Source: Chitinophaga pollutisoli (GTDB lineage: Bacteria; Bacteroidota; Bacteroidia; Chitinophagales; Chitinophagaceae). From it: a DNA stretch of 64,000 nucleotides. The stretch is from the NCBI RefSeq assembly GCF_038396755.1, contig NZ_CP149822.1, forward strand, positions 682,001-746,000. The letters run 5' to 3'. Positions 1 to 64,000 of the stretch are shown one piece after another; positions within the stretch are counted from its first letter, which is position 1, and every line of letters starts with the position of its first letter. The notes under the pieces are model-generated. The model had not been told where the DNA came from. It worked only from the letters and a program-made list of their open reading frames with translations, and made no database searches. The position numbers and the translations under genes were made by a program.

Positions 1-2
1 GC

Positions 3-218
3 AGCCTTGATGAACTACTGCTGGTCGTAACGGCTCGCAAACTGCGCATGACCGATGCCGATAGGCTGGCCGCAATAGACCGTATTCACCTGGACGTCGA
101 AAAGAAGTACACCTTCCTGCGCACATTCAATGATCAGCAGAAGCTGCTCACCATCGCCAAAATAAAGGAAAAGTCTGAGCTCCAGACCCTGCGCGGTCTC
201 CATGGCATACAACCCTAA
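3..218 (+). CDS. traI: Conjugation protein TraI, C-terminal fragment
   Basis: This reading frame is open from the window edge to a TAA at 216-218 and gives 71 residues of a protein whose start lies outside. It is charged and helical, with the pattern LRMTDADRLAAIDRI followed by a phenylalanine-containing helix and ending LRGLHGIQP. That is what I expect at the end of Bacteroidota conjugal transfer protein TraI. It sits 27 bp before traJ, the usual order in CTnDOT-like elements. The family name rests on position and general resemblance only. A minus-strand frame over the same bases looks like a shadow. Confidence 0.55.
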   Translation, partial: SLDELLLVVTARKLRMTDADRLAAIDRIHLDVEKKYTFLRTFNDQQKLLTIAKIKEKSELQTLRGLHGIQP

Positions 219-245
219 TTCTCCAACCCTTACAAACCGAATTTT

Positions 246-1427
246 ATGAAATTGAAAATGGCCGCAGTGGCCTCCCTCCTGCTCCTTTCCCCACTCGCTG
301 CTTTCTGTAGCGATATCTCAGATACCATCCGTGGCATGCACGGCATTTTGGATTCCCTCTATGATAAAATGCTCCCGCGGGTAAGTACGCTGGAAGGGTA
401 TGCTATCGCCATTGCCGGGTTTGCGGCCACCTTTTACATCGGCTACCGCGTATGGAAACACATCGCAAATGCGGAGGCCATCGACTTTTTCCCTCTTTTT
501 CGCCCGTTCGTATTAGGATTTTGTATCGTCAACTTTAAGCTGGTGATCATCACCATCAATACAATTTTATCTCCTACGGTTGTAGGCACCCGTGCCTTGG
601 TGGACAATACCAATAAATCCATCGAGCGTCTGCTGGCCAAGAAGGAAGAAGAAATGAAGAAGACTCGGAACTATCTCATGTACGGCGTTAATGACGGCGC
701 AGGTGACCGGGATCTGTGGATGAGATATACACACTATGATGAGTGGAATAACGAAGACATCTTCGATAGTATCGGTAATGATCTTGAATTCGCCATGAGC
801 AAAGTGGAGTTCAGCATGAAAACATGGTTCAAAGAATTTATTGCTTTCATCCTTGAACTATTCTATGAAGCCGCATCGCTTTGCATCAATACCCTTCGCA
901 CCTTCAACCTCATCGTCTGTGCGCTGATTGGTCCATTTGTATTTGCCATTGCCTGCTTTGACGGGTTTACACACACGCTGACCGTCTACCTCGCTCGATA
1001 TGCAAACTTCTATCTGTGGCTTCCAGTCGCCAACCTGCTCGGCGCTGTGCTGGGCATGATACAGGAAGATATGCTGTTACTGGATTTGGAGCAAATGTCA
1101 AAATACGGAGACACCTTCTTTACCACCGCCGACATCGGGTACATGATCTTTATGATCATCGGTATTTTCTCCTTCTTCTCCATTCCCAACATTGCCTCCA
1201 CTATCGTTAATCCTGGTATGGCCTCCAATCTCACCATTCAGGTAGGTCAGGCAGCCCGTAACATTTTAGGGACTACAACCAAAGTAGCTGGTATGGGCAT
1301 CGGCGCAGCAGCTGGTGCTACCGGCATGGCGGCAGATGCACTTGGTGATGCCTACGGTAAAATACTGGGCGGCGCTTCCGGTAGTGGCTCCAGCGGTGGA
1401 TACTTCAACGACAAGCTGAAAGGCTAG
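246..1427 (+). CDS. traJ: Conjugative transposon protein TraJ
   Basis: A 393-residue inner-membrane component of the type IV secretion channel in Bacteroidota conjugative elements, the polytopic VirB6-like part of the mating apparatus. The sequence begins with a signal-like hydrophobic stretch (residues 5-20). Several membrane segments follow, near residues 52-70, 85-110, 215-240, 250-275 and 295-320. A charged cytoplasmic or periplasmic block lies between about 120 and 195. The tail is glycine- and alanine-rich (GMGIGAAAGATGMAAD, then a Gly/Ser stretch). Length matches known TraJ proteins. It lies between traI and traK with short spacers, so it is probably in one operon. Confidence 0.9.
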   Translation: MKLKMAAVASLLLLSPLAAFCSDISDTIRGMHGILDSLYDKMLPRVSTLEGYAIAIAGFAATFYIGYRVWKHIANAEAIDFFPLFRPFVLGFCIVNFKLVIITINTILSPTVVGTRALVDNTNKSIERLLAKKEEEMKKTRNYLMYGVNDGAGDRDLWMRYTHYDEWNNEDIFDSIGNDLEFAMSKVEFSMKTWFKEFIAFILELFYEAASLCINTLRTFNLIVCALIGPFVFAIACFDGFTHTLTVYLARYANFYLWLPVANLLGAVLGMIQEDMLLLDLEQMSKYGDTFFTTADIGYMIFMIIGIFSFFSIPNIASTIVNPGMASNLTIQVGQAARNILGTTTKVAGMGIGAAAGATGMAADALGDAYGKILGGASGSGSSGGYFNDKLKG

Positions 1428-1458
1428 TAAACCCTCTCTCACACTTAAACCGTTTCCC

Positions 1459-2076
1459 ATGTTCAAGCAGCTCAACAATATAGACAACGCCTTCAAGCAT
1501 GTCAGGCTCTTCACTTTCGTCATCATTATTTCTTTGACCACATTGTGCGGCTATTGTGTCTGGTATTCCATAGCTAATGTAACGGAGGCCAATAACCGCA
1601 TCTACGTGCTGAGCAACGGCCAGGCACTAGCCGCCACCGCTTCCACCCGAGCAGAGAACATCCCAGTGGAAGCCAAACACCATATCCTGATGTTTCATCA
1701 GCAGTTCTTTACCCTGAGTCCTGATGAGAAAGCCATCCATGCCAACATCGCCAAATCACTTTATCTGGCAGACATCACCGCCAAAGAAGCCTACGACAAC
1801 CTCCAGGAAAAGGGCTTCTATGCCGCCGTGGTATCGGGAAATGTCAGCCAGGAAGTGATCTGCGACAGCATTCAGCTATTGACTACCACCTATCCCTATC
1901 CCTTTCAGTTTTTCGGCAAGCAGCGCATTATCCGGTCCAGCGCGATTGTAACCCGTAGCCTGATTACCACTGGATCGGTACGCAACGTAGGCCGGTCAGA
2001 CAACAACCCGCACGGCTTCCTGATCGAAAAATGGTCCACCCTGGAAAACAAAGATCTCGAATACAAACCTCGCTAA
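1459..2076 (+). CDS. traK: Conjugative transposon protein TraK
   Basis: A 205-residue bitopic membrane protein, the counterpart of VirB8. It has a short cytoplasmic N-terminus (FKQLNNIDNAFKHVRLF) and one membrane helix at about residues 17-37. The remainder is a periplasmic domain with motifs seen across TraK proteins: HHILMFHQQFFTLSP near 70 and a basic FGKQRIIRSS stretch near 150. The C-terminus, HGFLIEKWSTLENKDL, is also typical. Length is normal for the family. The next gene starts one base after its stop, so translation is probably coupled. Confidence 0.92.
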   Translation: MFKQLNNIDNAFKHVRLFTFVIIISLTTLCGYCVWYSIANVTEANNRIYVLSNGQALAATASTRAENIPVEAKHHILMFHQQFFTLSPDEKAIHANIAKSLYLADITAKEAYDNLQEKGFYAAVVSGNVSQEVICDSIQLLTTTYPYPFQFFGKQRIIRSSAIVTRSLITTGSVRNVGRSDNNPHGFLIEKWSTLENKDLEYKPR

Positions 2077-2077
2077 T

Positions 2078-2530
2078 ATGTTCAGACTATTTAAAAAACG
2101 TAAACCCGCTGATCCCGGCGCAGTACAAAGCAAGGTAGCCCACACCATTGCCGTCATTCAATGCGCTATCACCATGCGGCTCAATAAGGCCACCAGCAGA
2201 TGGAACCGCAGGGCCAAAATTTGCTTTCTGGCCATATTCACCTCGGTGATGATTACCCTGTCGGTCTTGCAGTTTAATTATCCGCTGTTCCATCCTCCGG
2301 CTGGGAACTCCATGGACTCCGCCATTCGTAAAGGCCCAACGCTCAAATCCTCACCCTACCAGCGAGCATACCGGTCAGATTCAGCATTGTTTGCCTCTTT
2401 CCTGCAACGGCTCCATCAACTCAAAGCATCGCCTGAAGGACGTGATTCCCTTGCCCGGTTTGAAAAGAAAAGACCAGGCTTCATCGACAGCGTACTCCAA
2501 TGGGGCAATAAAATTCACCCAAATCCATAA
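2078..2530 (+). CDS. traL: TraL-like conjugation membrane protein
   Basis: A 150-residue protein in the traL position between traK and traM. It opens with a basic cytoplasmic segment (FRLFKKRKPADP). One membrane helix runs at about residues 47-65 (AIFTSVMITLSVLQF). A proline-rich and then charged extracytoplasmic part follows. TraL proteins are poorly conserved and short, so the assignment depends on order, topology and size. The start is one base past the traK stop. The 15-bp gap to traM supports a single operon. Confidence 0.65.
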   Translation: MFRLFKKRKPADPGAVQSKVAHTIAVIQCAITMRLNKATSRWNRRAKICFLAIFTSVMITLSVLQFNYPLFHPPAGNSMDSAIRKGPTLKSSPYQRAYRSDSALFASFLQRLHQLKASPEGRDSLARFEKKRPGFIDSVLQWGNKIHPNP

Positions 2531-2545
2531 CCGAAAATCTTCATT

Positions 2546-3835
2546 ATGTCTTTATCTAACAAAACTAGAAAGAAAGTCGCACGGGCGATATTGCCATTGC
2601 TCTTGGTCCCATTTGCAGCCCTTATCTATTATGTAGTGGGCGATGTGTCTTCCGGCACCGAAGAACCACCTTCCCCCAAAGGCCTCAATGTTCAGCTGCC
2701 TTCACCTAATCAACAAGACAAAGGACTGGACAAGCTCGACACCTACCGGAAGGCAGCGGCTGATTCTGCCAAACGCCGGGACCAGGAAAGCTCTACCATG
2801 ATGGACTATTTCTCCATGAGACGGGAGCAACCTGAAACTGACCAAACGCAATTACCTACCGGCGCTGTAGAAAGTCCGTTCTCGCCAAACCATCCATCCT
2901 ACGGTTCAGTCAATAGCCGAACGGGCTATGCCACTGGCCGAAATGAAAAACAGCTGTCCGTGCTGGAAAACAAGCTCCAGCACATTCAGCAAACCATCGA
3001 CCGCGGACCTGAGCCGCCTCCACCATCCTATACGATGCCAGCCAGCCCTGATCCTGCTCTGGCACAATTAGAAAGTCAAATGGATGCACTGCAGCGGGGC
3101 ATTTCAGGTGATAATGAACTTAATCAAATGGGCGGCATGCTTAAAGACATTCTTGATATCCAGCATCCCGAGCGCGTAAGAGAAAGGATTCGTCAGCAAT
3201 CGGCAGCGAAGAGCGGCGCCGCATTTCCGGTGACCAGCATTCCCAGGTCTGCAACCAGCGCCTACTTCGGAGGCGTCACCAGCCCCGCCGATACCGGCAA
3301 ACCTAAAATGGTCGGGGCTCAACCATCTAAAAGTGTATTCTACGACAATACTGCGGGCAACGATACACTCTTTAACCAATACCTGGCGATACAGGCCGCC
3401 ATTCATGAACAACAGTCGCTGGTTTCAGGGGCTACCGTGAAAATCCGCCTTCTCCAATCAGTATATGTCGATGGCCGATTGATACCTGAAGGCACGTTCA
3501 TCTTCGGATCCTGCCAGCTCACCGGAGAGCGACTGGGCATTGAAGTGACCAGCATCAGGACCGGTACGGCTCTTTTCCCGGTCAAGCTTACCGTATACGA
3601 CCTGGATGGCAATGCCGGGATCCGCATACCGGGATCCATTAACCGGGACGCCTCAAAAGAATCTGCTGATCAGGCTATCCAATCAGCCGCTTTTGGAACG
3701 CTCGACCCCAGCATCGGCGCCCAGGCTGCCTCCGCCGGCATTGAGACCGCCCGCAAAATGCTGTCCCGAAAGATCAAACTGGTCCGTGTCACTTTGAGTG
3801 CGGACTATCCGATCCTGCTTTACAATAAACAGTAA
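2546..3835 (+). CDS. traM: Conjugative transposon protein TraM (VirB10-like)
   Basis: A 429-residue protein that, like VirB10, should span the periplasm and link inner and outer membrane parts of the mating channel. It has one membrane helix at residues 12-31. A long low-complexity periplasmic linker rich in Pro, Gln and Ser follows (about 35-210), including LENKLQHIQQTIDRG and a PEPPPPS stretch. The folded C-terminal domain (about 275-429) carries VRIRLLQSVYVDGRLIPEG-type and LTVYDLDGNAGIRIPGS motifs, which are characteristic of the TraM C-terminal domain. Length is normal. It is followed after 27 bp by traN. Confidence 0.92.
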   Translation: MSLSNKTRKKVARAILPLLLVPFAALIYYVVGDVSSGTEEPPSPKGLNVQLPSPNQQDKGLDKLDTYRKAAADSAKRRDQESSTMMDYFSMRREQPETDQTQLPTGAVESPFSPNHPSYGSVNSRTGYATGRNEKQLSVLENKLQHIQQTIDRGPEPPPPSYTMPASPDPALAQLESQMDALQRGISGDNELNQMGGMLKDILDIQHPERVRERIRQQSAAKSGAAFPVTSIPRSATSAYFGGVTSPADTGKPKMVGAQPSKSVFYDNTAGNDTLFNQYLAIQAAIHEQQSLVSGATVKIRLLQSVYVDGRLIPEGTFIFGSCQLTGERLGIEVTSIRTGTALFPVKLTVYDLDGNAGIRIPGSINRDASKESADQAIQSAAFGTLDPSIGAQAASAGIETARKMLSRKIKLVRVTLSADYPILLYNKQ

Positions 3836-3862
3836 TTAATCACCCATAAACATTTATCACAG

Positions 3863-4693
3863 ATGAAAACATTTATTTCCTGCTGCCTCATGCTCCTATT
3901 AACCGGCAGCCTCGCGCTGGCTCAACCTTCGCACTCCGACAACATCCGCCGTTACCGCCTTTCGCTCTCAACGGACCAGACTACGGTGCTTGTTTTTGCA
4001 ACCCCGATATGTGAAGGTTGTGTGGATCGCGGTCATCCCGATATCGCCACAGAAATGGTAACAGGGATGAAAAACGTGCTCCGTGTCAAAGCCCGCACCT
4101 CATCGCTGCCCCTTTCCAACCTTACCGTCATCACGGAAGACGGAAAGATTTATGCCTTTACCGTTGACTACAACACAAGACCATCAGAAACGCTATGGGA
4201 AGTGGAGCCGCCGCTGGCCGCCGCCGCGCAGTTTTCCCATGAACGCCTCAGTGACGCCTCCATCTCCAAATTTCTTCAGATCATGGATGCTATGCCCGCC
4301 GTCAAAAGTAAACCGGCTACCAAAACACCTGGAAAAATGCGCATGAGCCTAGCCGATTTATACCAGAAAGGAGACGTACTATTCTTCAAATTTCAAATCT
4401 CCAACAGCTCCGGTATGGATTACGACCTGAATCTTACCAGGTATTATGTCCGGGATAAAAAAAGGGCCAAACGTACTGCCAAGCTGGAAAAACCACTTGC
4501 TCCGCTGGCAGAACAGCGTCCGGATCAACAGCGGGTCAATGCCGGGAGGAAAGCCAACCTGGTCGTAGCATTTCCAAAATTCACTATCGCCAACAATAAA
4601 CTGATGGTGGTGGAAATTTTTGAGCACAACGGTGATAGGCCCATTACACTGATGATCCGAGGCCACCAGCTACTCAGCGCCCGTGGAGAATAA
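3863..4693 (+). CDS. traN: Conjugative transposon protein TraN (VirB9-like)
   Basis: A 276-residue exported protein of the DUF4138 / TraN family, the outer-membrane-associated partner of TraM. A signal peptide (MKTFISCCLMLLLTGSLALA) is followed by a beta-rich domain. The typical core reads FATPICEGCVDRGHPDI, GMKNVLRVKA and SNLTVITEDGKIYAFTVDY. In the C-terminal half the motif FFKFQISNSSGMDYDLN matches the second conserved block. TraN is the last gene here with a clear CTnDOT name. The canonical traO, traP and traQ genes are replaced by the unassigned genes that follow. Confidence 0.92.
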   Translation: MKTFISCCLMLLLTGSLALAQPSHSDNIRRYRLSLSTDQTTVLVFATPICEGCVDRGHPDIATEMVTGMKNVLRVKARTSSLPLSNLTVITEDGKIYAFTVDYNTRPSETLWEVEPPLAAAAQFSHERLSDASISKFLQIMDAMPAVKSKPATKTPGKMRMSLADLYQKGDVLFFKFQISNSSGMDYDLNLTRYYVRDKKRAKRTAKLEKPLAPLAEQRPDQQRVNAGRKANLVVAFPKFTIANNKLMVVEIFEHNGDRPITLMIRGHQLLSARGE

Positions 4694-4716
4694 ACAATCC
4701 TTACCATTTTTTAAAA

Positions 4717-5469
4717 ATGTACGTTATGGCAAAATCATTCTCGCTTGATGAAGCAATGGAACGACTGCAGCATTACCACAATGCGATGGAAAAAGTCCAG
4801 CCTGGCTACCTGAAAAGTAAATCCAGAGACATACTGGACAGGAACTTTTTAGAGTATTTGAGAAAGCATTCAGGTCAGGATGTGGAAGGATGGCTGCTGG
4901 ATAACGCCTTAAAATTCGGTGCCGAGTACGCCAACAAGAAAGTGAACACCAGCAGAGGCGAACGCTTCGCCCGGCAGGTGCAATTAGGCGGCAAAGGCCT
5001 GGTGCAAGCGTCGTTCAGACTGGGTTTCCAGCTTGTCCGACTGTTGGCACAAAGCACCCGTTATTTAATTGCTGCTTCCATACCTCACAATATTCTAGCA
5101 TTCTTCCGAAACCCACTTGGCACGGCAACCACCGCTAATAAGCCAACAGTAAGTGAAGGTGCAGCGCTGAGTAATCAAAATCAACAACCTACCGCTCAAT
5201 CCCAGCAAACGACAGCAGATGGTAAGCTCTCGCAGACGGTGGTCCAACCCAACGGCCAGCTGCAGACAGCCCCCACTCCGCAACAAACGGTAGTACCGCA
5301 ACCGGCAGCTGTGACGACAACCCCGGCTGCTGCCATACACCTACCTCCCGCCAAATCAAAAAAGCCTGCAACGTCTAAAAAGGCGGAGCAGGTCAAAGCC
5401 GGTAACAATCGACAAAGTACCCGCCGCAAGCAGCCCCCCGCCGGCCAGCGGAAAGGGCCCTCCCGCTAA
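4717..5469 (+). CDS. Conjugative-element protein with low-complexity tail
   Basis: I do not recognise this 250-residue protein. Residues 1-130 are helical, with an amphipathic segment around 90-118 that could associate with a membrane. From about 145 the sequence is low complexity, dominated by Gln, Thr, Ala and Pro. It finishes in a basic tail (KKPATSKKAEQVKAGNN, then RRKQPPAGQRKGPSR). An alternative start lies three codons downstream at 4726. It is downstream of traN on the same strand, so it is probably an accessory gene of the transfer operon. Confidence 0.75.
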   Translation: MYVMAKSFSLDEAMERLQHYHNAMEKVQPGYLKSKSRDILDRNFLEYLRKHSGQDVEGWLLDNALKFGAEYANKKVNTSRGERFARQVQLGGKGLVQASFRLGFQLVRLLAQSTRYLIAASIPHNILAFFRNPLGTATTANKPTVSEGAALSNQNQQPTAQSQQTTADGKLSQTVVQPNGQLQTAPTPQQTVVPQPAAVTTTPAAAIHLPPAKSKKPATSKKAEQVKAGNNRQSTRRKQPPAGQRKGPSR

Positions 5470-5507
5470 CATCCATCGCTATTACTCAATTATGTAAATA
5501 ATATATC

Positions 5508-6980
5508 ATGGAAACAGAAAAAAACATTGAAAACATTCCCCAGGTCAAAAGACAAATAAAGGCCATGGGGTTCGGCGACGCCCTGAATGCAGGTATCGAC
5601 CATGCCGCACAGTCAGGTTTGGAGGTCTACCAACCCATCGTATACCAGGCACAGATGGCCGGTGAAGCCAAATACAGGCCTAAAATATCCTTCGGTGAAA
5701 AACGGGCATGGGTAGACGGGTTTGAAGCCACCCTGTATGAACAGTTGTTCCTGGACCAGACGGTAAATGGCGTAGATGTTCGCGATCTTTCCGAACGTAT
5801 GACCAGCGGAAGACCCGAACCGGATGCGGGGGAAACACTCGGCCAACCTGCCGAGGGTATCGACAAAGCCTTCAATGACCAGATCCGCAATGATTTGCTT
5901 GCCATTAAGGAAGTAAATCAACTGCTATTTGTGGCCATAGCGGCAAAATTCGGCACCTACGGACTCGATCTGGACAACAGGACGCATTCGGTGATCAGCA
6001 CTTTCCAAATGGAAACAACCCATACGCGCTGGTTCCCCGCCGAAGAAAAAATCACCCTCGATGAAGCCGCCCGCATGCTGGTTAAATCTGCCACACCAAC
6101 TGCCGTCCGAAAGGAAGTGATCGACTACCGGCCAATTAAGGATGTCATCAACGAATGGCAGGAAAAGGGATACGGACCGGCAGAAGATCTCATTACCCGT
6201 TTCGAAACCCAGGAAAAAACAGCATTCGCCCAGCAATCCAAGTTGAGTGAAAAAGAGTTTTTCAGCTATCCCAAAGAAATGAGGCGCTTTAGCAACTTCA
6301 TGAACGTAATGCTGGAAACTGTGGATGGACCTAACATTGACCTGATGGAGAAGGTCGCCGTCTGGCTCTATATTGACTTTCCCGCAGAATCAAAAACGGT
6401 GCATAATAACATGCACCTTAAACGTATCAAAGATCCTAACAACTTCCTGGTCAACAAATATCGGGATTACACATGGACCGAAAACATGTCTAAAAATGAA
6501 TTTTGGGATGATATCAAGGCCCTACAGCGCGGAGAATCCATTACCATTGAAACCAACAGTGCGGATGCTCCATTGATTGTCATATCTGCCAACCCGGAAT
6601 ACAAAACGATCCATATTCTGGACGCGGACTCAGGGTTACCCTTGGACCATTCTCAGTTCCGCACGGATTTGGCACAGGAAAGGATATCGCAAAAATCGGG
6701 CGACAGAAATCAGGCGCCCATGCGTATCTATGATGGGGAGCAGTCACCCCGTGGGCATTTTGAAGAAAAAAAACCTGACCTGACACCTGCAGCCGACACC
6801 AGTACCAAAAAAGTCGCGGCAATTCCCGCGGCCAGGAACCGCCGCCAAAGAAGTCAACCCGCCAAAGCACCAAAAGAGCGCCCTCCAATGGCAAAAAGAA
6901 AGGCGGTCCTAAGCGATAACACAACACCAGCCCCCACCTGGTTTTTTCATTACTTCAATTTTGTATCATGGAAAACGTAA
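5508..6980 (+). CDS. Unassigned conjugative-element protein, 3' end frameshifted
   Basis: As read, the frame encodes 490 residues. The opening QIKAMGFGDALNAGIDHAA and the following block resemble large proteins often found beside Bacteroidota tra operons, but I cannot name a family. A late segment, NPEYKTIHILDADSGLPLDH, looks like a small repeated fold. The last 60 or so codons look wrong: the reading runs over the start of the next gene and ends in hydrophobic WFFHYFNFVSWKT. Adding one base to the A6 run at 6807-6812 gives a basic tail ending NGKKKGGPKR with a stop at 6917-6919. That leaves a normal 48-bp gap before the next start. I think the real end is 6919. Confidence 0.75.
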   Translation: METEKNIENIPQVKRQIKAMGFGDALNAGIDHAAQSGLEVYQPIVYQAQMAGEAKYRPKISFGEKRAWVDGFEATLYEQLFLDQTVNGVDVRDLSERMTSGRPEPDAGETLGQPAEGIDKAFNDQIRNDLLAIKEVNQLLFVAIAAKFGTYGLDLDNRTHSVISTFQMETTHTRWFPAEEKITLDEAARMLVKSATPTAVRKEVIDYRPIKDVINEWQEKGYGPAEDLITRFETQEKTAFAQQSKLSEKEFFSYPKEMRRFSNFMNVMLETVDGPNIDLMEKVAVWLYIDFPAESKTVHNNMHLKRIKDPNNFLVNKYRDYTWTENMSKNEFWDDIKALQRGESITIETNSADAPLIVISANPEYKTIHILDADSGLPLDHSQFRTDLAQERISQKSGDRNQAPMRIYDGEQSPRGHFEEKKPDLTPAADTSTKKVAAIPAARNRRQRSQPAKAPKERPPMAKRKAVLSDNTTPAPTWFFHYFNFVSWKT

Positions 6981-7558
6981 AGGATTTCGTAGTCCAGATT
7001 CAGGGCTATGATTTTGGGGGCAAACTGGATGTGGATGTCATAACCAAAAGCCCGTTTCTAAATGAGACATCGTTTGATTCCCTGATAGAATCCCTCGCCT
7101 CCGTTACAGCACTGCCCATTCATTTGTTAGATAAAAGGGTTTGCAAAACGCAAAATTCTTCACTGGAACTCAGCCGTATCTCCATTCGCAGAAAAGATGA
7201 TATCAATCCCCTTATCCAGATTCATGCTTCCAACCAGTCACAGTTTCGGGAACTGAAGATGCCAGGTATCTACCTGTCTACCCCGAAACCAACCACCATA
7301 GACCATTTGCTCAAAACCAACTTTTCAGGCACCCTGTTTCAATCCGCCAAACCTGGTTACTTCATGCTCGGTTGGCTGGCCCAAGTAGGCAATGCCTATG
7401 AAATCATTATGGCCGCAGGCTTCACCAAACTAAAAGAAGAGCTCGCCCCGCATGTAAAGCCAGTTTACTACGGGACAAAGCAAACACTGCGTCGCATGCC
7501 CGTCCATCATACGATGAGCAACCACGCACCCAACATCAAAAAGACTTTTGGCCCTTAG
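6968..7558 (+). CDS. Unassigned protein at end of tra region
   Basis: A 196-residue protein with no membrane segment or signal peptide. It has a mixed alpha/beta look, with LSRISIRRKDDINPLIQIH in the middle and a hydrophobic stretch GYFMLGWLAQVGNAYEIIM near 135. The C-terminus is basic (KQTLRRMPVHHTMSNHAP). I do not recognise the family. It overlaps the previous frame only because that frame appears to be shifted. It is the last gene of the left operon: an RNA-like structured element and a terminator hairpin follow within 110 bp. Confidence 0.75.
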   Translation: MENVKDFVVQIQGYDFGGKLDVDVITKSPFLNETSFDSLIESLASVTALPIHLLDKRVCKTQNSSLELSRISIRRKDDINPLIQIHASNQSQFRELKMPGIYLSTPKPTTIDHLLKTNFSGTLFQSAKPGYFMLGWLAQVGNAYEIIMAAGFTKLKEELAPHVKPVYYGTKQTLRRMPVHHTMSNHAPNIKKTFGP

Positions 7559-7570
7559 CCTGATAACTTA

Positions 7571-7624
7571 TTAGCGGCGGTGGAGACCGCTCTGCTGGAG
7601 AGCAACGGTCAAGTGCGTCGCTAA
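7571..7624 (+). ncRNA. Candidate structured RNA element
   Basis: A nested fold is visible directly. The outer stem TTAGCGGC (7571-7578) pairs with GTCGCTAA (7617-7624), one pair being G-U. Inside it GACC (7585-7588) pairs with GGTC (7607-7610). At the top GCTCT (7589-7593) pairs with AGAGC (7599-7603) around a GCTGG loop, with an AAC bulge at 7604-7606. No gene overlaps it and I know no RNA family with this shape. It could be an untranslated-region structure, an ncRNA or an oriT-like hairpin. Confidence 0.4.
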
Positions 7625-7647
7625 TCGGGGGAGAAGTTCCCAATTTC

Positions 7648-7669
7648 GGTCCGGGCAGATGCCCGGACC
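7648..7669 (+). terminator. GC-rich hairpin, probable terminator
   Basis: The stem GGTCCGGGC at 7648-7656 pairs perfectly with GCCCGGACC at 7661-7669 around an AGAT loop. Only a short T tract (TTTA) follows. It lies 90 bp after the last gene of the tra-side operon and just past the structured element at 7571-7624, so ending that transcript is the simplest role. Confidence 0.6.
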
Positions 7670-7941
7670 TTTACAAATCGGCCCTATTTTCTAACATTTT
7701 CCATTTTCTGCGCTACTTATCCGTTCCCTTTTGCGTTCATCAATAATAAAAGCATTTTTAAGCCCGTCAAATCCCATTCCAGTAAGGAACACACTGCATT
7801 TCCCCCATCTCACTCACAAAGCAAGAACTGCGTTTGGCCTTCTACTTCTTTCTAGTTTTGACATAACGTTAACGTCGAACCGAAAACAACAGTATCACCA
7901 GCGCAACGGTACTGATACTTCCATCACCAAATCCTTTGAAA
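7670..7941. other. Intergenic region before rteC
   Basis: This AT-rich gap has no credible gene. A possible promoter for rteC is TTTG at 7833-7836 with TAGTTTTG at 7853-7860. The second element fits the Bacteroidota TAnnTTTG motif, but the 16-nt spacer is shorter than the usual 19-21. The palindrome ACGTTAACGT at 7866-7875 just downstream could be a regulator site. Both are weak calls. Confidence 0.3.
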
Positions 7942-8771
7942 ATGACGACCATTAATCCGGAAGAAATACTCGTTAAGTTGCTCGGAGAGCTCCAAGAGAT
8001 TGCCGATGACGGAAGCCACTCTTTCGACACCCTGCAACAATCCGCCCGGGCCTGCTCCATGACACTCGATAACCTGCGTGGTTACCTGACCACCCACGCA
8101 TTCCCCGCTCCTGATCTGGAAATCTTCTTTTTCAAGCACATCAAACCTTCTGTAGAGGGCCGATTGCTATTCTTTCTCAAACTATTCGATCTGCTAGGAC
8201 AGCTACCCTTGTACAATGAAGATGAAGGAAAAGCATTCTGGCAGCAAAAAATCCAGGAAGTAGAGCGTTACATATTCCAGTTTGGCGAAATCTGGCATTA
8301 TTTCAATGCACATGCTGATCATCTCGACCTCCACTATTTCACCCGACCCACCGCTACGCCAATATCGGGCGTCAGCTCCCTTCGCCAGCTCACCGACCCA
8401 GGCTTCGAGACCCCTCAAAGCCACAATTTTGCCTGCATCACCGCTTCCCGCATGCTGATTGACTACTGCAGTCGGCAATTAGGAAGATCAGATCCTGCCC
8501 TACCCTTTACGTTCACCTGGACAGGATCCGCTCAGGCATTAACGGAAGTGATATATGGATTTAATGAGATGCAAGTGCTCGATGGCAAACGCCATGAAAT
8601 TGCCAAAGTGAAGGCATTTTTTGAAAGGGTCTTCAATTTCCCCATGAGCAATATCTATAAAAACTGGGAACATATCCGCTTGCGGAAAAAAGCAGAACTG
8701 CGTTTTTCGACGAAACCATCATGGCACTCGGCAAACGCGCGGATTATGATGACCTCAATGCACTCGGCTAA
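7942..8771 (+). CDS. rteC: RteC family regulator (frameshifted near 3' end)
   Basis: RteC controls excision and transfer of CTnDOT-like elements. The first 250 residues read as a normal RteC, for example FFFKHIKPSVEGRLLFF near 65 and FVFNFPMSNIYK-like sequence near 235. After LRLRKKAE-type sequence, the frame as read ends in unrelated residues at 8784. Adding one base to the A6 run at 8686-8691 gives SRTAFFDETIMALGKRADYD and a stop at 8769-8771, which is the expected family end. The ATG at 7942 is preferred over a TTG two codons upstream. It converges on the sensor kinase gene with a 4-bp overlap of the stops. Confidence 0.8.
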
Positions 8772-10539
8772 GCTTCTCCGGTAGCTGCGTAGCTTCCCTC
8801 TTTAGAATGATGGGAAGCAACGCCACCCGCCGGCCGGAAAGGAATTCTTAGGATCACAACCGTACCTGTTTTGCCAGGCGTGGCAGCACTCATCACTTCA
8901 AGACTTCCTTTCACTCCGGTACGCTTTCCCAGAACTTGCAGCCGTTCATTGGTGATAACCGTGGAAATCGAAGGCTTCAACCGGGAAGGAGCCCTACCCA
9001 ACCCAGGTCCATTATCTTCTATGCGGCACAAGATGGTATGCTGCTCTTTTATAATAGAAATGTGTACCATCCCGCCGCTTTCCAGCTGGGACACGCCATG
9101 TACAACCGCGTTTTCAACAAATGGTTGAATCAGCATTGGAGGGATCAACAGGCGCTCGTGATGGAAATTGTCATATGTGCTAAGAGTATATTGAAACCGG
9201 TTGTCCCAGTGCACCATCTGCAAAGCCAGGTATGCCTCCAGCGCCACCACTTCGTCCAATAGCGACACATACGGCTCCCGAGAATTAAACTGGTTGAGTT
9301 GGAGTAACCTGGAAAACTGGGAGAGATAGGATAGCGCAACAGTTTGCTCGTTGCTGCGGATTAATGCTTGTAAGTTGGAAAGGGAATTATACATAAAATG
9401 GCCTTCCATCTGACTTCGGAGTAGCTGCTGCAAAAGTTCCGCCTCCCGACTGACGAGCATCCGCTTCCTCAACCGGGATTTTCTATACAGCAGGTATGCA
9501 ATGGTAATTAAAGCCACCACCAGTAGTGATAAGAAAATAATTTGCCATCGCCGCTGCTTCAGATTCTGTACACGAAGTGCATCTTGCTCCGCCAGGTTTG
9601 CAATCCTTTCATTCTTATCCGTTAATGCCTGCTGGGCCATAATGCTGCCAATTTGGGCGTTCATCATCACTTTCTCCGCTTTGCGGTGATAATACATGAT
9701 GGAATCTATCAGTTCGGTGGTCACTCCTTTAATCTTACCCTGCAACCGAAGTGCCTCCGCAGTAACCTGCCAATTACCTGTATGCCTTCCCATGAGAATA
9801 GCAGAATCCACAAACTTGTCAGCCTGCATGCGCTCGCCCACTTTATGATGGAGTAATCCTAGCATGAAATAGAGATCCGCATTGACCTTCCCAATTCCAT
9901 TACTTTCTTTAAGCGCCTTTTCATATAACACAATGGCGTCTTTCATCCGCCCTTTGTTTACCCGGAGCGCACCCAGTTGCGCCAGCGCAGAAATGCGTTC
10001 TTTGACCGGATATCCCGCCAGACCACTATCTATGCTTCCCAATGTTTTATCAAGTATATGATCAATAGAGTCACCCTTTCCTGCCTGCCTTGTCACATTC
10101 TCAATGATGGGCAAGCTTACATCGCCGAATAAAATATTATTTACACCAGAAAAGAAAAGCTTCGACCATTGCCGCTTACTCCTACGTACATTTGTCTCCC
10201 ATCCATCACCATCTGCTCTCTGAAAACCAGTATATACCGAATAAAGCAAGTAGTCCTTTGCCAATGAATCGGAACGCTTCATCAGTTGCTGTGCTTTTTC
10301 CATCAAAACCCGCGCACTATCCCTATAGGTTTGAGAAGCAGCAATATTACCGTAATTAGTAAGCAAGTCTGATTCCCCCTTTCAATCCGGAACTGCTGTA
10401 TAGAAAGCAGCATCTCAGCATATCGTTTTTCTTCAATACCTATGGTATCCCATTCAGATGGCGCAATAACGGTTTCCCCACCAAGGATATCACAACTTGA
10501 AAGTGGCAGCAGGGCTGCAATTATGATTACATACTTCAT
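8768..10539 (-). CDS. LytS-type sensor histidine kinase with TPRs (frameshifted)
   Basis: A membrane kinase of the His_kinase (PF06580) family, partner of the LytTR regulator just upstream. The C-terminal part shows the phosphoacceptor region GHFMYNSLSNLQALI, the N-box MLIQPFVENAVVHG and the G-box DNGPGLG. A membrane helix (IIFLSLLVVALITIAYLLY) precedes it, and TPR-like helices fill the N-terminal half. The first 60 residues lie in another frame: a lipoprotein signal MKYVIIIAALLPLSSCD starting at 10539. The two frames join if one base is added to the C5 run at 10375-10379. Its start overlaps the regulator's stop by 4 bp, so translation is coupled. Confidence 0.85.
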
Positions 10540-11291
10540 ATGCCTGCTCTTTCATTTCTGAGAAAGCGTTCCACTTCATCTTTCCTTCTGGCAGAAACGG
10601 GCAGGCTGACCCCATTTTCCAGGAGTACATGGCCATTCTTATAATAGGTCTTTATATGCTGCTGCGCCACCAGAAAAGACTGGTGTATCCTGATGAACTC
10701 CTTACCAGGTAACATGCGCTCGTAGTCCGATAAAGTCTTGATGGTTTTGTAATGCTCACCGCTGGCCATATGCACAACGGTGCGTTCAGTTCCCTCCAGG
10801 TACACAATATCCCGCAGTGGAACCAGGTGCCAATGTCCAGTAGACTGCAGTGCCACCCTTTCTACTGCTACACGGTCCGCACTCTGCTCCCTGGCCAACC
10901 GCCACTGTAGCGGCACCACCGGCGCCGATGTCCATGCCCTGCTTACGGCTGTTAGCACCTCCTGATAATCAGCCGGCTTCAGCAGATAATCCAGTGCTCC
11001 GCATTTGATCGCTCGAATAGCATACTCCCCGTAGCCTGTCAGAAATATAAGGCGAAAGGACAAGGGTTGAATCTGTTCCAGTAAGTCGAAGCAAAGACCG
11101 TCTTTGAGGTCGATGTCCATAAATACAAGATCCGGTGTGGTGGCAGGGATCACTTCCGCGGCACTCTTAACCGAGCCCGCTTCGGCTACCACAACTAACC
11201 CTTCAATATTCTCCAACATCAGCCGTACATCCTTTCTGATGTGGGGCTGATCATCCACTATAACAGTACGCAGAAATTGGATCATAAACAC
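10536..11291 (-). CDS. LytTR-family response regulator
   Basis: A 251-residue two-component regulator. The receiver domain (about 8-120) has the acidic pair in VIVDDQPHIRKDV, the phosphoacceptor aspartate in LVFMDIDLKDG and the lysine in DYLLKPADYQE. The LytTR DNA-binding domain (about 150-250) has DIVYLEGTERTVVHM and FIRIHQSFLVAQQHI. An ATG three codons in (11282) is an equally good start. It is expressed together with the LytS-type kinase downstream. Its targets may include the neighbouring element genes, but I see no direct LytTR repeat to prove that. Confidence 0.93.
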   Translation of the reverse strand: MFMIQFLRTVIVDDQPHIRKDVRLMLENIEGLVVVAEAGSVKSAAEVIPATTPDLVFMDIDLKDGLCFDLLEQIQPLSFRLIFLTGYGEYAIRAIKCGALDYLLKPADYQEVLTAVSRAWTSAPVVPLQWRLAREQSADRVAVERVALQSTGHWHLVPLRDIVYLEGTERTVVHMASGEHYKTIKTLSDYERMLPGKEFIRIHQSFLVAQQHIKTYYKNGHVLLENGVSLPVSARRKDEVERFLRNERAGI

Positions 11292-12027
11292 GGTTTTTCA
11301 AGGTTTCCTCATAATTACAATAAACAGCATCGTCAGCTCCTACGCTGGCAGGGCTCACTTCTGTACAACAATAATTTCGGTAAGTATGATAGGTGGGATA
11401 CACTTTAGAACACGTTCCTCATGGTCTGTCGCGGCTAAATCTATTTTTTCGGAATTGATATACCTAATATAAGGAATTTATCCGGTTATCTCACTGCGCC
11501 GAATACACTTTTTGTTTGTTGCCAGGCTAAGTCTAACTCGGTGAGCACAATATTCATATAATAACATATATATATAACCGAACTTCTATTTTTTGAAATT
11601 TGGAGATCAGCGATATACCAACGTTTAACATCCGTTGCGTCGCACTCTTGTACGGCTGAGATAACGTTCAGCCCGATGCATTCAACTTAACCATTGCCTT
11701 CACTTGGTAAGTTGGCCTTCTGCACGCTTGTGCAACATCAATTCGCGAAACTACTAACCGGCGCCGAGCATACGAAACACTGCGGCGCATCCAGCCTGCG
11801 CACCAGCGGCTCCGCAAATCTGGATGCGCCTGGCCCTAACGGGGGAGAAAGAAAAATTTTTACCACTCGTAGGGATAAGCGCTTTAGCACCGGTAACGTA
11901 AAATTTTTTCTAACTCCTTTTTCTCCTGCCTCTGCCGGTTTTAGTGCTGGTCGCTACGATGTATGACGGCGCGCGTAGTGCGCTGACATCGAAATACAAC
12001 AATTTACTCATTATCAAAATTTTAATT
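11292..12027. promoter_or_regulatory. Long non-coding region between regulator and ssb
   Basis: About 735 bp without a credible gene, between the minus-strand regulator and plus-strand ssb. The left part is AT-rich (about 11450-11600). The centre holds an 11-bp inverted repeat (11784-11830, listed separately). At 11840-11935 an imperfect long palindrome is visible: GGAGAAAGAAAAATTTTTAC on the left, and TAAAATTTTTTCT then TTTTTCTCC on the right. Such symmetry next to ssb and a PRTRC cassette would suit a replication or transfer origin, but that is an inference. Confidence 0.4.
11784..11830. repeat. Perfect 11-bp inverted repeat
   Basis: GGCGCATCCAG (11784-11794) and CTGGATGCGCC (11820-11830) are perfect reverse complements around a 25-nt loop. 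The loop contains a further TGCG/CGCA pairing. No T tract follows, so a terminator is unlikely. It is upstream of ssb. Confidence 0.65.
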
Positions 12028-12444
12028 ATGAAAGTTCGTGTAACCGGTAACATCGTGCGTGACGCGGTGGCAACCAAGACAAAAAATGACAACTATGTGA
12101 TCAACTTCACTATTGCGCTGAATGAGAGTTTTTACTCCAAAGCCAAAGGCAGATATGAGGAAACCGATTTCATCGACTGCGGTATCTGGACTAGCCCCAA
12201 GCTGGCAGATCACCTGCTCAAAGGCCGGGTAGTTACGCTGGACGGCAACCTCAAACCGGGATACTATTTTAAAAAGAACGACCGTCAAAAAAAGACCCCT
12301 ATCCCATTTCTGCGCCTCGTAGTGGCTGACCTCAAATTTGAAGGTTTTAAAACCAGCGGAAATAATGACAGCGGCAGCGGCACAGTGCCGCAACCGGAAA
12401 CGGCAACAGTAAACGCCGATGCCGGTGACGATCTGCCATTCTAA
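12028..12444 (+). CDS. ssb: Single-stranded DNA-binding protein
   Basis: A 138-residue OB-fold protein that coats single-stranded DNA during replication or transfer. The N-terminal fold starts MKVRVTGNIVRDAVATKTKN and contains FTIALNESFYSKAKGRYEE and FIDCGIW. The C-terminal linker is Gly-, Ser- and Pro-rich. It ends in the acidic DDLPF tip that binds partner proteins. I chose the ATG at 12028 because the longer in-frame extension does not fit the family. Element-encoded SSBs beside PRTRC genes are common. A GC-rich hairpin follows at 12454-12478. Confidence 0.9.
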   Translation: MKVRVTGNIVRDAVATKTKNDNYVINFTIALNESFYSKAKGRYEETDFIDCGIWTSPKLADHLLKGRVVTLDGNLKPGYYFKKNDRQKKTPIPFLRLVVADLKFEGFKTSGNNDSGSGTVPQPETATVNADAGDDLPF

Positions 12445-12453
12445 TCCATCAAC

Positions 12454-12478
12454 AGCGGCGGGAGCAATACCCGCCGCT
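12454..12478 (+). terminator. Hairpin after ssb
   Basis: AGCGGCGGG (12454-12462) pairs with CCCGCCGCT (12470-12478) around a 7-nt loop, followed by ATTT. It may separate ssb from the PRTRC genes or act as an attenuator, because all genes run the same way. Confidence 0.55.
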
Positions 12479-12507
12479 ATTTACCCTCATTACATAAACA
12501 CGCATAT

Positions 12508-13272
12508 ATGACTACAAATTTTTTCTCCCGCTTTGAAGAACTCGGGCTAATCGGTGAATTTCAGCTAAGGATTACCGTTAGGCCCGGCGTATTGCGGGCT
12601 AATATTATTCCTGTAGGGGAAAAGAAAGGGCCGGACGCCCCCGCCATTCAGCCGCTGAACCTCCGGGATGCCACAGCAGCAGAACTGGACGCCGGATTCT
12701 TTGCCGCCATCACCCGCCCGCTGCAAACAGCCACGGGGCTGCTCACCAATCTGGAAGCCTTTGAAAAATCAGCCAAAAAAGCCTGTACCCCAAAGGCCAA
12801 TTCAGCTACACCAGTGAAAAAGACGGAAACAGCCGTACCGGCTAAATACACCGAAGCGCTCCGAAAATCCGAAGAACAGGAAAAGAAAGGAAACATCGGT
12901 CAGGCCATTGCCGCCATGCCCGATCCCGTCAAGTTCCCCACGCAGGCTAAAGCCATAGCCGAACGACTTACCGCACTGCGCCAGCAACGCCCTGACCTCG
13001 CCTCAACAGTCGCCCAACCCTGCCTCTTCAATCAGCCCGCAGTCACAGACACCACGCCTGCCGCTACCGATCCTACAAATCTCCTCTCCGGCAACGCCGC
13101 ACCGGAAAATACAGATACTGAAATCCCTCGTCAGCAACAGCCACAGGAAGGCACAGACGAAGAAGAAGGCGAAGAAGATGGAGAGGGGGAAGAAATGCCG
13201 GTAACAACCGACGAAGACGAAGAAGAGGCGGAAGAATCATTTTCCTATCCGCCAGATTGGGACGAAAATTAA
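12508..13272 (+). CDS. PRTRC system protein E
   Basis: A 254-residue protein of the PRTRC cassette (ParB-related, ThiF-related cassette), whose biochemical role is unknown. The N-terminal domain fits PRTRC protein E, with LIGEFQLRITVRPGVLRANI and then DATAAELDAGFFAAITRP. The middle is helical and basic. The C-terminus is strongly acidic, with long Glu/Asp runs between about 205 and 240 before SFSYPPDWDEN. It begins the cassette and is followed after 24 bp by protein C. Confidence 0.8.
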   Translation: MTTNFFSRFEELGLIGEFQLRITVRPGVLRANIIPVGEKKGPDAPAIQPLNLRDATAAELDAGFFAAITRPLQTATGLLTNLEAFEKSAKKACTPKANSATPVKKTETAVPAKYTEALRKSEEQEKKGNIGQAIAAMPDPVKFPTQAKAIAERLTALRQQRPDLASTVAQPCLFNQPAVTDTTPAATDPTNLLSGNAAPENTDTEIPRQQQPQEGTDEEEGEEDGEGEEMPVTTDEDEEEAEESFSYPPDWDEN

Positions 13273-13296
13273 TCGATCACTTTTAAACGTCAAGTT

Positions 13297-13530
13297 ATGA
13301 TTATAGAAAACATGGTACGCATCTTCAAATACAAGCCCGGCGTGGGAAAAGATGAACTCGTACTCGAAGACCCCAACCCGGCACTTTCCCCCGATGAAGT
13401 GCGCTATCACTTCGCCACCACCATGCCCGCATGCGCCGCGCTGGTATCAGCAACAGTAGACGCACCTGTGATGGAAGGCAATAACCGCATCATTTACAAC
13501 CTCCGAAACAGCCTCGGAACAAAGGGATAA
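13297..13530 (+). CDS. PRTRC system protein C
   Basis: A 77-residue small protein matching PRTRC protein C in length and pattern: RIFKYKPGVGKDELVLEDPN, then LSPDEVRYHFATTMPACAAL. The fold is probably compact alpha/beta. It is four bases from the next small gene. An in-frame ATG at 13312 could also be the start (MVRIFKY). Confidence 0.82.
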   Translation: MIIENMVRIFKYKPGVGKDELVLEDPNPALSPDEVRYHFATTMPACAALVSATVDAPVMEGNNRIIYNLRNSLGTKG

Positions 13531-13534
13531 CAAT

Positions 13535-13723
13535 ATGGCACAACCGAAAAAGCAACGCAAGCACCCTCGCCCCATTCCGTTCACTCAAAATCTCCACCAA
13601 TGCGAACTACACAAACAATTTGTCCAACACGCACTAAAGGCAGACCAACTGCAAACGGCAGAAAAAATCAGAAAGAAAAAATGGCAACCTGCGCCGCTGG
13701 CGCTACAATGCCCCATATGCTAA
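13535..13723 (+). CDS. Small basic protein between PRTRC C and the next gene
   Basis: A 62-residue reading frame starting 4 bp after PRTRC C and ending inside the start of the next gene (ATG at 13717, stop at 13721). That coupling suggests it is translated. It is basic and ends in CPIC, which could be half of a metal-binding knuckle. I know no family for it. Confidence 0.5.
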   Translation: MAQPKKQRKHPRPIPFTQNLHQCELHKQFVQHALKADQLQTAEKIRKKKWQPAPLALQCPIC

Positions 13724-14430
13724 ACCGGAAGCTGCCCCGGCGCAGCCATCACCTCTACGCCGCAGGATTTGAAGAAATAGAACACCGTTTCTTTTCTTCC
13801 TTAGACAACATCTGCAGGACGCATCACATCAAAATGCCCCTGATCAGCACCGCTCCCTTTCCGCACAACATCATCGGCGTTTTTGATGCGCTGCAAGGGA
13901 AATGGGATAGAAAGAGTCCCACTGAACTCTTGATCCTGTGTGCCGAAGGGGTCAGCGGGGCCATAGCCACGATTGAGGATTGCCCCAAAGATTACGACCT
14001 CTACCATATAAATATCCTCAAACTCTATCAGCACCGCGGCGCCCCCAACAGGGGCGGTGCGGTCGAAGCACTCGTGCAAACTTGCGCTTATCTCTATCAT
14101 CACCTCGGATTCGGTCACTATATCGGTAACAACATCATATCCCAAGCACTCAGTTACATATGGACTTACCTCTATGATTACGAAGATGAAGACAGCGGAT
14201 CAGCGGAAAGGGAAAGTTGGAAAAAAGGAGTAGAAAAAGATTATGACGAAGCCAAAGACGCAGGTTACTGGCTGGAACAACAAATGGGTATCAACTTTCA
14301 ACCTGAAAGATGGGAAGCGGCACTGGAACACTTCAATCCGGCAGATGATTGGGAAAAAAAGTACACACCTGTTGCACCGGCATGCAGGCACTGTACCGGG
14401 CATTTCCCACATACAAATTGGAGGATATGA
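13717..14430 (+). CDS. PRTRC-associated protein, unassigned
   Basis: A 237-residue soluble protein in the PRTRC operon. I place the start at the ATG at 13717 (MLNRKLPRRSHHLYAAG), which overlaps the previous stop. Upstream in-frame codons translate to sequence unlike a protein. Visible blocks are EEIEHRFFSSLDNICR, PHNIIGVFDALQGKW and an aromatic, tyrosine-rich helix QALSYIWTYLYDYEDED. By position it may be PRTRC protein F, but I cannot confirm that from sequence. Its stop overlaps the next start by 4 bp (ATGA). Confidence 0.7.
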   Translation: MLNRKLPRRSHHLYAAGFEEIEHRFFSSLDNICRTHHIKMPLISTAPFPHNIIGVFDALQGKWDRKSPTELLILCAEGVSGAIATIEDCPKDYDLYHINILKLYQHRGAPNRGGAVEALVQTCAYLYHHLGFGHYIGNNIISQALSYIWTYLYDYEDEDSGSAERESWKKGVEKDYDEAKDAGYWLEQQMGINFQPERWEAALEHFNPADDWEKKYTPVAPACRHCTGHFPHTNWRI

Positions 14431-14726
14431 GTTACCCCACCATCTGCGATACCGGGATGCTCGCCGGAGGGATGAACCGTAATTACGAATCTGACCACCT
14501 TGAAATCACAGACATTTTCTCCTTTGTTCCGGTAGATGAAAATTCGGAGATGAACGAAACGCTTTACAATGATATGGAAGCCATATGCGAAGATCGATTC
14601 ATCCGTTACAGCCCGGCGCATATAGTATGCTATGACGAGCCACAGCCCCGCCACCTCCACGACCCGGCATTTACCGCTACACTCTTTGCCCTGCTCAATG
14701 ATATTTCCGAACTCATCAATTTTTGA
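14427..14726 (+). CDS. PRTRC-associated small protein
   Basis: A 99-residue acidic protein starting MSYPTICDTGMLAGG, with its ATG overlapping the previous stop. The core HLEITDIFSFVPVDENSEMN and the end LFALLNDISELINF give an alpha/beta pattern. I do not recognise the family. The earlier in-frame ATG at 14349 would overlap the upstream gene by 80 bp and is less likely. The next gene begins 4 bp after its stop. Confidence 0.65.
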   Translation: MSYPTICDTGMLAGGMNRNYESDHLEITDIFSFVPVDENSEMNETLYNDMEAICEDRFIRYSPAHIVCYDEPQPRHLHDPAFTATLFALLNDISELINF

Positions 14727-14729
14727 TCT

Positions 14730-15443
14730 ATGGATAATTTACTTACCATGCTCGATATTACTTATGACCCGGTAAAAGTCTACGTGCTCATGCAACCCAA
14801 CACCTCCCACGTAGCTCCTTATGTGGAAGCCTACCGGGTTCATAACAGGAGGATGACAGCCGCCCACCCCCTCTCCCTCGATGAAGGACAACAACTGGCA
14901 GAAATGCTCAGTGGCGCTGCCAGTGTCGCATTCGGATGTTTTCAGCCGCAAGGCATTATCCCCGCCAATGTTCTGCGGACGGTCACAGGACGCGCCGGGT
15001 ACGCCATCTGGCACACGCCCGCACAAAAAATGCAGCTGCTATTTGATGAATGCCTCTACATACCCGAAGGCATCAGCGCTATTCCCCCGCTACTCTGGAA
15101 AGCCACCCGCACCCACTTGGAAATATTTGCCCTTTCCTCCGACCACCGCCCGGACCTGAACACGCCCCTGCTGCGCGCCCCCTTTTACAATACCAGCTCC
15201 GAAGGCCGGGTCTGCATGGGCAACGTCAGGATCGGAACCGATAACATCCCATGCTTGGAAGACTTTATCAGCTTATGGGAACAAGCATTTTTCAAATCTA
15301 CTTTCACCCATCTGGGCGAACTCACCAACGGCCCGATCAAAGGTGACCTCAATGCGCTCTGGCGGGAACTGATCGGCACAGGTAAAACCTTCCCGGTACG
15401 AGAACTCAAAAAATCTTACATCACTTTAAAATCCTTGTTATGA
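14730..15443 (+). CDS. PRTRC system protein B
   Basis: A 237-residue protein matching PRTRC protein B. It carries RMTAAHPLSLDEGQQLAEML, RTVTGRAGYAIWHTPAQKM and LRAPFYNTSSEGRVCMGNV. The ending, LTNGPIKGDLNALWRELIGT, is typical. It overlaps the ThiF gene by 4 bp (ATGA at 15440). Proteins B and ThiF are always neighbours in this cassette, which suggests that they act together. Confidence 0.88.
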   Translation: MDNLLTMLDITYDPVKVYVLMQPNTSHVAPYVEAYRVHNRRMTAAHPLSLDEGQQLAEMLSGAASVAFGCFQPQGIIPANVLRTVTGRAGYAIWHTPAQKMQLLFDECLYIPEGISAIPPLLWKATRTHLEIFALSSDHRPDLNTPLLRAPFYNTSSEGRVCMGNVRIGTDNIPCLEDFISLWEQAFFKSTFTHLGELTNGPIKGDLNALWRELIGTGKTFPVRELKKSYITLKSLL

Positions 15444-16246
15444 ATACCATTCATTATACCGCCCCCAACCTGCTGTCCCCCACTGATCCGATTACCGTTA
15501 ACGTAATCGGAGCGGGCGGCACCGGCTCCCACCTCGCAATGGCGCTGGCAGACGTCAATTGCGCCCTGCTGGAACTGGATCACCCTGGATTGCAGGTGAG
15601 GCTTTTTGACAATGACCTCGTAAGTGAGGCCAATCTCGCCCGCCAACGCTTCTCTCCTTTGGAGGTCGGTTTACATAAAGCCACCGCAATCATATCCCGG
15701 ATCAACCGGTATTACGGATTTGATTGGGAAGCCATACCGGAAGCCTTTGGCCCCAAAACTGCCAAACACTTACCTAACATGAACGCGCAGGTGACATTTT
15801 CTTGTGTGGACACCGTGGCAGCCCGTCGATGCATAGCCGAAATCATCATAAAGTCCAAATATTACCGCAATGCAGAATACCGCCCACTGTACTGGATAGA
15901 TTGTGGCAACAACCGAATCAGCGGTCAAGTCTGGTGCGCGACAGTAGGAGACATCAGTCAACCACAGGATATGGAGCAAATCACCGTTTGTCAACTTCCC
16001 TTTATTACCGATGAATATGGTGACCAACTGGTGGACAGTCCCGCTCAACCCAGCTGCTCCGTGAGGGAAGCCCTGCTTTCTCAGGACTTATTTATCAACC
16101 GCGAAATAGCACTGGCAGCCGCGAATTTCTTTTGGAAAATGCTGCGCAAAGGAAAATCCAACAGCCGGGGCATATTCTATAACGCGGAAGATGGCAGGAT
16201 GGTGCCTATCCCTCTGCCTGATCCCGCCGTAGTCATGGCGGCGTAA
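15440..16246 (+). CDS. PRTRC system ThiF family E1-like protein
   Basis: A 268-residue ThiF/MoeB/HesA-fold adenylating enzyme. The nucleotide-binding loop is VIGAGGTGSHLAMALAD near residue 20, followed by the acidic-strand motif LFDNDLVSEANLARQRF. A cysteine in YWIDCGNNRISGQVW sits where E1-like enzymes often carry the catalytic cysteine. The substrate of PRTRC ThiF proteins is not known. It closes the core cassette. A second, unrelated E1-like gene lies at 27184-28359. Confidence 0.88.
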   Translation: MNTIHYTAPNLLSPTDPITVNVIGAGGTGSHLAMALADVNCALLELDHPGLQVRLFDNDLVSEANLARQRFSPLEVGLHKATAIISRINRYYGFDWEAIPEAFGPKTAKHLPNMNAQVTFSCVDTVAARRCIAEIIIKSKYYRNAEYRPLYWIDCGNNRISGQVWCATVGDISQPQDMEQITVCQLPFITDEYGDQLVDSPAQPSCSVREALLSQDLFINREIALAAANFFWKMLRKGKSNSRGIFYNAEDGRMVPIPLPDPAVVMAA

Positions 16247-16284
16247 CCACATCACAGTTTTATGGACAGTAAAAATTTAGCATT

Positions 16285-16674
16285 ATGAAAAAAGTAATCG
16301 ACAATGACGGTGATTACCGTGAAATCGCGGATTTGGAAAAGGCCATCACACAGGCAAAAGAATTTAGCGGCTACCGCATGGAAGAGGATGGATACCAGAA
16401 AACCAAACAGCGTCAGTTCATTTATTGGATGGACTTATGGATAAAACTGGAACTGGTAAAGGCCGGCCTGCGTCCTTCCCGCATCTCCCTCCCGCTACGT
16501 TTTCCGCATCAGTACAAGGATAAAGTGCTCGAATGCCTGAAAGAAAATAGCATAGTGGAATACCTCTCTGAAACAGTGATATATATTTATAGGGAGGAAA
16601 AAGTGTATGCTGGCCATTTATTCCAGACCCGAAGCGGCAGATGGCAGCTGGAGTGGGAATCGGTACTCCCATGA
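16285..16674 (+). CDS. Unassigned small protein after PRTRC ThiF
   Basis: A 129-residue soluble protein, 38 bp after the ThiF gene. It has an N-terminal acidic helix, then FIYWMDLWIKLELVKAGLRP and a beta-rich end HLFQTRSGRWQLEWESVLP. No family is recognised. A strong terminator follows at 16696-16718, so it is probably the last gene of the PRTRC operon. Confidence 0.65.
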   Translation: MKKVIDNDGDYREIADLEKAITQAKEFSGYRMEEDGYQKTKQRQFIYWMDLWIKLELVKAGLRPSRISLPLRFPHQYKDKVLECLKENSIVEYLSETVIYIYREEKVYAGHLFQTRSGRWQLEWESVLP

Positions 16675-16695
16675 ACTTTTGAACAGAAAAAATCG

Positions 16696-16718
16696 CGCGC
16701 CCCACTGGGGCGCGTTTT
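16696..16718 (+). terminator. Rho-independent terminator of the PRTRC operon
   Basis: CGCGCCCC (16696-16703) pairs perfectly with GGGGCGCG (16707-16714) around ACT and is followed by TTTT. It lies 21 bp after the last gene of the operon. Confidence 0.88.
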
Positions 16719-16834
16719 CGTTATCCCAATACCAGGAGATCATCTGCGTATTATCGACATTATGATGCTTCACCAATCCAGAAATTAATATTTGTTTCTT
16801 CTTCCCTCTCCTATCAAAATATTGCTGATCTTAG

Positions 16835-19018
16835 CGCCCTCAATTTCAGCTTTGGAACCTTGTCATAAGGAAGATCGAAGCCTATAATCCAATCGCCAAT
16901 TACATCGGTCTTTCCGCCACTCCGGTCCGGTACCTGGACAACCAACGAAACATGGCAGAGGAATTTTTCGATAGCAACATCGCCAGCTACATTTCCCTCA
17001 TGCAAGCCTTTAAGGCTAACATACTCCCCCTTCCCAAATACGTTTCAGCCATCTACAGCGTAGACCGTGAATATAAAAAATTGGTCAAAAAAATCATTGG
17101 CACCCAAAGCAAGAAAATATACACCGAAAGAATACACAGCGCCATCGTCAACTGGGAGAAAGCCGCAGGCCTCCAAAAAGTGTTTAGCAAACATTTGCAG
17201 TCCCATCACAACAAGTTCATCGTGTTTTGCTCCAAAATATCGGATATCGATCTGGCGAAGAAAAAACTACGTCCCATCTTTAAGTCGGTCTAAGGATCGG
17301 TTAATTGCTACACCGTTGCTTCAAAATTCGGAGAACTTAAAAATAACGCCGCCCTTGAAAAATTCGCAGACGACAATGGACCCTGCTTATGCTTCACCGT
17401 GGATATGTTCAACGAAGCCATTCACCTAGACGGTATTAAAGGTATTGATGGCGTCATTTTTATGCGGTTTACAGCAAGCCCAAACGTATATTATCAACAA
17501 ATGGGAAGATGCTTTTCAGTAAATCAGACGCAGCAGCCTATCATCTTCGACCTTGTCAACAATTTTAGCTCCGTCTCCCGAAATAAATTTAAAAAGGAAG
17601 TGGAAGCCGAATTCCAAACCGATAGCCATGATCTCCCCTGGATTACCACCGATTTAAGATTTGGTCGCGCAAGCTCCAATAAAGAACTGATTGGCATATC
17701 ATTCTTCGACGAAACCAGAGAAATTAGAGAACTCTTCAACAGCTTTGCATCCGAATTTGACAACTGGGAAATCCAATTCAAAAATTTATCAGCATTAATA
17801 CAGCAAGGGCAGTCCATATCGCACCGGTATACGCCTTCAGCTTATCAATTTGTCAATAGAAATAAATACTATTATAGGAAAGGACTACTCAGTACAGAAA
17901 GAGTACAAAAACTATTGAATATAGGCATCAATTTTACCCCGAAACCTTATGGCCAAAACTGGAACCTGATAAAGAGTGGAGCGGACTGGCGTATAGCCAA
18001 ATCCAAACTGAACAGTTGGGTGTACTCACAAATCATTAAGTATCGCCAAGGTAAATTGACAAATGAACAAATTGCTATATTAACCAATGCAGGCGTGCGT
18101 TTCGATAAGCCTGCCTGTACATTTGATCAAAACCTGGAGAAATTTATTGCTTACCGGGCTGATTTGATTAACAATCCGCTATCAGACGATCTTAGAAGTT
18201 GGATAAGAAGCCAAAAATTGTCCCTCCGCAGAAAGACGCTTACACCTGATCATAAAAGTAAGTTGGATGCAATTGGCTTTGGACAGTTCACTGAAAATGA
18301 CAGACAATGGGAAATCAGCTTTCAAAAGTACACAAACGGATGTATCGACAGATCTCTCCAGAATTGGATACTTAAACAGAAAAAATACTACGATGAAGGT
18401 ATATTGGCTGAATGGAAAATAATAAAGCTGAAATCCATCGGATTTGATTTCACGCAGACAAAGATTGCAAGCTGGAATGAAATGTTCGAGGAGGTAAAAG
18501 AAAATAAAGATTGGAAAAAAGTAAAAAAACTAAGATTGTGGGTCACCGATCAGGCAAGGCGCTTTAGAAAAGGAGAACTATCCCCAGAAAAAACTTCTCT
18601 TCTCAACGCGATTGGCATCATCTTTTCAAAGACCGCCTATCGCAGCCCCTATGCCCATAAAGATTTTAACCAGATGATACAGGAATATAAAGCTTTCCTT
18701 TCTGATTTATCTGAGCCAGACATGACACCGGAACTCGGATTATGGGTACGGAACCAGCGATCTCGATACAGAAAAGGTAAAGTTTCTAATGCGGAAAAAA
18801 GGGCGTTGGATGCTGTAGGCATCATGAATAAGCCCGTCAATGAACGTGGTTGGCTGGCAAGGTTAGAACGCTACAAATCCGGCGAAAGGAGCCGTGAAAT
18901 TAACGTTTGGGCTAAGTTACAACGCAAGACTTATCGAATGGGAAGACTTTCCGAAGATAGAATGCGGCAGCTCCGCTCGATAAAGTTCAAATTTGACGCA
19001 GCGGTAGAGCACGTCTAA
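16835..19018 (+). pseudogene. Decayed SF2 helicase with helicase-associated repeats
   Basis: One frame from 16835 to 19018 reads as the C-terminal two thirds of a DEAD/DEAH-box helicase. GLSATPVRYL (motif III) lies near the start and YYQQMGRCFS (motif VI) near 17495. The Walker A and DEAD motifs are absent, and a stop precedes the segment at 16832. A TAA at 17291-17293 interrupts the frame, with matching helicase sequence on both sides. After the helicase core, at least six copies of a 60-70 residue helicase-associated module follow. Each has a W...QK.YY.KG.L...... L..IG pattern. The distal 539-residue part has a usable GTG at 17399 and could still be translated. Confidence 0.75.
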
Positions 19019-19044
19019 CTTTATGCGCCCAGGGTTGTTGCAGG

Positions 19045-19108
19045 TTAAAATTTCATGGAGTGCTTAAAATCGGATGAAATATGCCTACAGTATGGATAAC
19101 AGATCGAA
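19045..19108 (-). pseudogene. Degenerate copy of the 3' end of the 20249-20710 gene
   Basis: The stretch shares clear similarity with 20249-20312, including identical TTAAAATCGGAT and GGATAACAGATC blocks with the same spacing apart from small indels. In the minus-strand frame the remnant reads FDLLS... with two stops, against FDLLSKIRHHLSDFK in the intact gene. It is therefore a broken copy of about the last 20 codons. Confidence 0.65.
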
Positions 19109-19306
19109 GGCGAATAGTCACATCAAACCCATAGTATATTCAAAGCCACAAGAGAACGAATATTAAACTTTCATAAGATGATCCTGAACGCACTATCGAA
19201 AGAATTAAAATGGTGCAAAAAAAGAAAAAAGCTATTATTTTCGCATACTCCTCAACGTTTTCTTCAAGACACAGCTTAAAGATTATTAAGATCTAAATAC
19301 TTTTTC

Positions 19307-19705
19307 ATGAGACACCTGTCGTCCTCACCGGATGAGGAAGGCGTACAATTTTGCGTAAAAGGCTGCGGAACTACTCGTTATACTGTTTGGGAACGCCAAC
19401 GCATGAAACCGTCCCAACCTTATATGCAATATTGCAAAGATGGCATCGAATCATCGTATCGCCCCGAATGCCAAACCCCAATGCAGCGGCTACAAGAGCA
19501 GGTCCTGGATGTATCTACCAAGCAACATATACTCCAGTTAATATGCGATAGAGAATGCGAATTACTTATCCAAATCCCAAAAGCCACACCTGGGGCATCC
19601 ATCACACGTCTCAAACTGCAAGACATTTTAAAGAGACGTGGCTTCACCCCAAACCAAATTGCGGCAGCAGTGAATAAACTACCTTTGTCAAAACGACCAT
19701 TTTAG
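19307..19705 (+). CDS. Unassigned small protein
   Basis: A 132-residue reading frame with no recognised family. The first half is Cys/Arg-rich (VQFCVKGCGTTRYTVWERQ). The second half looks helical, with a possible helix-turn-helix at RLKLQDILKRRGFTPNQIA. Codon use is not strongly gene-like and a neighbouring frame is also open for 66 codons, so it could be chance. It is 80 bp upstream of the HNH gene. Confidence 0.4.
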   Translation: MRHLSSSPDEEGVQFCVKGCGTTRYTVWERQRMKPSQPYMQYCKDGIESSYRPECQTPMQRLQEQVLDVSTKQHILQLICDRECELLIQIPKATPGASITRLKLQDILKRRGFTPNQIAAAVNKLPLSKRPF

Positions 19706-19784
19706 AGAAACAAAATATAGCTGTAAAATGACAGCATCTTTGGGTGCTTGCAAAGGTCTACTACTGATCATTCAATCTGACGAT

Positions 19785-20138
19785 ATGAACATACCAGATT
19801 ACAACTTACTGCCGATCTCCCAAAAAGATTTTTGCTGCTACTGCGGCAAACTTATCGACATTCCCAAAGAGCGAACAGTAGAACATCTGATCCCCGTCAG
19901 CCGTGGTGGCAACAATCACCATTATAATAAAAGAACCTGCTGTAAAAAATGCAATTCCCTGCGCGGCAATCATTCATTGCTTGTATTTATTGAAATACTG
20001 AAAACACTATATGCAGTGTCAATGAACCCCGTTGAGAAATATGAATTAGAAATAATGATAATGAACGCGGAATATTGGCAAGATTATGTCAATACTGCAG
20101 AGGACAAACTACTACGGTCAAAAGTAAATCACAAATGA
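19785..20138 (+). CDS. HNH endonuclease
   Basis: A 117-residue small nuclease of the HNH fold. Two Cys pairs (CCYCGKL and CCKKCNSLRG) frame the catalytic block TVEHLIPVSRGGNNHHY, which contains the active-site His and the Asn. The start at 19785 (MNIPDYNLLPISQKDF) is preferred over 19728, because the longer N-terminus has no similarity to the fold. Such stand-alone HNH proteins are found in phages, mobile elements and restriction loci. Its target is unknown. Confidence 0.82.
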   Translation: MNIPDYNLLPISQKDFCCYCGKLIDIPKERTVEHLIPVSRGGNNHHYNKRTCCKKCNSLRGNHSLLVFIEILKTLYAVSMNPVEKYELEIMIMNAEYWQDYVNTAEDKLLRSKVNHK

Positions 20139-20248
20139 CGCAATTGAAGCTATAAATTATAGTAACACACATGAAACGTCAAAACATTTTTAGTTATCGC
20201 GTTCGCAAGTCATTTCCAAACCAGGCTTCATGCTCCCAATATTGCGCG

Positions 20249-20710
20249 TTAAATCTCCATGGACTTTTTAAAATCGGATAAATGATGCCTTATCTTGGAT
20301 AACAGATCAAAAGTTTGATGCTTCCAGTCCTGCCAGGAGATGTCAGAACGAAGGGCCCCATAATCAAAAGTTTGGCTGTTTACCTCTGGCCAATAGTGCA
20401 GACAAAATCCAACCGATGCTTTGAGATCGTTTACTTCTTTGATCACTTCAATTGAATCTGTTTGCTCAAAATCAGTGGCAATCTTCAAAAAGGTATTTGT
20501 CATTATATGCCCGGATGCAACATCCTCTACCGGTAATTGAAGTTTTTGCGCCTCGTCCAGTGCCTCCATTAAGGTAAACAAATATTCATGTTTAGCATTT
20601 CTATCATCTTCTATCAAATTTGCCAGAAAATATGCCTTCCAATAAATTTCTTCCGCGCCCTTTTTGATTCGATATAAACGAAGCTGCAGACTATCTAACG
20701 TTTCTTCCAT
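20249..20710 (-). CDS. Unassigned helical protein
   Basis: A 153-residue, mostly helical acidic protein without signal peptide. It contains LRLYRIKKGAEEIYWKAYFL, LFTLMEALDEAQKLQLPVED and DWKHQTFDLLSKIRHHLSD. I do not recognise a family. It lies 146 bp downstream of the nuclease gene on the same strand, so it may be a third member of that locus. A decayed copy of its 3' end lies 1.2 kb away at 19045-19108. Confidence 0.65.
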   Translation of the reverse strand: MEETLDSLQLRLYRIKKGAEEIYWKAYFLANLIEDDRNAKHEYLFTLMEALDEAQKLQLPVEDVASGHIMTNTFLKIATDFEQTDSIEVIKEVNDLKASVGFCLHYWPEVNSQTFDYGALRSDISWQDWKHQTFDLLSKIRHHLSDFKKSMEI

Positions 20711-20856
20711 TTTTGATACAGGCTGGCATTTCTATTCCGGAAACTCCGGCTACCAACTTGTCAAATTAAATAGCAAAGTATGGCCAATTTCCTAAGCGTT
20801 TGTTAATAGCGTGAATAATTTTCCCGACAGGCCAACCAGAAAAATCCGATCAAGTG

Positions 20857-22230
20857 CTAATCGGAAATCTCTGGAAACTCTTCACCGTTGAAAAAGCGTT
20901 TTAGCAGATCTGGTGCCTTACTACGTAAAGACTCCTCGAATTCGGCGCCAGTCCATATTTGAGTATTCGCAATATTATTGTCCTTACAATATGCTCTTAT
21001 TTTATCCTGGGCAGTTTTACTTACCGTACCACCTGCAACGACAACATAATGATCTGGAATCTCCCCCTCCTTAACCAGCCGGTCGATATCTTTCTTAATT
21101 TTTGAAAATGGTAAATTCGGGTAGTTTTTGCACTGAAAACACCAGCTCTCCCCGTCCGCTTCTGCCCAGATGTCCCTGCCTCCCTCACCCCCGCTTTCGC
21201 CATACCACTTTAGCACTTTCGGATAATTAACCGTCCTTACGAGATAAGCAAACGTTAATCGCTCGAAGCCCCTACCTTGAAGATCGTAAAAATGAATTTT
21301 ATGCACCGTACTGCTAATTGACCTCGGATTATCAGCACTTGCATTCTTCAGCCTATCCAATTCTTCTTCCAGGAAACTGATATGATAGGCCAGTGCCCCT
21401 CCTCTGATAAGTTGATGTATAATACTGACATAAGCTTCTGTTCTCCTATCAAATGGCATGGCTGCATTGAGGGTGACATTATTTAACGTCACTATATCAA
21501 GGTCTTTCCATGTTATACTATTCCCATTTATAATCCAGGAATACCCGATTCTGCTATATTGACCAAACTCCAATGTCAATTGGTGTTGCCCTGTATGTAT
21601 CCAAAAATGGTGAGAACAACTAAATTTTTCATGCGCGTTGACCAATGTCGATATTCGCTTTTCAATCATCACACGTTTATTGGGTGCCAACCGTGACTGA
21701 TGTTGGTATTGTTGCATCAATTCTTCCCGGTTGCCGAACTTGTCAATCAATGCCCTAAAATCAATATATGTACGGAATTCCGCCATCTTTTTCGCACCAA
21801 GTAGAATATGGTGAATTTCAAACATAAAGTGTCGCAAATCCTCAAAAACTTTGATCTGATGTTTGATCTGATCTGTATACTTCACGGCAGGCATAATCAA
21901 CTTTCGCTGAAGGCCATTTATAACCTGCGTAACTATCGTATTGAAAGTTGTCACGAATTTCAATGGATCATCGGAGGTATTAATTTCACTTTCAACCCAT
22001 TTGCATGCCTCATCATAAAACAACTCCATTTTAGTATACGCATCCGTATCTCCTTCCACATACTCACCCACGCTAATTTGCTGGCCACCGAAAAGCGCCA
22101 GCCACTTATTTGTAAAATTCATGGCTTCCTCAGTACGTTTCAGCCTTTCCATAGCCTCCTCATATGTCATAGTGATGGTGCCATCACTTAGTTCAACGTA
22201 AATTTTCCCATCTTTCTCAGTCACATTCAT
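20857..22230 (-). CDS. PD-(D/E)XK restriction-endonuclease-like protein
   Basis: A 457-residue protein whose C-terminal 150 residues look like an Mrr/REase_cat-type nuclease. FERLTFAYLVRTVNYPK is the helix before the core. GESGGEGGRDIWAE (about residue 350) supplies the aspartate, and WCFQCKNY (about 365) the Q-x-K pair. The N-terminal 300 residues are helical and unrecognised (target sensing or DNA binding are possible), with a coiled stretch ALAYHISFLEEELDRL before the nuclease. It is 43 bp downstream of the TPR/GreAB-C gene. The pair looks like a nuclease-centred conflict system. Confidence 0.75.
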   Translation of the reverse strand: MNVTEKDGKIYVELSDGTITMTYEEAMERLKRTEEAMNFTNKWLALFGGQQISVGEYVEGDTDAYTKMELFYDEACKWVESEINTSDDPLKFVTTFNTIVTQVINGLQRKLIMPAVKYTDQIKHQIKVFEDLRHFMFEIHHILLGAKKMAEFRTYIDFRALIDKFGNREELMQQYQHQSRLAPNKRVMIEKRISTLVNAHEKFSCSHHFWIHTGQHQLTLEFGQYSRIGYSWIINGNSITWKDLDIVTLNNVTLNAAMPFDRRTEAYVSIIHQLIRGGALAYHISFLEEELDRLKNASADNPRSISSTVHKIHFYDLQGRGFERLTFAYLVRTVNYPKVLKWYGESGGEGGRDIWAEADGESWCFQCKNYPNLPFSKIKKDIDRLVKEGEIPDHYVVVAGGTVSKTAQDKIRAYCKDNNIANTQIWTGAEFEESLRSKAPDLLKRFFNGEEFPEISD

Positions 22231-22273
22231 AATAAGATTATAAAAGCAACCTTTTTTGGGGTTGCGTTATCAA

Positions 22274-25101
22274 TTAATTCTGATTGATCACATCCGTACT
22301 TCTGCTTTCACGAAAGGCCGCCTCATATCGAGAACTGATCTTCGAAATTGTGAAAAGCTTTCCATCCATCTCAATGACAGCACCGGCTTGCTTACCCATA
22401 AGCAACAAAGCTCTTTCTGATGAACTTGATATGGAATGCTGCAAGGTGGCTTTATCATCAATTACAACATTCATGACTGCACCTTTTTCATCTTTCAATT
22501 CAACTGCACAATAGTCGTCCACTACTGCTTGATCACCCGCTCTGAATCCACTTTCTATTACCCCAATAACAAAACGCTCATATGCTTTGCGATGCAACGG
22601 ATGTTGCGGGTTCTCGTTTCGGATTTCCAGGGCCAGTTCAAGTCCCCTCATGTGATGAAACCTTCCTGCACTCACTACTGCGATAAGCAACGCATTCATT
22701 CTATCCTCCACTGGCCAACGCTGATCGACAAATTCTTGCAATTTCCCCTGAATTTTATCCTGATCATTCGCGCGAAAATAGTAGGCCAACTCTTTCCCAT
22801 GAAAAAATGGATCTTTCGGAAAATACTTCATTGCATTTTTAGCCATAGTAAGTGCTTCTACATAATCACAGCCTTTTTCAATAGCTTCCAGCAGAAACGC
22901 CGTGCAGAAATAAATCGGATGGTTCGGATCATACAATTTTTCTGCAATTTCAACGGCATCAGCATGCCGTCCTACCCGCTGCAGACTAGGCAACAGATAT
23001 TCTAAGAGGCTATGCCATCGCTCCTTGTAACCAGGTTTATCCAACAGCGCGACCACTTCCCCATAATGTCCTAGCTTATAACAAAGCTCAATTACGAATT
23101 GATGAACAAAATTGGCAGGATTATCACCCAATGACTTGGCTGCCCGCGTAGCAAGTTCATGCGCTTTTTTTCATCGCCAACTTGTATAGCTAATTCTGCT
23201 GCACGATGAGCCATTTGTGGAATGTCAGGATACTGGTTGGCGGCATCCAATACAAACTGAAAAGCACCCTTTACGTCTCCGTTAACCATCATGGCCAGGG
23301 ATCGGAAGAATATTATTTTGCATGCTTCATCCTCCCCCTTTCCTGGAAGGCGCTCATCAAGTAATTTAAAAATAGCCTCCGAATCCTTTCTCTCCAATAA
23401 CCCATTAATTTCTAAGAAAAAAAGTTCTTTCTCTTGCACTTCATTTAACTCCAAATGTTGCCTTGCCTCTTCAATAAGTTTGATATGGATCATTCCCTTT
23501 TCCACCCCCAGCATCAACAAATGATGGTATATGATAAAATCCTTCCCATCATCCAAGGCAACTACAAAATCCGATTCTGCATTTTCCTTGTCTCCAAGCA
23601 TGTAGCGAACCACTCCCCGGTTGGCAGTAACGGCCCATCGGACCTCGCGCATGTCTGAATCCTTGTAAAAATCCCTTGCCTGGCTGAGATACCCTTCTGC
23701 AAGTTTTAACCGATCCCGAGTATCTTTTGAAATGTAATTCCCGTCTTTTATCTTATTTAACAACGCTGTTTTGGCATGTAGCAAAGCCATTCTTTCAATT
23801 TTCTCAGCCCAGGCCAACGTACCTTCCGGAATTGACGTTTGTTCCAATATTTGCAAAGCACGAACGATCTGTTCAGGCCCTTGCCTTGATAGCCACTCTG
23901 CAGCATTCACTGCAACCATGGGGTTGGAAATATCGGTCGATGCCAACACATCATCAAATTGTGCAATGGTGGCATCCTCAGGTAAATTCAGCAATCGAGC
24001 AACTACTGCCGAAGGTACAATTGGTGATATTTTTAGCACTTTGTCGATGTAGTGTTCCGATAATTCAGACTTACCTTGCAATGCATAACCCATGGCAGTC
24101 ACGCCTAAAGCATCTGCATCCAGCGGTAATAAATCGGCCAAAGAAATAAAAAGCGCTACAGCCTCATCATTTTGTTGCAATTGTAAATAAGCCTGACCAA
24201 GTGTGAAATTCACTTTATACCGCTGCTCCGGCGAAAAACGCTCCCACTTCCGGTCTTTAAGATCACTAAGCATGGCTATAGCCGCGTTATTATGCCTTTT
24301 TGCCAAAAGATTTAAAATAGGGCCCACATTGTCGTCAAAATCCTCCTGCGTCATCACAGCGCCCATCCCGGTTGACAACGCTAATGGCGCATGGGGTAAC
24401 AGCAAAGTGAATTTTTCTTCAATACGCTTCTGCCATTCCAGGTCTTGCGCCCGATCTAAAGACCGCAATCGGCGCAACTCCTCCGTATCACCCTTGATTG
24501 CATCGAGCTTATTTATCAAGTATTGCGTCTGCGGATCCATGCTTTCCAGAACGGTCTGCAGGAAGTAGAGAATCAATTTTTCCAAATCCTGTTGGATGGT
24601 GAGTTGAAGCTCAGCAAATTCGGGGTGAGCAGCTATATGTGCATATATATGTTGCAGGAGATCTTCGACGGTAGTACCTCCCCCGAAAGAATCCTCAAAA
24701 TGGCTCATTACCGCCTTATTTTCAAAAATCTTCACCACACCTGGATGCGTTATTGGTGACAGCTTTGCTAAGGCTTTATAATAGATATCTGTGAAATCTT
24801 TCATCTCAGCACCTAAGCCGATATTCTGAAAAAACTGGTGCGCTGAATAGCTTCTTTTGGTTATGAAGTCACGAACCGTCATGACCGCCGAACTGACCGG
24901 AGAAACGTTATTTACGGCAAATTCCCAACCAGACAATAGTATGTTTTCCAAATATTTATAATTTAATTTTTCTTCCAATTTAAAACCATGCATGATACAT
25001 TCTTGCATGCCGGTTGTGTACACGCCAACCTCACTACCCATCGTTACCCAATATACGAATATGCGGGAGCATGATGGCCCTTTCCCAATAATGTGGGTCA
25101 A
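22274..25101 (-). CDS. TPR protein with GreA/B-C-like C-terminus (frameshifted)
   Basis: Two overlapping frames form one protein of about 940 residues when one base is added to the T7 run at 23165-23171 (joined as GDEKKAHELATRAAKSLGD). The central 600 residues are TPR-like helix pairs, for example FTLGQAYLQLQQNDEAVALF and AVTANRGVVRYMLGDKENAE. The last 80 residues (VELKDEKGAVMNVVIDD, then LLMGKQAGAVIEMDG) resemble the GreA/GreB C-terminal fold. Known TPR-GreAB-C proteins are linked to PIN or REase effectors in bacterial conflict systems. The start is uncertain: 24993 (MHGFKLEEK) is more likely than 25101. Confidence 0.7.
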
Positions 25102-25230
25102 TCAGCTGCTATATTATAACCAAGCCTTTAGAGGATAGGCCTCCCCCTCGAACATAGGCACCCTGGATGACGTTTAATAAATATTTTTAATAATTCACCC
25201 TTCATGGTGCATTTTTTCATCATATAGTTA

Positions 25231-25634
25231 ATGAAGCCTTTCTCCATGCGCAACCCCTACCTTATTTTCTTACTTTTTTCTCCAGTTCTCTTTTATCCTG
25301 CAAGAAAACGGAGAAAGTAAAACCGCGAACCGATACTCCAGTAGAGCCATCGTATTTCACTTTCCAGGTGATGGATGTAAACTCCCATTGCAAGGACTAC
25401 CGTGGCAGAGCAACTGTATTGCTTAAATGCTTGAAATTTCCAGAAGATAACGTGGAAGGACTTATGCTTTCCAATATGATCAGGGATTCAATCTTTGTTT
25501 CGACCGCAGTACCATACGAATACTCATGGAATGATAAAGTTTTTTGCGCTACCGTCTATATTTATATTGACTGGACGGAGAGAGCAAGATGTCACACGAC
25601 TAAATTTCAGATAGATCTCGCAAACGTGCAATAA
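25231..25634 (+). CDS. Small lipoprotein (frameshifted in signal peptide)
   Basis: The downstream frame reads LLSCKKTEKVKPRTDTPVEP, then a soluble domain of about 95 residues with cysteines and YEYSWNDKVFCATVYIYID near the end. It lacks a start. The frame with ATG at 25231 (MKPFSMRNPYLIFLL) lacks a continuation. Adding one T to the T6 run at 25274-25279 fuses them into a textbook SPII signal ending LLFFSSSLLSC. I infer one lipoprotein of about 134 residues. The function is unknown. Confidence 0.55.
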
Positions 25635-25743
25635 TTGATATTTATATACAATATTATATATACGTAAAATCAGGAAGGCCTTCATTTCTATGCGGGCTAT
25701 CACAATACCCCCCCTGTCAATTAGATCTATCCCGAAAAAATCA

Positions 25744-26655
25744 TTACCGGCTTTTATGAAGCATCCTGCTCAATCCCATGATTGAGTCGTAGCCTGATGC
25801 CCACGCCACATCCTGCAGAGACATCTTCGAATTGCAGATTAAATTCCCCGCATGATTGCGTCTCACTTCGCGCAAATAAGCAGATGGCGACAAACCATGT
25901 GCGGACATATACCGGCGCCGGAGTTGCGAAACAGAGAGCTTAAAATGCGTAGCAATCTCCATTTCGGTCAGCCGCTGATCGAAATTTTCCTTTATATACG
26001 CTTTCACCCTGGCCATATCCTTACAGCCCGTTTCCACTACTAAATCATTTTTCTCCCCTTGTGGAAGGCCTAACATTGTCCAGCAACAAAGTAGAAAGTC
26101 CAAAAAAATCATTCTTCTTTTTACTTCCCAAATTCCCCCAAGAAGTACATTTAATTTTAATTCTTCCCACCTTTTATATTGCTCAGGGCCGAGGGGCCAT
26201 ATTGGAGTGCATTGCCAGTTAAAATGCGCAGAAAACAGGGTTCTTTTCAAGGAGGGATGAACCCTCATTATCAAAAGCGCTGCACCTTGGCCATTTAAGG
26301 TTACATGGTGTATCCCGCTGTTATATTGTAAAAAACAAAACTCACCTGCTTTCAATTCAAGATTTTGGAAATCGTTTGACCTGAAACCAACACTTCCCTT
26401 TAGCATTGCCAGCTGAAAGACGGTGCTTTCGAACGCGCGGAGCTGCATCTCCGCCCGCTGCCCGGTAACGACCTCCACTATACAACAGTCGATTGGTTCA
26501 TCAAAAAAGCTTTGTGAAATCAGCAAATGATCTTCAGTAAAACGATAGGACACCGTTGCGCCGGCAATGATATGGGGCTGAATGTACGGAGGAAACTCTT
26601 CCTTTAGATCTGCGGTATGTTCTAATTTTACAATGACATTCTGGGAACCTGGCAT
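25744..26655 (-). CDS. AraC family transcriptional regulator
   Basis: A 303-residue regulator. The C-terminal domain has two helix-turn-helix units: MEIATHFKLSVSQLRRRYMS and MSLQDVAWASGYDSIMGLSR. The N-terminal 200 residues form a cupin-like sensor (FQLAMLKGSVGF, then LKAGEFCFLQYNSGIHHVTL). The protein stops soon after the second recognition helix (MLHKSR), about ten residues short of many AraC proteins. It may thus lack the usual GxSPxxYR end. It sits between the 25231 lipoprotein and the ubiquitin-like operon, with no obvious link to either. Confidence 0.88.
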   Translation of the reverse strand: MPGSQNVIVKLEHTADLKEEFPPYIQPHIIAGATVSYRFTEDHLLISQSFFDEPIDCCIVEVVTGQRAEMQLRAFESTVFQLAMLKGSVGFRSNDFQNLELKAGEFCFLQYNSGIHHVTLNGQGAALLIMRVHPSLKRTLFSAHFNWQCTPIWPLGPEQYKRWEELKLNVLLGGIWEVKRRMIFLDFLLCCWTMLGLPQGEKNDLVVETGCKDMARVKAYIKENFDQRLTEMEIATHFKLSVSQLRRRYMSAHGLSPSAYLREVRRNHAGNLICNSKMSLQDVAWASGYDSIMGLSRMLHKSR

Positions 26656-26814
26656 AACAACAGTATTAATGAATAAAATCCACTATACATATACGTTAAA
26701 ACCAGATTTTAGGGCACTGCCCCTGAGGTAGAAAAATAATTCTTTTTTTCAAAAGAACAGCGATCCTTTTCGGTTGACCACCGCCCTCCAAATTAACATC
26801 ACCGATTTTTTAAG

Positions 26815-26840
26815 GAGGCGAACTGTTTAAGGTTCGCCTC
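26815..26840 (-). terminator. Terminator of the ubiquitin-like operon
   Basis: GAGGCGAAC (26815-26823) pairs perfectly with GTTCGCCTC (26832-26840) around an 8-nt loop. On the minus strand it is followed by CTTAAAAAAT, and it lies 12 bp past the stop of the DUF6527 gene. Confidence 0.7.
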
Positions 26841-26852
26841 TACCGGTAACTA

Positions 26853-27239
26853 TCAACGCTTCTTCTTTCGTTTTTTGCCCCTTTTGCCTCTTCTGTTTCC
26901 TTCCGCAGATGCTGAAGACTTAAGGTTACCAGCAACTGTAAAAGCAGGTACAAAAGCATTACCCCTGATGAAATAATGAGAGGTACACGGCAATCGCCAG
27001 TTCCCAATCGATGGGTAGAGGGTTACCGTCTCACCATCGAAGATCACCTTCCAATCTTTGGGTGAAAACGGGGTAACAACCTCACTGCCGCATCCACAAG
27101 CACACAAGTGGACAGCTGTACCGTAATCAAGGGCAATATAGAGCACATCTTCATGGATCTGCTCCGGGATGGCATTTACGAACCTATGCTGTAGCGTCCG
27201 TGGCGTCCAGTTGAGCCGTGTTGATTGTAAAAATTGCAT
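26853..27239 (-). CDS. DUF6527 family protein
   Basis: A 128-residue protein with the DUF6527 pattern: LQHRFVNAIPEQIHEDVLYI, then HLCACGCGSEVVTPFSP, and GNWRLPCTSHYFIRGN near 80-95. The closely spaced cysteines and His look like a metal site. The last 25 residues are a very basic tail (RRGKRGKKRKKKR). It overlaps the E1 gene by 56 bp, which implies tight coupling. DUF6527 genes often accompany ThiF-type E1 and multiubiquitin genes. The function is unknown; a role as ligase or cofactor in Ubl transfer is speculation. Confidence 0.82.
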   Translation of the reverse strand: MQFLQSTRLNWTPRTLQHRFVNAIPEQIHEDVLYIALDYGTAVHLCACGCGSEVVTPFSPKDWKVIFDGETVTLYPSIGNWRLPCTSHYFIRGNAFVPAFTVAGNLKSSASAEGNRRGKRGKKRKKKR

Positions 27240-28359
27240 TGTGCTCTTGTATTAAATCTTGATAAAATCCAGACATCTTCTTCCACTTATGTACTGCCAG
27301 GAATGCATTCAGCATGTTCAGGTCGGCAATCTGGATGTTGGTTGTGTACAAATCATCCTCCGCATCCCGCAACGGGACCCTATGCGGAAGATGATCGGCC
27401 TTTGAAGCGGTGCCAGCCGTTATCCGTACCGCCCCAATCAGCTGATCTTCCACTACCTCCAAACCAATCCCACAGTCAACAAACGGGATTCCGTTAGCTA
27501 GTAAATACTTAATGATATAAGCCCGTGCGGCATTACTATCAATACACAGGAAAACGAAATCGAACGCAGCCAGACTATCCAGATTGTCTTCGAGGATACG
27601 ATGTGGATGAGCGAATATGTACTTATGCATATTTTCATACATCTGTTTAAAGTAGACAACTTTCGGTACGGCGGCGGACAGTTGCGCGATCGAGGGCGCT
27701 CCAGGAGCACGGAATGCGTTATGTTGCAAAAAAACATCCCCGTCGAATAGATGGATCTCCGATGCTGGTGCCTTTGCCACCAGGTCCAATACATAGCCTC
27801 CTGTACCGCCTAAGCCCACTATTGCAAGCTTTTGGCCGGCAAGCTTTCGGTTAATTATCCCGATGTTAGCCCGGATCGCATTCGTATCAGGGTACTGGAA
27901 AACAGAATCCTCCGCAGCCCCCTCCATTTTTACAAAAGTCCTTTCAGTAACGGTCGGATCGATGGACTTCGCCTGGCTGGCTATAATAGTTGCATACGTT
28001 GAAACCTTCTCATAATAATCCGCATATCCCGCAGCCGGCTTATTGGAAAAACTGTGGTTGGTAACAATCTCAGGGGTAAGCTGCTGGTTGCCGCTGGTAT
28101 GCTGAATTTGAAGAATCGGCGTTCCATCGGCATTGCAAGGGTATTCTCCGCAAAACTGAATGACATGGTTCTGTGGTCGCATCGTTTTGCCCGCATTTAC
28201 TGTCAAGGGACAAACAAGTTTGCCGTACAGTATATGGCGATGAGAATTAACATAGGGAATGTGGTGGATAACTAAGTATCCACCACTCACCTCAATCTGA
28301 TACCCTTCCTCCTGAAGGCGACGCAGGTCGTCATTATGATTTATCAGTACAGGTAACAT
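27184..28359 (-). CDS. ThiF family E1 with N-terminal DUF6791/E2-like domain
   Basis: A 391-residue enzyme expected to adenylate and transfer the neighbouring ubiquitin-like protein. Residues 1-130 resemble the DUF6791 module found before such E1s. They include VIHHIPYVNSHRHILYGKLV and a Cys/His-containing part (HVIQFCGEYPCNADGTP) that could act like an E2. Residues 160-360 are the E1 fold: KLAIVGLGGTGGYVLDLVAK, then LFDGDVFLQHNAFRAPG and FVDCGIGLEVVEDQLIG, whose Cys may be catalytic. It starts inside the end of the multiubiquitin gene (26-bp overlap). Confidence 0.88.
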   Translation of the reverse strand: MLPVLINHNDDLRRLQEEGYQIEVSGGYLVIHHIPYVNSHRHILYGKLVCPLTVNAGKTMRPQNHVIQFCGEYPCNADGTPILQIQHTSGNQQLTPEIVTNHSFSNKPAAGYADYYEKVSTYATIIASQAKSIDPTVTERTFVKMEGAAEDSVFQYPDTNAIRANIGIINRKLAGQKLAIVGLGGTGGYVLDLVAKAPASEIHLFDGDVFLQHNAFRAPGAPSIAQLSAAVPKVVYFKQMYENMHKYIFAHPHRILEDNLDSLAAFDFVFLCIDSNAARAYIIKYLLANGIPFVDCGIGLEVVEDQLIGAVRITAGTASKADHLPHRVPLRDAEDDLYTTNIQIADLNMLNAFLAVHKWKKMSGFYQDLIQEHNAIFTINTAQLDATDATA

Positions 28360-29014
28360 TGAAAATCATTTTGTTTTTAATGAAAACGATATCTCCTTTT
28401 ACCATCGTCCCTTCCGGGTTCTGATGAGGTCCGCGCTTGTAGGTGACCGTGTGAACCCTGGTTTGCGTATCGCAGGATTGGCCGAAAGCCAGTTGCACCA
28501 CTTCATCGTAGCTGATCTTGCGATCTTGCCAGGTCTTCTCACGGCCGTTAACGATGATCTTCCACTCCCGTTGTTTTTCTCTGGAAATGAATCGCTCGGC
28601 ACCCGGACGCGCCAGATCAATAACTGTTGTATCCTCAATAGCCTCATCTTCCCATGGTCCAGGAATTGATAAAAAGATGTCCTGAATTGGCGGAATCATG
28701 CCTTGTTTACGAATTTGTCTGCCTGTGATATACTGGCTGGAAGATTCAAAACGCTGGTCATTAATAAAGTAAGCCAACTTTTTGGGTACGTAAAAGTGTT
28801 CAATGTCAGGCCTGGCCAAGTTTACACTGTCCGATGGTGAGATTTGCTCGTCCTTCCAGGGTTCTTGAAGCGCCAGATACAATTCAACGTCAGGATCCAA
28901 GTTGGCCAGGTTGCGAAGTTGCTGGCCAGTAATGTACTGCTCTTTCCAGCTGTATTGCTTACCCTCTATAGTAAATTTAAGGGAAGCCTCATGATTTCTT
29001 TCTTGTAAATTCAT
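28334..29014 (-). CDS. Multiubiquitin domain protein
   Basis: A protein of about 226 residues built from three ubiquitin-like units in tandem (about 12-79, 80-149 and 150-226). Repeat signatures are YITGQQLRNLANLDPDVELY with DSVNLARPDIEHFYV, and YITGRQIRKQGMIPPIQDIF with TVIDLARPGAERFIS. The third unit ends KGDIVFIKNKMIFNV then TCTDKS. There is no C-terminal Gly-Gly, as in other multiubiquitin proteins. I take the ATG at 29014 (MNLQERNHEA); starts at 29041 or 29098 are possible. It heads a three-gene operon with E1 and DUF6527, divergent from the XRE regulator. Confidence 0.9.
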   Translation of the reverse strand: MNLQERNHEASLKFTIEGKQYSWKEQYITGQQLRNLANLDPDVELYLALQEPWKDEQISPSDSVNLARPDIEHFYVPKKLAYFINDQRFESSSQYITGRQIRKQGMIPPIQDIFLSIPGPWEDEAIEDTTVIDLARPGAERFISREKQREWKIIVNGREKTWQDRKISYDEVVQLAFGQSCDTQTRVHTVTYKRGPHQNPEGTMVKGDIVFIKNKMIFNVTCTDKS

Positions 29015-29211
29015 AATATTCAATTGTTTATATTCCCCCATTGGGCAGATACGGGGTGGGGTAAAAACCGGACCTGTGTAGCCTTCGTCTCTAAACAATT
29101 GAAATATTCTAAAGGAATAGTCCGTAATTTTGTGAAACGAAACAGCAGGGGCTGCTGAGGTGATAAGCCTTTAGCAGGTAGAAGTCGGCAAAACTTTAGA
29201 TCCCTGTTTCA

Positions 29212-29239
29212 GAGGTCGGGTGCTACAACATCCGACCTC
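29212..29239. repeat. Hairpin in the divergent promoter region
   Basis: GAGGTCGGGTG (29212-29222) pairs with CATCCGACCTC (29229-29239), with one G-U pair, around CTACAA. It lies in the untranslated leader of the minus-strand multiubiquitin operon and could be a leader structure or a protein-binding site. Confidence 0.5.
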
Positions 29240-29277
29240 CGTAGTAAATTATCAGCTATAATGTTGATCTGAGTGTA

Positions 29278-29318
29278 AAATTAGCAAATCTAATTTAAAT
29301 TAGCAAATAAATTAGATT
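29278..29318. promoter_or_regulatory. Probable operator for the XRE regulator
   Basis: Overlapping symmetry is visible. AATCTAATTT (29287-29296) and AAATTAGATT (29309-29318) form a perfect 10-bp inverted repeat with a 12-nt spacer. Within it lies the palindrome CTAATTTAAATTAG (29290-29303). AAATTAGCAAAT occurs twice, at 29278-29289 and 29297-29308. The cluster lies between the divergent Ubl operon and the XRE gene, where an autoregulator would bind. Confidence 0.6.
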
Positions 29319-29351
29319 CGCTTCGTTTACTTAATTTTATATTTAGATTAG

Positions 29352-29383
29352 TTTGGTGAATTGAGAATTAATACCTAGCTTTG
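29352..29383 (+). promoter_or_regulatory. Bacteroidota-type promoter of the XRE gene
   Basis: TTTG at 29352-29355 and TAGCTTTG at 29376-29383 match the -33 and -7 elements of Bacteroidota primary sigma promoters (TTTG, then TAnnTTTG) with a 20-nt spacer. The start codon at 29405 lies just downstream, giving a short leader. Confidence 0.75.
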
Positions 29384-29404
29384 TGCGTCACAAAACGCAA
29401 CACA

Positions 29405-29746
29405 ATGGATTCTTTAGGCAAAACTCTTAAAGCTGCAAGGGAGCTAGCCTCACTGACACTTCGAGAAGTTGAGGAACTCACCGCAATCTCCAATGCTTAC
29501 CTCAGCCAGGTAGAAAACGATAAGATTAAGAAACCTTCTGCCTCCGTATTATACAAGCTTTCCCGCGCTTATAAAGTCCCTTTGGAAAGGTTTTTGGCCG
29601 CAGCCGGAATAATTGAAGATTATAAACCACACGAAGTAAGCTTCTTCACAGAATCTAAAATTCTTTCTGCTGAAAACATTACCGAAAAAGAAGAAGAAGA
29701 GTTGATGAAGTACCTCCGATATTTAAGGTATCAAAGTACCCTTTGA
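29405..29746 (+). CDS. XRE family transcriptional regulator
   Basis: A 113-residue protein with a classical HTH_3 domain at residues 4-60: LGKTLKAARELASLTLREVE, then AISNAYLSQVENDKIKKPSA and LSRAYKVPLERFL. A short acidic C-terminal helix follows (NITEKEEEELMKYLRYLRY). The ATG at 29405 is used rather than an upstream TTG, since it fits the promoter at 29352-29383. It is probably an autoregulator of itself and the divergent Ubl operon, acting on the palindromes at 29278-29318. The kinase gene starts 67 bp downstream. Confidence 0.9.
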   Translation: MDSLGKTLKAARELASLTLREVEELTAISNAYLSQVENDKIKKPSASVLYKLSRAYKVPLERFLAAAGIIEDYKPHEVSFFTESKILSAENITEKEEEELMKYLRYLRYQSTL

Positions 29747-29813
29747 TATGTCCCCCATCCACCATTTTAATTTAAGACCAGACCATTTTTGAATTTTAAA
29801 AAACCTATAGTTA

Positions 29814-30857
29814 ATGCAGAATCCCGCAGAACATCTCAAAGGATTGACTTTAGAGGGTGATTGGTATGTGTCGGAAAAAATTGAACATGGTGATGATCAT
29901 TCAGGAGGTAACTTCTCGATTTGTTACCGCGTAACTAAAAATGGGCATACGGCATTTTTAAAAGCAATCGATGTATCAAAAGCGATGGGAGGCCCAGACC
30001 CAACAAGGGGGCTCCAGACACTGATGAATGCCTATGAATATGAAAAGGAGTTATGTACGACTTGCGATGGCAGGAGGATGGACCGTGTTGTGCGCATTTT
30101 AGCAGCAGGCAGTACTTATCCTTTAAAACATCTACCCGTTTTCGTACCGTATCTCATATTTGAATTGGCATCGACTACGCTTCGGGAACATGTCCTGGAG
30201 ACAACTCATAACATGGATAATGCTACGTTAATGCGTTCCTTGCATAATGTAGCCGTGGCCATTTCTCAACTACATAGTGCCGGGATTGTTCATCAGGATA
30301 TCAAAGGTTCCAATGTCCTTCTTTTTAGCCCAGATGGCGAAAGCAAGGTTGCTGATTTGGGCCGGGCAGAAATGATCTCTAAAGAGTCTATCTATTTCCA
30401 CTTTCCGATTGCGGGAGATCCTGACTATGCGCCACCGGAACAAAGGCTTAATTATATTAGTGATAAATGGGATGTTCGGAGAAGATCGACAGATTTATAC
30501 CTATTGGGAAGCTTAATTTGTTTCTATTACACGCAATTCCCTATGACGGCACTCTATGAAATACATCTTGCCCCTGAATTTAAAAAAGGGGCTTGGAAAG
30601 GAAAATTCGAACAAGTCCTACCCGTGCTCAAAGATGCATTTCAGGAAATACTGGAGTTTTTAGAAGAACAATTATCTGAAACCTTCTCTGAAAAAGATAT
30701 CATACAAAATATTGTGAAGCTGGTAAAGTTTCTGTGCGACCCTGACCCATCCAAAAGAGGACACCCGGATAGTCTTCCTATTGATCAATACGCTATGGAA
30801 AGATTCATCACAAGCTTTGACGTTCTCGCAAACAGGTTCGAGAGTAAACTTTTGTAG
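29814..30857 (+). CDS. Hanks-type serine/threonine protein kinase
   Basis: A 347-residue cytoplasmic kinase with no membrane helix. The ATP lysine is in HTAFLKAIDVSKAMGG (about residue 51). The catalytic loop is GIVHQDIKGSNVLLF with the Asp near 162. DFG is replaced by DLG (KVADLGRAEM). A P+1 motif follows in GDPDYAPPEQRLNY. The last 100 residues hold alpha-helices of the C-lobe with FLCDPDPSKRGHPD, the usual end. The glycine-rich loop is atypical (HSGGNFSICYRV). It is followed one base later by the helical-repeat gene, so the two almost certainly work together. Confidence 0.92.
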   Translation: MQNPAEHLKGLTLEGDWYVSEKIEHGDDHSGGNFSICYRVTKNGHTAFLKAIDVSKAMGGPDPTRGLQTLMNAYEYEKELCTTCDGRRMDRVVRILAAGSTYPLKHLPVFVPYLIFELASTTLREHVLETTHNMDNATLMRSLHNVAVAISQLHSAGIVHQDIKGSNVLLFSPDGESKVADLGRAEMISKESIYFHFPIAGDPDYAPPEQRLNYISDKWDVRRRSTDLYLLGSLICFYYTQFPMTALYEIHLAPEFKKGAWKGKFEQVLPVLKDAFQEILEFLEEQLSETFSEKDIIQNIVKLVKFLCDPDPSKRGHPDSLPIDQYAMERFITSFDVLANRFESKLL

Positions 30858-30858
30858 T

Positions 30859-32403
30859 ATGGCTATTTATTTCGAACAAACTAACAGATTGATTATCCCG
30901 CGGTGGAGAAAATTCAATCCAAAATGCATTACAGCAGAACACAAACTGCTGACCCCGGAAATTGATATAAAGTCAGAACCAGCATCATTGCTCTCTTTTA
31001 ACAAAAAAGAAAAAGATTGGCACGTTCATGGTTCGGTGGGCCACGCCTGGGAATTAGTGCACTCGGCTTACATTAATCAGGAATTCTCCAAAGCAAAGAA
31101 TGCTGCCGCCTTCTTGAAAGACAATCTAAGTCAAATATCTCCCGCACTGCGTAAAGTAATCAATGAAATTCTGGGAGAAGATATCAGTGAACCAAATTCG
31201 GTAGCCCCCGATATTATACCGATTAATAAACTGACGGAGATAACACGCAGAGAAATAAAGTCAACTAAAAGAAAAATTTCTTACTATTTAAGAAATGAAT
31301 TTCAATGGCTGGAACTAAGCCGCCTCTACTCCATCATTGGTGAACTTGAAAAAGCCAAACAATGTATTAACATTGCCATATACTTTTCGAATAACCAGAA
31401 TCGATATTTCCTAAGAAGCGCTTCCCGTTTTTTCTATCATATAGGAAACTTTGAGCAAGCGCAAAGCATCATCCGTCGCTCCCCTCACCTTAAATCAGAT
31501 CCATGGCTTTTATCAACAGACATATCATATTCCAACAAGATGGAACGGCATGCTGTAAACGCAAAACGTGGTCGTGAAATCGTAGATTCTAAAAACTTCA
31601 GCAACGAATCAATTACTGAACTTGCGGGTGTTTTAGGCACCATGGAACTAAAAAATGACAGTGTAAAGAATGCAAGAAAACTGACCAAACAATCTTTGCT
31701 TGCACCCAATGATAATAGCTTGGCACAGGCGGAATGGATTGCTCATGAAATCAGTGAAATCTCCATTGAACCATGGCTTAATAAAATGGAATTAGGCTTT
31801 GAAGCTAGAACGCTAGAATTCCTGCACAACAGAAACTATGCAAAGTGCCTTCACGAATCCTTATTGTGGGTAATGGACCAACCTTTCTCAAAACGAGCCT
31901 GTCATTTTGTTTCTTATTTATGCACTGGTTTGACAGAGAACTATGAAACAGCAATCGAAGTTGGGGAATTAGGCGCAAAGACTAACTGGGACTACTTCCC
32001 CATTATTAATAATCTCACATTCGCTCATATTTCCGCAGGGAATCTAACCCGCGCTAAAGAACTACTCGAACATATGACAACTATGTCGATGTCGAGCAGA
32101 GAACAGTGCTTTGCTCTTGCCACTGTAGGATATTACTACTATCGTTCAAAGGAATATGTCGCAGGGAGAGAATCTTATCAAAAGGCCATAGATTTAGCCG
32201 CCAAAAATAATTATGATGATCTTAAAAAATTGGCCACAGCAAATTTACTACGCGAAGGCTATTTAGCCGGTGAATCACAATATGTAATAGTAATGGCTGC
32301 GTTGGAAAAAATTTCAAAAGATGGAGAAGATCTCAATTTAGAGGAGCAAATAAAGCATATTATCACTTCTGTTAAAAAAGAACACGAAGTAAAAAATGTA
32401 TAG
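30859..32403 (+). CDS. TPR-like helical repeat protein next to kinase
   Basis: A 514-residue protein. I start it at 30859 (MAIYFEQTNRLIIPRWRKF), immediately after the kinase stop; a longer upstream reading would overlap the kinase. Residues 150-514 are helix pairs of TPR type, such as LYSIIGELEKAKQCINIAIY, RFFYHIGNFEQAQSIIRR and ALATVGYYYYRSKEYVAGR. There is no enzyme motif. A likely role is substrate or sensor partner of the kinase. It ends the operon, with a terminator at 32501-32523. Confidence 0.82.
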   Translation: MAIYFEQTNRLIIPRWRKFNPKCITAEHKLLTPEIDIKSEPASLLSFNKKEKDWHVHGSVGHAWELVHSAYINQEFSKAKNAAAFLKDNLSQISPALRKVINEILGEDISEPNSVAPDIIPINKLTEITRREIKSTKRKISYYLRNEFQWLELSRLYSIIGELEKAKQCINIAIYFSNNQNRYFLRSASRFFYHIGNFEQAQSIIRRSPHLKSDPWLLSTDISYSNKMERHAVNAKRGREIVDSKNFSNESITELAGVLGTMELKNDSVKNARKLTKQSLLAPNDNSLAQAEWIAHEISEISIEPWLNKMELGFEARTLEFLHNRNYAKCLHESLLWVMDQPFSKRACHFVSYLCTGLTENYETAIEVGELGAKTNWDYFPIINNLTFAHISAGNLTRAKELLEHMTTMSMSSREQCFALATVGYYYYRSKEYVAGRESYQKAIDLAAKNNYDDLKKLATANLLREGYLAGESQYVIVMAALEKISKDGEDLNLEEQIKHIITSVKKEHEVKNV

Positions 32404-32500
32404 AACGACATTTCGGGCACACTGAATTCAATCCGACACATCCCTTCTCCCGACCAATAATAATCACTGCACCCAGTCATAGTTGATTGGTAAAAATAGA

Positions 32501-32523
32501 ATTGGGGCCGAAAAAGCCCCAAT
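32501..32523 (+). terminator. Terminator after kinase/TPR operon
   Basis: ATTGGGGC (32501-32508) pairs perfectly with GCCCCAAT (32516-32523) around CGAAAAA, about 100 bp past the TPR gene. The following bases are pyrimidine-rich (CTATCTCTTCATTTTC) and not a clean T tract. Confidence 0.6.
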
Positions 32524-33026
32524 CTATCTCTTCATTTTCAGATTAAGAAGGTCCTTCCAGAGCAGTCCTGAAAGGTCCGCCAGTCTTTCAACAAATTGAC
32601 CAGTCTATATATGTTGAAATAGTGGCAGCAGCAAAAGCTGTTGTGATAAATTTATATAATTAATTTATTCGTATACCATTGGTTGATAATTTATTGACAA
32701 ATTTCAGCTACGCGCATCACATGTTTTTAACCATAATTCTTTATAATTTTTTTCCACAGGCCTGCGAACTTCATCATACAGTCTTCAATTTACCTCACTT
32801 ACTTGTTTGTTTATTAACAATCGATTTTTCATCCGTTGCCTGGGTTCTAAGCCACAACGGAGAACTGTTAATTGCTTTAGTAGAATGTATTTTTCGGTTA
32901 CTGCAAATCGTTAGCAATTGATTAACAAACTCAGGAACGTATTACCTATAACTTTATAACAGTTTGAGAATTAATAGCAACTCCTCCTACCCATGTTGCA
33001 ACTCATCTTAGCCCAAAGAACACTTT
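32524..33026. other. AT-rich intergenic region
   Basis: About 500 bp without a convincing gene. An 80-codon plus-strand frame at 32679-32921 is hydrophobic but looks like AT-rich chance sequence. The last 60 bp, with CTATAACTTTATAAC near 32950, probably include the promoter of the hybrid kinase, although I cannot fit both consensus elements. Confidence 0.4.
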
Positions 33027-34787
33027 ATGTCCCAAAAAAATCCTCAACACAACCGATTTTCATTACGCGAACAGTTCACCAAAATCAGAAATGCTGGCGT
33101 TCTACCTTTTGACACCGCTCCCCGGACAAGCGGATTAAGATTTATGAATCTCTCTAGCTTAGTGGCCGCTTCATTCGTGCTGTTCTTTGGAGTTCCTTTA
33201 GCCATAATTTCCGGCCAATATTCAATACTAATTTTAGCAATACCCGTTTCCTTTCTTTTCTTCTCTGTTATTATTTACAATTTTCTAAACAAATTTATTG
33301 TCGCCGTTTGGATTTGGCAGTTTACGTTTTGTATTTCCACTTTTGTATTCGGATTGCTTGAAAGGGAAGTAATCGATGCGACACATATGATCCCTTTCTT
33401 GGTGGCAGCGCCTGCGTTTGTATTATGGAAAGCCGATTATAGATCACATACGCTTCCAGCTTGTATCCTTATGGCAGTTATCACCTACGTAGGCATGGAG
33501 ATCAGTGCGATGTTAAATCTTTTACCCGCACTTCCATTAAAGGAATATTATTGGTATTTCCGCCCGGCCACGCTGGCAACGATATATTCTTTGAACGTCA
33601 TGGTATTTTGGAAACTCCTTAAAGAAATGGATGTCGTTTTTGCTAAATTGGCGAAAGCCATCCAGGATGAAAAGCGGGCCAAAGGACAAGTGGAACGCTA
33701 CGCTGAACAGATGCAGTTGTATGCAACCTTGATCACTCATGAAATAAAAACACCCCTATCCGCGCTGAAATCGATTGCCGTTGCTTTCCAAAGCACCGTC
33801 AACAGCGAAGAAAAGTCCAATTATATGACGCGAGCAGATGCTTGCGTCAACCACCTGCAAGCCGTAGTCGATAACGCGCAATTGCTTGCCAAGCTCAATT
33901 CCGGCGAGTCACCTCTTTTGGCTAACGACGCTTTCAGCATTCGCGCCCTCATTTCAGAATTGGTCTCATTTTATTCCTACGAAGCGCAGAAACATCGCGT
34001 GACGATGGTGTATAATTGCGACGAAGGCACGCCCCCATATATTGAGGGTGACCCTCAGTCCATCAAACAAGTTGTAACCAACCTTATCAGTAATGCGATA
34101 AAATTTTCAAGGAAGGATACCACGATTGTTGTGAGGGTTTCTAGCACAATAGAAAATTGCAGCATAACGGTTGAGGATCAGGGCAAGGGAATAGCGCCCA
34201 GCGCCCTGAATAGAATTTTTGATAGATTTTACACTACCCCTGATGGAAATAACAGAGGGGTGGGTATTGGGCTCTATGTTTCCAGCATGTTGGCTAATTT
34301 GATGAAAGGAAGCTTGAATGTTGAAAGTATTGTAGGAAGTGGTTCAAAATTCACGCTTTCCATACCACTACTCGGAAAAAAATCTACTTCAACAGAAAAC
34401 AGGAATTGGCAAGGATATCGGATATTAATAGTTGAAGATGCCGTTTTCTTGGCAGAAATTACAGCTGAACTATTGGAGAAGTATGGTTTTACAACAAGGC
34501 TGGCCCTTTCTGGCGAAGATGCCATAAAACAAGCTATTCAGTTTGAGCCGCACCTGATTCTATTGGACTTTTCCCTCCCCGACATGGATGGAATTGGAGT
34601 GATTAATAAATTACAGCACCATCCCCTATTGGAAAGCATTCCCGTTTTTATCTTGACTGGGCAGCGAATGGATAATTTAGATTGGTTGTATGTACGTTCC
34701 TGTGGCAAAGTGGTCGGTTATATTCATAAACCATTTGGTAGATCGGGAATTGATCAAGTCTTAAACTACTTAGAATCTACAATGTAG
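33027..34787 (+). CDS. Hybrid sensor histidine kinase / response regulator
   Basis: A 586-residue membrane protein. Residues 45-200 contain about six membrane helices. A helical linker follows, then HisKA with LYATLITHEIKTPLSALKS (H near 239). The HATPase core has the N-box QVVTNLISNAIKFS and the G1/G2 boxes EDQGKGIAPSAL and GVGIGLYVSSML. The receiver domain at about 465-580 has ILIVEDAVFLAEITAE, the phosphoacceptor in LILLDFSLPDMDG and VGYIHKPFGRSG. It ends with a strong terminator. The terpene cyclase gene follows in the same direction but probably has its own promoter. Confidence 0.94.
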   Translation: MSQKNPQHNRFSLREQFTKIRNAGVLPFDTAPRTSGLRFMNLSSLVAASFVLFFGVPLAIISGQYSILILAIPVSFLFFSVIIYNFLNKFIVAVWIWQFTFCISTFVFGLLEREVIDATHMIPFLVAAPAFVLWKADYRSHTLPACILMAVITYVGMEISAMLNLLPALPLKEYYWYFRPATLATIYSLNVMVFWKLLKEMDVVFAKLAKAIQDEKRAKGQVERYAEQMQLYATLITHEIKTPLSALKSIAVAFQSTVNSEEKSNYMTRADACVNHLQAVVDNAQLLAKLNSGESPLLANDAFSIRALISELVSFYSYEAQKHRVTMVYNCDEGTPPYIEGDPQSIKQVVTNLISNAIKFSRKDTTIVVRVSSTIENCSITVEDQGKGIAPSALNRIFDRFYTTPDGNNRGVGIGLYVSSMLANLMKGSLNVESIVGSGSKFTLSIPLLGKKSTSTENRNWQGYRILIVEDAVFLAEITAELLEKYGFTTRLALSGEDAIKQAIQFEPHLILLDFSLPDMDGIGVINKLQHHPLLESIPVFILTGQRMDNLDWLYVRSCGKVVGYIHKPFGRSGIDQVLNYLESTM

Positions 34788-34810
34788 CCGCCATACTGCC
34801 TACCTAATCC

Positions 34811-34835
34811 ATGCCTGCAATATTCTTGCAGGCAT
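34811..34835 (+). terminator. Terminator of the hybrid kinase gene
   Basis: ATGCCTGCAA (34811-34820) pairs perfectly with TTGCAGGCAT (34826-34835) around TATTC, followed by TTTTG. The 24-bp gap after the kinase stop supports a rho-independent terminator. Confidence 0.9.
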
Positions 34836-34900
34836 TTTTGTTAATTTCCTACTATATCACAATGATGCGAATGATCGCGTTAACCAGTAATAACCTCATC

Positions 34901-35902
34901 ATGGACACTATCACCTTACCCCGTCGGCTGTATTGCCCATTCCCGCCTCGCATCAATAAACAAGTTGCGAGGGCCGAACAACATACCCTCTCCTGGGTGC
35001 GAAAATTCGGCTTGATTCAAGGCGAAGAAAAGATAGAAGTGACACGTCGGCAAGGATATGCATATATGGTAGGGCGCATGTTTCCTGATGCCGAAATCGA
35101 AACATTTTGCGCATATAATGATCTTAATACCTTGTTGTTCTTGGTCGATGACTATCTGGATCAGGAAGAACTGACGGTTTCAGGCGGTAATTCAACTGCA
35201 GCCATCGAAACCTTTATCGCCGGTATTAAATCAATCCTATACAATCCGGAAATAGAGGTGACAGGCAGTGAACCGGTCCTAGATGCGTTTGCCGAATTAT
35301 GGGGAAGAATGCGCCTCATGGGTAAACCGGATTGGGTGAATAAATACCGTGAGAGCATTGCCAGCATTTTCGATGCAGCCATGTGGCAGCATCGTAATAT
35401 CGAGGCTGGGACTTGGCCCACTGTACAGGAATTCATGCTCCGGCGGCAGTACATCGGCGCCGCAAACCTAGCCACTGACTGTGTTGAGATGATCTATGAC
35501 CTGGATCTTCCTACCGAAATTTGGGATACGTGGTGGATGGTGGGCATGACTGAATTGTGCAGGAATACCATCTGCTGGGCAAATGATCTATTCTCTCATA
35601 GCAAGGAGCTCTCCACAGGTGAATATCATAATTTAGTATCCCTATTTTCTTATCACCAGGATCTAAGCCGGGAAGATGCCATTGAGGAAGTTATACGCAT
35701 TCACGATGCTCAGGTGGCAGCTTTTATAGCAATCAAAGATACCCGGCCTGCAGCTCCGCCGCAACATGAACCGCATGTTGTAACATACATTTCGGTTTTA
35801 GAATCCATCATGCGGGGAAATATTGATTGGAGTGATCAGGAAACGACGCGTTATCCGCACCGGTATTTGCATGAGATTCGTGATCAAAAAGTACAATATT
35901 AA
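34901..35902 (+). CDS. Class I terpene cyclase
   Basis: A 333-residue soluble terpene synthase. The first Mg-binding motif is FLVDDYLDQEE (DDxxD type, near residue 83). The second is the NSE triad in CWANDLFSHSKELSTGEYHN near 224-236. The end RYPHRYLHEIRD carries the arginine-tyrosine motif typical of these enzymes. I chose ATG 34901 (MDTITLPRRLYCPFPPRIN), because longer in-frame starts fall in the preceding terminator. The substrate (FPP or GPP) and product cannot be read from sequence. No P450 or prenyltransferase is adjacent. Confidence 0.92.
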   Translation: MDTITLPRRLYCPFPPRINKQVARAEQHTLSWVRKFGLIQGEEKIEVTRRQGYAYMVGRMFPDAEIETFCAYNDLNTLLFLVDDYLDQEELTVSGGNSTAAIETFIAGIKSILYNPEIEVTGSEPVLDAFAELWGRMRLMGKPDWVNKYRESIASIFDAAMWQHRNIEAGTWPTVQEFMLRRQYIGAANLATDCVEMIYDLDLPTEIWDTWWMVGMTELCRNTICWANDLFSHSKELSTGEYHNLVSLFSYHQDLSREDAIEEVIRIHDAQVAAFIAIKDTRPAAPPQHEPHVVTYISVLESIMRGNIDWSDQETTRYPHRYLHEIRDQKVQY

Positions 35903-35978
35903 ATATACTTTTGACAGTTTGTTAGACGCAAAGCGCATTGACTTTGCGGGATATCATATTACTTACGGATAGATAGAA

Positions 35979-38467
35979 CTATTCGCCCGGTTCCTGCTTT
36001 GAGGAAGTAAGCCCTATCCAGAACTCCAGGTAACCATATGCCTGAAGGTAGTCCGGAAGTTCGCTTGAGGGCCGTGTAACGGGGTTCTTTCTCACACCCC
36101 AGAAGTGATCTGGCGAATCTTTGAGCATCTGTAAAGAACGCTCGAACACGTTCGATGATCTGACTTCTATATGAGATTCGGTATTGTGACTTGCCCTCCA
36201 CGCGACTGCATGCGATTCCTTCCAGGCTGCTCCGCTACCACCAACCACAATAATGCGCAATCTTGTAACTGCTCCGAATAACTTCTTCCTAAGTTCCGAA
36301 TTGTTGGTAATCTCCGTTCGCCAGCTTTGTACTATATCAATCGATCGCGACAATGATTGCGACGGGTATTTCCCTTCCATTACCGCCATAGAAGGTTCAG
36401 TGATTTTTACAAGTACCCACTCAGGCCCATCCGAATTATCGTTAAGCCATACAAAGTCAATTGTCTCGTCTGGAGATATTCTAACATCTCTGAAAACCGG
36501 CTGCTGAAAATCCTTTCTAGACGCCAGTTCTATAAAAAGAAATGGATTATCCTTTAAAACTGCTTTCAACTCCACTGTGTCATTGGAGACAATTGCATGT
36601 CTGAGCGCTTTTTCGACACTTTCGCTGTCCCATGGAACCAAATCTTTATCCTGCTGTAATGCTGCGCCGGTCATGGAACCATCGGATAAAAATGGTTTAA
36701 TTTGTTTAGGTTCGAGCTTCTTTTTTACAGAAACCACTTCGCGAAACTGATAGTCTGGAACATCATCAAGCTTTCGCTGTAATTGATCCATCCCCCTTCC
36801 CTTGAAAGATCTATGATCTCGCGGTCCTGCAGTGCATTAGGTATGATAATATCACTATATCCTTCCAAAGCAACCAGAATATATTTTTTAGGGTATTTAG
36901 GCAAATCAGAGATGATATATCGAAACTCTGTCCCAACACCGCCCTCGAAATTGTCAGCACGGGTTTTGTATTTTTTGCTTAATACGATAATTACCTTATC
37001 GGCCCGAGTAAGTGTCCGGTACATCATCTCTTTGAAATGTGTCGCAGATTCTTGCTGGCTTAGCAGACGGTCGACTACTGCATTATAGCCAAGGCCACGC
37101 AGATGGTTGGTGAAAGATATTACACGTTCGTTGTGCTCATCATCTTCCCATGCATAGGTAACAAATACCAGTAACGGACTATCCTCCTTTACCGATAAAA
37201 CAGGTTCATTTTGATCCTCCATATCTGTTGGAGCTTGAATTATTGAATGAGATGCGACGTTTCCTTTCGTAGCATTTATAAACTCGCGAAAATATTCGAT
37301 TGTCAAGAACTCGCCATATCCCTCACGGTCGGCGGGATGCCACTGGTAAGTCACCTCAAGCCAACTATTAAATTCATTGTTGGTTTTTACCATTTGTACT
37401 GCCAGAGATTGATGGTCCTTTGACTTTGAAACAATATCTTGTTCGACGGCTGCTAAATAGAGATCATTAAATTCACTGAATCGTTTAAATGGTTCCTCTG
37501 ACTGAAATTCAGTTTGCTTTGCTAGTACATCGACTGGAATACCGGTCCTGAAAGAGGTATTGAAAAGCGACTCCAAATATCGAAAGCGCTTATGTGTTTC
37601 GGCGTTTGTCTTACAGAACTCCTTTTCCGGTGTTGCTTCAGGATAGGCCAAGAATTCTTTACAAATGGCCTTTAATGTCCTGTCAGCGTCAGGATCAAGA
37701 TTATCGACCGGGTAGCCTCCGTTCCACTTTAAAATGAATCCTAACAAAACATGCTTTTGGAGATCACTAAAACGCAGCGCACCAAGGTGATCAAGGACTA
37801 GCTGAGTATTGATGCGGTTACTGGCAACGAATTCACGCTGCGCTTTCAGCAGGTTCATAAATGGCAATAGCTCGAATGCCCTTGTACCTGGACCGTCGGT
37901 AAAGTACTCAATTGTCTCTTTCACTAGCCTCTGATTACGAATATTATTTGGGTTGGTGAAGAATGTCAGGTCGTGATTGGTTGAATGTATTGTGTCTGAT
38001 GACATGTGATTTTGTGTTTGGTTTTGGTGGCGCTCAACTTGCAAACTACTTTTGAGTTTATCGAGCATCGCTTTGTACTCGGGTGTATATTCAGACCGGC
38101 ACAAATGGTCAGTTTCAAAGCTTTCCATTCCCTTTAAAAACACCTGAACATCCCCATTTTCAAGCAGCTTAGTTACAATATTGGTATGCAACCACACTTG
38201 AATATTGTGAAGTCGGGTTTGATACCCTGTCAATTTGAGATCATTGCGGTCGATAACCCAATCTCCGTCTTCGATTACCAGGTCGTTATCGCCTGGTTGA
38301 CCAAATCCGTCAAGCAAATAGGTTATATCTTTATATAAGATTTCATCAAAATACTTATTTTCAGCACGAAGCGGCTCCAAAACTTTCTCAATGAATTCGT
38401 CAAGTGCCAGCAGTTCAGTGTTTCGAATTTCCTCGATAATATCTATATATTCTCTACGTTTAAGCAT
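35979..38467 (-). CDS. SEFIR/TIR-domain protein with DUF4263-like end (frameshifted)
   Basis: Two frames join into about 830 residues if one base is added to the C5 run at 36792-36796 (through LSREGGMDQLQRK). Residues 1-420 are helical and unassigned. A SEFIR domain follows (LLVFVTYAWEDDEHNERV near 430, then RADKVIIVLSKKYKTRAD and GVGTEFRYIISDLPK). The last 270 residues resemble the Shedu/DUF4263 module (ETIDFVWLNDNSDGPEWVLV, then SLSRSIDIVQSWRTEI). The usual E-x-K pair reads VKI-T, so nuclease activity is doubtful. The start at 38467 (MLKRREYIDII) is chosen over 38569. A defence role is inferred. Confidence 0.65.
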
Positions 38468-38806
38468 AAACCGTTGACTTGCTACGAATATAACAATTAT
38501 TCCGAAGAGGGCATTTCCCGAAGAACTAAACCCTTTTAATAGGCATTGTCGGAAAAAGGTAAGAAACAACTTGGGGCAGATTCCCGCTGATTAGAAATGG
38601 GAACCCTGAACTGCTTGGGAGTGTATTTTCTGAATACACCTCTGCAATTGACTTATTCTGCTTTTGTTTTTGAAATCGATTATTTCCGCCTCATGGTGAA
38701 AAGTGGCAACTCCCGCCTGTAGCCGACAGCATCTTTGTTCTGTCCTTTATCGGCAATACTACTAAATCAAAGTAACTGCCACTATTTATTCACCAACGCC
38801 AGAAAT
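38468..38806. other. Divergent intergenic region
   Basis: About 340 bp between the SEFIR gene and the lipoprotein gene, which diverge here, so both promoters should lie in it. I could not identify a pair of consensus elements with correct spacing. No gene or obvious repeat is seen. Confidence 0.4.
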
Positions 38807-40165
38807 ATGAAATATACATCCATTGTGATGCAGCTACTACTTGCTGCTACGCTACTCATGTTCTCCTGTAAAAAAACACCAACACTTTCCAAGCCCTACA
38901 CAAGTTATCAAGCTCCGTTCCCTGAGCCCTACATGAAAGAAGAGCTTGATCATCGCCTCCAAACCGTAATCGGCGCCCTGAAAGCAAATCCCAGATCTGC
39001 CAGAATATTTGCTGAAATGAGCCATCGTATTGGTAAACCCTATTGGTCCAAAACGTTGATAAGTGAGCAGGGGAATAGAATTCTATGTTTAGTCCCACTA
39101 AAAAAATCAGGAGACAGCATGTTCAAGGCCTTTTCTGCTCTTCAGTTGGACACAGGAATCCATATTTCACTATTTCGCAAGGATCTATTTAATCGTTATC
39201 GTGCAGCTAAAGAGGGCCCAGGCGTCGTTAAGATAAATCACGCGCTCAATGCCCTTAATAATTATGGGTTCTCATCATCGGTTTACGACCAGAAGAGCTT
39301 AACGCTATCTGAACTGCGGCTGATGAGCACACTTGCCTCCACATCACCAGCATCAATTGCAACAAATGGCTTAGTGACAATGGCAACCTGCTACACCTGG
39401 TCAACTTGCATTGGAGATGGATTTGGAAATTGCGAAGGCCCTCGCACCTACTTCCGGCAATGCGTGAGTGATTTTGTGTGGTTTGCTGATTACCCCTATT
39501 ATTCAGCTTCAGGAGACTTTAATGGCGATGGAGGATACGGCATAGATCAACCAGACCCTGCTGGTGGATCTAATTCGTCCGGCAATAGCAACGCCAATAT
39601 GCCCCCTCCAAAAGAAACTGTCCCCGATATTCAAAAGTACCTGTCTTGCTTCAACGGTAACCAATCCGGAACGGTTACTTTCTACGCGGACCAACCAACA
39701 GCAGGTACAAACGAACCGGTCTCTATTCTTGGAGGCATTGGCCATGCGTGGATTATGATAGAACAACAGCTTCCTGGTGGCGCGATAGTTCGCCGATCCT
39801 TTGGCTTTTACCCCCAGAAGAAAGTCAATCCTTTTGGCAATAAATCTTCTGCAGCAGCCATTGGCAATGATGCCGGCCATGCCTTCAACGTCAGCTGGTC
39901 AGCTACCCTACCTGCGACACAATTCAACGCTCTACTGCAGTCCGCCCAAAGCTATATCCACACCTACCATCTTGCCAATTACAATTGCGTCAACTATATA
40001 ATTGATGTAGCCGCCGGCGGAGGAATTTCTTTGCCTCGGAACAAAACCAATTGGATTGTGGGATCTGGACTGAATCCGGGCAGCTTTGGAGAAGATCTCC
40101 GTCAGCTACCTGGTTCCAGGACCCAAAAAGGCAATACGCCTGCCAATGCCGGCTTCTGTCAGTAA
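38807..40165 (+). CDS. Lipoprotein with NlpC/LRAT-like cysteine-peptidase fold
   Basis: A 452-residue protein with an SPII signal (MKYTSIVMQLLLAATLLMFSC). The first 170 residues are unassigned. A cysteine-rich segment at about 195-230 contains TCYTWSTCIGDGFGNCEGP, which suggests disulfides, and a Gly/Asn/Pro-rich linker follows. The last 150 residues carry GGIGHAWIMIEQ and, 90 residues later, LANYNCVNYIIDVAAGG. The His-then-Cys order resembles permuted NlpC/P60 or LRAT-like peptidases. It could be a surface-exposed enzyme. The start at 38807 matches the signal peptide; 24 further codons are open upstream. Confidence 0.72.
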   Translation: MKYTSIVMQLLLAATLLMFSCKKTPTLSKPYTSYQAPFPEPYMKEELDHRLQTVIGALKANPRSARIFAEMSHRIGKPYWSKTLISEQGNRILCLVPLKKSGDSMFKAFSALQLDTGIHISLFRKDLFNRYRAAKEGPGVVKINHALNALNNYGFSSSVYDQKSLTLSELRLMSTLASTSPASIATNGLVTMATCYTWSTCIGDGFGNCEGPRTYFRQCVSDFVWFADYPYYSASGDFNGDGGYGIDQPDPAGGSNSSGNSNANMPPPKETVPDIQKYLSCFNGNQSGTVTFYADQPTAGTNEPVSILGGIGHAWIMIEQQLPGGAIVRRSFGFYPQKKVNPFGNKSSAAAIGNDAGHAFNVSWSATLPATQFNALLQSAQSYIHTYHLANYNCVNYIIDVAAGGGISLPRNKTNWIVGSGLNPGSFGEDLRQLPGSRTQKGNTPANAGFCQ

Positions 40166-40202
40166 ATCCCAGCCCCCCTTTTTACCCCTCCTTTGCCGCG
40201 TG

Positions 40203-40225
40203 AAGGCCGCAATACATGCGGCCTT
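40203..40225 (+). terminator. Terminator of the cysteine-peptidase-like gene
   Basis: AAGGCCGCA (40203-40211) pairs perfectly with TGCGGCCTT (40217-40225) around ATACA, followed by TCTTTTCG. It lies 38 bp after the stop of the plus-strand lipoprotein gene. Confidence 0.85.
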
Positions 40226-40288
40226 TCTTTTCGTTATACCATTTGAGGAACTGATATCACATGCCTACTATCAATCACACCAAAACAA

Positions 40289-40312
40289 GGAAGGCCCCAA
40301 AAAGGGCCTTCC
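40289..40312 (-). terminator. Terminator of the minus-strand RHS/lipoprotein operon
   Basis: GGAAGGCCC (40289-40297) pairs perfectly with GGGCCTTCC (40304-40312) around a 6-nt loop. Read on the minus strand it is followed by TTGTTTTGG and lies 80 bp after the lipoprotein stop. Confidence 0.7.
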
Positions 40313-40391
40313 GATAGATTGAGTACCGTTCTTTTAAAGTCCAGGTACATCTGATCTATGGACATCGATTATTCCAAATAGTAAAATATTT

Positions 40392-40874
40392 TCAAAACTC
40401 AGTAAAGTGTAGACAGCTCAGCTGCCATTTTCCCTCATTGACAATAACGCGAACCGCTTGCACTGTCAATTCGTGAAAAGTCCTTGGCCTGTTTGCTTCT
40501 TCTTTTCTTAAGGTGAGGGTATCCCAGTTCGCAATCAACTCAGTAACCCTGGGACTGAATTGAATACTTTCGTCAGTTTGTAAATTTGGGTGTGTATAGC
40601 TATAGTTACTCTCTCCTCTCTCATTCCAGATACGGTATACTCGCTGGCCAGTCTGATTTCGTGTCTTGGCCATGACAAAGAATGTATCACTTTGAAGATT
40701 GAGAAAACTGAGCTTTCCATCATGAAAAAGCTTCATTCTGTTGTGATGATCCAGATTTTTCACAGCCGCTTTGTTGTCAAAACAATCTTTCTTTATTCCG
40801 CGCGACAGACCTTTAAACCCGGATGGGTTACAGGAGGCAATTGCTATCAAAAAAAGGAAATAAAATGTTTTCAT
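40392..40874 (-). CDS. Small lipoprotein, candidate immunity protein
   Basis: A 160-residue lipoprotein with signal MKTFYFLFLIAIASCNPSG. The mature part is basic and beta-rich (LFHDGKLSFLNLQSDTFFVM, then VRVIVNEGKWQLSCLHF). It starts 10 bp after the RHS toxin gene, where immunity genes usually lie. The toxin domain is a metallopeptidase that may act outside the cytoplasm, so an envelope-anchored inhibitor is plausible. I recognise no known family. Confidence 0.6.
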   Translation of the reverse strand: MKTFYFLFLIAIASCNPSGFKGLSRGIKKDCFDNKAAVKNLDHHNRMKLFHDGKLSFLNLQSDTFFVMAKTRNQTGQRVYRIWNERGESNYSYTHPNLQTDESIQFSPRVTELIANWDTLTLRKEEANRPRTFHELTVQAVRVIVNEGKWQLSCLHFTEF

Positions 40875-40883
40875 GATATACGT

Positions 40884-43800
40884 TTAATACTTGTAAGCTA
40901 TTTTTGGCTTCACCCATTTATAATCCGTCATATCACCAATCATATAATACAAACTGGTTCTGGTGCCCGCCCTAATCAATCTGGTACTTTCGATCCCTCT
41001 ATCAAACTCGTCTTTGGCATAGTGGGTTCGTAAAGGTAGTCCATGCTCTGCGCGAATCTGATTTTCAACATGGGAAGCGGATAGTTCCACATTCCTAATT
41101 GCCGGCTCAGCTCCCAGTGCTGGAATCCATATACCAAAATCTGCTGTGAACTCCCACAAATCCCGAATATGCGCCAGTTCATGCGCCAGGGAAATAAACG
41201 TTGGTGTAATTGCATTACCATCCGAATTCGGCACACCCGGACCCTTTTCGGGATTCCACAGAACATATAATCCAACAGAGGCCTCCGCAGCATTCTCAGG
41301 GCCCTGACATAGCTCTACTGAGCGTTGATTATTGGCCACATCCTCTACCAGCTTTTTGCCAACAGGCCCTCCGGTTCGTATACATTCCAAAGCTAGGGTT
41401 GCCTGCTGGATCATTACATTATCACCTTCATATCTATTACCTTGTGCGTCAACGAAACCATAATTGCCATTCTCATCCGCCTGGTAGGTATACCGCGAAT
41501 CCACCATGACGTCATTACCGTTTTCGTCTTTTACAACCGTCGTTACGACGATGATGATGCTGTCGCCATTGACATCGACCATATTAATTGGATTGTTGGC
41601 CGCATACTGGTAAGGTGACAATGCTTCGTATTTGTCCGCAAAACGGTCTTGGGTAAAGAATCTGCCTATTTGATTATCATACATCCGGGCACCGAAGTCC
41701 AGCCACTCCAAACCCGCACCATCTGAAAACTCCCTGCGCTGTTCTTCTTTACCGCTGAATTTGACTTTGTTCTCCAACGCGGCTGCAGCCATGGTACTAA
41801 TACCTGCCATCGGCAACCCATATGGATAATAATGAGCCTCCTGCAAAAGCGGACCGCGGGTATGGGTAACTTGCAGATTGTCAAAATAGACATCTACATT
41901 AGGCGTTTCATTAGACACCCAAATATACAGATAACCACTTTTAGTAATCTCTCGTCCAGTAAAGAGATGGAGTTTCAGTTCCAAATCATCGCCGACGGCT
42001 TCAAATCCGGAGTTCTTGCCATTGTTTGTAATCACCGGTTTAAACTGCTCATCCAAAAGCAAATAATTTACATATGCTTTCGGTTTTGTCGGTGCATATC
42101 CACCATCACGATTTCCAAGGAAGGAAAGCATGCCTGGATCAAACGTGCCGTTGATTAACTGACCTCCTACAATTTTGCCAGCAGAAACACCTGGCACACC
42201 GGCAGCAAGTGCAGCCACAAGCGATGGTAGCGGACTAATTGGAGCAGAAGGTGTAGTGCCATTGAGCTTATAATAGCTATTGCAGCGGAGGTTGAATTTA
42301 TCACCGGCCATCACCTTTAAGAGGATGGAAGGGCCAATCTTTTGGCCATCGCCTCTGAGCTTTGCTACCTTATCATTGGGTGTCGTATAGTTATCGGCGG
42401 GATACCCCGCAGGCTTTGTCGATCTGGTTGCCGGCAAATTATTGTAATACATCTCCTCGATATCATCCTGAGCATCTTCCATACTGGCGTTTACATAAGC
42501 ATCCGTTTGCTGCTGATCCGTTAATATCAATCGGACATTACCGAGGTGGTCCTTTAAGAAATAATCCCATATAAGGGTCGCGCCTTTGTATCGGGCGCGA
42601 CCTTCCTCATGAACAAATGAATAGAGCGAATCCGCGTAATCATCCGGAAGCGGTGAAGCGTGCGCACTTGAAACATATGTACAACCATCAAGATAAGTCT
42701 CCGTGATCGTTTTAACAGGAGTCACTGTACTATCGACAATAATTTTTCTCAGTTTGTTTCCAGCAGCATCATATACAAATGTCACGGTCCCTTTTCCAGG
42801 AACTTTTATGACCGATGGCAAATTGAGGTGATTGTAACTGATAAGACCCAGATCCTTATTCTTGTCTGTAGTCATATTGCCATTCACATCATAACTATAA
42901 TCTGTTGCCGCCCCTGTTTTACCTCCTCCAAGCGAAGCCATATAAAGGTTTGAGCTGCGGAAGTCACCGAGGCGGGTATCAATATCATTTTCTTGATCCA
43001 ACACACTTTTCAAACGGTTTGAGCTATCAAAATAAGTATAAGAAAGTGAGTCAATAACTCGGCTGCCGCCAGGCTTCCATCCAGACTGAAGCATAGCCGT
43101 TATATTGCCATTCACATCAAAAGATGCGGCACGCATAGAAAAATCCAAACCTGCCGATGTATTATAAGCGGTGCCATTCAACTGCGTGAAACTTGCACTG
43201 ATTAATCGATTTGCCCGGTCGTATCGATAATCGAACTTTCGTGTCTGATCGTCGCCACTACTCTTCCAGGTAATTCCAGCCACGTTTCCATTGAACTGCT
43301 TCACACCGAAAACATTCGTATTTCCATTAATTTGTAAATTATCTTTATCATAACCGATCTCGTATCCAAACCAATTTGTCGTACTGGCCGTATCTTGCAG
43401 ATATGCTTTATTGGCACCGGTGAGCCAACCACGAATATTGTATCCATATTGCATCACTTCCATTGGACCACTACCCGCACTATTTGTTCCAATTTTACGC
43501 TGAGCTACTTCACCAAGAGCATTGTAGGAAATTTCAGATATGGTTTTCATCCCTGTAAAACTTAATCCCTTTTCCACCTTTACTATTCGATTTAGATCAT
43601 CATAGGTGAACTTCGTACATACCGGCAGATTCTTCGGGTTCGGTGCAGCCTTGACTGAACGCTCAACCTTTCTCAGCACATCGCCAGAAAAGTTGTATTG
43701 AATCGATGAGATACTTACAGCTCCTGAAATGTTCTTTGTTTGTGTTTGAATCAATCGTGAAAGATCATCATAATAATTCACCGTGACCAAATAGTCAGAA

Positions 43801-46800
43801 ACCGACCCTAAAACTTTCGTCTTCACATATGTTATTAAGTCTGTGGTCTGCTTGCTCTGCGTCCAGGCAGTGGCAAACTCCGGACTGGTATTGAGTGAAC
43901 CGGTAAAGAATGACGTGGGATCGGAGGTATTAGCAGTCGAACTGAGCCCTGCTGGTAATCCGGCATAGTCATCATAGTGGTATTGCACGAGTTCTTCGAC
44001 ACCACTTAAATTGGGATATGCGGTACTGGTAGCTGCCTGTGTCGCATGATACTCCCGTGTCTGGTTATTGGTAAACAAGCCGGAGGAAATCGCTCTATTA
44101 TGATTATCATAACTTACATACGCCCATTTCACAGGAGTTTCTGAGCGCTGCATGGCGTCCTGGCTTAGCACCATTCTGTTACGCGCATCATATACAAAAA
44201 GTATTTCACCTGCTCCGGGACTTTTTCTTCGAATCACCCGGCTCCTGCCATCATATTCATACCGGAAACACTGTTCATTAAGTACAGTTGACTTGTTCAG
44301 CAGCCAATTACTACGAATTAAATCCACACCTTTAGGTTGCAAAATACACCGCAGGTTTTCCATGACGTCGTATATAAAATATGTACAAATCCAACCGTCA
44401 TATCCTTTTCCAGCTCCGCTATCGGGATCTGCTGTAAGTTGCACTTTCTTTAGAATAACTTTGTTTGATTTATTCTTAAACTCAATAACCTGGGCGCCAT
44501 TCTCATCGATTGTAATAGTCTTATAAAGGGTCCCTTTGGCGTAAGTGCCAGAAACGCTGTATGTTCCAAAACTATTGGTAACATTAGTTACTGTCCAACG
44601 TTTGACATCATCTATTGCTGTATTGGTAAGAGAGCGAAATACAACTGCCCGGTCACTTCCCACCCAATTCGTACCTGCGGAGGCAATCTTTTCCAATTTT
44701 TCAGTTGGAGATGCCTCATATCCACTCATACCATAGAAATGGGTTTCACCCGGGTATTGGGCTGAGTTAAAAACAACCTGTTGCGCTATGGCGTTTCTTT
44801 TCAGCAAACCATCAGAAATATGTGTGTTTCCACCCGTATTATTGGCAGCAAAAGGCAAATGCTTATAAGTTTCACGCCCCATCCCATCATAGTAATTGAC
44901 GGTTACCATATCAACCGCCGAGCCGCCGGTAGTTAATGATCCCTGACGCATGACCTTTTGCATCTGTCTCCCCAGGGCATCGACGTAGGTGGTTGTCATT
45001 TTAGCTTCCCGAAGAGGCTTGGCATTAATATTCCCGGAATTCTGTTCAGGAGCGCTCATCTCCCACGTCCGCGCATAGTTTACCTTATAGGATCCTGCCA
45101 CGGCTGAAGGTGCTGCCACTATTGGCTGCTGAATGGATATACGGATCGGCGCGCTTGCAGCTATCTCTAAATCTGAGGTTACGGACCTTTTGTACCATGT
45201 GGGAGAAGTGAGCGCCGGAGGCGTAAAATCGCGAGAAGTGGCGCCGCTTATAGTAAACCAATCTGAACCGTCCAATGAATACAACCACTGGTATTGATAA
45301 GAGCCACTCCCCCTTCGGCGGGATTTATTCCGATTACCCCGGGTGAAGTGCCAGTAGCAATGACTTTGTTGCCAGGAATAATAGTTCCCGCAACCAGTTG
45401 GTTCAATACTGAAATTTTCCAAACATTTGAAAAAGCGACAGAAACGGCAGTTACTTTCCTTCTGAAGAAAGTAGTTACAGTAAGACCAGGAGCATGATAA
45501 TCCTGATTTGTTGCCGCGACAATATTGGTCCAATTTAAGCTATCAGATGATCGTTGCCACTGATAGGATATCGGGCCACTTCCTCCAGAAGCAACAGTTC
45601 CGCTCAAATAAGACGCATCATTATAATTTTCAGGGAACGTGGCTCCGGAGATAGTGCCTGCATGCAATTGTGGGATTACTGTCACCACGCTGGCATTGCT
45701 AAATACTGCGGTTGAACCATTGCTGGAAACCGATCTGCGAAAATGTGTGGTTGCAGACAAGGCGCCAGGTGTATAATTATTACCCGTGGCTCCGGACACA
45801 GCGCTCCATGAAGAGCCATTAGGTGATTGCTGCCATTGATAGTCAAAGGATCCATTTCCTCCTGTTGGCTGAGTACCGGTGAGTTGGCCAGGGGACATAT
45901 TGTAACTCACAGATATTGTGGAAGGTGAAATAGTGCCTGGCTGAACCTGCGGCAAAACTGTAACTGTACAGGTGTTTGTCTCAATTGCCGTGGCTCCATT
46001 ACTGGTTACGCTTCTTTTATAGTAAGTCGAGGCCGTCAGATTTCCAGGCGTATAATTGATAGCTGTTGCCCCTGAGATCAGCGTCCAGTTTGTGCCATTG
46101 GCAGATTGATGCCATTGATAGCTGAAAGTGCCGTTGCCGCCGGAGGGTATTGTACCGGTGATCTGACCTGGCGAAGTCCCGTAGTTAATCGTTACGGTAG
46201 CTGGGGATATCGATCCGGGCTGTATCTGTGGCAGTACAGTTACTGTACTCACGTTGCTCTCCACGGCGGTGGATCCGTTGCTGGTGACTGCCCGCTTGTA
46301 ATAGGTGGTAGCTGTCAGATTCCCCGGAGTATAATGAATCGCGGTCGCCCCTGAAATCGGTGACCAACTTGTGCCATTGGCCGATTGATGCCATTGATAG
46401 CTGAAAGTGCCGTTGCCGCCACTAGGCGACGTGCCTGTGATTTGACCCGGCGAAGTACCGTAGTTGATAGTAACGGCAGTTGGGGATACCGATCCGGGCT
46501 GCACCTGCGGCAGCACTGTGATATACGCTGAGTTGCTGAATTCAGTAGCAGATCCACTGACCGCTGCACGCCGGAAATAAGTAGACTGTGTAAGTAATCC
46601 AGGCGTATAATGTTGATTGGTAGCACCACTGATGCCAGTCCATGTACTGTTATCTGAAGACTTCTGCCAATAATACGTGTATCCTCCAACACCACCGCTG
46701 GGTAAGGTGCCTGTTAACTGCCCTTGGCTCGTATTGTAATTAATGGTCGCCGAGGTTGGAGAAATCGAGCCGGCTACAAGGGGCGAAGCAATAGTTACTA

Positions 46801-47152
46801 CCACAACATTTGACCAATCGGCAAACTGCGTTGCGGTCTGCTCGACGTAAAGCCGAAACCACGTGGTGACCGTCAGCGCCCCCGAAGTATAACCCGATCC
46901 GCTTGTAGCTCCTGAAACAGGCGACCATGTAGAGCCATTGTTTGTAGACTTTTCCCATTGAAAGCTATAACTGTAGGGTGGCGGACCAAAGCCGCCAATG
47001 GGCGCTGTTGCCGTAAAGGCTGTGGGGGTAGCGCCGCTGGCGATAGTTTGTGTCGCGGGACTAACGGTACCGGAATAGACCTGCCCCACCACTATGGTAG
47101 AACAAAACAAGGATATGATAAAACTAAAGATGACTTTTATGTTGGTGTTCAT
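40884..47152 (-). CDS. RHS polymorphic toxin with HExxH metallopeptidase (frameshifted)
   Basis: Two frames join into one protein of about 2090 residues when one base is added to the C5 run at 45309-45313 (through [14 protein letters not shown]). After a signal peptide, seven Ig-like repeats cover about residues 25-676. DUF6443 follows ([18 protein letters not shown], then [16 protein letters not shown]), then YD/RHS repeats and the RHS core ([20 protein letters not shown], ending [20 protein letters not shown]). The last 220 residues are a toxin-like domain with [15 protein letters not shown] (HExxH) and [20 protein letters not shown], as in M91/NleD-like peptidases. It is secreted, and the target is unknown. 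Confidence 0.85.
45124..47080 (-). repeat. Seven tandem Ig-like repeats within the RHS gene
   Basis: The encoded units are about 90-100 residues. They share the skeleton [20 protein letters not shown], then SYQW.QS.NGT.W, SGAT...YTPG.L and TVLPQ. Units 3 and 4 (about 46505-45950) are nearly identical at the protein level and very similar as DNA (for example GCCATTGATAGCTGAAAGTG appears in both). This suggests recent duplication or gene conversion. One outer unit contains the homopolymer break. Confidence 0.8.
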
Positions 47153-47184
47153 TTTATACCATTTTCGATAAAAATTGCACTTTC

Positions 47185-50100
47185 TTATTCGCTGAATCCG
47201 AACTGATATTCTGCTTTCTTAATGATGTTACGGTTCTGATCCCGTACCAGCACGAGTCTGCGCAATGCGTCGTACTCGAAATACATCATTCTGTTGTTAG
47301 GAGAGCATTCGCAGATCATTCCCACCATTGGCTCCATGCATCGGGTGGTCATTTGCCCGCCCACCGGATAAAGCCGAACTTCATCGAGGAGCCCTGTGCC
47401 TGACAGTACAACCTGCGCAACGCCACTGACCCGATGGGTAAAACACCGCCACGCACCGGCCTGCAATGTCATTTGCGCGCTCCCCTGCGTGCCGGCGACA
47501 GCAAAAGCAGAAGCGTTTTTCGTCCAATAAGTAAGTACATATTCCGCACCGGTGTTCAGGCCAGATTTGGTAAGGTTGCCGGAAGAAAGCTGGTAACATG
47601 CATTGCCGGTCAGCCCTTCGGTAGTGATCCGGGCAGTCGCCCCTACCGTCCAAAGGCCATTGCCGTCTTCCTCAAAAGAGGTATAGGCACAACTTCCACT
47701 GTCTGCCCCCCATATCTCCGCAATTGGATACATCGACTTATATCCCCATATCACCGTTTTTTTGAGATTGTGCTTTTCCTGCATTTCTATGATGTTACCG
47801 TAAGTGTCATACTTGTCATAGCTCAACCGTTCTTCATAGTTGGGGTCTTTTACCAGCACGCCACTTCCGTTGATCGTGCTACTTATAAATGAACTCAGGG
47901 TAATGGGAGCAGCCAGTCGCAACCCATATACTTTTGCAGGCAGTGGCATATCCGATCGGTAGGTAGTAAGCGTTGCGCCGACGACGTAATCTACCCCACC
48001 AACTTTTTTAATACGGACGACCTCTATGGGCACGAATAAATTTGTATCGGCCACCTTTCGGATACCCAGTGCATCGCCGGCAGTCGCAAGTCCACGGTTG
48101 GGATAGTCTTTTGCAAAAACCACCTGATCCCGTATACTTTGCCCTTCGCTATCAAATTCCTCCACAAGTGTTTGTTGATAATGACTGCTAGAAGTATATC
48201 CCAAATTCTTCACGTTGGTAATCGTATCATTGGTAAAGAGCCTGGTCGTACTAGAATTCTGATAGAACTGCACAGTAGCAATTGGAACCGAATTCATGCG
48301 ATAGGATGTAACGCCGTTCGGCCCGTAGATAGTAGCATTACAGACATTGGAATATCCTACGCGCAAGCCCGGCATATAGCCTTCCCCTCCAGCAGTAACA
48401 TATGTATTGGTATCCAACTGAACCAGGTCATATCCGGAAACAGTCTTTTTGTATGTCCGCTTACTCAGTAGATTCCCGGCCTCCCAGGAAGCATAGAATG
48501 GCATCACCTGCGGTTGTACCATCTCACCGCCTTTTGTGTCGCTACTTAGCATATAACTATAATCGATTTTCCCTCCCCTTCCACTTGAATCATAGAGTTC
48601 AGTTACTTTTCCATATTCTATTGTTGCACCCACAAAAGGCGCAACGCTTTCAGATGCGATAGTATATTCTGTACCACAGGGAAGACAGTTAAACTGATCA
48701 TATAGCCAGCGATATACCGAGGTAATATAGTAGGGTACATTGCGCAGCCTGACATTCTGCAGGCTGTCATGGTAGATGTATTCCTTTATAATAGGCGGAT
48801 TGACTGATGATGAATCGCGGCTTACCACCTTCTTGATCCGAAGGCCAGGTAACTCAAACGGTGGCTTTAACGCGGAGGTATCCATATAAGTATATGTCAA
48901 GGAAAAAAAGCAGTACAAATCAGTCATAGGACTAGCATAAGTATCCTTTCCAGTGTTGCAGCTCCAGTTATACGTTCCGGCAGGCAAGGTTACAGGGCGG
49001 GTCGCAGTGCTTACGGGAGGTAAGGAAGCTACGCTATTAAGCGCTGATTCAAGAGCACTTACTCCTGCGGATGGGCCTGTAAAATCGATATCGGAGTCCC
49101 ATACATAACCGGGATCCAGTTGTCTGTAAAAATTAAAGTCAAGTAAGGTTGTTGAATCCAGTGTAAATGACCCGGACCATGTTCCGGCATTCCTGCTATC
49201 TCCGTTGGCAACCGAGGCTGTCACAACAGGAAAAGTATTGGTTGGCCAAAGTAGAAACGGAGATAAGTTGTCGATGGAACTTTTATATTTAACCCTCAGC
49301 TGATTAGGCTCATATTCAAATGAGGTAGAGCCTCCTGTTGGATACCTGATTTCAGAAAGTACACCCTCTTTACTAAAAGCAGCATTACTTGTCCTGTTGG
49401 CACTGCCCTGCGGAAAAAGCTCTAATGATGCCCAATTAGCATTCGGAAGCGCTGTGCCGTTGGACGCCCCATTGTAATATCCCCAATGATCAACAGAAGA
49501 TGTAAAAAAGTCAACATTACCTCCAGGGAAATATTTGAAATCCCATCTGCGACCAGCTGTTGCTCCAACCTGTTCCTGTACAGCATCGAGCTTCAGTTTT
49601 GCATTGTAGCTTTGGACGAAGTTGAATTGGCTCACAATTTTTCCGCTATTATTAACGACTTTGAATCCGGCCAATGCAGGAATACCACTGGTATTAAAAA
49701 TACCCATATCCGCACGATTCCCTGCTGTCTTTATGAATTTTACATATCCTTCATCGAATACAATCGAATCCAATAACAATACGGATTGATCAATGTGAGT
49801 GCTGCCGTAAGCAAAATCGTTACTCATACAGTCATACGGCAAATGTGATGAAGGCATATACTTTTTTACCACATTAGTGGTGTTATAGTTGTAGGAGTAG
49901 AGATTATAAGTGTAACGAATTAACCTACCTCGGTTAGTGATAATTCGGGTGAGCATATATGTTATCCCAGCACCATACTGCCGCATATCTATGTCTGAAT
50001 TATCTGAAGTTGACCCACCTTCCGCTATTTCAAAAAAACTGATTTCCTTCAATATCGAGCACCTTAAATCCTCCAGTGATCATTGAGATTTTTAAATCGG

Positions 50101-50641
50101 ATTTAGGGCTGAGCACCACCCGTTTCAAAGTATCGAAGTAAAAGGACTGATGTGTTCCCATCAGTGACAGATTGAACCGGTCAAACTCCATTTCCTTCGT
50201 CTGGTCCATCACCTCTTCAAACAGGTAGAATTGTTGGGTAGCATCCAGCAATCCACGGCGGTAATTGCTGATTTGGGGCCAGTTTGTAATGACGCCCCCG
50301 GCAGAAAAATCGTTTAGCCCTCTTTCCTGCCAGGAGATGCTTCCTCCCACCATTAGACTCCAGCCATACCCAATCCAGGAAGCAATTTCTTTAGGCTGAA
50401 ACCCATTACATTGATAAGAAAGGTCAATTTTTAAAGGTAGTCCACCAATATCAGTAGCAAAAAGTGGTATATTAATTTGTGGTTGCCCCGTACTTGGCGA
50501 CACTGGAATATCGCCGTACTTATCAAAAGCGGCCACATTTGGGGACTTTGGTGATAGTTGGGGCAATGAAAAGTTTTGAGCACCCGCCGGCAGCACCCCG
50601 ACCAGCGTCAGTGCTACAATAAGCAGTAGATTTCGGTTCAT
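47185..50641 (-). CDS. RHS-partner exported protein (frameshifted)
   Basis: Two frames form one protein of about 1150 residues if one base is removed from the A7 run at 50032-50038 (join: EGNQFFEIAEGGSTSD). It has a signal peptide (MNRNLLLIVALTLVGVLPAGAQ). The next part is of the kind seen in Bacteroidota RHS companions: PNVAAFDKYGDIPVSPSTGQ, then SYQCNGFQPKEIASWIGYGW. The C-terminal end has a YD-type closing DALRRLVLVRDQNRNIIKKA and a lectin-like or galactose-binding-like segment near residue 1050. It lies 33 bp upstream of the RHS toxin gene and is probably secreted with it. Confidence 0.8.
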
Positions 50642-50659
50642 AAAATATGTAAAGGAGAT

Positions 50660-52051
50660 TTAAAAACTGTATCCAATCCTAAATTTTAGCGCCTGCCGAC
50701 CCTGACGGGCCGCCATCGCATCCCATAACAATTGAACTTTCGCCCGTTTTGAAATTTTACTTTTAAGCGGCACAATACTTGTCAGTCCCATCAGTGCACT
50801 TTTTGTCCAATCGCTAATATCCATTTCAGGAATTAACGCCGATGATATCGGTTGATAATTATATTCAAACCCACCGGTCAAGAAAAATGTACGCCATGCC
50901 TTCACGTCGACAAAGGAACGTAATCCCATACCCTGGCTACTTAAACGAATCCTACGCCAACTTTCCCCCCAGCCCATTTTATAGCTGAGACCTATACCAA
51001 CCACGCTTTTCTCATTTAATTTATATCCGACGGATACTCCAAGGTCTGAAGTAGCCGGTAGACTGCTTTTTGATGGGAGGCTCTGAAAGTCACTTCCATA
51101 TTCTAATCGCTGAAGAAATGTCTTGGTTCGGGTGGTGCTCGGTTTAAATGTTACGGCTTCCATGTCCTCATCAGATAAGCCGCCAACTTTATTAACCTTC
51201 TCCTGAATGTTTTTAAGTTCCGTATACCCGGAATTAATGCTTTGACTTAGGATATCTGGCCCACGTGGCCCCGCCATAGCAGTTCTCTGCTGAAGCAATT
51301 CAAAGACATCTGATCTGGTCTGCAGTCCGGCTGCTACGGACGACACTTGTTCACCACCAGGTAATTGAAATAAACTCGCTAATTGAGAGTGTTTTCGAAA
51401 AAATTCCTGAAATATGGGAAACTGTTTGGCACGATGAAGTAGATCGACAGCTGAGCGCCCTGGATTCTCCAATTCCGTGCGTATAGATTCCGCACGGCTT
51501 CGCCATTTTGAAAGCATATCTCTTAATTGTTTTGCTTCCCTCAACATACCATTGGACAGCAAAAACGATTGATATGCGTCCTTCTGCTGTTTAACCCAAT
51601 TCAAAACGATCGTAGCCTGAACAAGTTCTTGATTTCTGAGTTGTAAATGTTTCAGAACGACTGAAAGGGCGTCCTGTTGTGAGGGAGATATTATAATAGA
51701 TCCAGATTGGGCCAGCTTATTCAGAATTTGAAGCGAATCCAACTTACCAATATACTGCGCGGCGTCAAAACCTTTCAAATTCCGCAAAACGCTATTCAGG
51801 CTGTCAGTGGTGGAAATATTTATCCTGGTCCAGGTTGAATTATGAAGGGAGTCATTTTGGGCAAGTCTCTTCTTACAGCGCAGCTTGATCCGTGCAACTG
51901 CTCGCTCAATCTGGCGAACAGACTTTGCAAAATCGCCATCTCCTACAAGATGCGTCCGTTCTATGGCAGGCCCGTTAGTTTGATCCTGTGCATTTGCAAA
52001 TGGGCTAGAAATTAATAACAGCAGGCTAAGCACACATATCAGTGCTTTCAT
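50660..52051 (-). CDS. Exported outer-membrane beta-barrel protein
   Basis: A 463-residue protein with signal peptide MKALICVLSLLLLISSPFANA (ATG at 52051 chosen over 52057). Residues 30-290 are helical with coiled-coil stretches, such as LRNQELVQATIVLNWVKQQK. The last 130 residues read as alternating hydrophobic strands: LGVSVGYKLNEKSVVGIGLS, then FFLTGGFEYNYQPIS, and end in KFRIGYSF. A terminal aromatic residue is typical of outer-membrane barrels. It starts the operon with the two RHS genes and could be their export or surface partner. I know no family name. Confidence 0.75.
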   Translation of the reverse strand: MKALICVLSLLLLISSPFANAQDQTNGPAIERTHLVGDGDFAKSVRQIERAVARIKLRCKKRLAQNDSLHNSTWTRINISTTDSLNSVLRNLKGFDAAQYIGKLDSLQILNKLAQSGSIIISPSQQDALSVVLKHLQLRNQELVQATIVLNWVKQQKDAYQSFLLSNGMLREAKQLRDMLSKWRSRAESIRTELENPGRSAVDLLHRAKQFPIFQEFFRKHSQLASLFQLPGGEQVSSVAAGLQTRSDVFELLQQRTAMAGPRGPDILSQSINSGYTELKNIQEKVNKVGGLSDEDMEAVTFKPSTTRTKTFLQRLEYGSDFQSLPSKSSLPATSDLGVSVGYKLNEKSVVGIGLSYKMGWGESWRRIRLSSQGMGLRSFVDVKAWRTFFLTGGFEYNYQPISSALIPEMDISDWTKSALMGLTSIVPLKSKISKRAKVQLLWDAMAARQGRQALKFRIGYSF

Positions 52052-52218
52052 AAGCAATCGGTTAAAGGTGATGTATGCTGTTGGTTGGAGATGCGAATTA
52101 ACGTTAGTTCTTCGACACCCTTTAACCGTAAAGGTTTTAAACTAACCGAAATTGGGATAAAACATATTTATTACGCATAAACCGGTAAAACTGGCCTTCA
52201 GGTAAATCAATCCGATGG

Positions 52219-52626
52219 TCAATACCTCAACTCTTTGAGCGTCCAAGCAAACTTTGCTGGAATAGCCCTATCGTTGAAATAAGGTTTCAAATCAAATGAG
52301 TACTCACACAACATCTCCTGGCTGAGTGGGATATCAGCGGAAATTCGGTTTAGTGCAATTCGTGCTATATGCGCTATTTTTTCCCGGTACCAAGGCTGCT
52401 CATATAATTTATCACCCAGAATTCTTTTATCACTTTCCAGATAAACAAAATTGAAAACTTGACGATTAATACCAGCGGGGTACAGCGAATCTCCAGTTGA
52501 AAAATTTAAAAAATTACTGACAATGCGAGTTGGTAATGGCTCTTCTCGTGTAAATATCACTGAAAGCGGCTCTGTTTTAGTGCAAGAAAGGAACAATGAT
52601 AATCCCAGTAAGTGGATGATCTTCAT
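52219..52626 (-). CDS. Small lipoprotein
   Basis: A 135-residue lipoprotein with signal MKIIHLLGLSLFLSCTKTE. The mature part is mixed alpha/beta with FNFVYLESDKRILGDKLYEQ and LCEYSFDLKPYFNDRAIPAK. I recognise no family. It is 168 bp upstream of the barrel gene on the same strand and could be a separate transcript. Confidence 0.7.
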   Translation of the reverse strand: MKIIHLLGLSLFLSCTKTEPLSVIFTREEPLPTRIVSNFLNFSTGDSLYPAGINRQVFNFVYLESDKRILGDKLYEQPWYREKIAHIARIALNRISADIPLSQEMLCEYSFDLKPYFNDRAIPAKFAWTLKELRY

Positions 52627-52963
52627 AATGATAGGTTTAATGGAATGCCTTGTAAATTCAAAGTATGGCCAGCATAGGTTGCTACCAAATATACGGCTAT
52701 TCCCTTTTATCTGGATTTTCAGTTCTCAACTCTCAAAGAGCGAGTTTACCGAACTTTCGTATTGCAGCTAAATCAAAACATGATATTTTGAAATCGCTTC
52801 CCATTGCCCTCATTAGAAAACAATATTGACCTTAAAATTAAATTCAAGGAGAAATACCGAAGGTACAACTTGCATGGGCTGGACATTTATTGTAACTATA
52901 CATATTAATCCGTTCCCTTCAAATACGCTTAACAAAGAAAATCAAAAAATAACCTTATCAGCA
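52627..52963. other. Divergent intergenic region
   Basis: About 340 bp between divergent genes. It has AT-rich stretches (TATTTTGAAATCG near 52785 comes close to a -7 element but lacks one T). No gene, hairpin or repeat is convincing. Confidence 0.35.
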
Positions 52964-53446
52964 ATGAACGGAAATCCCACACCACAACCCACTCGCAGAA
53001 AAATGCTTACGATGCTCCTATTCATTATGACCCCGATAAATATTTTCTGCATCTTGTATACTGGGTTCAATATTTTCAGTCCAACTTTACCAATACAGGA
53101 TCTCATTGGAGCACAAAAGGGATATTATAAACCAGAAGAAATAATAAAGGTGGAACAGGAAGCGATAAACTTCCCAAAAACCAATACAGTTTTATCCTAT
53201 TTCAAAGTTGATACCGTATTTGCTGGATTAGAAAACAAGGAATACTATGCCTCAACTATCAGACTGGGCAATATACACCCATCTCAACCCATAGTAGTAA
53301 CCGTAATCTACAAACGATCTTTCCTGGATTTCGATCCTCTTGTTGCGTCGTTTGAAGTACCACCTAACGCATGGACAATGGGCTGGACACCCAAACATCG
53401 GATTTTCGACTTCAGCTCAACTAGACTAATCCCCCGCTGGAAATGA
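52964..53446 (+). CDS. Small single-pass membrane protein
   Basis: A 160-residue protein with one N-terminal membrane helix (RKMLTMLLFIMTPINIFCILYT, about 14-35) and an extracytoplasmic domain. That domain contains VLSYFKVDTVFAGLENKEYY and PIVVTVIYKRSFLDFDPLVA. I place the start at MNGNPTPQPTRRK (52964). Upstream in-frame codons reach 52826 but show no protein character. It converges on the acetyltransferase gene with a 13-bp gap. The function is unknown. Confidence 0.65.
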   Translation: MNGNPTPQPTRRKMLTMLLFIMTPINIFCILYTGFNIFSPTLPIQDLIGAQKGYYKPEEIIKVEQEAINFPKTNTVLSYFKVDTVFAGLENKEYYASTIRLGNIHPSQPIVVTVIYKRSFLDFDPLVASFEVPPNAWTMGWTPKHRIFDFSSTRLIPRWK

Positions 53447-53459
53447 AATACAACTGCCG

Positions 53460-54053
53460 CTACTTTTCGGGCAGTGACGGAAAAACATACAATTCGACCT
53501 CTTCATCTGGAAGCGTTTGCTCAACAAGATCAAATCCCGAGCTCATCAATATTGCTGATCCAAGTAAATTTGAAGATAGTATCGTCGTCCACACACGAGG
53601 AACCCCTTCTTTTTTCCACCAATCGCATAGTGCACGTATTGCTTGCTTTTGCAAAGCAACTAACGTAACCTCCGGATCAAAGTGTATTACCATGCAGTAA
53701 TCACCTTTTTGTACCATCGGGCTCAGCAACGAAATATCAGACAACCACTCCTCAACTATATCAACCTGCATAATGGGCCGCTCATCACAGAACAACATAA
53801 AGGCTTGTCCCTCCTCACCTTTAGCCAGACAAGACAAATGTTCGGATAATGCCTTAACGAGGCTAGAAAAATCAGCGACTGGCCCCCAGAACGCACGTTT
53901 CCATTTTACTACTTCAGAAATATCTGAGGGAATAAAAACTCTTTTGCAGTAAAACTGCCTTCCTTCAATGGTCCTTCGCCAAAGGGGCTCCTGGACTTCA
54001 AAGGCATTATAGGATGAAGTAAGTGCCAACATGATGCAATTATTCCAATTCAT
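53460..54053 (-). CDS. GNAT-type acetyltransferase
   Basis: A 197-residue protein that fits the acetyltransferase family related to siderophore and aminoglycoside acetylases (Acetyltransf_8 like). It has MLFCDERPIMQVDIVEEWLS, where an acyl-CoA-binding strand is expected. GDYCMVIHFDPEVTLVALQK follows, then ILSSNLLGSAILMSSGFDLV, the usual C-terminal GNAT signature. There is no signal peptide. No siderophore genes are nearby, so the substrate is unknown. Confidence 0.65.
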   Translation of the reverse strand: MNWNNCIMLALTSSYNAFEVQEPLWRRTIEGRQFYCKRVFIPSDISEVVKWKRAFWGPVADFSSLVKALSEHLSCLAKGEEGQAFMLFCDERPIMQVDIVEEWLSDISLLSPMVQKGDYCMVIHFDPEVTLVALQKQAIRALCDWWKKEGVPRVWTTILSSNLLGSAILMSSGFDLVEQTLPDEEVELYVFPSLPEK

Positions 54054-54391
54054 GACGCGATAAGGTTTATCGCTACCGGAAAAACCCGTACATGGTCATA
54101 CCTTCCAAAAAAGGAGACCATAAATAACCAGAGCATTAATTTGGGGAATGGGATTGAAAAGAAATAATGCAGTAATATCGGAATTCCTGTAGAAATTAAG
54201 GTCGATTACGTTGAAGTTCCTATGGCGTATTTACCACCTTTATTCAACTAATACATGTTTTCCATGGTATAGTAATACAGGTTTCCATGTATCACACAAC
54301 CCCATAACTCCCACTCTGCTGCCAGAAAAATGGTAGTTTTATTAACATTAAACCTTATCTGATCTTCCTGGCGTCCTGCCAAACCCTCACT
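54054..54391. other. Divergent intergenic region before AraC gene
   Basis: About 340 bp between the acetyltransferase and the AraC gene. From about 54315 a plus-strand frame is open into the AraC gene and reads NGSFINIKPYLIFLASCQT without an ATG. It may be the remnant of a longer N-terminus. Nothing else is identifiable. Confidence 0.35.
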
Positions 54392-54763
54392 ATGGGAGAT
54401 CATCACCCTTTTATTGCACTTATGGTGATGAATGAACATGACAGAATGCAAATCCTGAACGTGATTGAGAAAATGCGCCGAAATCTCCAATATGATCATC
54501 CACTAGAAGATCTAGCAGGATATTCCGGCATGAGTGTTCGCCGGTTCACTGCATCCTTTCGTATGGTGACCGGATTCGCAGTACAACAATACCTAATCTA
54601 CATGCGAATGACAAACGCAGCAGAACTCCTCACAAATACCAATTTGCCAATTACTACAATTGCTAAGAAAACTGGATACAGTAATAAAAGCGCTTTCAGC
54701 AGAAAATTTAAATCAATTATTGGCATGAAACCAATGGATTATAGAAGACTGAATAAGGGTTAA
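54392..54763 (+). CDS. AraC-type HTH protein, short
   Basis: A 123-residue protein that is almost only the AraC DNA-binding domain. It has LEDLAGYSGMSVRRFTASFR for the first helix-turn-helix and ITTIAKKTGYSNKSAFSRKF for the second. It ends KSIIGMKPMDYRRLNKG, the expected complete C-terminus. No effector-binding domain is present, unlike the AraC protein at 25744-26655. Starts at 54425 or 54431 are also possible. It could be a truncated regulator or a natural single-domain one. Confidence 0.8.
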   Translation: MGDHHPFIALMVMNEHDRMQILNVIEKMRRNLQYDHPLEDLAGYSGMSVRRFTASFRMVTGFAVQQYLIYMRMTNAAELLTNTNLPITTIAKKTGYSNKSAFSRKFKSIIGMKPMDYRRLNKG

Positions 54764-55056
54764 TCTGTAGCAAAAAAAGATTTGCCGGATCAGCACACTA
54801 TGTCGCGGTAATTTGCATTAAGAAAAAGATACGCACTTCGACAAAATGAAAATGGATGATATCCCTCTCATCATCCCACGGCGCAGACAAAGAAATTACA
54901 GAATACTGCCCAAAAATAAATTTCAAAGGCTAGTCACAGGCATTATTATGCATAGGCATTCCTGTGCAATAGATCCAGGGAGGAATTCCAACCTAAAAAG
55001 CATATCTGGTTACAGATCATATAGGAATGGTTGAGGTCCAATTAGTCTTTTTCCTG

Positions 55057-55083
55057 CGTCCCGTTCCAGAACGGTCTGGGACG
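55057..55083 (+). repeat. Hairpin upstream of thioredoxin-like lipoprotein gene
   Basis: CCGTTC (55061-55066) pairs with GAACGG (55069-55074), and outer CGTCCC (55057-55062) can pair with GGGACG (55078-55083). The two stems share bases, so only one can form fully. It lies 30 bp before the start codon and could affect translation or end an upstream transcript. The gap from 54764 to here has no credible gene. Confidence 0.4.
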
Positions 55084-55113
55084 GATGCAGGTACTTTCAA
55101 AACCTTGTCTGTT

Positions 55114-55611
55114 ATGAAACAATTCTTCTGCTTGATTTTGCTCGCGTATTTAACAGTGTTATGCGCATGCAAGAATGAAAAAAGGGATACAATTCCAAAA
55201 GTAAAACAGCTTCCTACTTTTGAAGCGCTAGAACTTGATAGTGTAACCATATACTCTACTGAACACTTAGGAATAGATTCTCCTACCATTATAATTTACT
55301 TCGATCCGGACTGCCACACATGCCAGGACGAAACTAAGATGATTACGAAATACATAGATGATTTGAAGCACACACAGATTCTAATGCTCAGTATTGCCGG
55401 AACAACTGACACGAAAAAATTTGTAACCGAATACGATCTCCAATATTACAAAAACATAAAAGTAGTAAAGGACAAAAACTTTTCGCTCTACAATGTATTC
55501 AAACTTCAAGAAGTACCCTCTGCTGTTCTCTATACTAAAAACAAACAGCTTGCTAAGATATTTCAAAGAGCACCTACTCATAATGAAATTGTTGAAATAT
55601 TAAAACTGTAA
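55114..55611 (+). CDS. Thioredoxin-like lipoprotein
   Basis: A 165-residue lipoprotein: signal MKQFFCLILLAYLTVLCACK, then a thioredoxin-like fold. The redox motif is FDPDCHTCQDE (CHTC) near residue 70. The cis-proline region is in QEVPSAVLYTKNK near 135. The last helix reads APTHNEIVEILKL. Longer in-frame codons upstream (55027) are not used because the signal peptide fits 55114. Proteins like this in Bacteroidota often lie beside small cysteine-containing secreted proteins, as here. Confidence 0.82.
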   Translation: MKQFFCLILLAYLTVLCACKNEKRDTIPKVKQLPTFEALELDSVTIYSTEHLGIDSPTIIIYFDPDCHTCQDETKMITKYIDDLKHTQILMLSIAGTTDTKKFVTEYDLQYYKNIKVVKDKNFSLYNVFKLQEVPSAVLYTKNKQLAKIFQRAPTHNEIVEILKL

Positions 55612-55650
55612 TAATCTCTAAATTTTCATTCACACCTAAACTACTTTTTT

Positions 55651-55956
55651 ATGAGAAAATCAATAGTATTTACTCTGGCTGGAGTGTTAATATTTACGTG
55701 TGGAATTTTCGGAAGGGAACTCTTTTTTGGACATAAACATTTTCATCCATTTGCCCAGGCTAACGAAATGTACGGAAAAAGCCCATCTACTGGAATTTGC
55801 AAACGACTCATTGTTTGTTCGAACTGCATGGCACTTGAGTTTCAAAAAGGAATATCGGGCGGGCAGGCCAATGTTATAGATGTGACAGGTAACACGTATA
55901 CCTTATGGGAAGATGCCACCTGCTCCACCACCCAAGTAAAAATGGCCGCTTACTGA
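55651..55956 (+). CDS. Small exported cysteine-containing protein, paralogue 1
   Basis: A 101-residue protein with an N-terminal hydrophobic signal-like helix (MRKSIVFTLAGVLIFTCGIF). The mature domain is shared with the two genes that follow: SPSTGICKRLIVCSN, FQKGISGGQANVIDVTGNTY and LWEDATCSTTQV. Two conserved cysteines probably form a disulfide. It carries an extra His/Phe-rich insert (HKHFHPFAQA). The function is unknown. Confidence 0.7.
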   Translation: MRKSIVFTLAGVLIFTCGIFGRELFFGHKHFHPFAQANEMYGKSPSTGICKRLIVCSNCMALEFQKGISGGQANVIDVTGNTYTLWEDATCSTTQVKMAAY

Positions 55957-56107
55957 ACCTATTGGATTGAGCCCATTTTGATTGAGGTGTATTGATAATG
56001 CAGAAAACCAAACATATCATTCAGATTATCCTTAAACATTTCAATTACTTTATAGGGATATGCCGAAACCCTTTAATAGTAGGCAAAAACAATTAAACTT
56101 TAGTTTT

Positions 56108-56386
56108 ATGAAAAAAATGATCATGAGCTTCCTCGTTGGAGCAGCAGTTGTTGGAACAGCATTCGCAGCTGACAGCTATTTCGCACAAGCAAACCAATTC
56201 TATGCAAAAAGCCCTTCCACTGGCATTTGTAAAAGAATTGTTTTAGCAAACAGTGTACTGGCAACAGAAGTCCAAAAAGGCATCGCAGGAGCTCAAGCCA
56301 CATTAACTGATGTTACTGGTGACGTATATACAATCTGGGAAGACGCAGCTTGCAACACAACTCAAGTTCAACTTGTGGCATTCTAA
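56108..56386 (+). CDS. Small exported cysteine-containing protein, paralogue 2
   Basis: A 92-residue paralogue. It has a clean signal peptide (MKKMIMSFLVGAAVVGTAFA), then SPSTGICKRIVLANSVL, VQKGIAGAQATLTDVTGDVY and IWEDAACNTTQV. I start it at 56108, not 56060, to match the signal peptide. It is followed by a perfect 10-bp hairpin at 56396-56420. Confidence 0.75.
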   Translation: MKKMIMSFLVGAAVVGTAFAADSYFAQANQFYAKSPSTGICKRIVLANSVLATEVQKGIAGAQATLTDVTGDVYTIWEDAACNTTQVQLVAF

Positions 56387-56395
56387 CAAAAAATA

Positions 56396-56420
56396 TTTCA
56401 GGGGCATGTAGCCCCTGAAA
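56396..56420 (+). terminator. Hairpin between paralogues 2 and 3
   Basis: TTTCAGGGGC (56396-56405) pairs perfectly with GCCCCTGAAA (56411-56420) around ATGTA. No T tract follows (TTCATTAAAT), so it may be a weak terminator or RNA-stabilising structure that sets different levels for the paralogues. Confidence 0.55.
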
Positions 56421-56438
56421 TTCATTAAATATAATCTA

Positions 56439-56720
56439 ATGAAATTAATTATTAAATTGACAATTGCAATAATTCCCTGTATTGTTGTCACTGCAAGCAT
56501 CAGAACAACAAAACTTGTTCAGGCCACAGAAATTTATGCGCTCAATACATCAAGCGGTATCTGCTGTCGCATAATTCTTTCTTCAAACGTACTTTCACCG
56601 AATTTCCAAAAAGGTGTTCTGGGTGCACAAGCTACATTAACTTCCGTATCCGGAGACATATTAACACTCTGGGAAGATCCATATTGCAGCTTGATTCCTA
56701 TAAGATTTATACCTTGCTAA
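56439..56720 (+). CDS. Small exported cysteine-containing protein, paralogue 3
   Basis: A 93-residue paralogue, more diverged: signal-like MKLIIKLTIAIIPCIVVTAS, then NTSSGICCRIILSSNVL, FQKGVLGAQATLTSVSGDIL and LWEDPYCSLIP. It has an extra cysteine beside the first conserved one (GICCRI). Its last codon overlaps the end of the convergent SusD gene by 4 bp. Confidence 0.7.
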   Translation: MKLIIKLTIAIIPCIVVTASIRTTKLVQATEIYALNTSSGICCRIILSSNVLSPNFQKGVLGAQATLTSVSGDILTLWEDPYCSLIPIRFIPC

Positions 56721-58135
56721 TTGTAACCAACATTTTGCTTTAATGAAACATTTCGTAGTAACTCCTCAAAGGGCAAAGGAAAAACCCTACGATACGATTC
56801 CCACCCAGTCTTGTTAGCCAAATTGACACTATCTATTAGCCCCCATCTTCTCAAGTCTTGCCAACGGTGCCCAAGTTCCGAAAACAACTCATGTCTTCTC
56901 TCCTCCACAATCGCAAGAAAGAGTCCTTCTAAAGCAATATCCTCTGGCAGATCTTGCAAACCCGCTCGATTCCTAATTCTATTTAGATCTTCTACTGATC
57001 CCGATAAATCACCCTTCCTAAATAGACATTCAGATCTTATCAAATAAATTTCAGCCAGACGTATCAATGTGTAAAATTGAGGCACATCCACATTGGGCCT
57101 ACCCATACCAGTCCCCAACCTATACTTTCTAGGATATTTATAGTACTTCCCTAAGTACTTTGCACTATCAATCCATGCAGACTTTCTTTGATCCTCGCTT
57201 TCAAAAGACGAAAGCAATCCTACACTAACTAAATAACGAGGTGCTCCACCTACACCCGGAATCAAATATGCAGCCTCTCCTGTAACGCCATATGGTGGCA
57301 AGTTACTATCCGCATGTAACTGTAAAATTATCTCAATGTTATTTTTATTAAACACTAGGCTGGGATGATCTGCCAACCCGTATAACTCTGAATTGCTAAT
57401 GATATCATTACAGTACTTTAAAGCAGACTCATAATTCCCCTCAAACAATTCCAACCGAGCAAGTAAAGCCATTGCTGCATAACGGTTTGCTCGTACCCTT
57501 TGGCCTTGAGCAAAGCTGTAATCAATTGGCAACAATCTCACAGCTTCCAATAAATCTGCTCGAATCTGGTTTATTACATCCTCTCTCTTACTCTTTGCAA
57601 CATTAATATTATTTCTGAAATCAGATTTCAGGATTAAAGGAACCTCGCCAAAATTAGAGGACAGGTAAATGTATGCTAAAGCCCGGATAAATTTAGATTC
57701 GCCAGTTAATGATTGTCTTATTGAATAAGTCAATCCTTTTGAAACATCCAATTGTTCAATAGACAGATTTGCGCTGAAAATCATTTGATATAAATATTGC
57801 CAGAACGAAGAAACTATTATACCATTCTGTGGAGGTATTCTTCCTGTATAAAACTCGTAAAATTGATCCTGCGTATTGCTTGCGATCAACTCATCAGCAT
57901 ATAAACCAAGAGCAATAGTTTGAATACCATTAGAAAAAATCCCATTTCTACCGCTCATTAATCGATAAGCCCCCATTACCGATGCAGTTGCAGTAATACT
58001 ATCAGAAAAAGCAGTTTCGTTAGTTATTGTCTGAACGGGTGGATCAATCTCCAGAATTTTATCACACGATGATATAATTAGTGAGATCAACAATACAATA
58101 AAAAGGTTCGAGTATTTTAACATCCAAGTAGTCAT
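56717..58135 (-). CDS. RagB/SusD family nutrient-uptake lipoprotein
   Basis: A 472-residue surface lipoprotein, the lid of a SusC/SusD glycan or peptide importer. The SPII signal ends FIVLLISLIISSCDKILEID. The N-terminal SusD domain contains FIRALAYIYLSSNFGEVPLI. The C-terminal RagB part has TLIRLAEIYLIRSECLFRKG, LNRIRNRAGLQDLP and ERRHELFSELGHRWQDLRRW, the standard final motif. It lies 20 bp after susC. The substrate cannot be predicted, because no enzymes for degradation are adjacent. Regulation is probably by the FecR/ECF pair upstream. Confidence 0.94.
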   Translation of the reverse strand: MTTWMLKYSNLFIVLLISLIISSCDKILEIDPPVQTITNETAFSDSITATASVMGAYRLMSGRNGIFSNGIQTIALGLYADELIASNTQDQFYEFYTGRIPPQNGIIVSSFWQYLYQMIFSANLSIEQLDVSKGLTYSIRQSLTGESKFIRALAYIYLSSNFGEVPLILKSDFRNNINVAKSKREDVINQIRADLLEAVRLLPIDYSFAQGQRVRANRYAAMALLARLELFEGNYESALKYCNDIISNSELYGLADHPSLVFNKNNIEIILQLHADSNLPPYGVTGEAAYLIPGVGGAPRYLVSVGLLSSFESEDQRKSAWIDSAKYLGKYYKYPRKYRLGTGMGRPNVDVPQFYTLIRLAEIYLIRSECLFRKGDLSGSVEDLNRIRNRAGLQDLPEDIALEGLFLAIVEERRHELFSELGHRWQDLRRWGLIDSVNLANKTGWESYRRVFPLPFEELLRNVSLKQNVGYN

Positions 58136-58155
58136 AAGAAAAAAGGTTAAAAAGG

Positions 58156-61100
58156 TTATAAGGAAATTGAAAGACCTCCATCTATGCCGGTTAGTGGAGG
58201 TAGGAACCCGAATCCTTGAACTTCAGGATCACTACCCTTATACTTTGTGAATAGGAGCAAATTCTGACCTCGAAGGTAGAATTTCAAATTCTTCAACTTC
58301 GCCCAATTACTCAAAGTCTTTGGAGAGTAGGATATAAATAAATTTGCCAGTCTAATAAAGGATGCATCCGTATACTTACCCGTTGAATAGGTAAACAAGT
58401 TGTCTGACTTATCTGGACTAATTATTGCTCGTGCATATGGCGCATCATCTCCAGGTTGCCTCCATCTTTTTAGCGTTTCACGCGGAAAATTCACTGGCGC
58501 TCCAAGCCATTGACTCGTATACAATGCATTTGTACCGATCCCATTTCTGAAATTAAATCTCATACTCGCCTGAAAACTTCTATAGCGGACATCAAATCCA
58601 AACCCTCCATCACATTTAATATTCAAATCATAAAATGTCCTATCATCAGTTGGGCCCGGGAATACTGATATTTCACCATCTTTAATTACATCCTCATATT
58701 CATATAGACCATTCATTTTATTAACTCCTAAAAGTTTCAAGAGCTTCACCTGGTTCAATGTATTTCCGACCACCAGAAAATTTGCGTAAGGAGTTGATTC
58801 AATTCCTGGAAATGAAATTAGCTTGTTGCGGTTAATCCCTATTGTCCCAGAGAAAGTAATCTCGAAATCACTCCGCTTTACAACCACCACATTAACTCCT
58901 CCTTCAAATCCAGAATTCTGGACGACAGCCGGAAAATTCGACATTACATCGCGAAAACCCGTTGCAAAAGGTAACTTATAAGACAAAAGTTGATTACCAC
59001 TTCGATTTTGGTACCAAACAAGATCAAGTAAAATCCGATCAGAAGTAAAACCCAAGTTTAATGCCGCTTCCAATTTCCTGTCCGATTGCCATCTCAAATC
59101 GGGATTCGCATGTCCGACAGGCTGATAAACTCCTGTACCCAAATAATTTGCATTATTGCTAGTCCATCTAGTTAAATACAAGTAATCTGAAATATTATCA
59201 GAACCCGTCACTCCATAACTAACTCTAATCTTACCAAAGCTAATAGCCTTCTTTGCCTTTTCTAAGAATCGTTCTTGACTAAAAATCCACGCTGCGCCTA
59301 CGGCTCCAAAACTCCCATACCGATGTTCAGCACCAAACCGAGACGAACCATCTCTTCTACCAGTGAGCGTTATCAGATACCGATCCAATAAATTGTAATT
59401 AAGACGCCCAAATGCAGCAGAGTATTTGTACTCTCCAACATTATCCTTTCCGGATACAATTGCGGCATTAGAAATACTTCCTAGTAAATTATCATTCGTA
59501 TACCCGTCTCCGTTAACTGTATTACCCGACTGATTCACATACTGGTATGTAGCACCAACTATAGTTGTTAATGTTCCTTTTCCAACTGAACTCTTGTATT
59601 CTAGCATTGGTTCATAGATCGTTCTATTTCCTGTATTATTACCGAAATAGCTTGAGCCCATAGGTGTAAAGGCTGGATTTTGAGACGCTATTGGCAATTT
59701 GAAGTTCTGCTGAAGATTATGATTAGAATAGCCAACAGATAAACTAGCTTTCAAACCTTTAATAATATGGTACGAGACACTCAAATTACTATTCAGAAAA
59801 CGGGTTCTTCCAACATAAGGCTGTCTTACGGGCCCAAAAGTGAATAAGTAAGATACAGGCTCCCAGCCTGAAAAATTAAGCTGACCATCGTCCTTAAAAA
59901 TTGGTGGAGCTGTTGGTGGTAAATCAACACCACCACCCAAAGCGATATTCTCATTCTTTGAGTATGTATATAATGCTGTCAATTCAATACCTAATTTATT
60001 ATCTAGAGTTTTATGACCCATATTCGTTGAAAAAGAAACACGCTCGTCAAATCCACTAAATGTGTTCAATTGTGTTGACCTGTCATATCCGCCAGAAATA
60101 CGATAGTTATTGTATTTATCCCCTCCGGACACTGCTAACTTATACTGAGATGTTTGAGCTGCCTTACCCCAGAAAGTTTTCTGCCAATTCGTTTCTCTAG
60201 TCGTATCCCAAACTAAATAATCATAAGCATTGGTAGGCGTTGCTTCTTCACCGCTATTGATAAAGGCTTCCCTTCGAAGGTCAATATATTCCCTGGTAGA
60301 AAGCATCTCATAAAAGTTTTTAACAAACGAAACACCATGAGTTAGACTTCCATCAATTGCTGTTTTTCCAGGCCTCCCCTTCTTCGTTGTGATAAGTATG
60401 ACACCTTTCCCACCCCTGGAACCATAAATCGCTGTAGCTTCCGCGTCTTTCAACACTGACACAGACTCAATATCATCGGGAGAAATACTATATAGTGGAC
60501 TCTGCCCATTTGCCGGTGTTAAAAAGCCATTCTGAACGAAACCAGTAGATCCAGTGGCATAGCCACCACCACTACTGGTATTTAGAACTGTTAAAGGCAC
60601 TCCGTCTACAATTATTAAAGGTTCAGAAACACCATCACTTATAGAGGTTCTGCCACGAATTTCAGCTTTAAAAGGTGCTGAAGCAAAACCCGACGTTTGT
60701 GAGATTACGAGTCCGGCAACCCTTCCTTGAAGTGCCTGCATTACGTTTGCAACTGGCTGCCGTTCAATTTCCTGGGCCGTTACTGTTGATATATTACCAG
60801 TTGCCAAACGTTGTGTTGTCAAACCGTAACCTTGCACCACTACCTTATCGAGTTGCGCGGCAGCTGCCTTCAGATAAATAATGACAGGCTGAACACCGCC
60901 CTCAACTGTTTCATTTTTAAACCCTGTATATGTAATCAGCAACTTCCGATTTGCCGAATTTCCTTTTAGTCGAAACTTCCCATTGGCGTCAGTTTGTGTG
61001 CCGCGTGCAAGCGTCAATATACGAACTGTGGCTCCGGGAAGTACAACACCTTTTTCATCCATAACTTGGCCAGTAAATTCAATCTCACCAGTTGTATCGA

Positions 61101-61485
61101 TGGATATTCGGGGTAACTCATTGATTTCGCTCAATGATGGCTCAATAATTATTACTCGATCTTCCAATTCCTTAAAAGTGAGTAGTTGCCCATGCAAACA
61201 AATTTTCAAAGCCTCCAAGAATGGAAGGTCTTTTATCGAAACCGTAACTGGCTTGCTTACCCGAATAACGGACTCCCCATAAAAGATGCCAATATCAGCT
61301 TGCTTTGCGAGGTGGTTTAACACTTCGCTTAACGGGCGGTTCTTAAAGTGCAGGGAGACGTTTTGTGCCTTTGCCAAAACGCTGATTTGAAATACTACAC
61401 AGAGGATCACGGTGAGCTTCATAACCCTTAGAGTTTGAGACAAGCCATGCCGCACTCGGCCTTGACCAGGTGGAAAAAAATGCAT
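58156..61485 (-). CDS. SusC/RagA family TonB-linked outer-membrane protein with STN domain
   Basis: A 1109-residue TonB-dependent transporter. After the signal peptide, an STN domain (about 45-110: NVSLHFKNRPLSEVLNHLAK) takes part in trans-envelope signalling to FecR. A carboxypeptidase-like beta-sandwich follows (about 130-215: GQVMDEKGVVLPGATVRIL), with the SusC plug at about 220-350 (VVVQGYGLTTQR, then LIIVDGVPLTVLN, AEATAIYGSRGGKGVILITT). The barrel ends with LKFYLRGQNLLLFTKYKGSD and GIDGGLSISL. It probably opens the SusCD operon. The start could also be 61422 (MKLTVILCVVFQ). Confidence 0.95.
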   Translation of the reverse strand: MHFFPPGQGRVRHGLSQTLRVMKLTVILCVVFQISVLAKAQNVSLHFKNRPLSEVLNHLAKQADIGIFYGESVIRVSKPVTVSIKDLPFLEALKICLHGQLLTFKELEDRVIIIEPSLSEINELPRISIDTTGEIEFTGQVMDEKGVVLPGATVRILTLARGTQTDANGKFRLKGNSANRKLLITYTGFKNETVEGGVQPVIIYLKAAAAQLDKVVVQGYGLTTQRLATGNISTVTAQEIERQPVANVMQALQGRVAGLVISQTSGFASAPFKAEIRGRTSISDGVSEPLIIVDGVPLTVLNTSSGGGYATGSTGFVQNGFLTPANGQSPLYSISPDDIESVSVLKDAEATAIYGSRGGKGVILITTKKGRPGKTAIDGSLTHGVSFVKNFYEMLSTREYIDLRREAFINSGEEATPTNAYDYLVWDTTRETNWQKTFWGKAAQTSQYKLAVSGGDKYNNYRISGGYDRSTQLNTFSGFDERVSFSTNMGHKTLDNKLGIELTALYTYSKNENIALGGGVDLPPTAPPIFKDDGQLNFSGWEPVSYLFTFGPVRQPYVGRTRFLNSNLSVSYHIIKGLKASLSVGYSNHNLQQNFKLPIASQNPAFTPMGSSYFGNNTGNRTIYEPMLEYKSSVGKGTLTTIVGATYQYVNQSGNTVNGDGYTNDNLLGSISNAAIVSGKDNVGEYKYSAAFGRLNYNLLDRYLITLTGRRDGSSRFGAEHRYGSFGAVGAAWIFSQERFLEKAKKAISFGKIRVSYGVTGSDNISDYLYLTRWTSNNANYLGTGVYQPVGHANPDLRWQSDRKLEAALNLGFTSDRILLDLVWYQNRSGNQLLSYKLPFATGFRDVMSNFPAVVQNSGFEGGVNVVVVKRSDFEITFSGTIGINRNKLISFPGIESTPYANFLVVGNTLNQVKLLKLLGVNKMNGLYEYEDVIKDGEISVFPGPTDDRTFYDLNIKCDGGFGFDVRYRSFQASMRFNFRNGIGTNALYTSQWLGAPVNFPRETLKRWRQPGDDAPYARAIISPDKSDNLFTYSTGKYTDASFIRLANLFISYSPKTLSNWAKLKNLKFYLRGQNLLLFTKYKGSDPEVQGFGFLPPLTGIDGGLSISL

Positions 61486-61864
61486 AAATTTCGGTTTGGT
61501 GATCAGTTAAGTTTTAACCAAGTTTTGCTGTTTCGCCTATCCACTGCCCGGGCCGCGAACCTGGGCAGTTTCTTTTGGCATTTTCTGGGTGTTACCAACA
61601 ACATTGGACAAAACCGACCATTTTACCTGGTCGGGTAGGATTAGGCCTAAAAGGCATCTTTAAGCTCTGAATCTATCCCTCTGACGCAGCCGAACAACAT
61701 GCTGGGCAAAAGGCTATAACAATGAACAATGCACAGTATCTTAAAAGACTTTAGGGTAATAATGACGTTGATGATTGGAGATTTTGGAAATGATACACCC
61801 GGGTAATTATTCACGCTTTACCCGCGGCGGAGAAAGGAGGTATAATATATTTACATGTCTAAGA
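61486..61864. other. Leader/intergenic region upstream of susC
   Basis: About 380 bp. It contains an imperfect hairpin at 61543-61569, listed separately. A promoter for susC should be here, possibly ECF-dependent, but I cannot identify its elements. No gene is supported. Confidence 0.4.
61543..61569 (+). repeat. Hairpin upstream of susC
   Basis: ACTGCCC (61543-61549) pairs with GGGCAGT (61563-61569), extended by GG/CC inside. On the plus strand TTCTTTT follows, so it could act as a terminator for plus-strand transcription; on the minus strand it would lie in the susC leader. Confidence 0.5.
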
Positions 61865-62071
61865 ATGCGCAATTGTTCAATCTTTACGTTCACGACGCTA
61901 CTAATTTTGGTTTCCCGCCTGATAGTTCCAAAAGTATTTGCGGCTGGCACGACTACCACCGCCACTTATGAGGAACGTTACATATCCGTGTTCGAAGTGG
62001 ATAGGTGGATTCGGTGCACAGGTATTGGAACAAATACCGGAGCACCAATCACAGGCTTAATGGCATTTTGA
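61865..62071 (+). CDS. Small exported protein
   Basis: A 68-residue frame with a plausible signal sequence (MRNCSIFTFTTLLILVSRL, then VPKVFAAG) and a short mature part TTTTATYEERYISVFEVDRW ending in GAPITGLMAF. It lies between susC and fecR on the opposite strand. It could be a small secreted peptide. Coding potential is uncertain. The ATG at 61865 is preferred; 30 codons are open upstream. Confidence 0.45.
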   Translation: MRNCSIFTFTTLLILVSRLIVPKVFAAGTTTTATYEERYISVFEVDRWIRCTGIGTNTGAPITGLMAF

Positions 62072-62088
62072 TAATTGATTCTACTAAT

Positions 62089-63297
62089 TTATTTTGATCT
62101 GGTTACAGTTACTTTCCGTTCAGCAGTATTAAATTTAAACTGAACACCTCCATTCCTCTCCAAAAAAGTCAACACCTTTTCTAGCGACATACTCCTTTTA
62201 AAAGATCCTGTATATTTGTCCAATACTGGATCTCCTTCGTATTCGACGCGCACATCATACCATCTAGACAACGATTCCATGATAGGTCCTATACTTTCAT
62301 TATCGAAGAAGAACCTGCCATCCATCCAGGCTAGCGTTTTCGATAAATTCGCTTCCTGTATGTCCAAATTCCCGTTGTTTAGGAAAGATTGTTGGCCAGG
62401 TTTCAACATTTTCTCCTCATGCCGATACGATACCTTAACGCTTCCTTCTGTCAATGTAGCGACGACGTCATCAATGTTGTACGCAGATATGTTGAACTTT
62501 GTTCCGAGTACCTGCACTCTTGTATCTCCAGTGTTCACATAAAAAGGCGAACGGCTATTGGGCTTAACCTCGAAGAAGGCCTCACCCTCCAATTTTACAC
62601 TGCGCAAGTTTGGTTCGAATCGGGTAGGAAATTTTAACACGCTGTTCGCATTCAGAAAGACTTTTGTACTATCGGGCAGCAGGATCGTGTATTGGCTGGA
62701 TCGCGGGGTCCGGAGTTCATTGAAGACCTTCTCCCCTTCAGCTCCTGGATTGTAGACGACGGAGTTACCTTGCTTCGAAATCAATGTCCCACTTTCATGC
62801 AGGGTATCTGCTCCAACTGATTGCAGATAAACTTTCCTCCCACCTTTCAAGGTAAGGACTGCATTATTCTGTAAAGTATCCGTTAGCGGATCGACCGCTG
62901 AAATGATGGTATTATCGGTTTTTTTATTGTTGATGTTATTGAAGACAATTGCAGTTATCGATACAAAAACGATAATGCAGGCTGCAGCCAAATACCAGTT
63001 ACGTGATATCCATACGTAAAAAGTCACTGGGCGCCGTAGACCGACTTCTGAAAAAATTCGATTTACGGCATCGTGCTCCGTTTCTTTAATATATGTATCC
63101 AGTCGCAGCTGGCTCCTGATTTCGGGTACCCAATTCGAAACATCGTTCCCCTTTGCAACTACCTTTGCCCTCAGTTCCGGCGACTGAGCTACCCAAAGAT
63201 CCAGCTCCCGCTGCTCCTCTTCGGACAAACTGGATCCCTCGGCCTTAGATTTCCGAATCAGGAAAACGATTCTTTCAATATCGAATATTTCCTCCAT
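62089..63297 (-). CDS. FecR family anti-sigma factor
   Basis: A 402-residue regulator that holds the neighbouring ECF sigma factor at the membrane and receives the signal from the STN domain of SusC. The N-terminal cytoplasmic part (1-85) includes LSEEEQRELDLWVAQSPELR. One membrane helix lies at about 97-117 (WYLAAACIIVFVSITAIVFN). The FecR domain has TILLPDSTKVFLNANSVLKF, VKLEGEAFFEVKPNSRSPFY and VLGTKFNISAYNIDD. The C-terminal DUF4974 domain ends GGVQFKFNTAERKVTVT. Placement between sigma and susC is the standard order. Confidence 0.95.
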   Translation of the reverse strand: MEEIFDIERIVFLIRKSKAEGSSLSEEEQRELDLWVAQSPELRAKVVAKGNDVSNWVPEIRSQLRLDTYIKETEHDAVNRIFSEVGLRRPVTFYVWISRNWYLAAACIIVFVSITAIVFNNINNKKTDNTIISAVDPLTDTLQNNAVLTLKGGRKVYLQSVGADTLHESGTLISKQGNSVVYNPGAEGEKVFNELRTPRSSQYTILLPDSTKVFLNANSVLKFPTRFEPNLRSVKLEGEAFFEVKPNSRSPFYVNTGDTRVQVLGTKFNISAYNIDDVVATLTEGSVKVSYRHEEKMLKPGQQSFLNNGNLDIQEANLSKTLAWMDGRFFFDNESIGPIMESLSRWYDVRVEYEGDPVLDKYTGSFKRSMSLEKVLTFLERNGGVQFKFNTAERKVTVTRSK

Positions 63298-63444
63298 AAG
63301 ACAGGTTTATCAAAGCACTTCTACCAGAAAGAAGCTGCGATTGAATGTGTATTTATATATATAACCTGAAAAACGGGTTGTTTTACCTATGGTAACGCGA
63401 CTTTTTTTAAGAAATTATTATCTTTTTTTGGCTGGATAGCTTTT

Positions 63445-63999
63445 TTAGCTGATAATGTTCGACTTAGATATGCAGTAAAGTATTAACGCAACAACGGCTT
63501 GCTCTTTTCCGAATTGCCCACGGAGCAATTCCTTAGCCTCATAGTGGATATTATAAACGGTTCTTACGGTTATGCCTAGCTGTTCGGCGATTTCTTCTTC
63601 ACTTTTATCGGAAAGTATAAGCTTCATCACCTCTTTCTTCCTCCTGGGAAGCTTCTCAATGGCCAGCATCACCTCAGCAAAGAGCTCGGCGTTCACAAGC
63701 TCTGTTTGCAGGTCAATTCGTATGGTATCTTCTGAGAAAGCACCCGATATCTTAGCCAGGCGCTTGGATTCAAGCCCTCTTTTCTCCAACCTGGTCAGGC
63801 AGTTATTATGAACAACCTTCTGTAGAAATTTAAAGATTGTACCGCCGGCACCGAGATCTTCTTTCTTATACCACAACTTCATAAATGCGTCCGATACCAC
63901 CTCATCCGCCTCCGTTTCTGACTTCACCAAGTGATAAGCTTGCCTGATGAAATGAGGCCGAAGTTGCCGGATGATAGAGGAGAAGGCTCTTTCATTACC
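63445..63999 (-). CDS. ECF RNA polymerase sigma-70 factor, 5' end outside window
   Basis: The frame is open from 63445 to the window edge (at least 184 residues). The sigma2 region has RQAYHLVKSETEADEVVSDA and FMKLWYKK. The sigma4 helix-turn-helix has LAIEKLPRRKKEVMKLILSD, then EEEIAEQLGITVRTVYNIHY. The window ends before the start codon; a GTG at 63930 is inside the sigma2 region, so I do not accept it as the start. It is the partner of the FecR protein and should activate the SusCD operon. Confidence 0.9.
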   Translation of the reverse strand, partial: GNERAFSSIIRQLRPHFIRQAYHLVKSETEADEVVSDAFMKLWYKKEDLGAGGTIFKFLQKVVHNNCLTRLEKRGLESKRLAKISGAFSEDTIRIDLQTELVNAELFAEVMLAIEKLPRRKKEVMKLILSDKSEEEIAEQLGITVRTVYNIHYEAKELLRGQFGKEQAVVALILYCISKSNIIS

Positions 64000-64000
64000 T

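Follow-up and report, generated by a model that had tools for sequence, protein, structure and literature searches.

A multiubiquitin operon divergent from a CapH-like regulator and a PDC-M71 kinase-TPR pair in Chitinophaga pollutisoli

Introduction

In Chitinophaga pollutisoli, an operon for conjugation of a ubiquitin-like protein (Ubl) lies back to back with genes for a regulator, a Ser/Thr kinase and a TPR protein, which raises the question of whether the two halves form a single system and, if so, what the kinase does in it. The locus belongs to a stretch of 64,000 nucleotides, here called the window. Each half is already known: the genes encoding multiubiquitin, DUF6791-ThiF and DUF6527 (the trio) are a polyUbl operon of type 6e, and the kinase-TPR pair is the PADLOC candidate PDC-M71. 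JAB-less polyUbl operons were described in 2006 (Iyer, Burroughs and Aravind, PMC1779556), and the accessible text of that paper gives for type 6e one to three tandem Ubl repeats, an E1 whose N-terminal domain is JAB or, in a subset, one unrelated to it, a metal-binding protein with the signature C-x3-C-x35-38-H-x2-C, and an E2/RWD-like domain that is inactive. What appears to be new here is the trio divergent from a CapH-like XRE regulator and the PDC-M71 pair. The term PDC-M71 was not found in the literature searched for PDC-M71 or PDC-M, and nothing on triggers or targets of JAB-less polyUbl operons was found in the literature searched, which covers the Bub systems incompletely.

Results

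The trio occupies positions 26853-29014 of the minus strand, where the genes for the multiubiquitin protein (28334..29014), the DUF6791-ThiF protein (27184..28359) and the DUF6527 protein (26853..27239) overlap one another. Divergent from them, on the plus strand at 29405-32403, lie the genes encoding a predicted XRE repressor (29405..29746, likely start ATG 29405), a Hanks-type Ser/Thr kinase (29814..30857, 67 bp further on) and a TPR-repeat protein (30859..32403, likely start ATG 30859). The gap between the two operons, 29015-29404, measures exactly 390 bp. Genes, order, strands, overlaps and gap are all as the first-pass annotation had described them, judged by the gene coordinates. PADLOC detects other defence-like genes in the window, namely SduA (1.9e-57), bSEFIR (2.6e-30) and the restriction-like PDC-M58A (3.4e-9).

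The multiubiquitin protein has 226 aa from its likely start at ATG 29014, the length of the database copy; it matches Multi_ubiq in three stretches (Pfam, 6.4e-36), corresponding to three tandem Ubl domains, and has a PDB relative, 9cd2 (6.9e-38). Its C-terminus reads ...TCTDKS, so that the Gly-Gly end is indeed absent, as had been noticed, and the protein ends in Ser. This terminal Ser is found at 35 of 35 trio loci and in 120 of 120 of the homologues listed, two sets that overlap, and a Thr and a Ser are invariant in the tail. The E1-like adenylating enzyme carries DUF6791 (1.1e-58) and ThiF (1.6e-12) in one protein (Pfam), and the adenylation-site residues are present in its sequence. The DUF6791 domain is probably E2-like, its predicted structure having an E2-like fold with BubB as the nearest relative. 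The first-pass annotation had seen neither a JAB/MPN deubiquitinase nor a separate E2, and no JAB or E2 family was matched among the 17 window ORFs scanned against Pfam; for E2, this must be read together with the E2-like model of DUF6791 itself. The idea of an E1 without a conserved cysteine was rejected, given that 64 aligned E1s have Cys at C75 in 98% and at C272 in 92%. C75 is replaced by His in the kinase-linked E1 of Ca. Pseudobacter hemicellulosilyticus (G649), and judging from this His we doubt that C75 is a universal catalytic cysteine. The DUF6527 protein (Pfam, 3.4e-23) is a predicted zinc-binding protein with the computed spacing C-x3-C-x34-C-x2-H, 37 residues to the His, and its gene is present at 38 of 38 trio loci.

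According to PADLOC, the kinase is PDC-M71A (2.2e-113; Pkinase PF00069, 2e-15) and the TPR protein is PDC-M71B (8.7e-144), the two genes being adjacent and in that order; the Pfam TPR matches of the latter are weak, under the curated cut-offs. The kinase residues K50, D162, K164, N167, D181 and G183 are invariant in 22 aligned sequences. The pair also occurs in other surroundings: in genome G240 it separates HsdS from HsdR in a type I restriction operon that lacks CapH, and on three plasmids (Deinococcus, Arthrobacter, Rhizobium) no Ubl genes were found within 4-10 kb on each side of it. Given these occurrences, relief of CapH cannot be the general role of the kinase-TPR pair.

The XRE protein of the window (HTH_3, 8.7e-12) is CapH-like in sequence, being 56% identical to the XRE that adjoins a CapP-like gene in genome G683, where XRE and CapP-type protease are divergent from the trio; the PADLOC scores of this protein and of its counterpart in Chitinophaga sp. 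S165 (G822) are better for HTH_VI than for capH (in the window, 3.8e-12 vs 1.5e-10). The known layouts form a series, with CapH-CapP opposite the trio in G683 and L139, CapH-CapP-kinase-TPR in Pseudobacter, where the CapP-like gene lies between XRE and kinase, and CapH-kinase-TPR in the window and S165, which have no CapP beside the XRE. A gene of the CapP family (M78) is located at most 7 kb from the E1 in 17 of the 38 trio loci and is divergent in 15 of those 17, for which reason we regard the divergent side of the trio as a controller slot. The C. pollutisoli genome does encode M78 proteins at 4.50 Mb (5.1e-15) and, weakly, at 1.47 Mb, about 3.8 Mb and 0.7 Mb from the locus, respectively, and these could act in trans.

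The window, S165 and Pseudobacter share all six genes in one divergent arrangement, the last with the CapP-like gene as the one extra. Protein identity across these loci is 43-62%, and the flanks largely differ; of the window genes compared around the locus, an SduA-like gene is the only one seen again, adjoining the TPR gene of Pseudobacter. Two more linked cases are implied by E1 and kinase matches on contigs of equal size, which is their sole basis. The kinases of all five linked loci (the three with inspected layout and these two) fall into one 12-row clade with support 100/100, and their E1s, in a quick tree, into one 13-row clade (SH-aLRT 99). In both trees the window and S165 group more tightly together than either does with Pseudobacter, whose placement next to them has a support of 99 for the E1 and only 95/74 for the kinase. 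Since the window and S165 are thus sisters relative to Pseudobacter, the absence of CapP counts as one event, either a loss or a gain in Pseudobacter.

In a phylum sample of 395 genomes, Multi_ubiq was present in 22, the kinase in 2 and both in 1, which is C. pollutisoli itself. A family sample of 394 genomes contained the E1 in 17 and the kinase in 5, and in the two genomes that have both they are adjacent (chance of such overlap, P(X>=2) 0.016). Genome G813 has both halves 0.56 Mb apart with a broken kinase, and for P0007, a close E1 on a 5.26-Mb contig, no kinase on a contig of equal size was found among the 120 kinases listed. As for the trio, 35 of the 38 loci examined are without this kinase and 3 are with it, two of these three having come from searching for the kinase. 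The proposed pairing is therefore upheld in part: sequence comparisons support a real association, conserved within one lineage, as the layout recurs and the linked kinases and E1s each form one small clade, but a general property of polyUbl operons is not supported (3/38), and the pair also lives without the trio. Across genomes, the Ubl operon is not always found without kinase and TPR genes, S165 and Pseudobacter having them linked.

The palindromes and consensus promoter that had been mentioned for the 390-bp gap could be located, the TTTG-N20 elements being identified by what we take to be the Bacteroidota promoter consensus. The predicted promoter of the XRE operon, TTTG-N20-TAGCTTTG (29352..29383, plus strand), agrees with the Bacteroidota-type consensus, and S165 has the same kind of element, TTTG-N20-TACCTTTG, at the same place. 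On the minus strand, a promoter-like element of the Ubl operon, TTTG-N20-TAATTTTA (29276..29307), has one mismatch to the -7 consensus, and its boxes and spacing are identical in S165. A palindrome with 11-bp arms (29287..29318) covers the -33 box of this element; it is a possible operator of the XRE, and such a position fits one regulator for both halves.

The gap also contains a hairpin (29212..29239, plus strand), of which the inner 16-mer is identical in S165 and the outer stem, as read by eye, differs between the two by three compensatory pair changes. The 16-mer had no match in a backwards control. The inner 13-mer is found in 8 of 79 genus genomes (9 places), and since the backwards control matches at least as often it is at chance level outside the window and S165. 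For the opposite strand of the region, too, folding is slightly better than in shuffled sequences (z -2.1 and -2.9), and an Rfam scan of the gap gave only sub-threshold eukaryotic or staphylococcal matches. Among 18 spacers scanned, 5 (two of them from one genome) have a terminator on the strand leading away from the Ubl gene, where 1.8 would be expected, and no spacer has one on the other strand; none was detected in the spacers of the window or S165. As a lead, the hairpin may be a small RNA whose transcription points away from the Ubl gene.

Discussion

The locus resembles several described systems without coinciding with any. It shares with type 6e the tandem Ubl protein, the E1 with JAB replaced, the small metal-binding protein and the sporadic, mobile occurrence, and the alternative N-terminal domain of that E1 is here taken to be DUF6791, by its model E2-like. 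However, the last pair of the zinc protein is reversed relative to the printed signature, and the accessible text on type 6e does not describe a divergent XRE-kinase-TPR operon (PMC1779556). Compared with the Citrobacter BubA, BubB and BubCD entries of the PDB, the window E1 is BubCD-like in an alignment that covers its E1 half only, whereas the domain in front seems unlike that of BubCD and the controller consists of XRE, Hanks kinase and TPR protein. The kinase and TPR genes are arranged as in PDC-M71, but here they follow a CapH-like XRE gene, with a polyUbl operon divergent from them. In the portion of the source available for Bil, the bacterial ISG15-like system (PMC11354881), a tandem-domain Ubl protein likewise accompanies an E1, with two Ubl domains and a C-terminal Gly, as opposed to three and Ser in the window, which moreover has neither a JAB deubiquitinase nor a separate E2 gene in the ORFs scanned. 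Two controllers of Ubl-type operons are comparable, as far as the accessible text of PMC13373217 goes. As with CapH and CapP, a CapH-like HTH repressor stands beside and divergent from the operon, but with no CapP (M78) next to it. CapK and CapS offer the published precedent for repressor phosphorylation by a kinase at a Ubl-type (Bub) operon; the kinase-repressor logic is alike, although CapK is a GHKL kinase and the CapS-side repressor a STAS-wHTH protein, as opposed to a Hanks kinase and an HTH_3 XRE.

Two separately known parts appear to be joined here into one system, with a predicted antiviral or stress-response role. Tentatively, and with slightly less than even confidence, we read it as a polyUbl operon with a rebuilt controller operon, comprising a CapH-type XRE, a Hanks kinase and a TPR protein but no CapP. 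The kinase pair may occupy the controller slot and do the job of CapP. The sequence itself shows the gene content, the conserved layout, the CapH likeness, the lack of CapP, the residues of the adenylation site and the terminal Ser; beyond these we infer four steps. In relatives, a CapH-type repressor would be destroyed by a CapP-type protease. In the window, the XRE would bind the palindrome on the Ubl promoter and keep the operon low; the TPR protein would sense a trigger, for example phage infection or DNA damage, or relay it to the kinase; and the kinase would phosphorylate the XRE or a partner of it, turning the Ubl operon on. The E1 half would then adenylate the Ubl protein at the C-terminal carboxylate of its third domain, and the E2-like half would guide the Ubl to its targets together with the zinc protein (DUF6527). 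We propose that this last step runs without a JAB protease because the Ubl tail is already mature.

It is also possible, though doubtful, that kinase and TPR protein make up a second immune module, a sensor or effector that shares only the operon of the XRE and is co-expressed with the Ubl operon, the kinase having targets of its own and arresting growth or sensing phage. PADLOC lists the pair as a defence candidate in its own right, and it is found alone on plasmids and inside the restriction operon of G240; besides, Pseudobacter keeps CapP beside it, which means that the repressor there already has a switch. By itself, however, a second module leaves unexplained both the absence of CapP in the window and S165 and the confinement of the linked kinases and of the linked E1s to one small clade each. 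The second option of the first-pass annotation, that conjugation is gated directly, by kinase phosphorylation of the Ubl protein, the E1 or the DUF6527 protein, would suit the long co-inheritance of kinase and E1 and the invariant Thr and Ser of the Ubl tail, but we consider it quite improbable, as polyUbl proteins lacking the kinase have this same Ser tail (35/35 loci, of which three have the kinase). The absence of CapP beside the XRE, as far as one evolutionary event allows, points to the repressor and not to the Ubl enzymes as the target. Chance neighbourhood of unrelated systems in a defence island, which was our first reading because the phylum sample and the plasmids showed each half alone, and with which the further defence-like genes of the window and the separated halves of G813 agree, was overturned by the E1 and kinase matches on contigs of equal size and the linkage then confirmed, and it is now disfavoured as very improbable, given the divergent layout in three genomes with largely different flanks, the two equal-size-contig cases and the adjacency in both family-sample genomes that have E1 and kinase.

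A fuller version of the rebuilt controller, unlikely as a whole, is that Hanks kinase and TPR protein replaced CapP as the CapH switch. This would be a "controller of adjacent pathways" of a fourth kind, with phosphorylation turning on a Ser-ended, deubiquitinase-less Ubl pathway with its own E2-like domain on the E1, the conserved hairpin RNA being maybe a further part. The C-terminal Ser also raises the question of how an E1 from this family can work when the usual terminal glycine is missing. If the favoured reading is true, the PDC-M71 pair would represent a module able to join immune operons of different kinds, polyUbl in the window and type I restriction in G240. With a kinase module where relatives have a repressor-cutting protease, the locus poses a question that can be cloned, whether phosphorylation serves as the on-switch instead of proteolysis, and an affirmative answer would link protein phosphorylation and ubiquitin-like modification in bacteria.

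Organization of the locus

The genes for a three-domain multiubiquitin (Ubl) protein (28334-29014), a DUF6791-ThiF protein (E1; 27184-28359) and a DUF6527 protein (26853-27239) lie on the minus strand, divergent across 390 bp from plus-strand genes for an XRE regulator (29405-29746), a Ser/Thr kinase (29814-30857) and a TPR protein (30859-32403). This arrangement, proposed in the first-pass annotation with the trio as an operon, is confirmed by gene calls, coordinates and domains. The E1 gene shares 26 nt with the Ubl gene, and in 35/35 loci checked a start codon is positioned exactly at this overlap; one base separates the kinase and TPR genes. The lack of a Gly-Gly end on the Ubl protein was also borne out: it ends in serine in 35/35 loci and in 120/120 Ubl homologues among the matches listed, a set overlapping the 35 loci. 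The serine tail is a family property, not peculiar to this window.

The kinase half is already known as a candidate system, PDC-M71, since the kinase matches PADLOC PDC-M71A (2.2e-113) and the TPR protein PDC-M71B (8.7e-144). The kinase carries the catalytic residues. On Deinococcus, Arthrobacter and Rhizobium plasmids the pair occurs without Ubl genes in the 4-10 kb read either side, and three genomes (G826, G395, G471) have the pair and no Multi_ubiq anywhere. In G240 (locus L059, 4942-14154) the pair forms part of a type I restriction operon, flanked by HsdS and HsdR, with no Ubl genes there.

The window holds other defence-like genes. An SduA (Shedu-like) gene overlaps that of a SEFIR/TIR protein (35979-38569), and in Candidatus Pseudobacter hemicellulosilyticus an SduA-like gene (53% over 154 aa) directly adjoins the TPR gene. 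At 20857-25101 a restriction-like PDC-M58A protein (3.4e-9) lies beside two ORFs of TPR type, one of which shows a weak NACHT N-terminal helical domain. Elsewhere in the window, an RHS-repeat protein (40884-45533) carries DUF6443 and, at its C-terminus, Peptidase_M91, an architecture that is polymorphic-toxin-like.

Linkage of the two halves

The proposed pairing of the halves stood in part. The same layout is found in Chitinophaga sp. S165 and, with one gene more, in Pseudobacter (43-62% identity), but M71-type pairs occur in only 3 of the 38 trio loci, two of these found through the kinase, and the pair is also found alone; some of the 38 loci are truncated by the end of a contig. In the suggested co-occurrence search, among 394 Chitinophagaceae genomes, E1 is present in 17, the kinase in five and both in two (hypergeometric 0.016), adjacent in each; among 395 Bacteroidota genomes, with Multi_ubiq in 22 and the kinase in two, both occur only in the window's own genome (a single contig of 6.08 Mb, same genus as S165). 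The kinase is present in four of 79 genomes of the genus, the window's included. It adjoins Multi_ubiq in S165; in G813 it is broken and lies 0.56 Mb from Multi_ubiq; the fourth genome, G826, lacks Multi_ubiq. Two further contigs (9,277 and 52,462 bases) are apparently common to E1 and kinase, judging from equal size alone, and the Ubl protein is also listed for the former.

All five linked kinases fall within one 12-row clade (support 100/100) of an 86-row tree, and the seven stand-alone kinases included fall outside it. In a quick E1 tree of 85 rows, the E1s of linked loci lie within one 13-row clade (support 99); gene context is known for five rows of each clade. Both trees place window and S165 nearer each other than either to Pseudobacter, whose position beside them has support of 99 (E1) and 95/74 (kinase). 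Because linked kinases and E1s each form part of one clade and the layout recurs, the association is old and inherited, but in the genomes surveyed it is limited to one lineage.

The intergenic region

The predicted palindromes and consensus promoter were recovered. On the XRE side both genomes, window and S165, have perfect promoter boxes. They also share the boxes on the Ubl side (TTTG-N20-TAATTTTA), where the -33 box is spanned by a 32-bp palindrome in the window. Between the operons lies a hairpin, fully paired on the plus strand only, within a 146-nt structured region (window 29130-29275; S165 locus L075, 8985-9130) that folds better than shuffles on the plus strand (z -3.5 and -4.3; minus strand, -2.1 and -2.9). 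Its inner 16-mer is identical in both genomes, while the outer stem differs by three compensatory changes, read by eye. The 16-mer has one exact place in each genome, at this locus, plus two one-mismatch places in S165; elsewhere in the genus the inner 13-mer turns up no more often than chance would give. In Pseudobacter a hairpin resembling a terminator occupies roughly the same position (L074, 11298-11642). Folding and covariation suggest that the region could possibly be a small RNA.

Of 18 Ubl upstream spacers, 5 have a hairpin resembling a terminator, with a T-run, on the strand that leads away from the Ubl gene, against 1.8 expected (L035 and L039, from one genome, L049, L074 and L087); the other strand of the 18 has none.

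Proposed control of the Ubl operon

The position beside the trio is occupied by various genes. In 17/38 trio loci an M78 gene (ImmA/IrrE, CapP-family) is no more than 7 kb away from E1, and in 15 of those it is on the opposite strand; sigma-like genes occur at other loci, and a WYL protein in Adhaeribacter. At L037 (3574-5144) a protein directly upstream of the trio has weak STAS-like (DUF4325) and HTH matches in a CapS-like layout, and no PADLOC match at 1e-5. L045 has a kinase-like ORF of a different kind (13995-14819), matching the kinase profile weakly (8.7e-10), roughly 4 kb from its polyUbl trio. Four genomes have an AAA ATPase-subtilase pair immediately upstream of the trio and in its orientation (L040 10581-14132; L138 3310-7032; L140 4107-7584; L141 3661-7123), which could be a protease partner for targets marked by Ubl.

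In G683, an XRE gene (product 56% identical to the window's) and a CapP-like protease gene (HETAH) are divergent from the trio. Pseudobacter has XRE (capH 1.5e-11), CapP-like (capP 2.5e-24, HEVGH), kinase and TPR genes; window and S165 have XRE, kinase and TPR, and their XREs score better with HTH_VI than with capH. Thus, by this comparison, the XRE of window and S165 is part of a CapH-type controller, its protease lost or never present.

On sequence grounds, the most likely role of the kinase-TPR pair is control of the Ubl operon. A kinase acting on the repressor would follow the logic of CapK+CapS, for which phosphorylation of the repressor of a Ubl-type (Bub) operon by a kinase is reported (PMC13373217), but with other parts. 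Against this, the CapP pattern amounts to one evolutionary event, and stand-alone pairs exist without CapH; it is nearly as likely that the pair would be a separate module, co-regulated with the Ubl operon. Two known modules are a conserved composite in one lineage.
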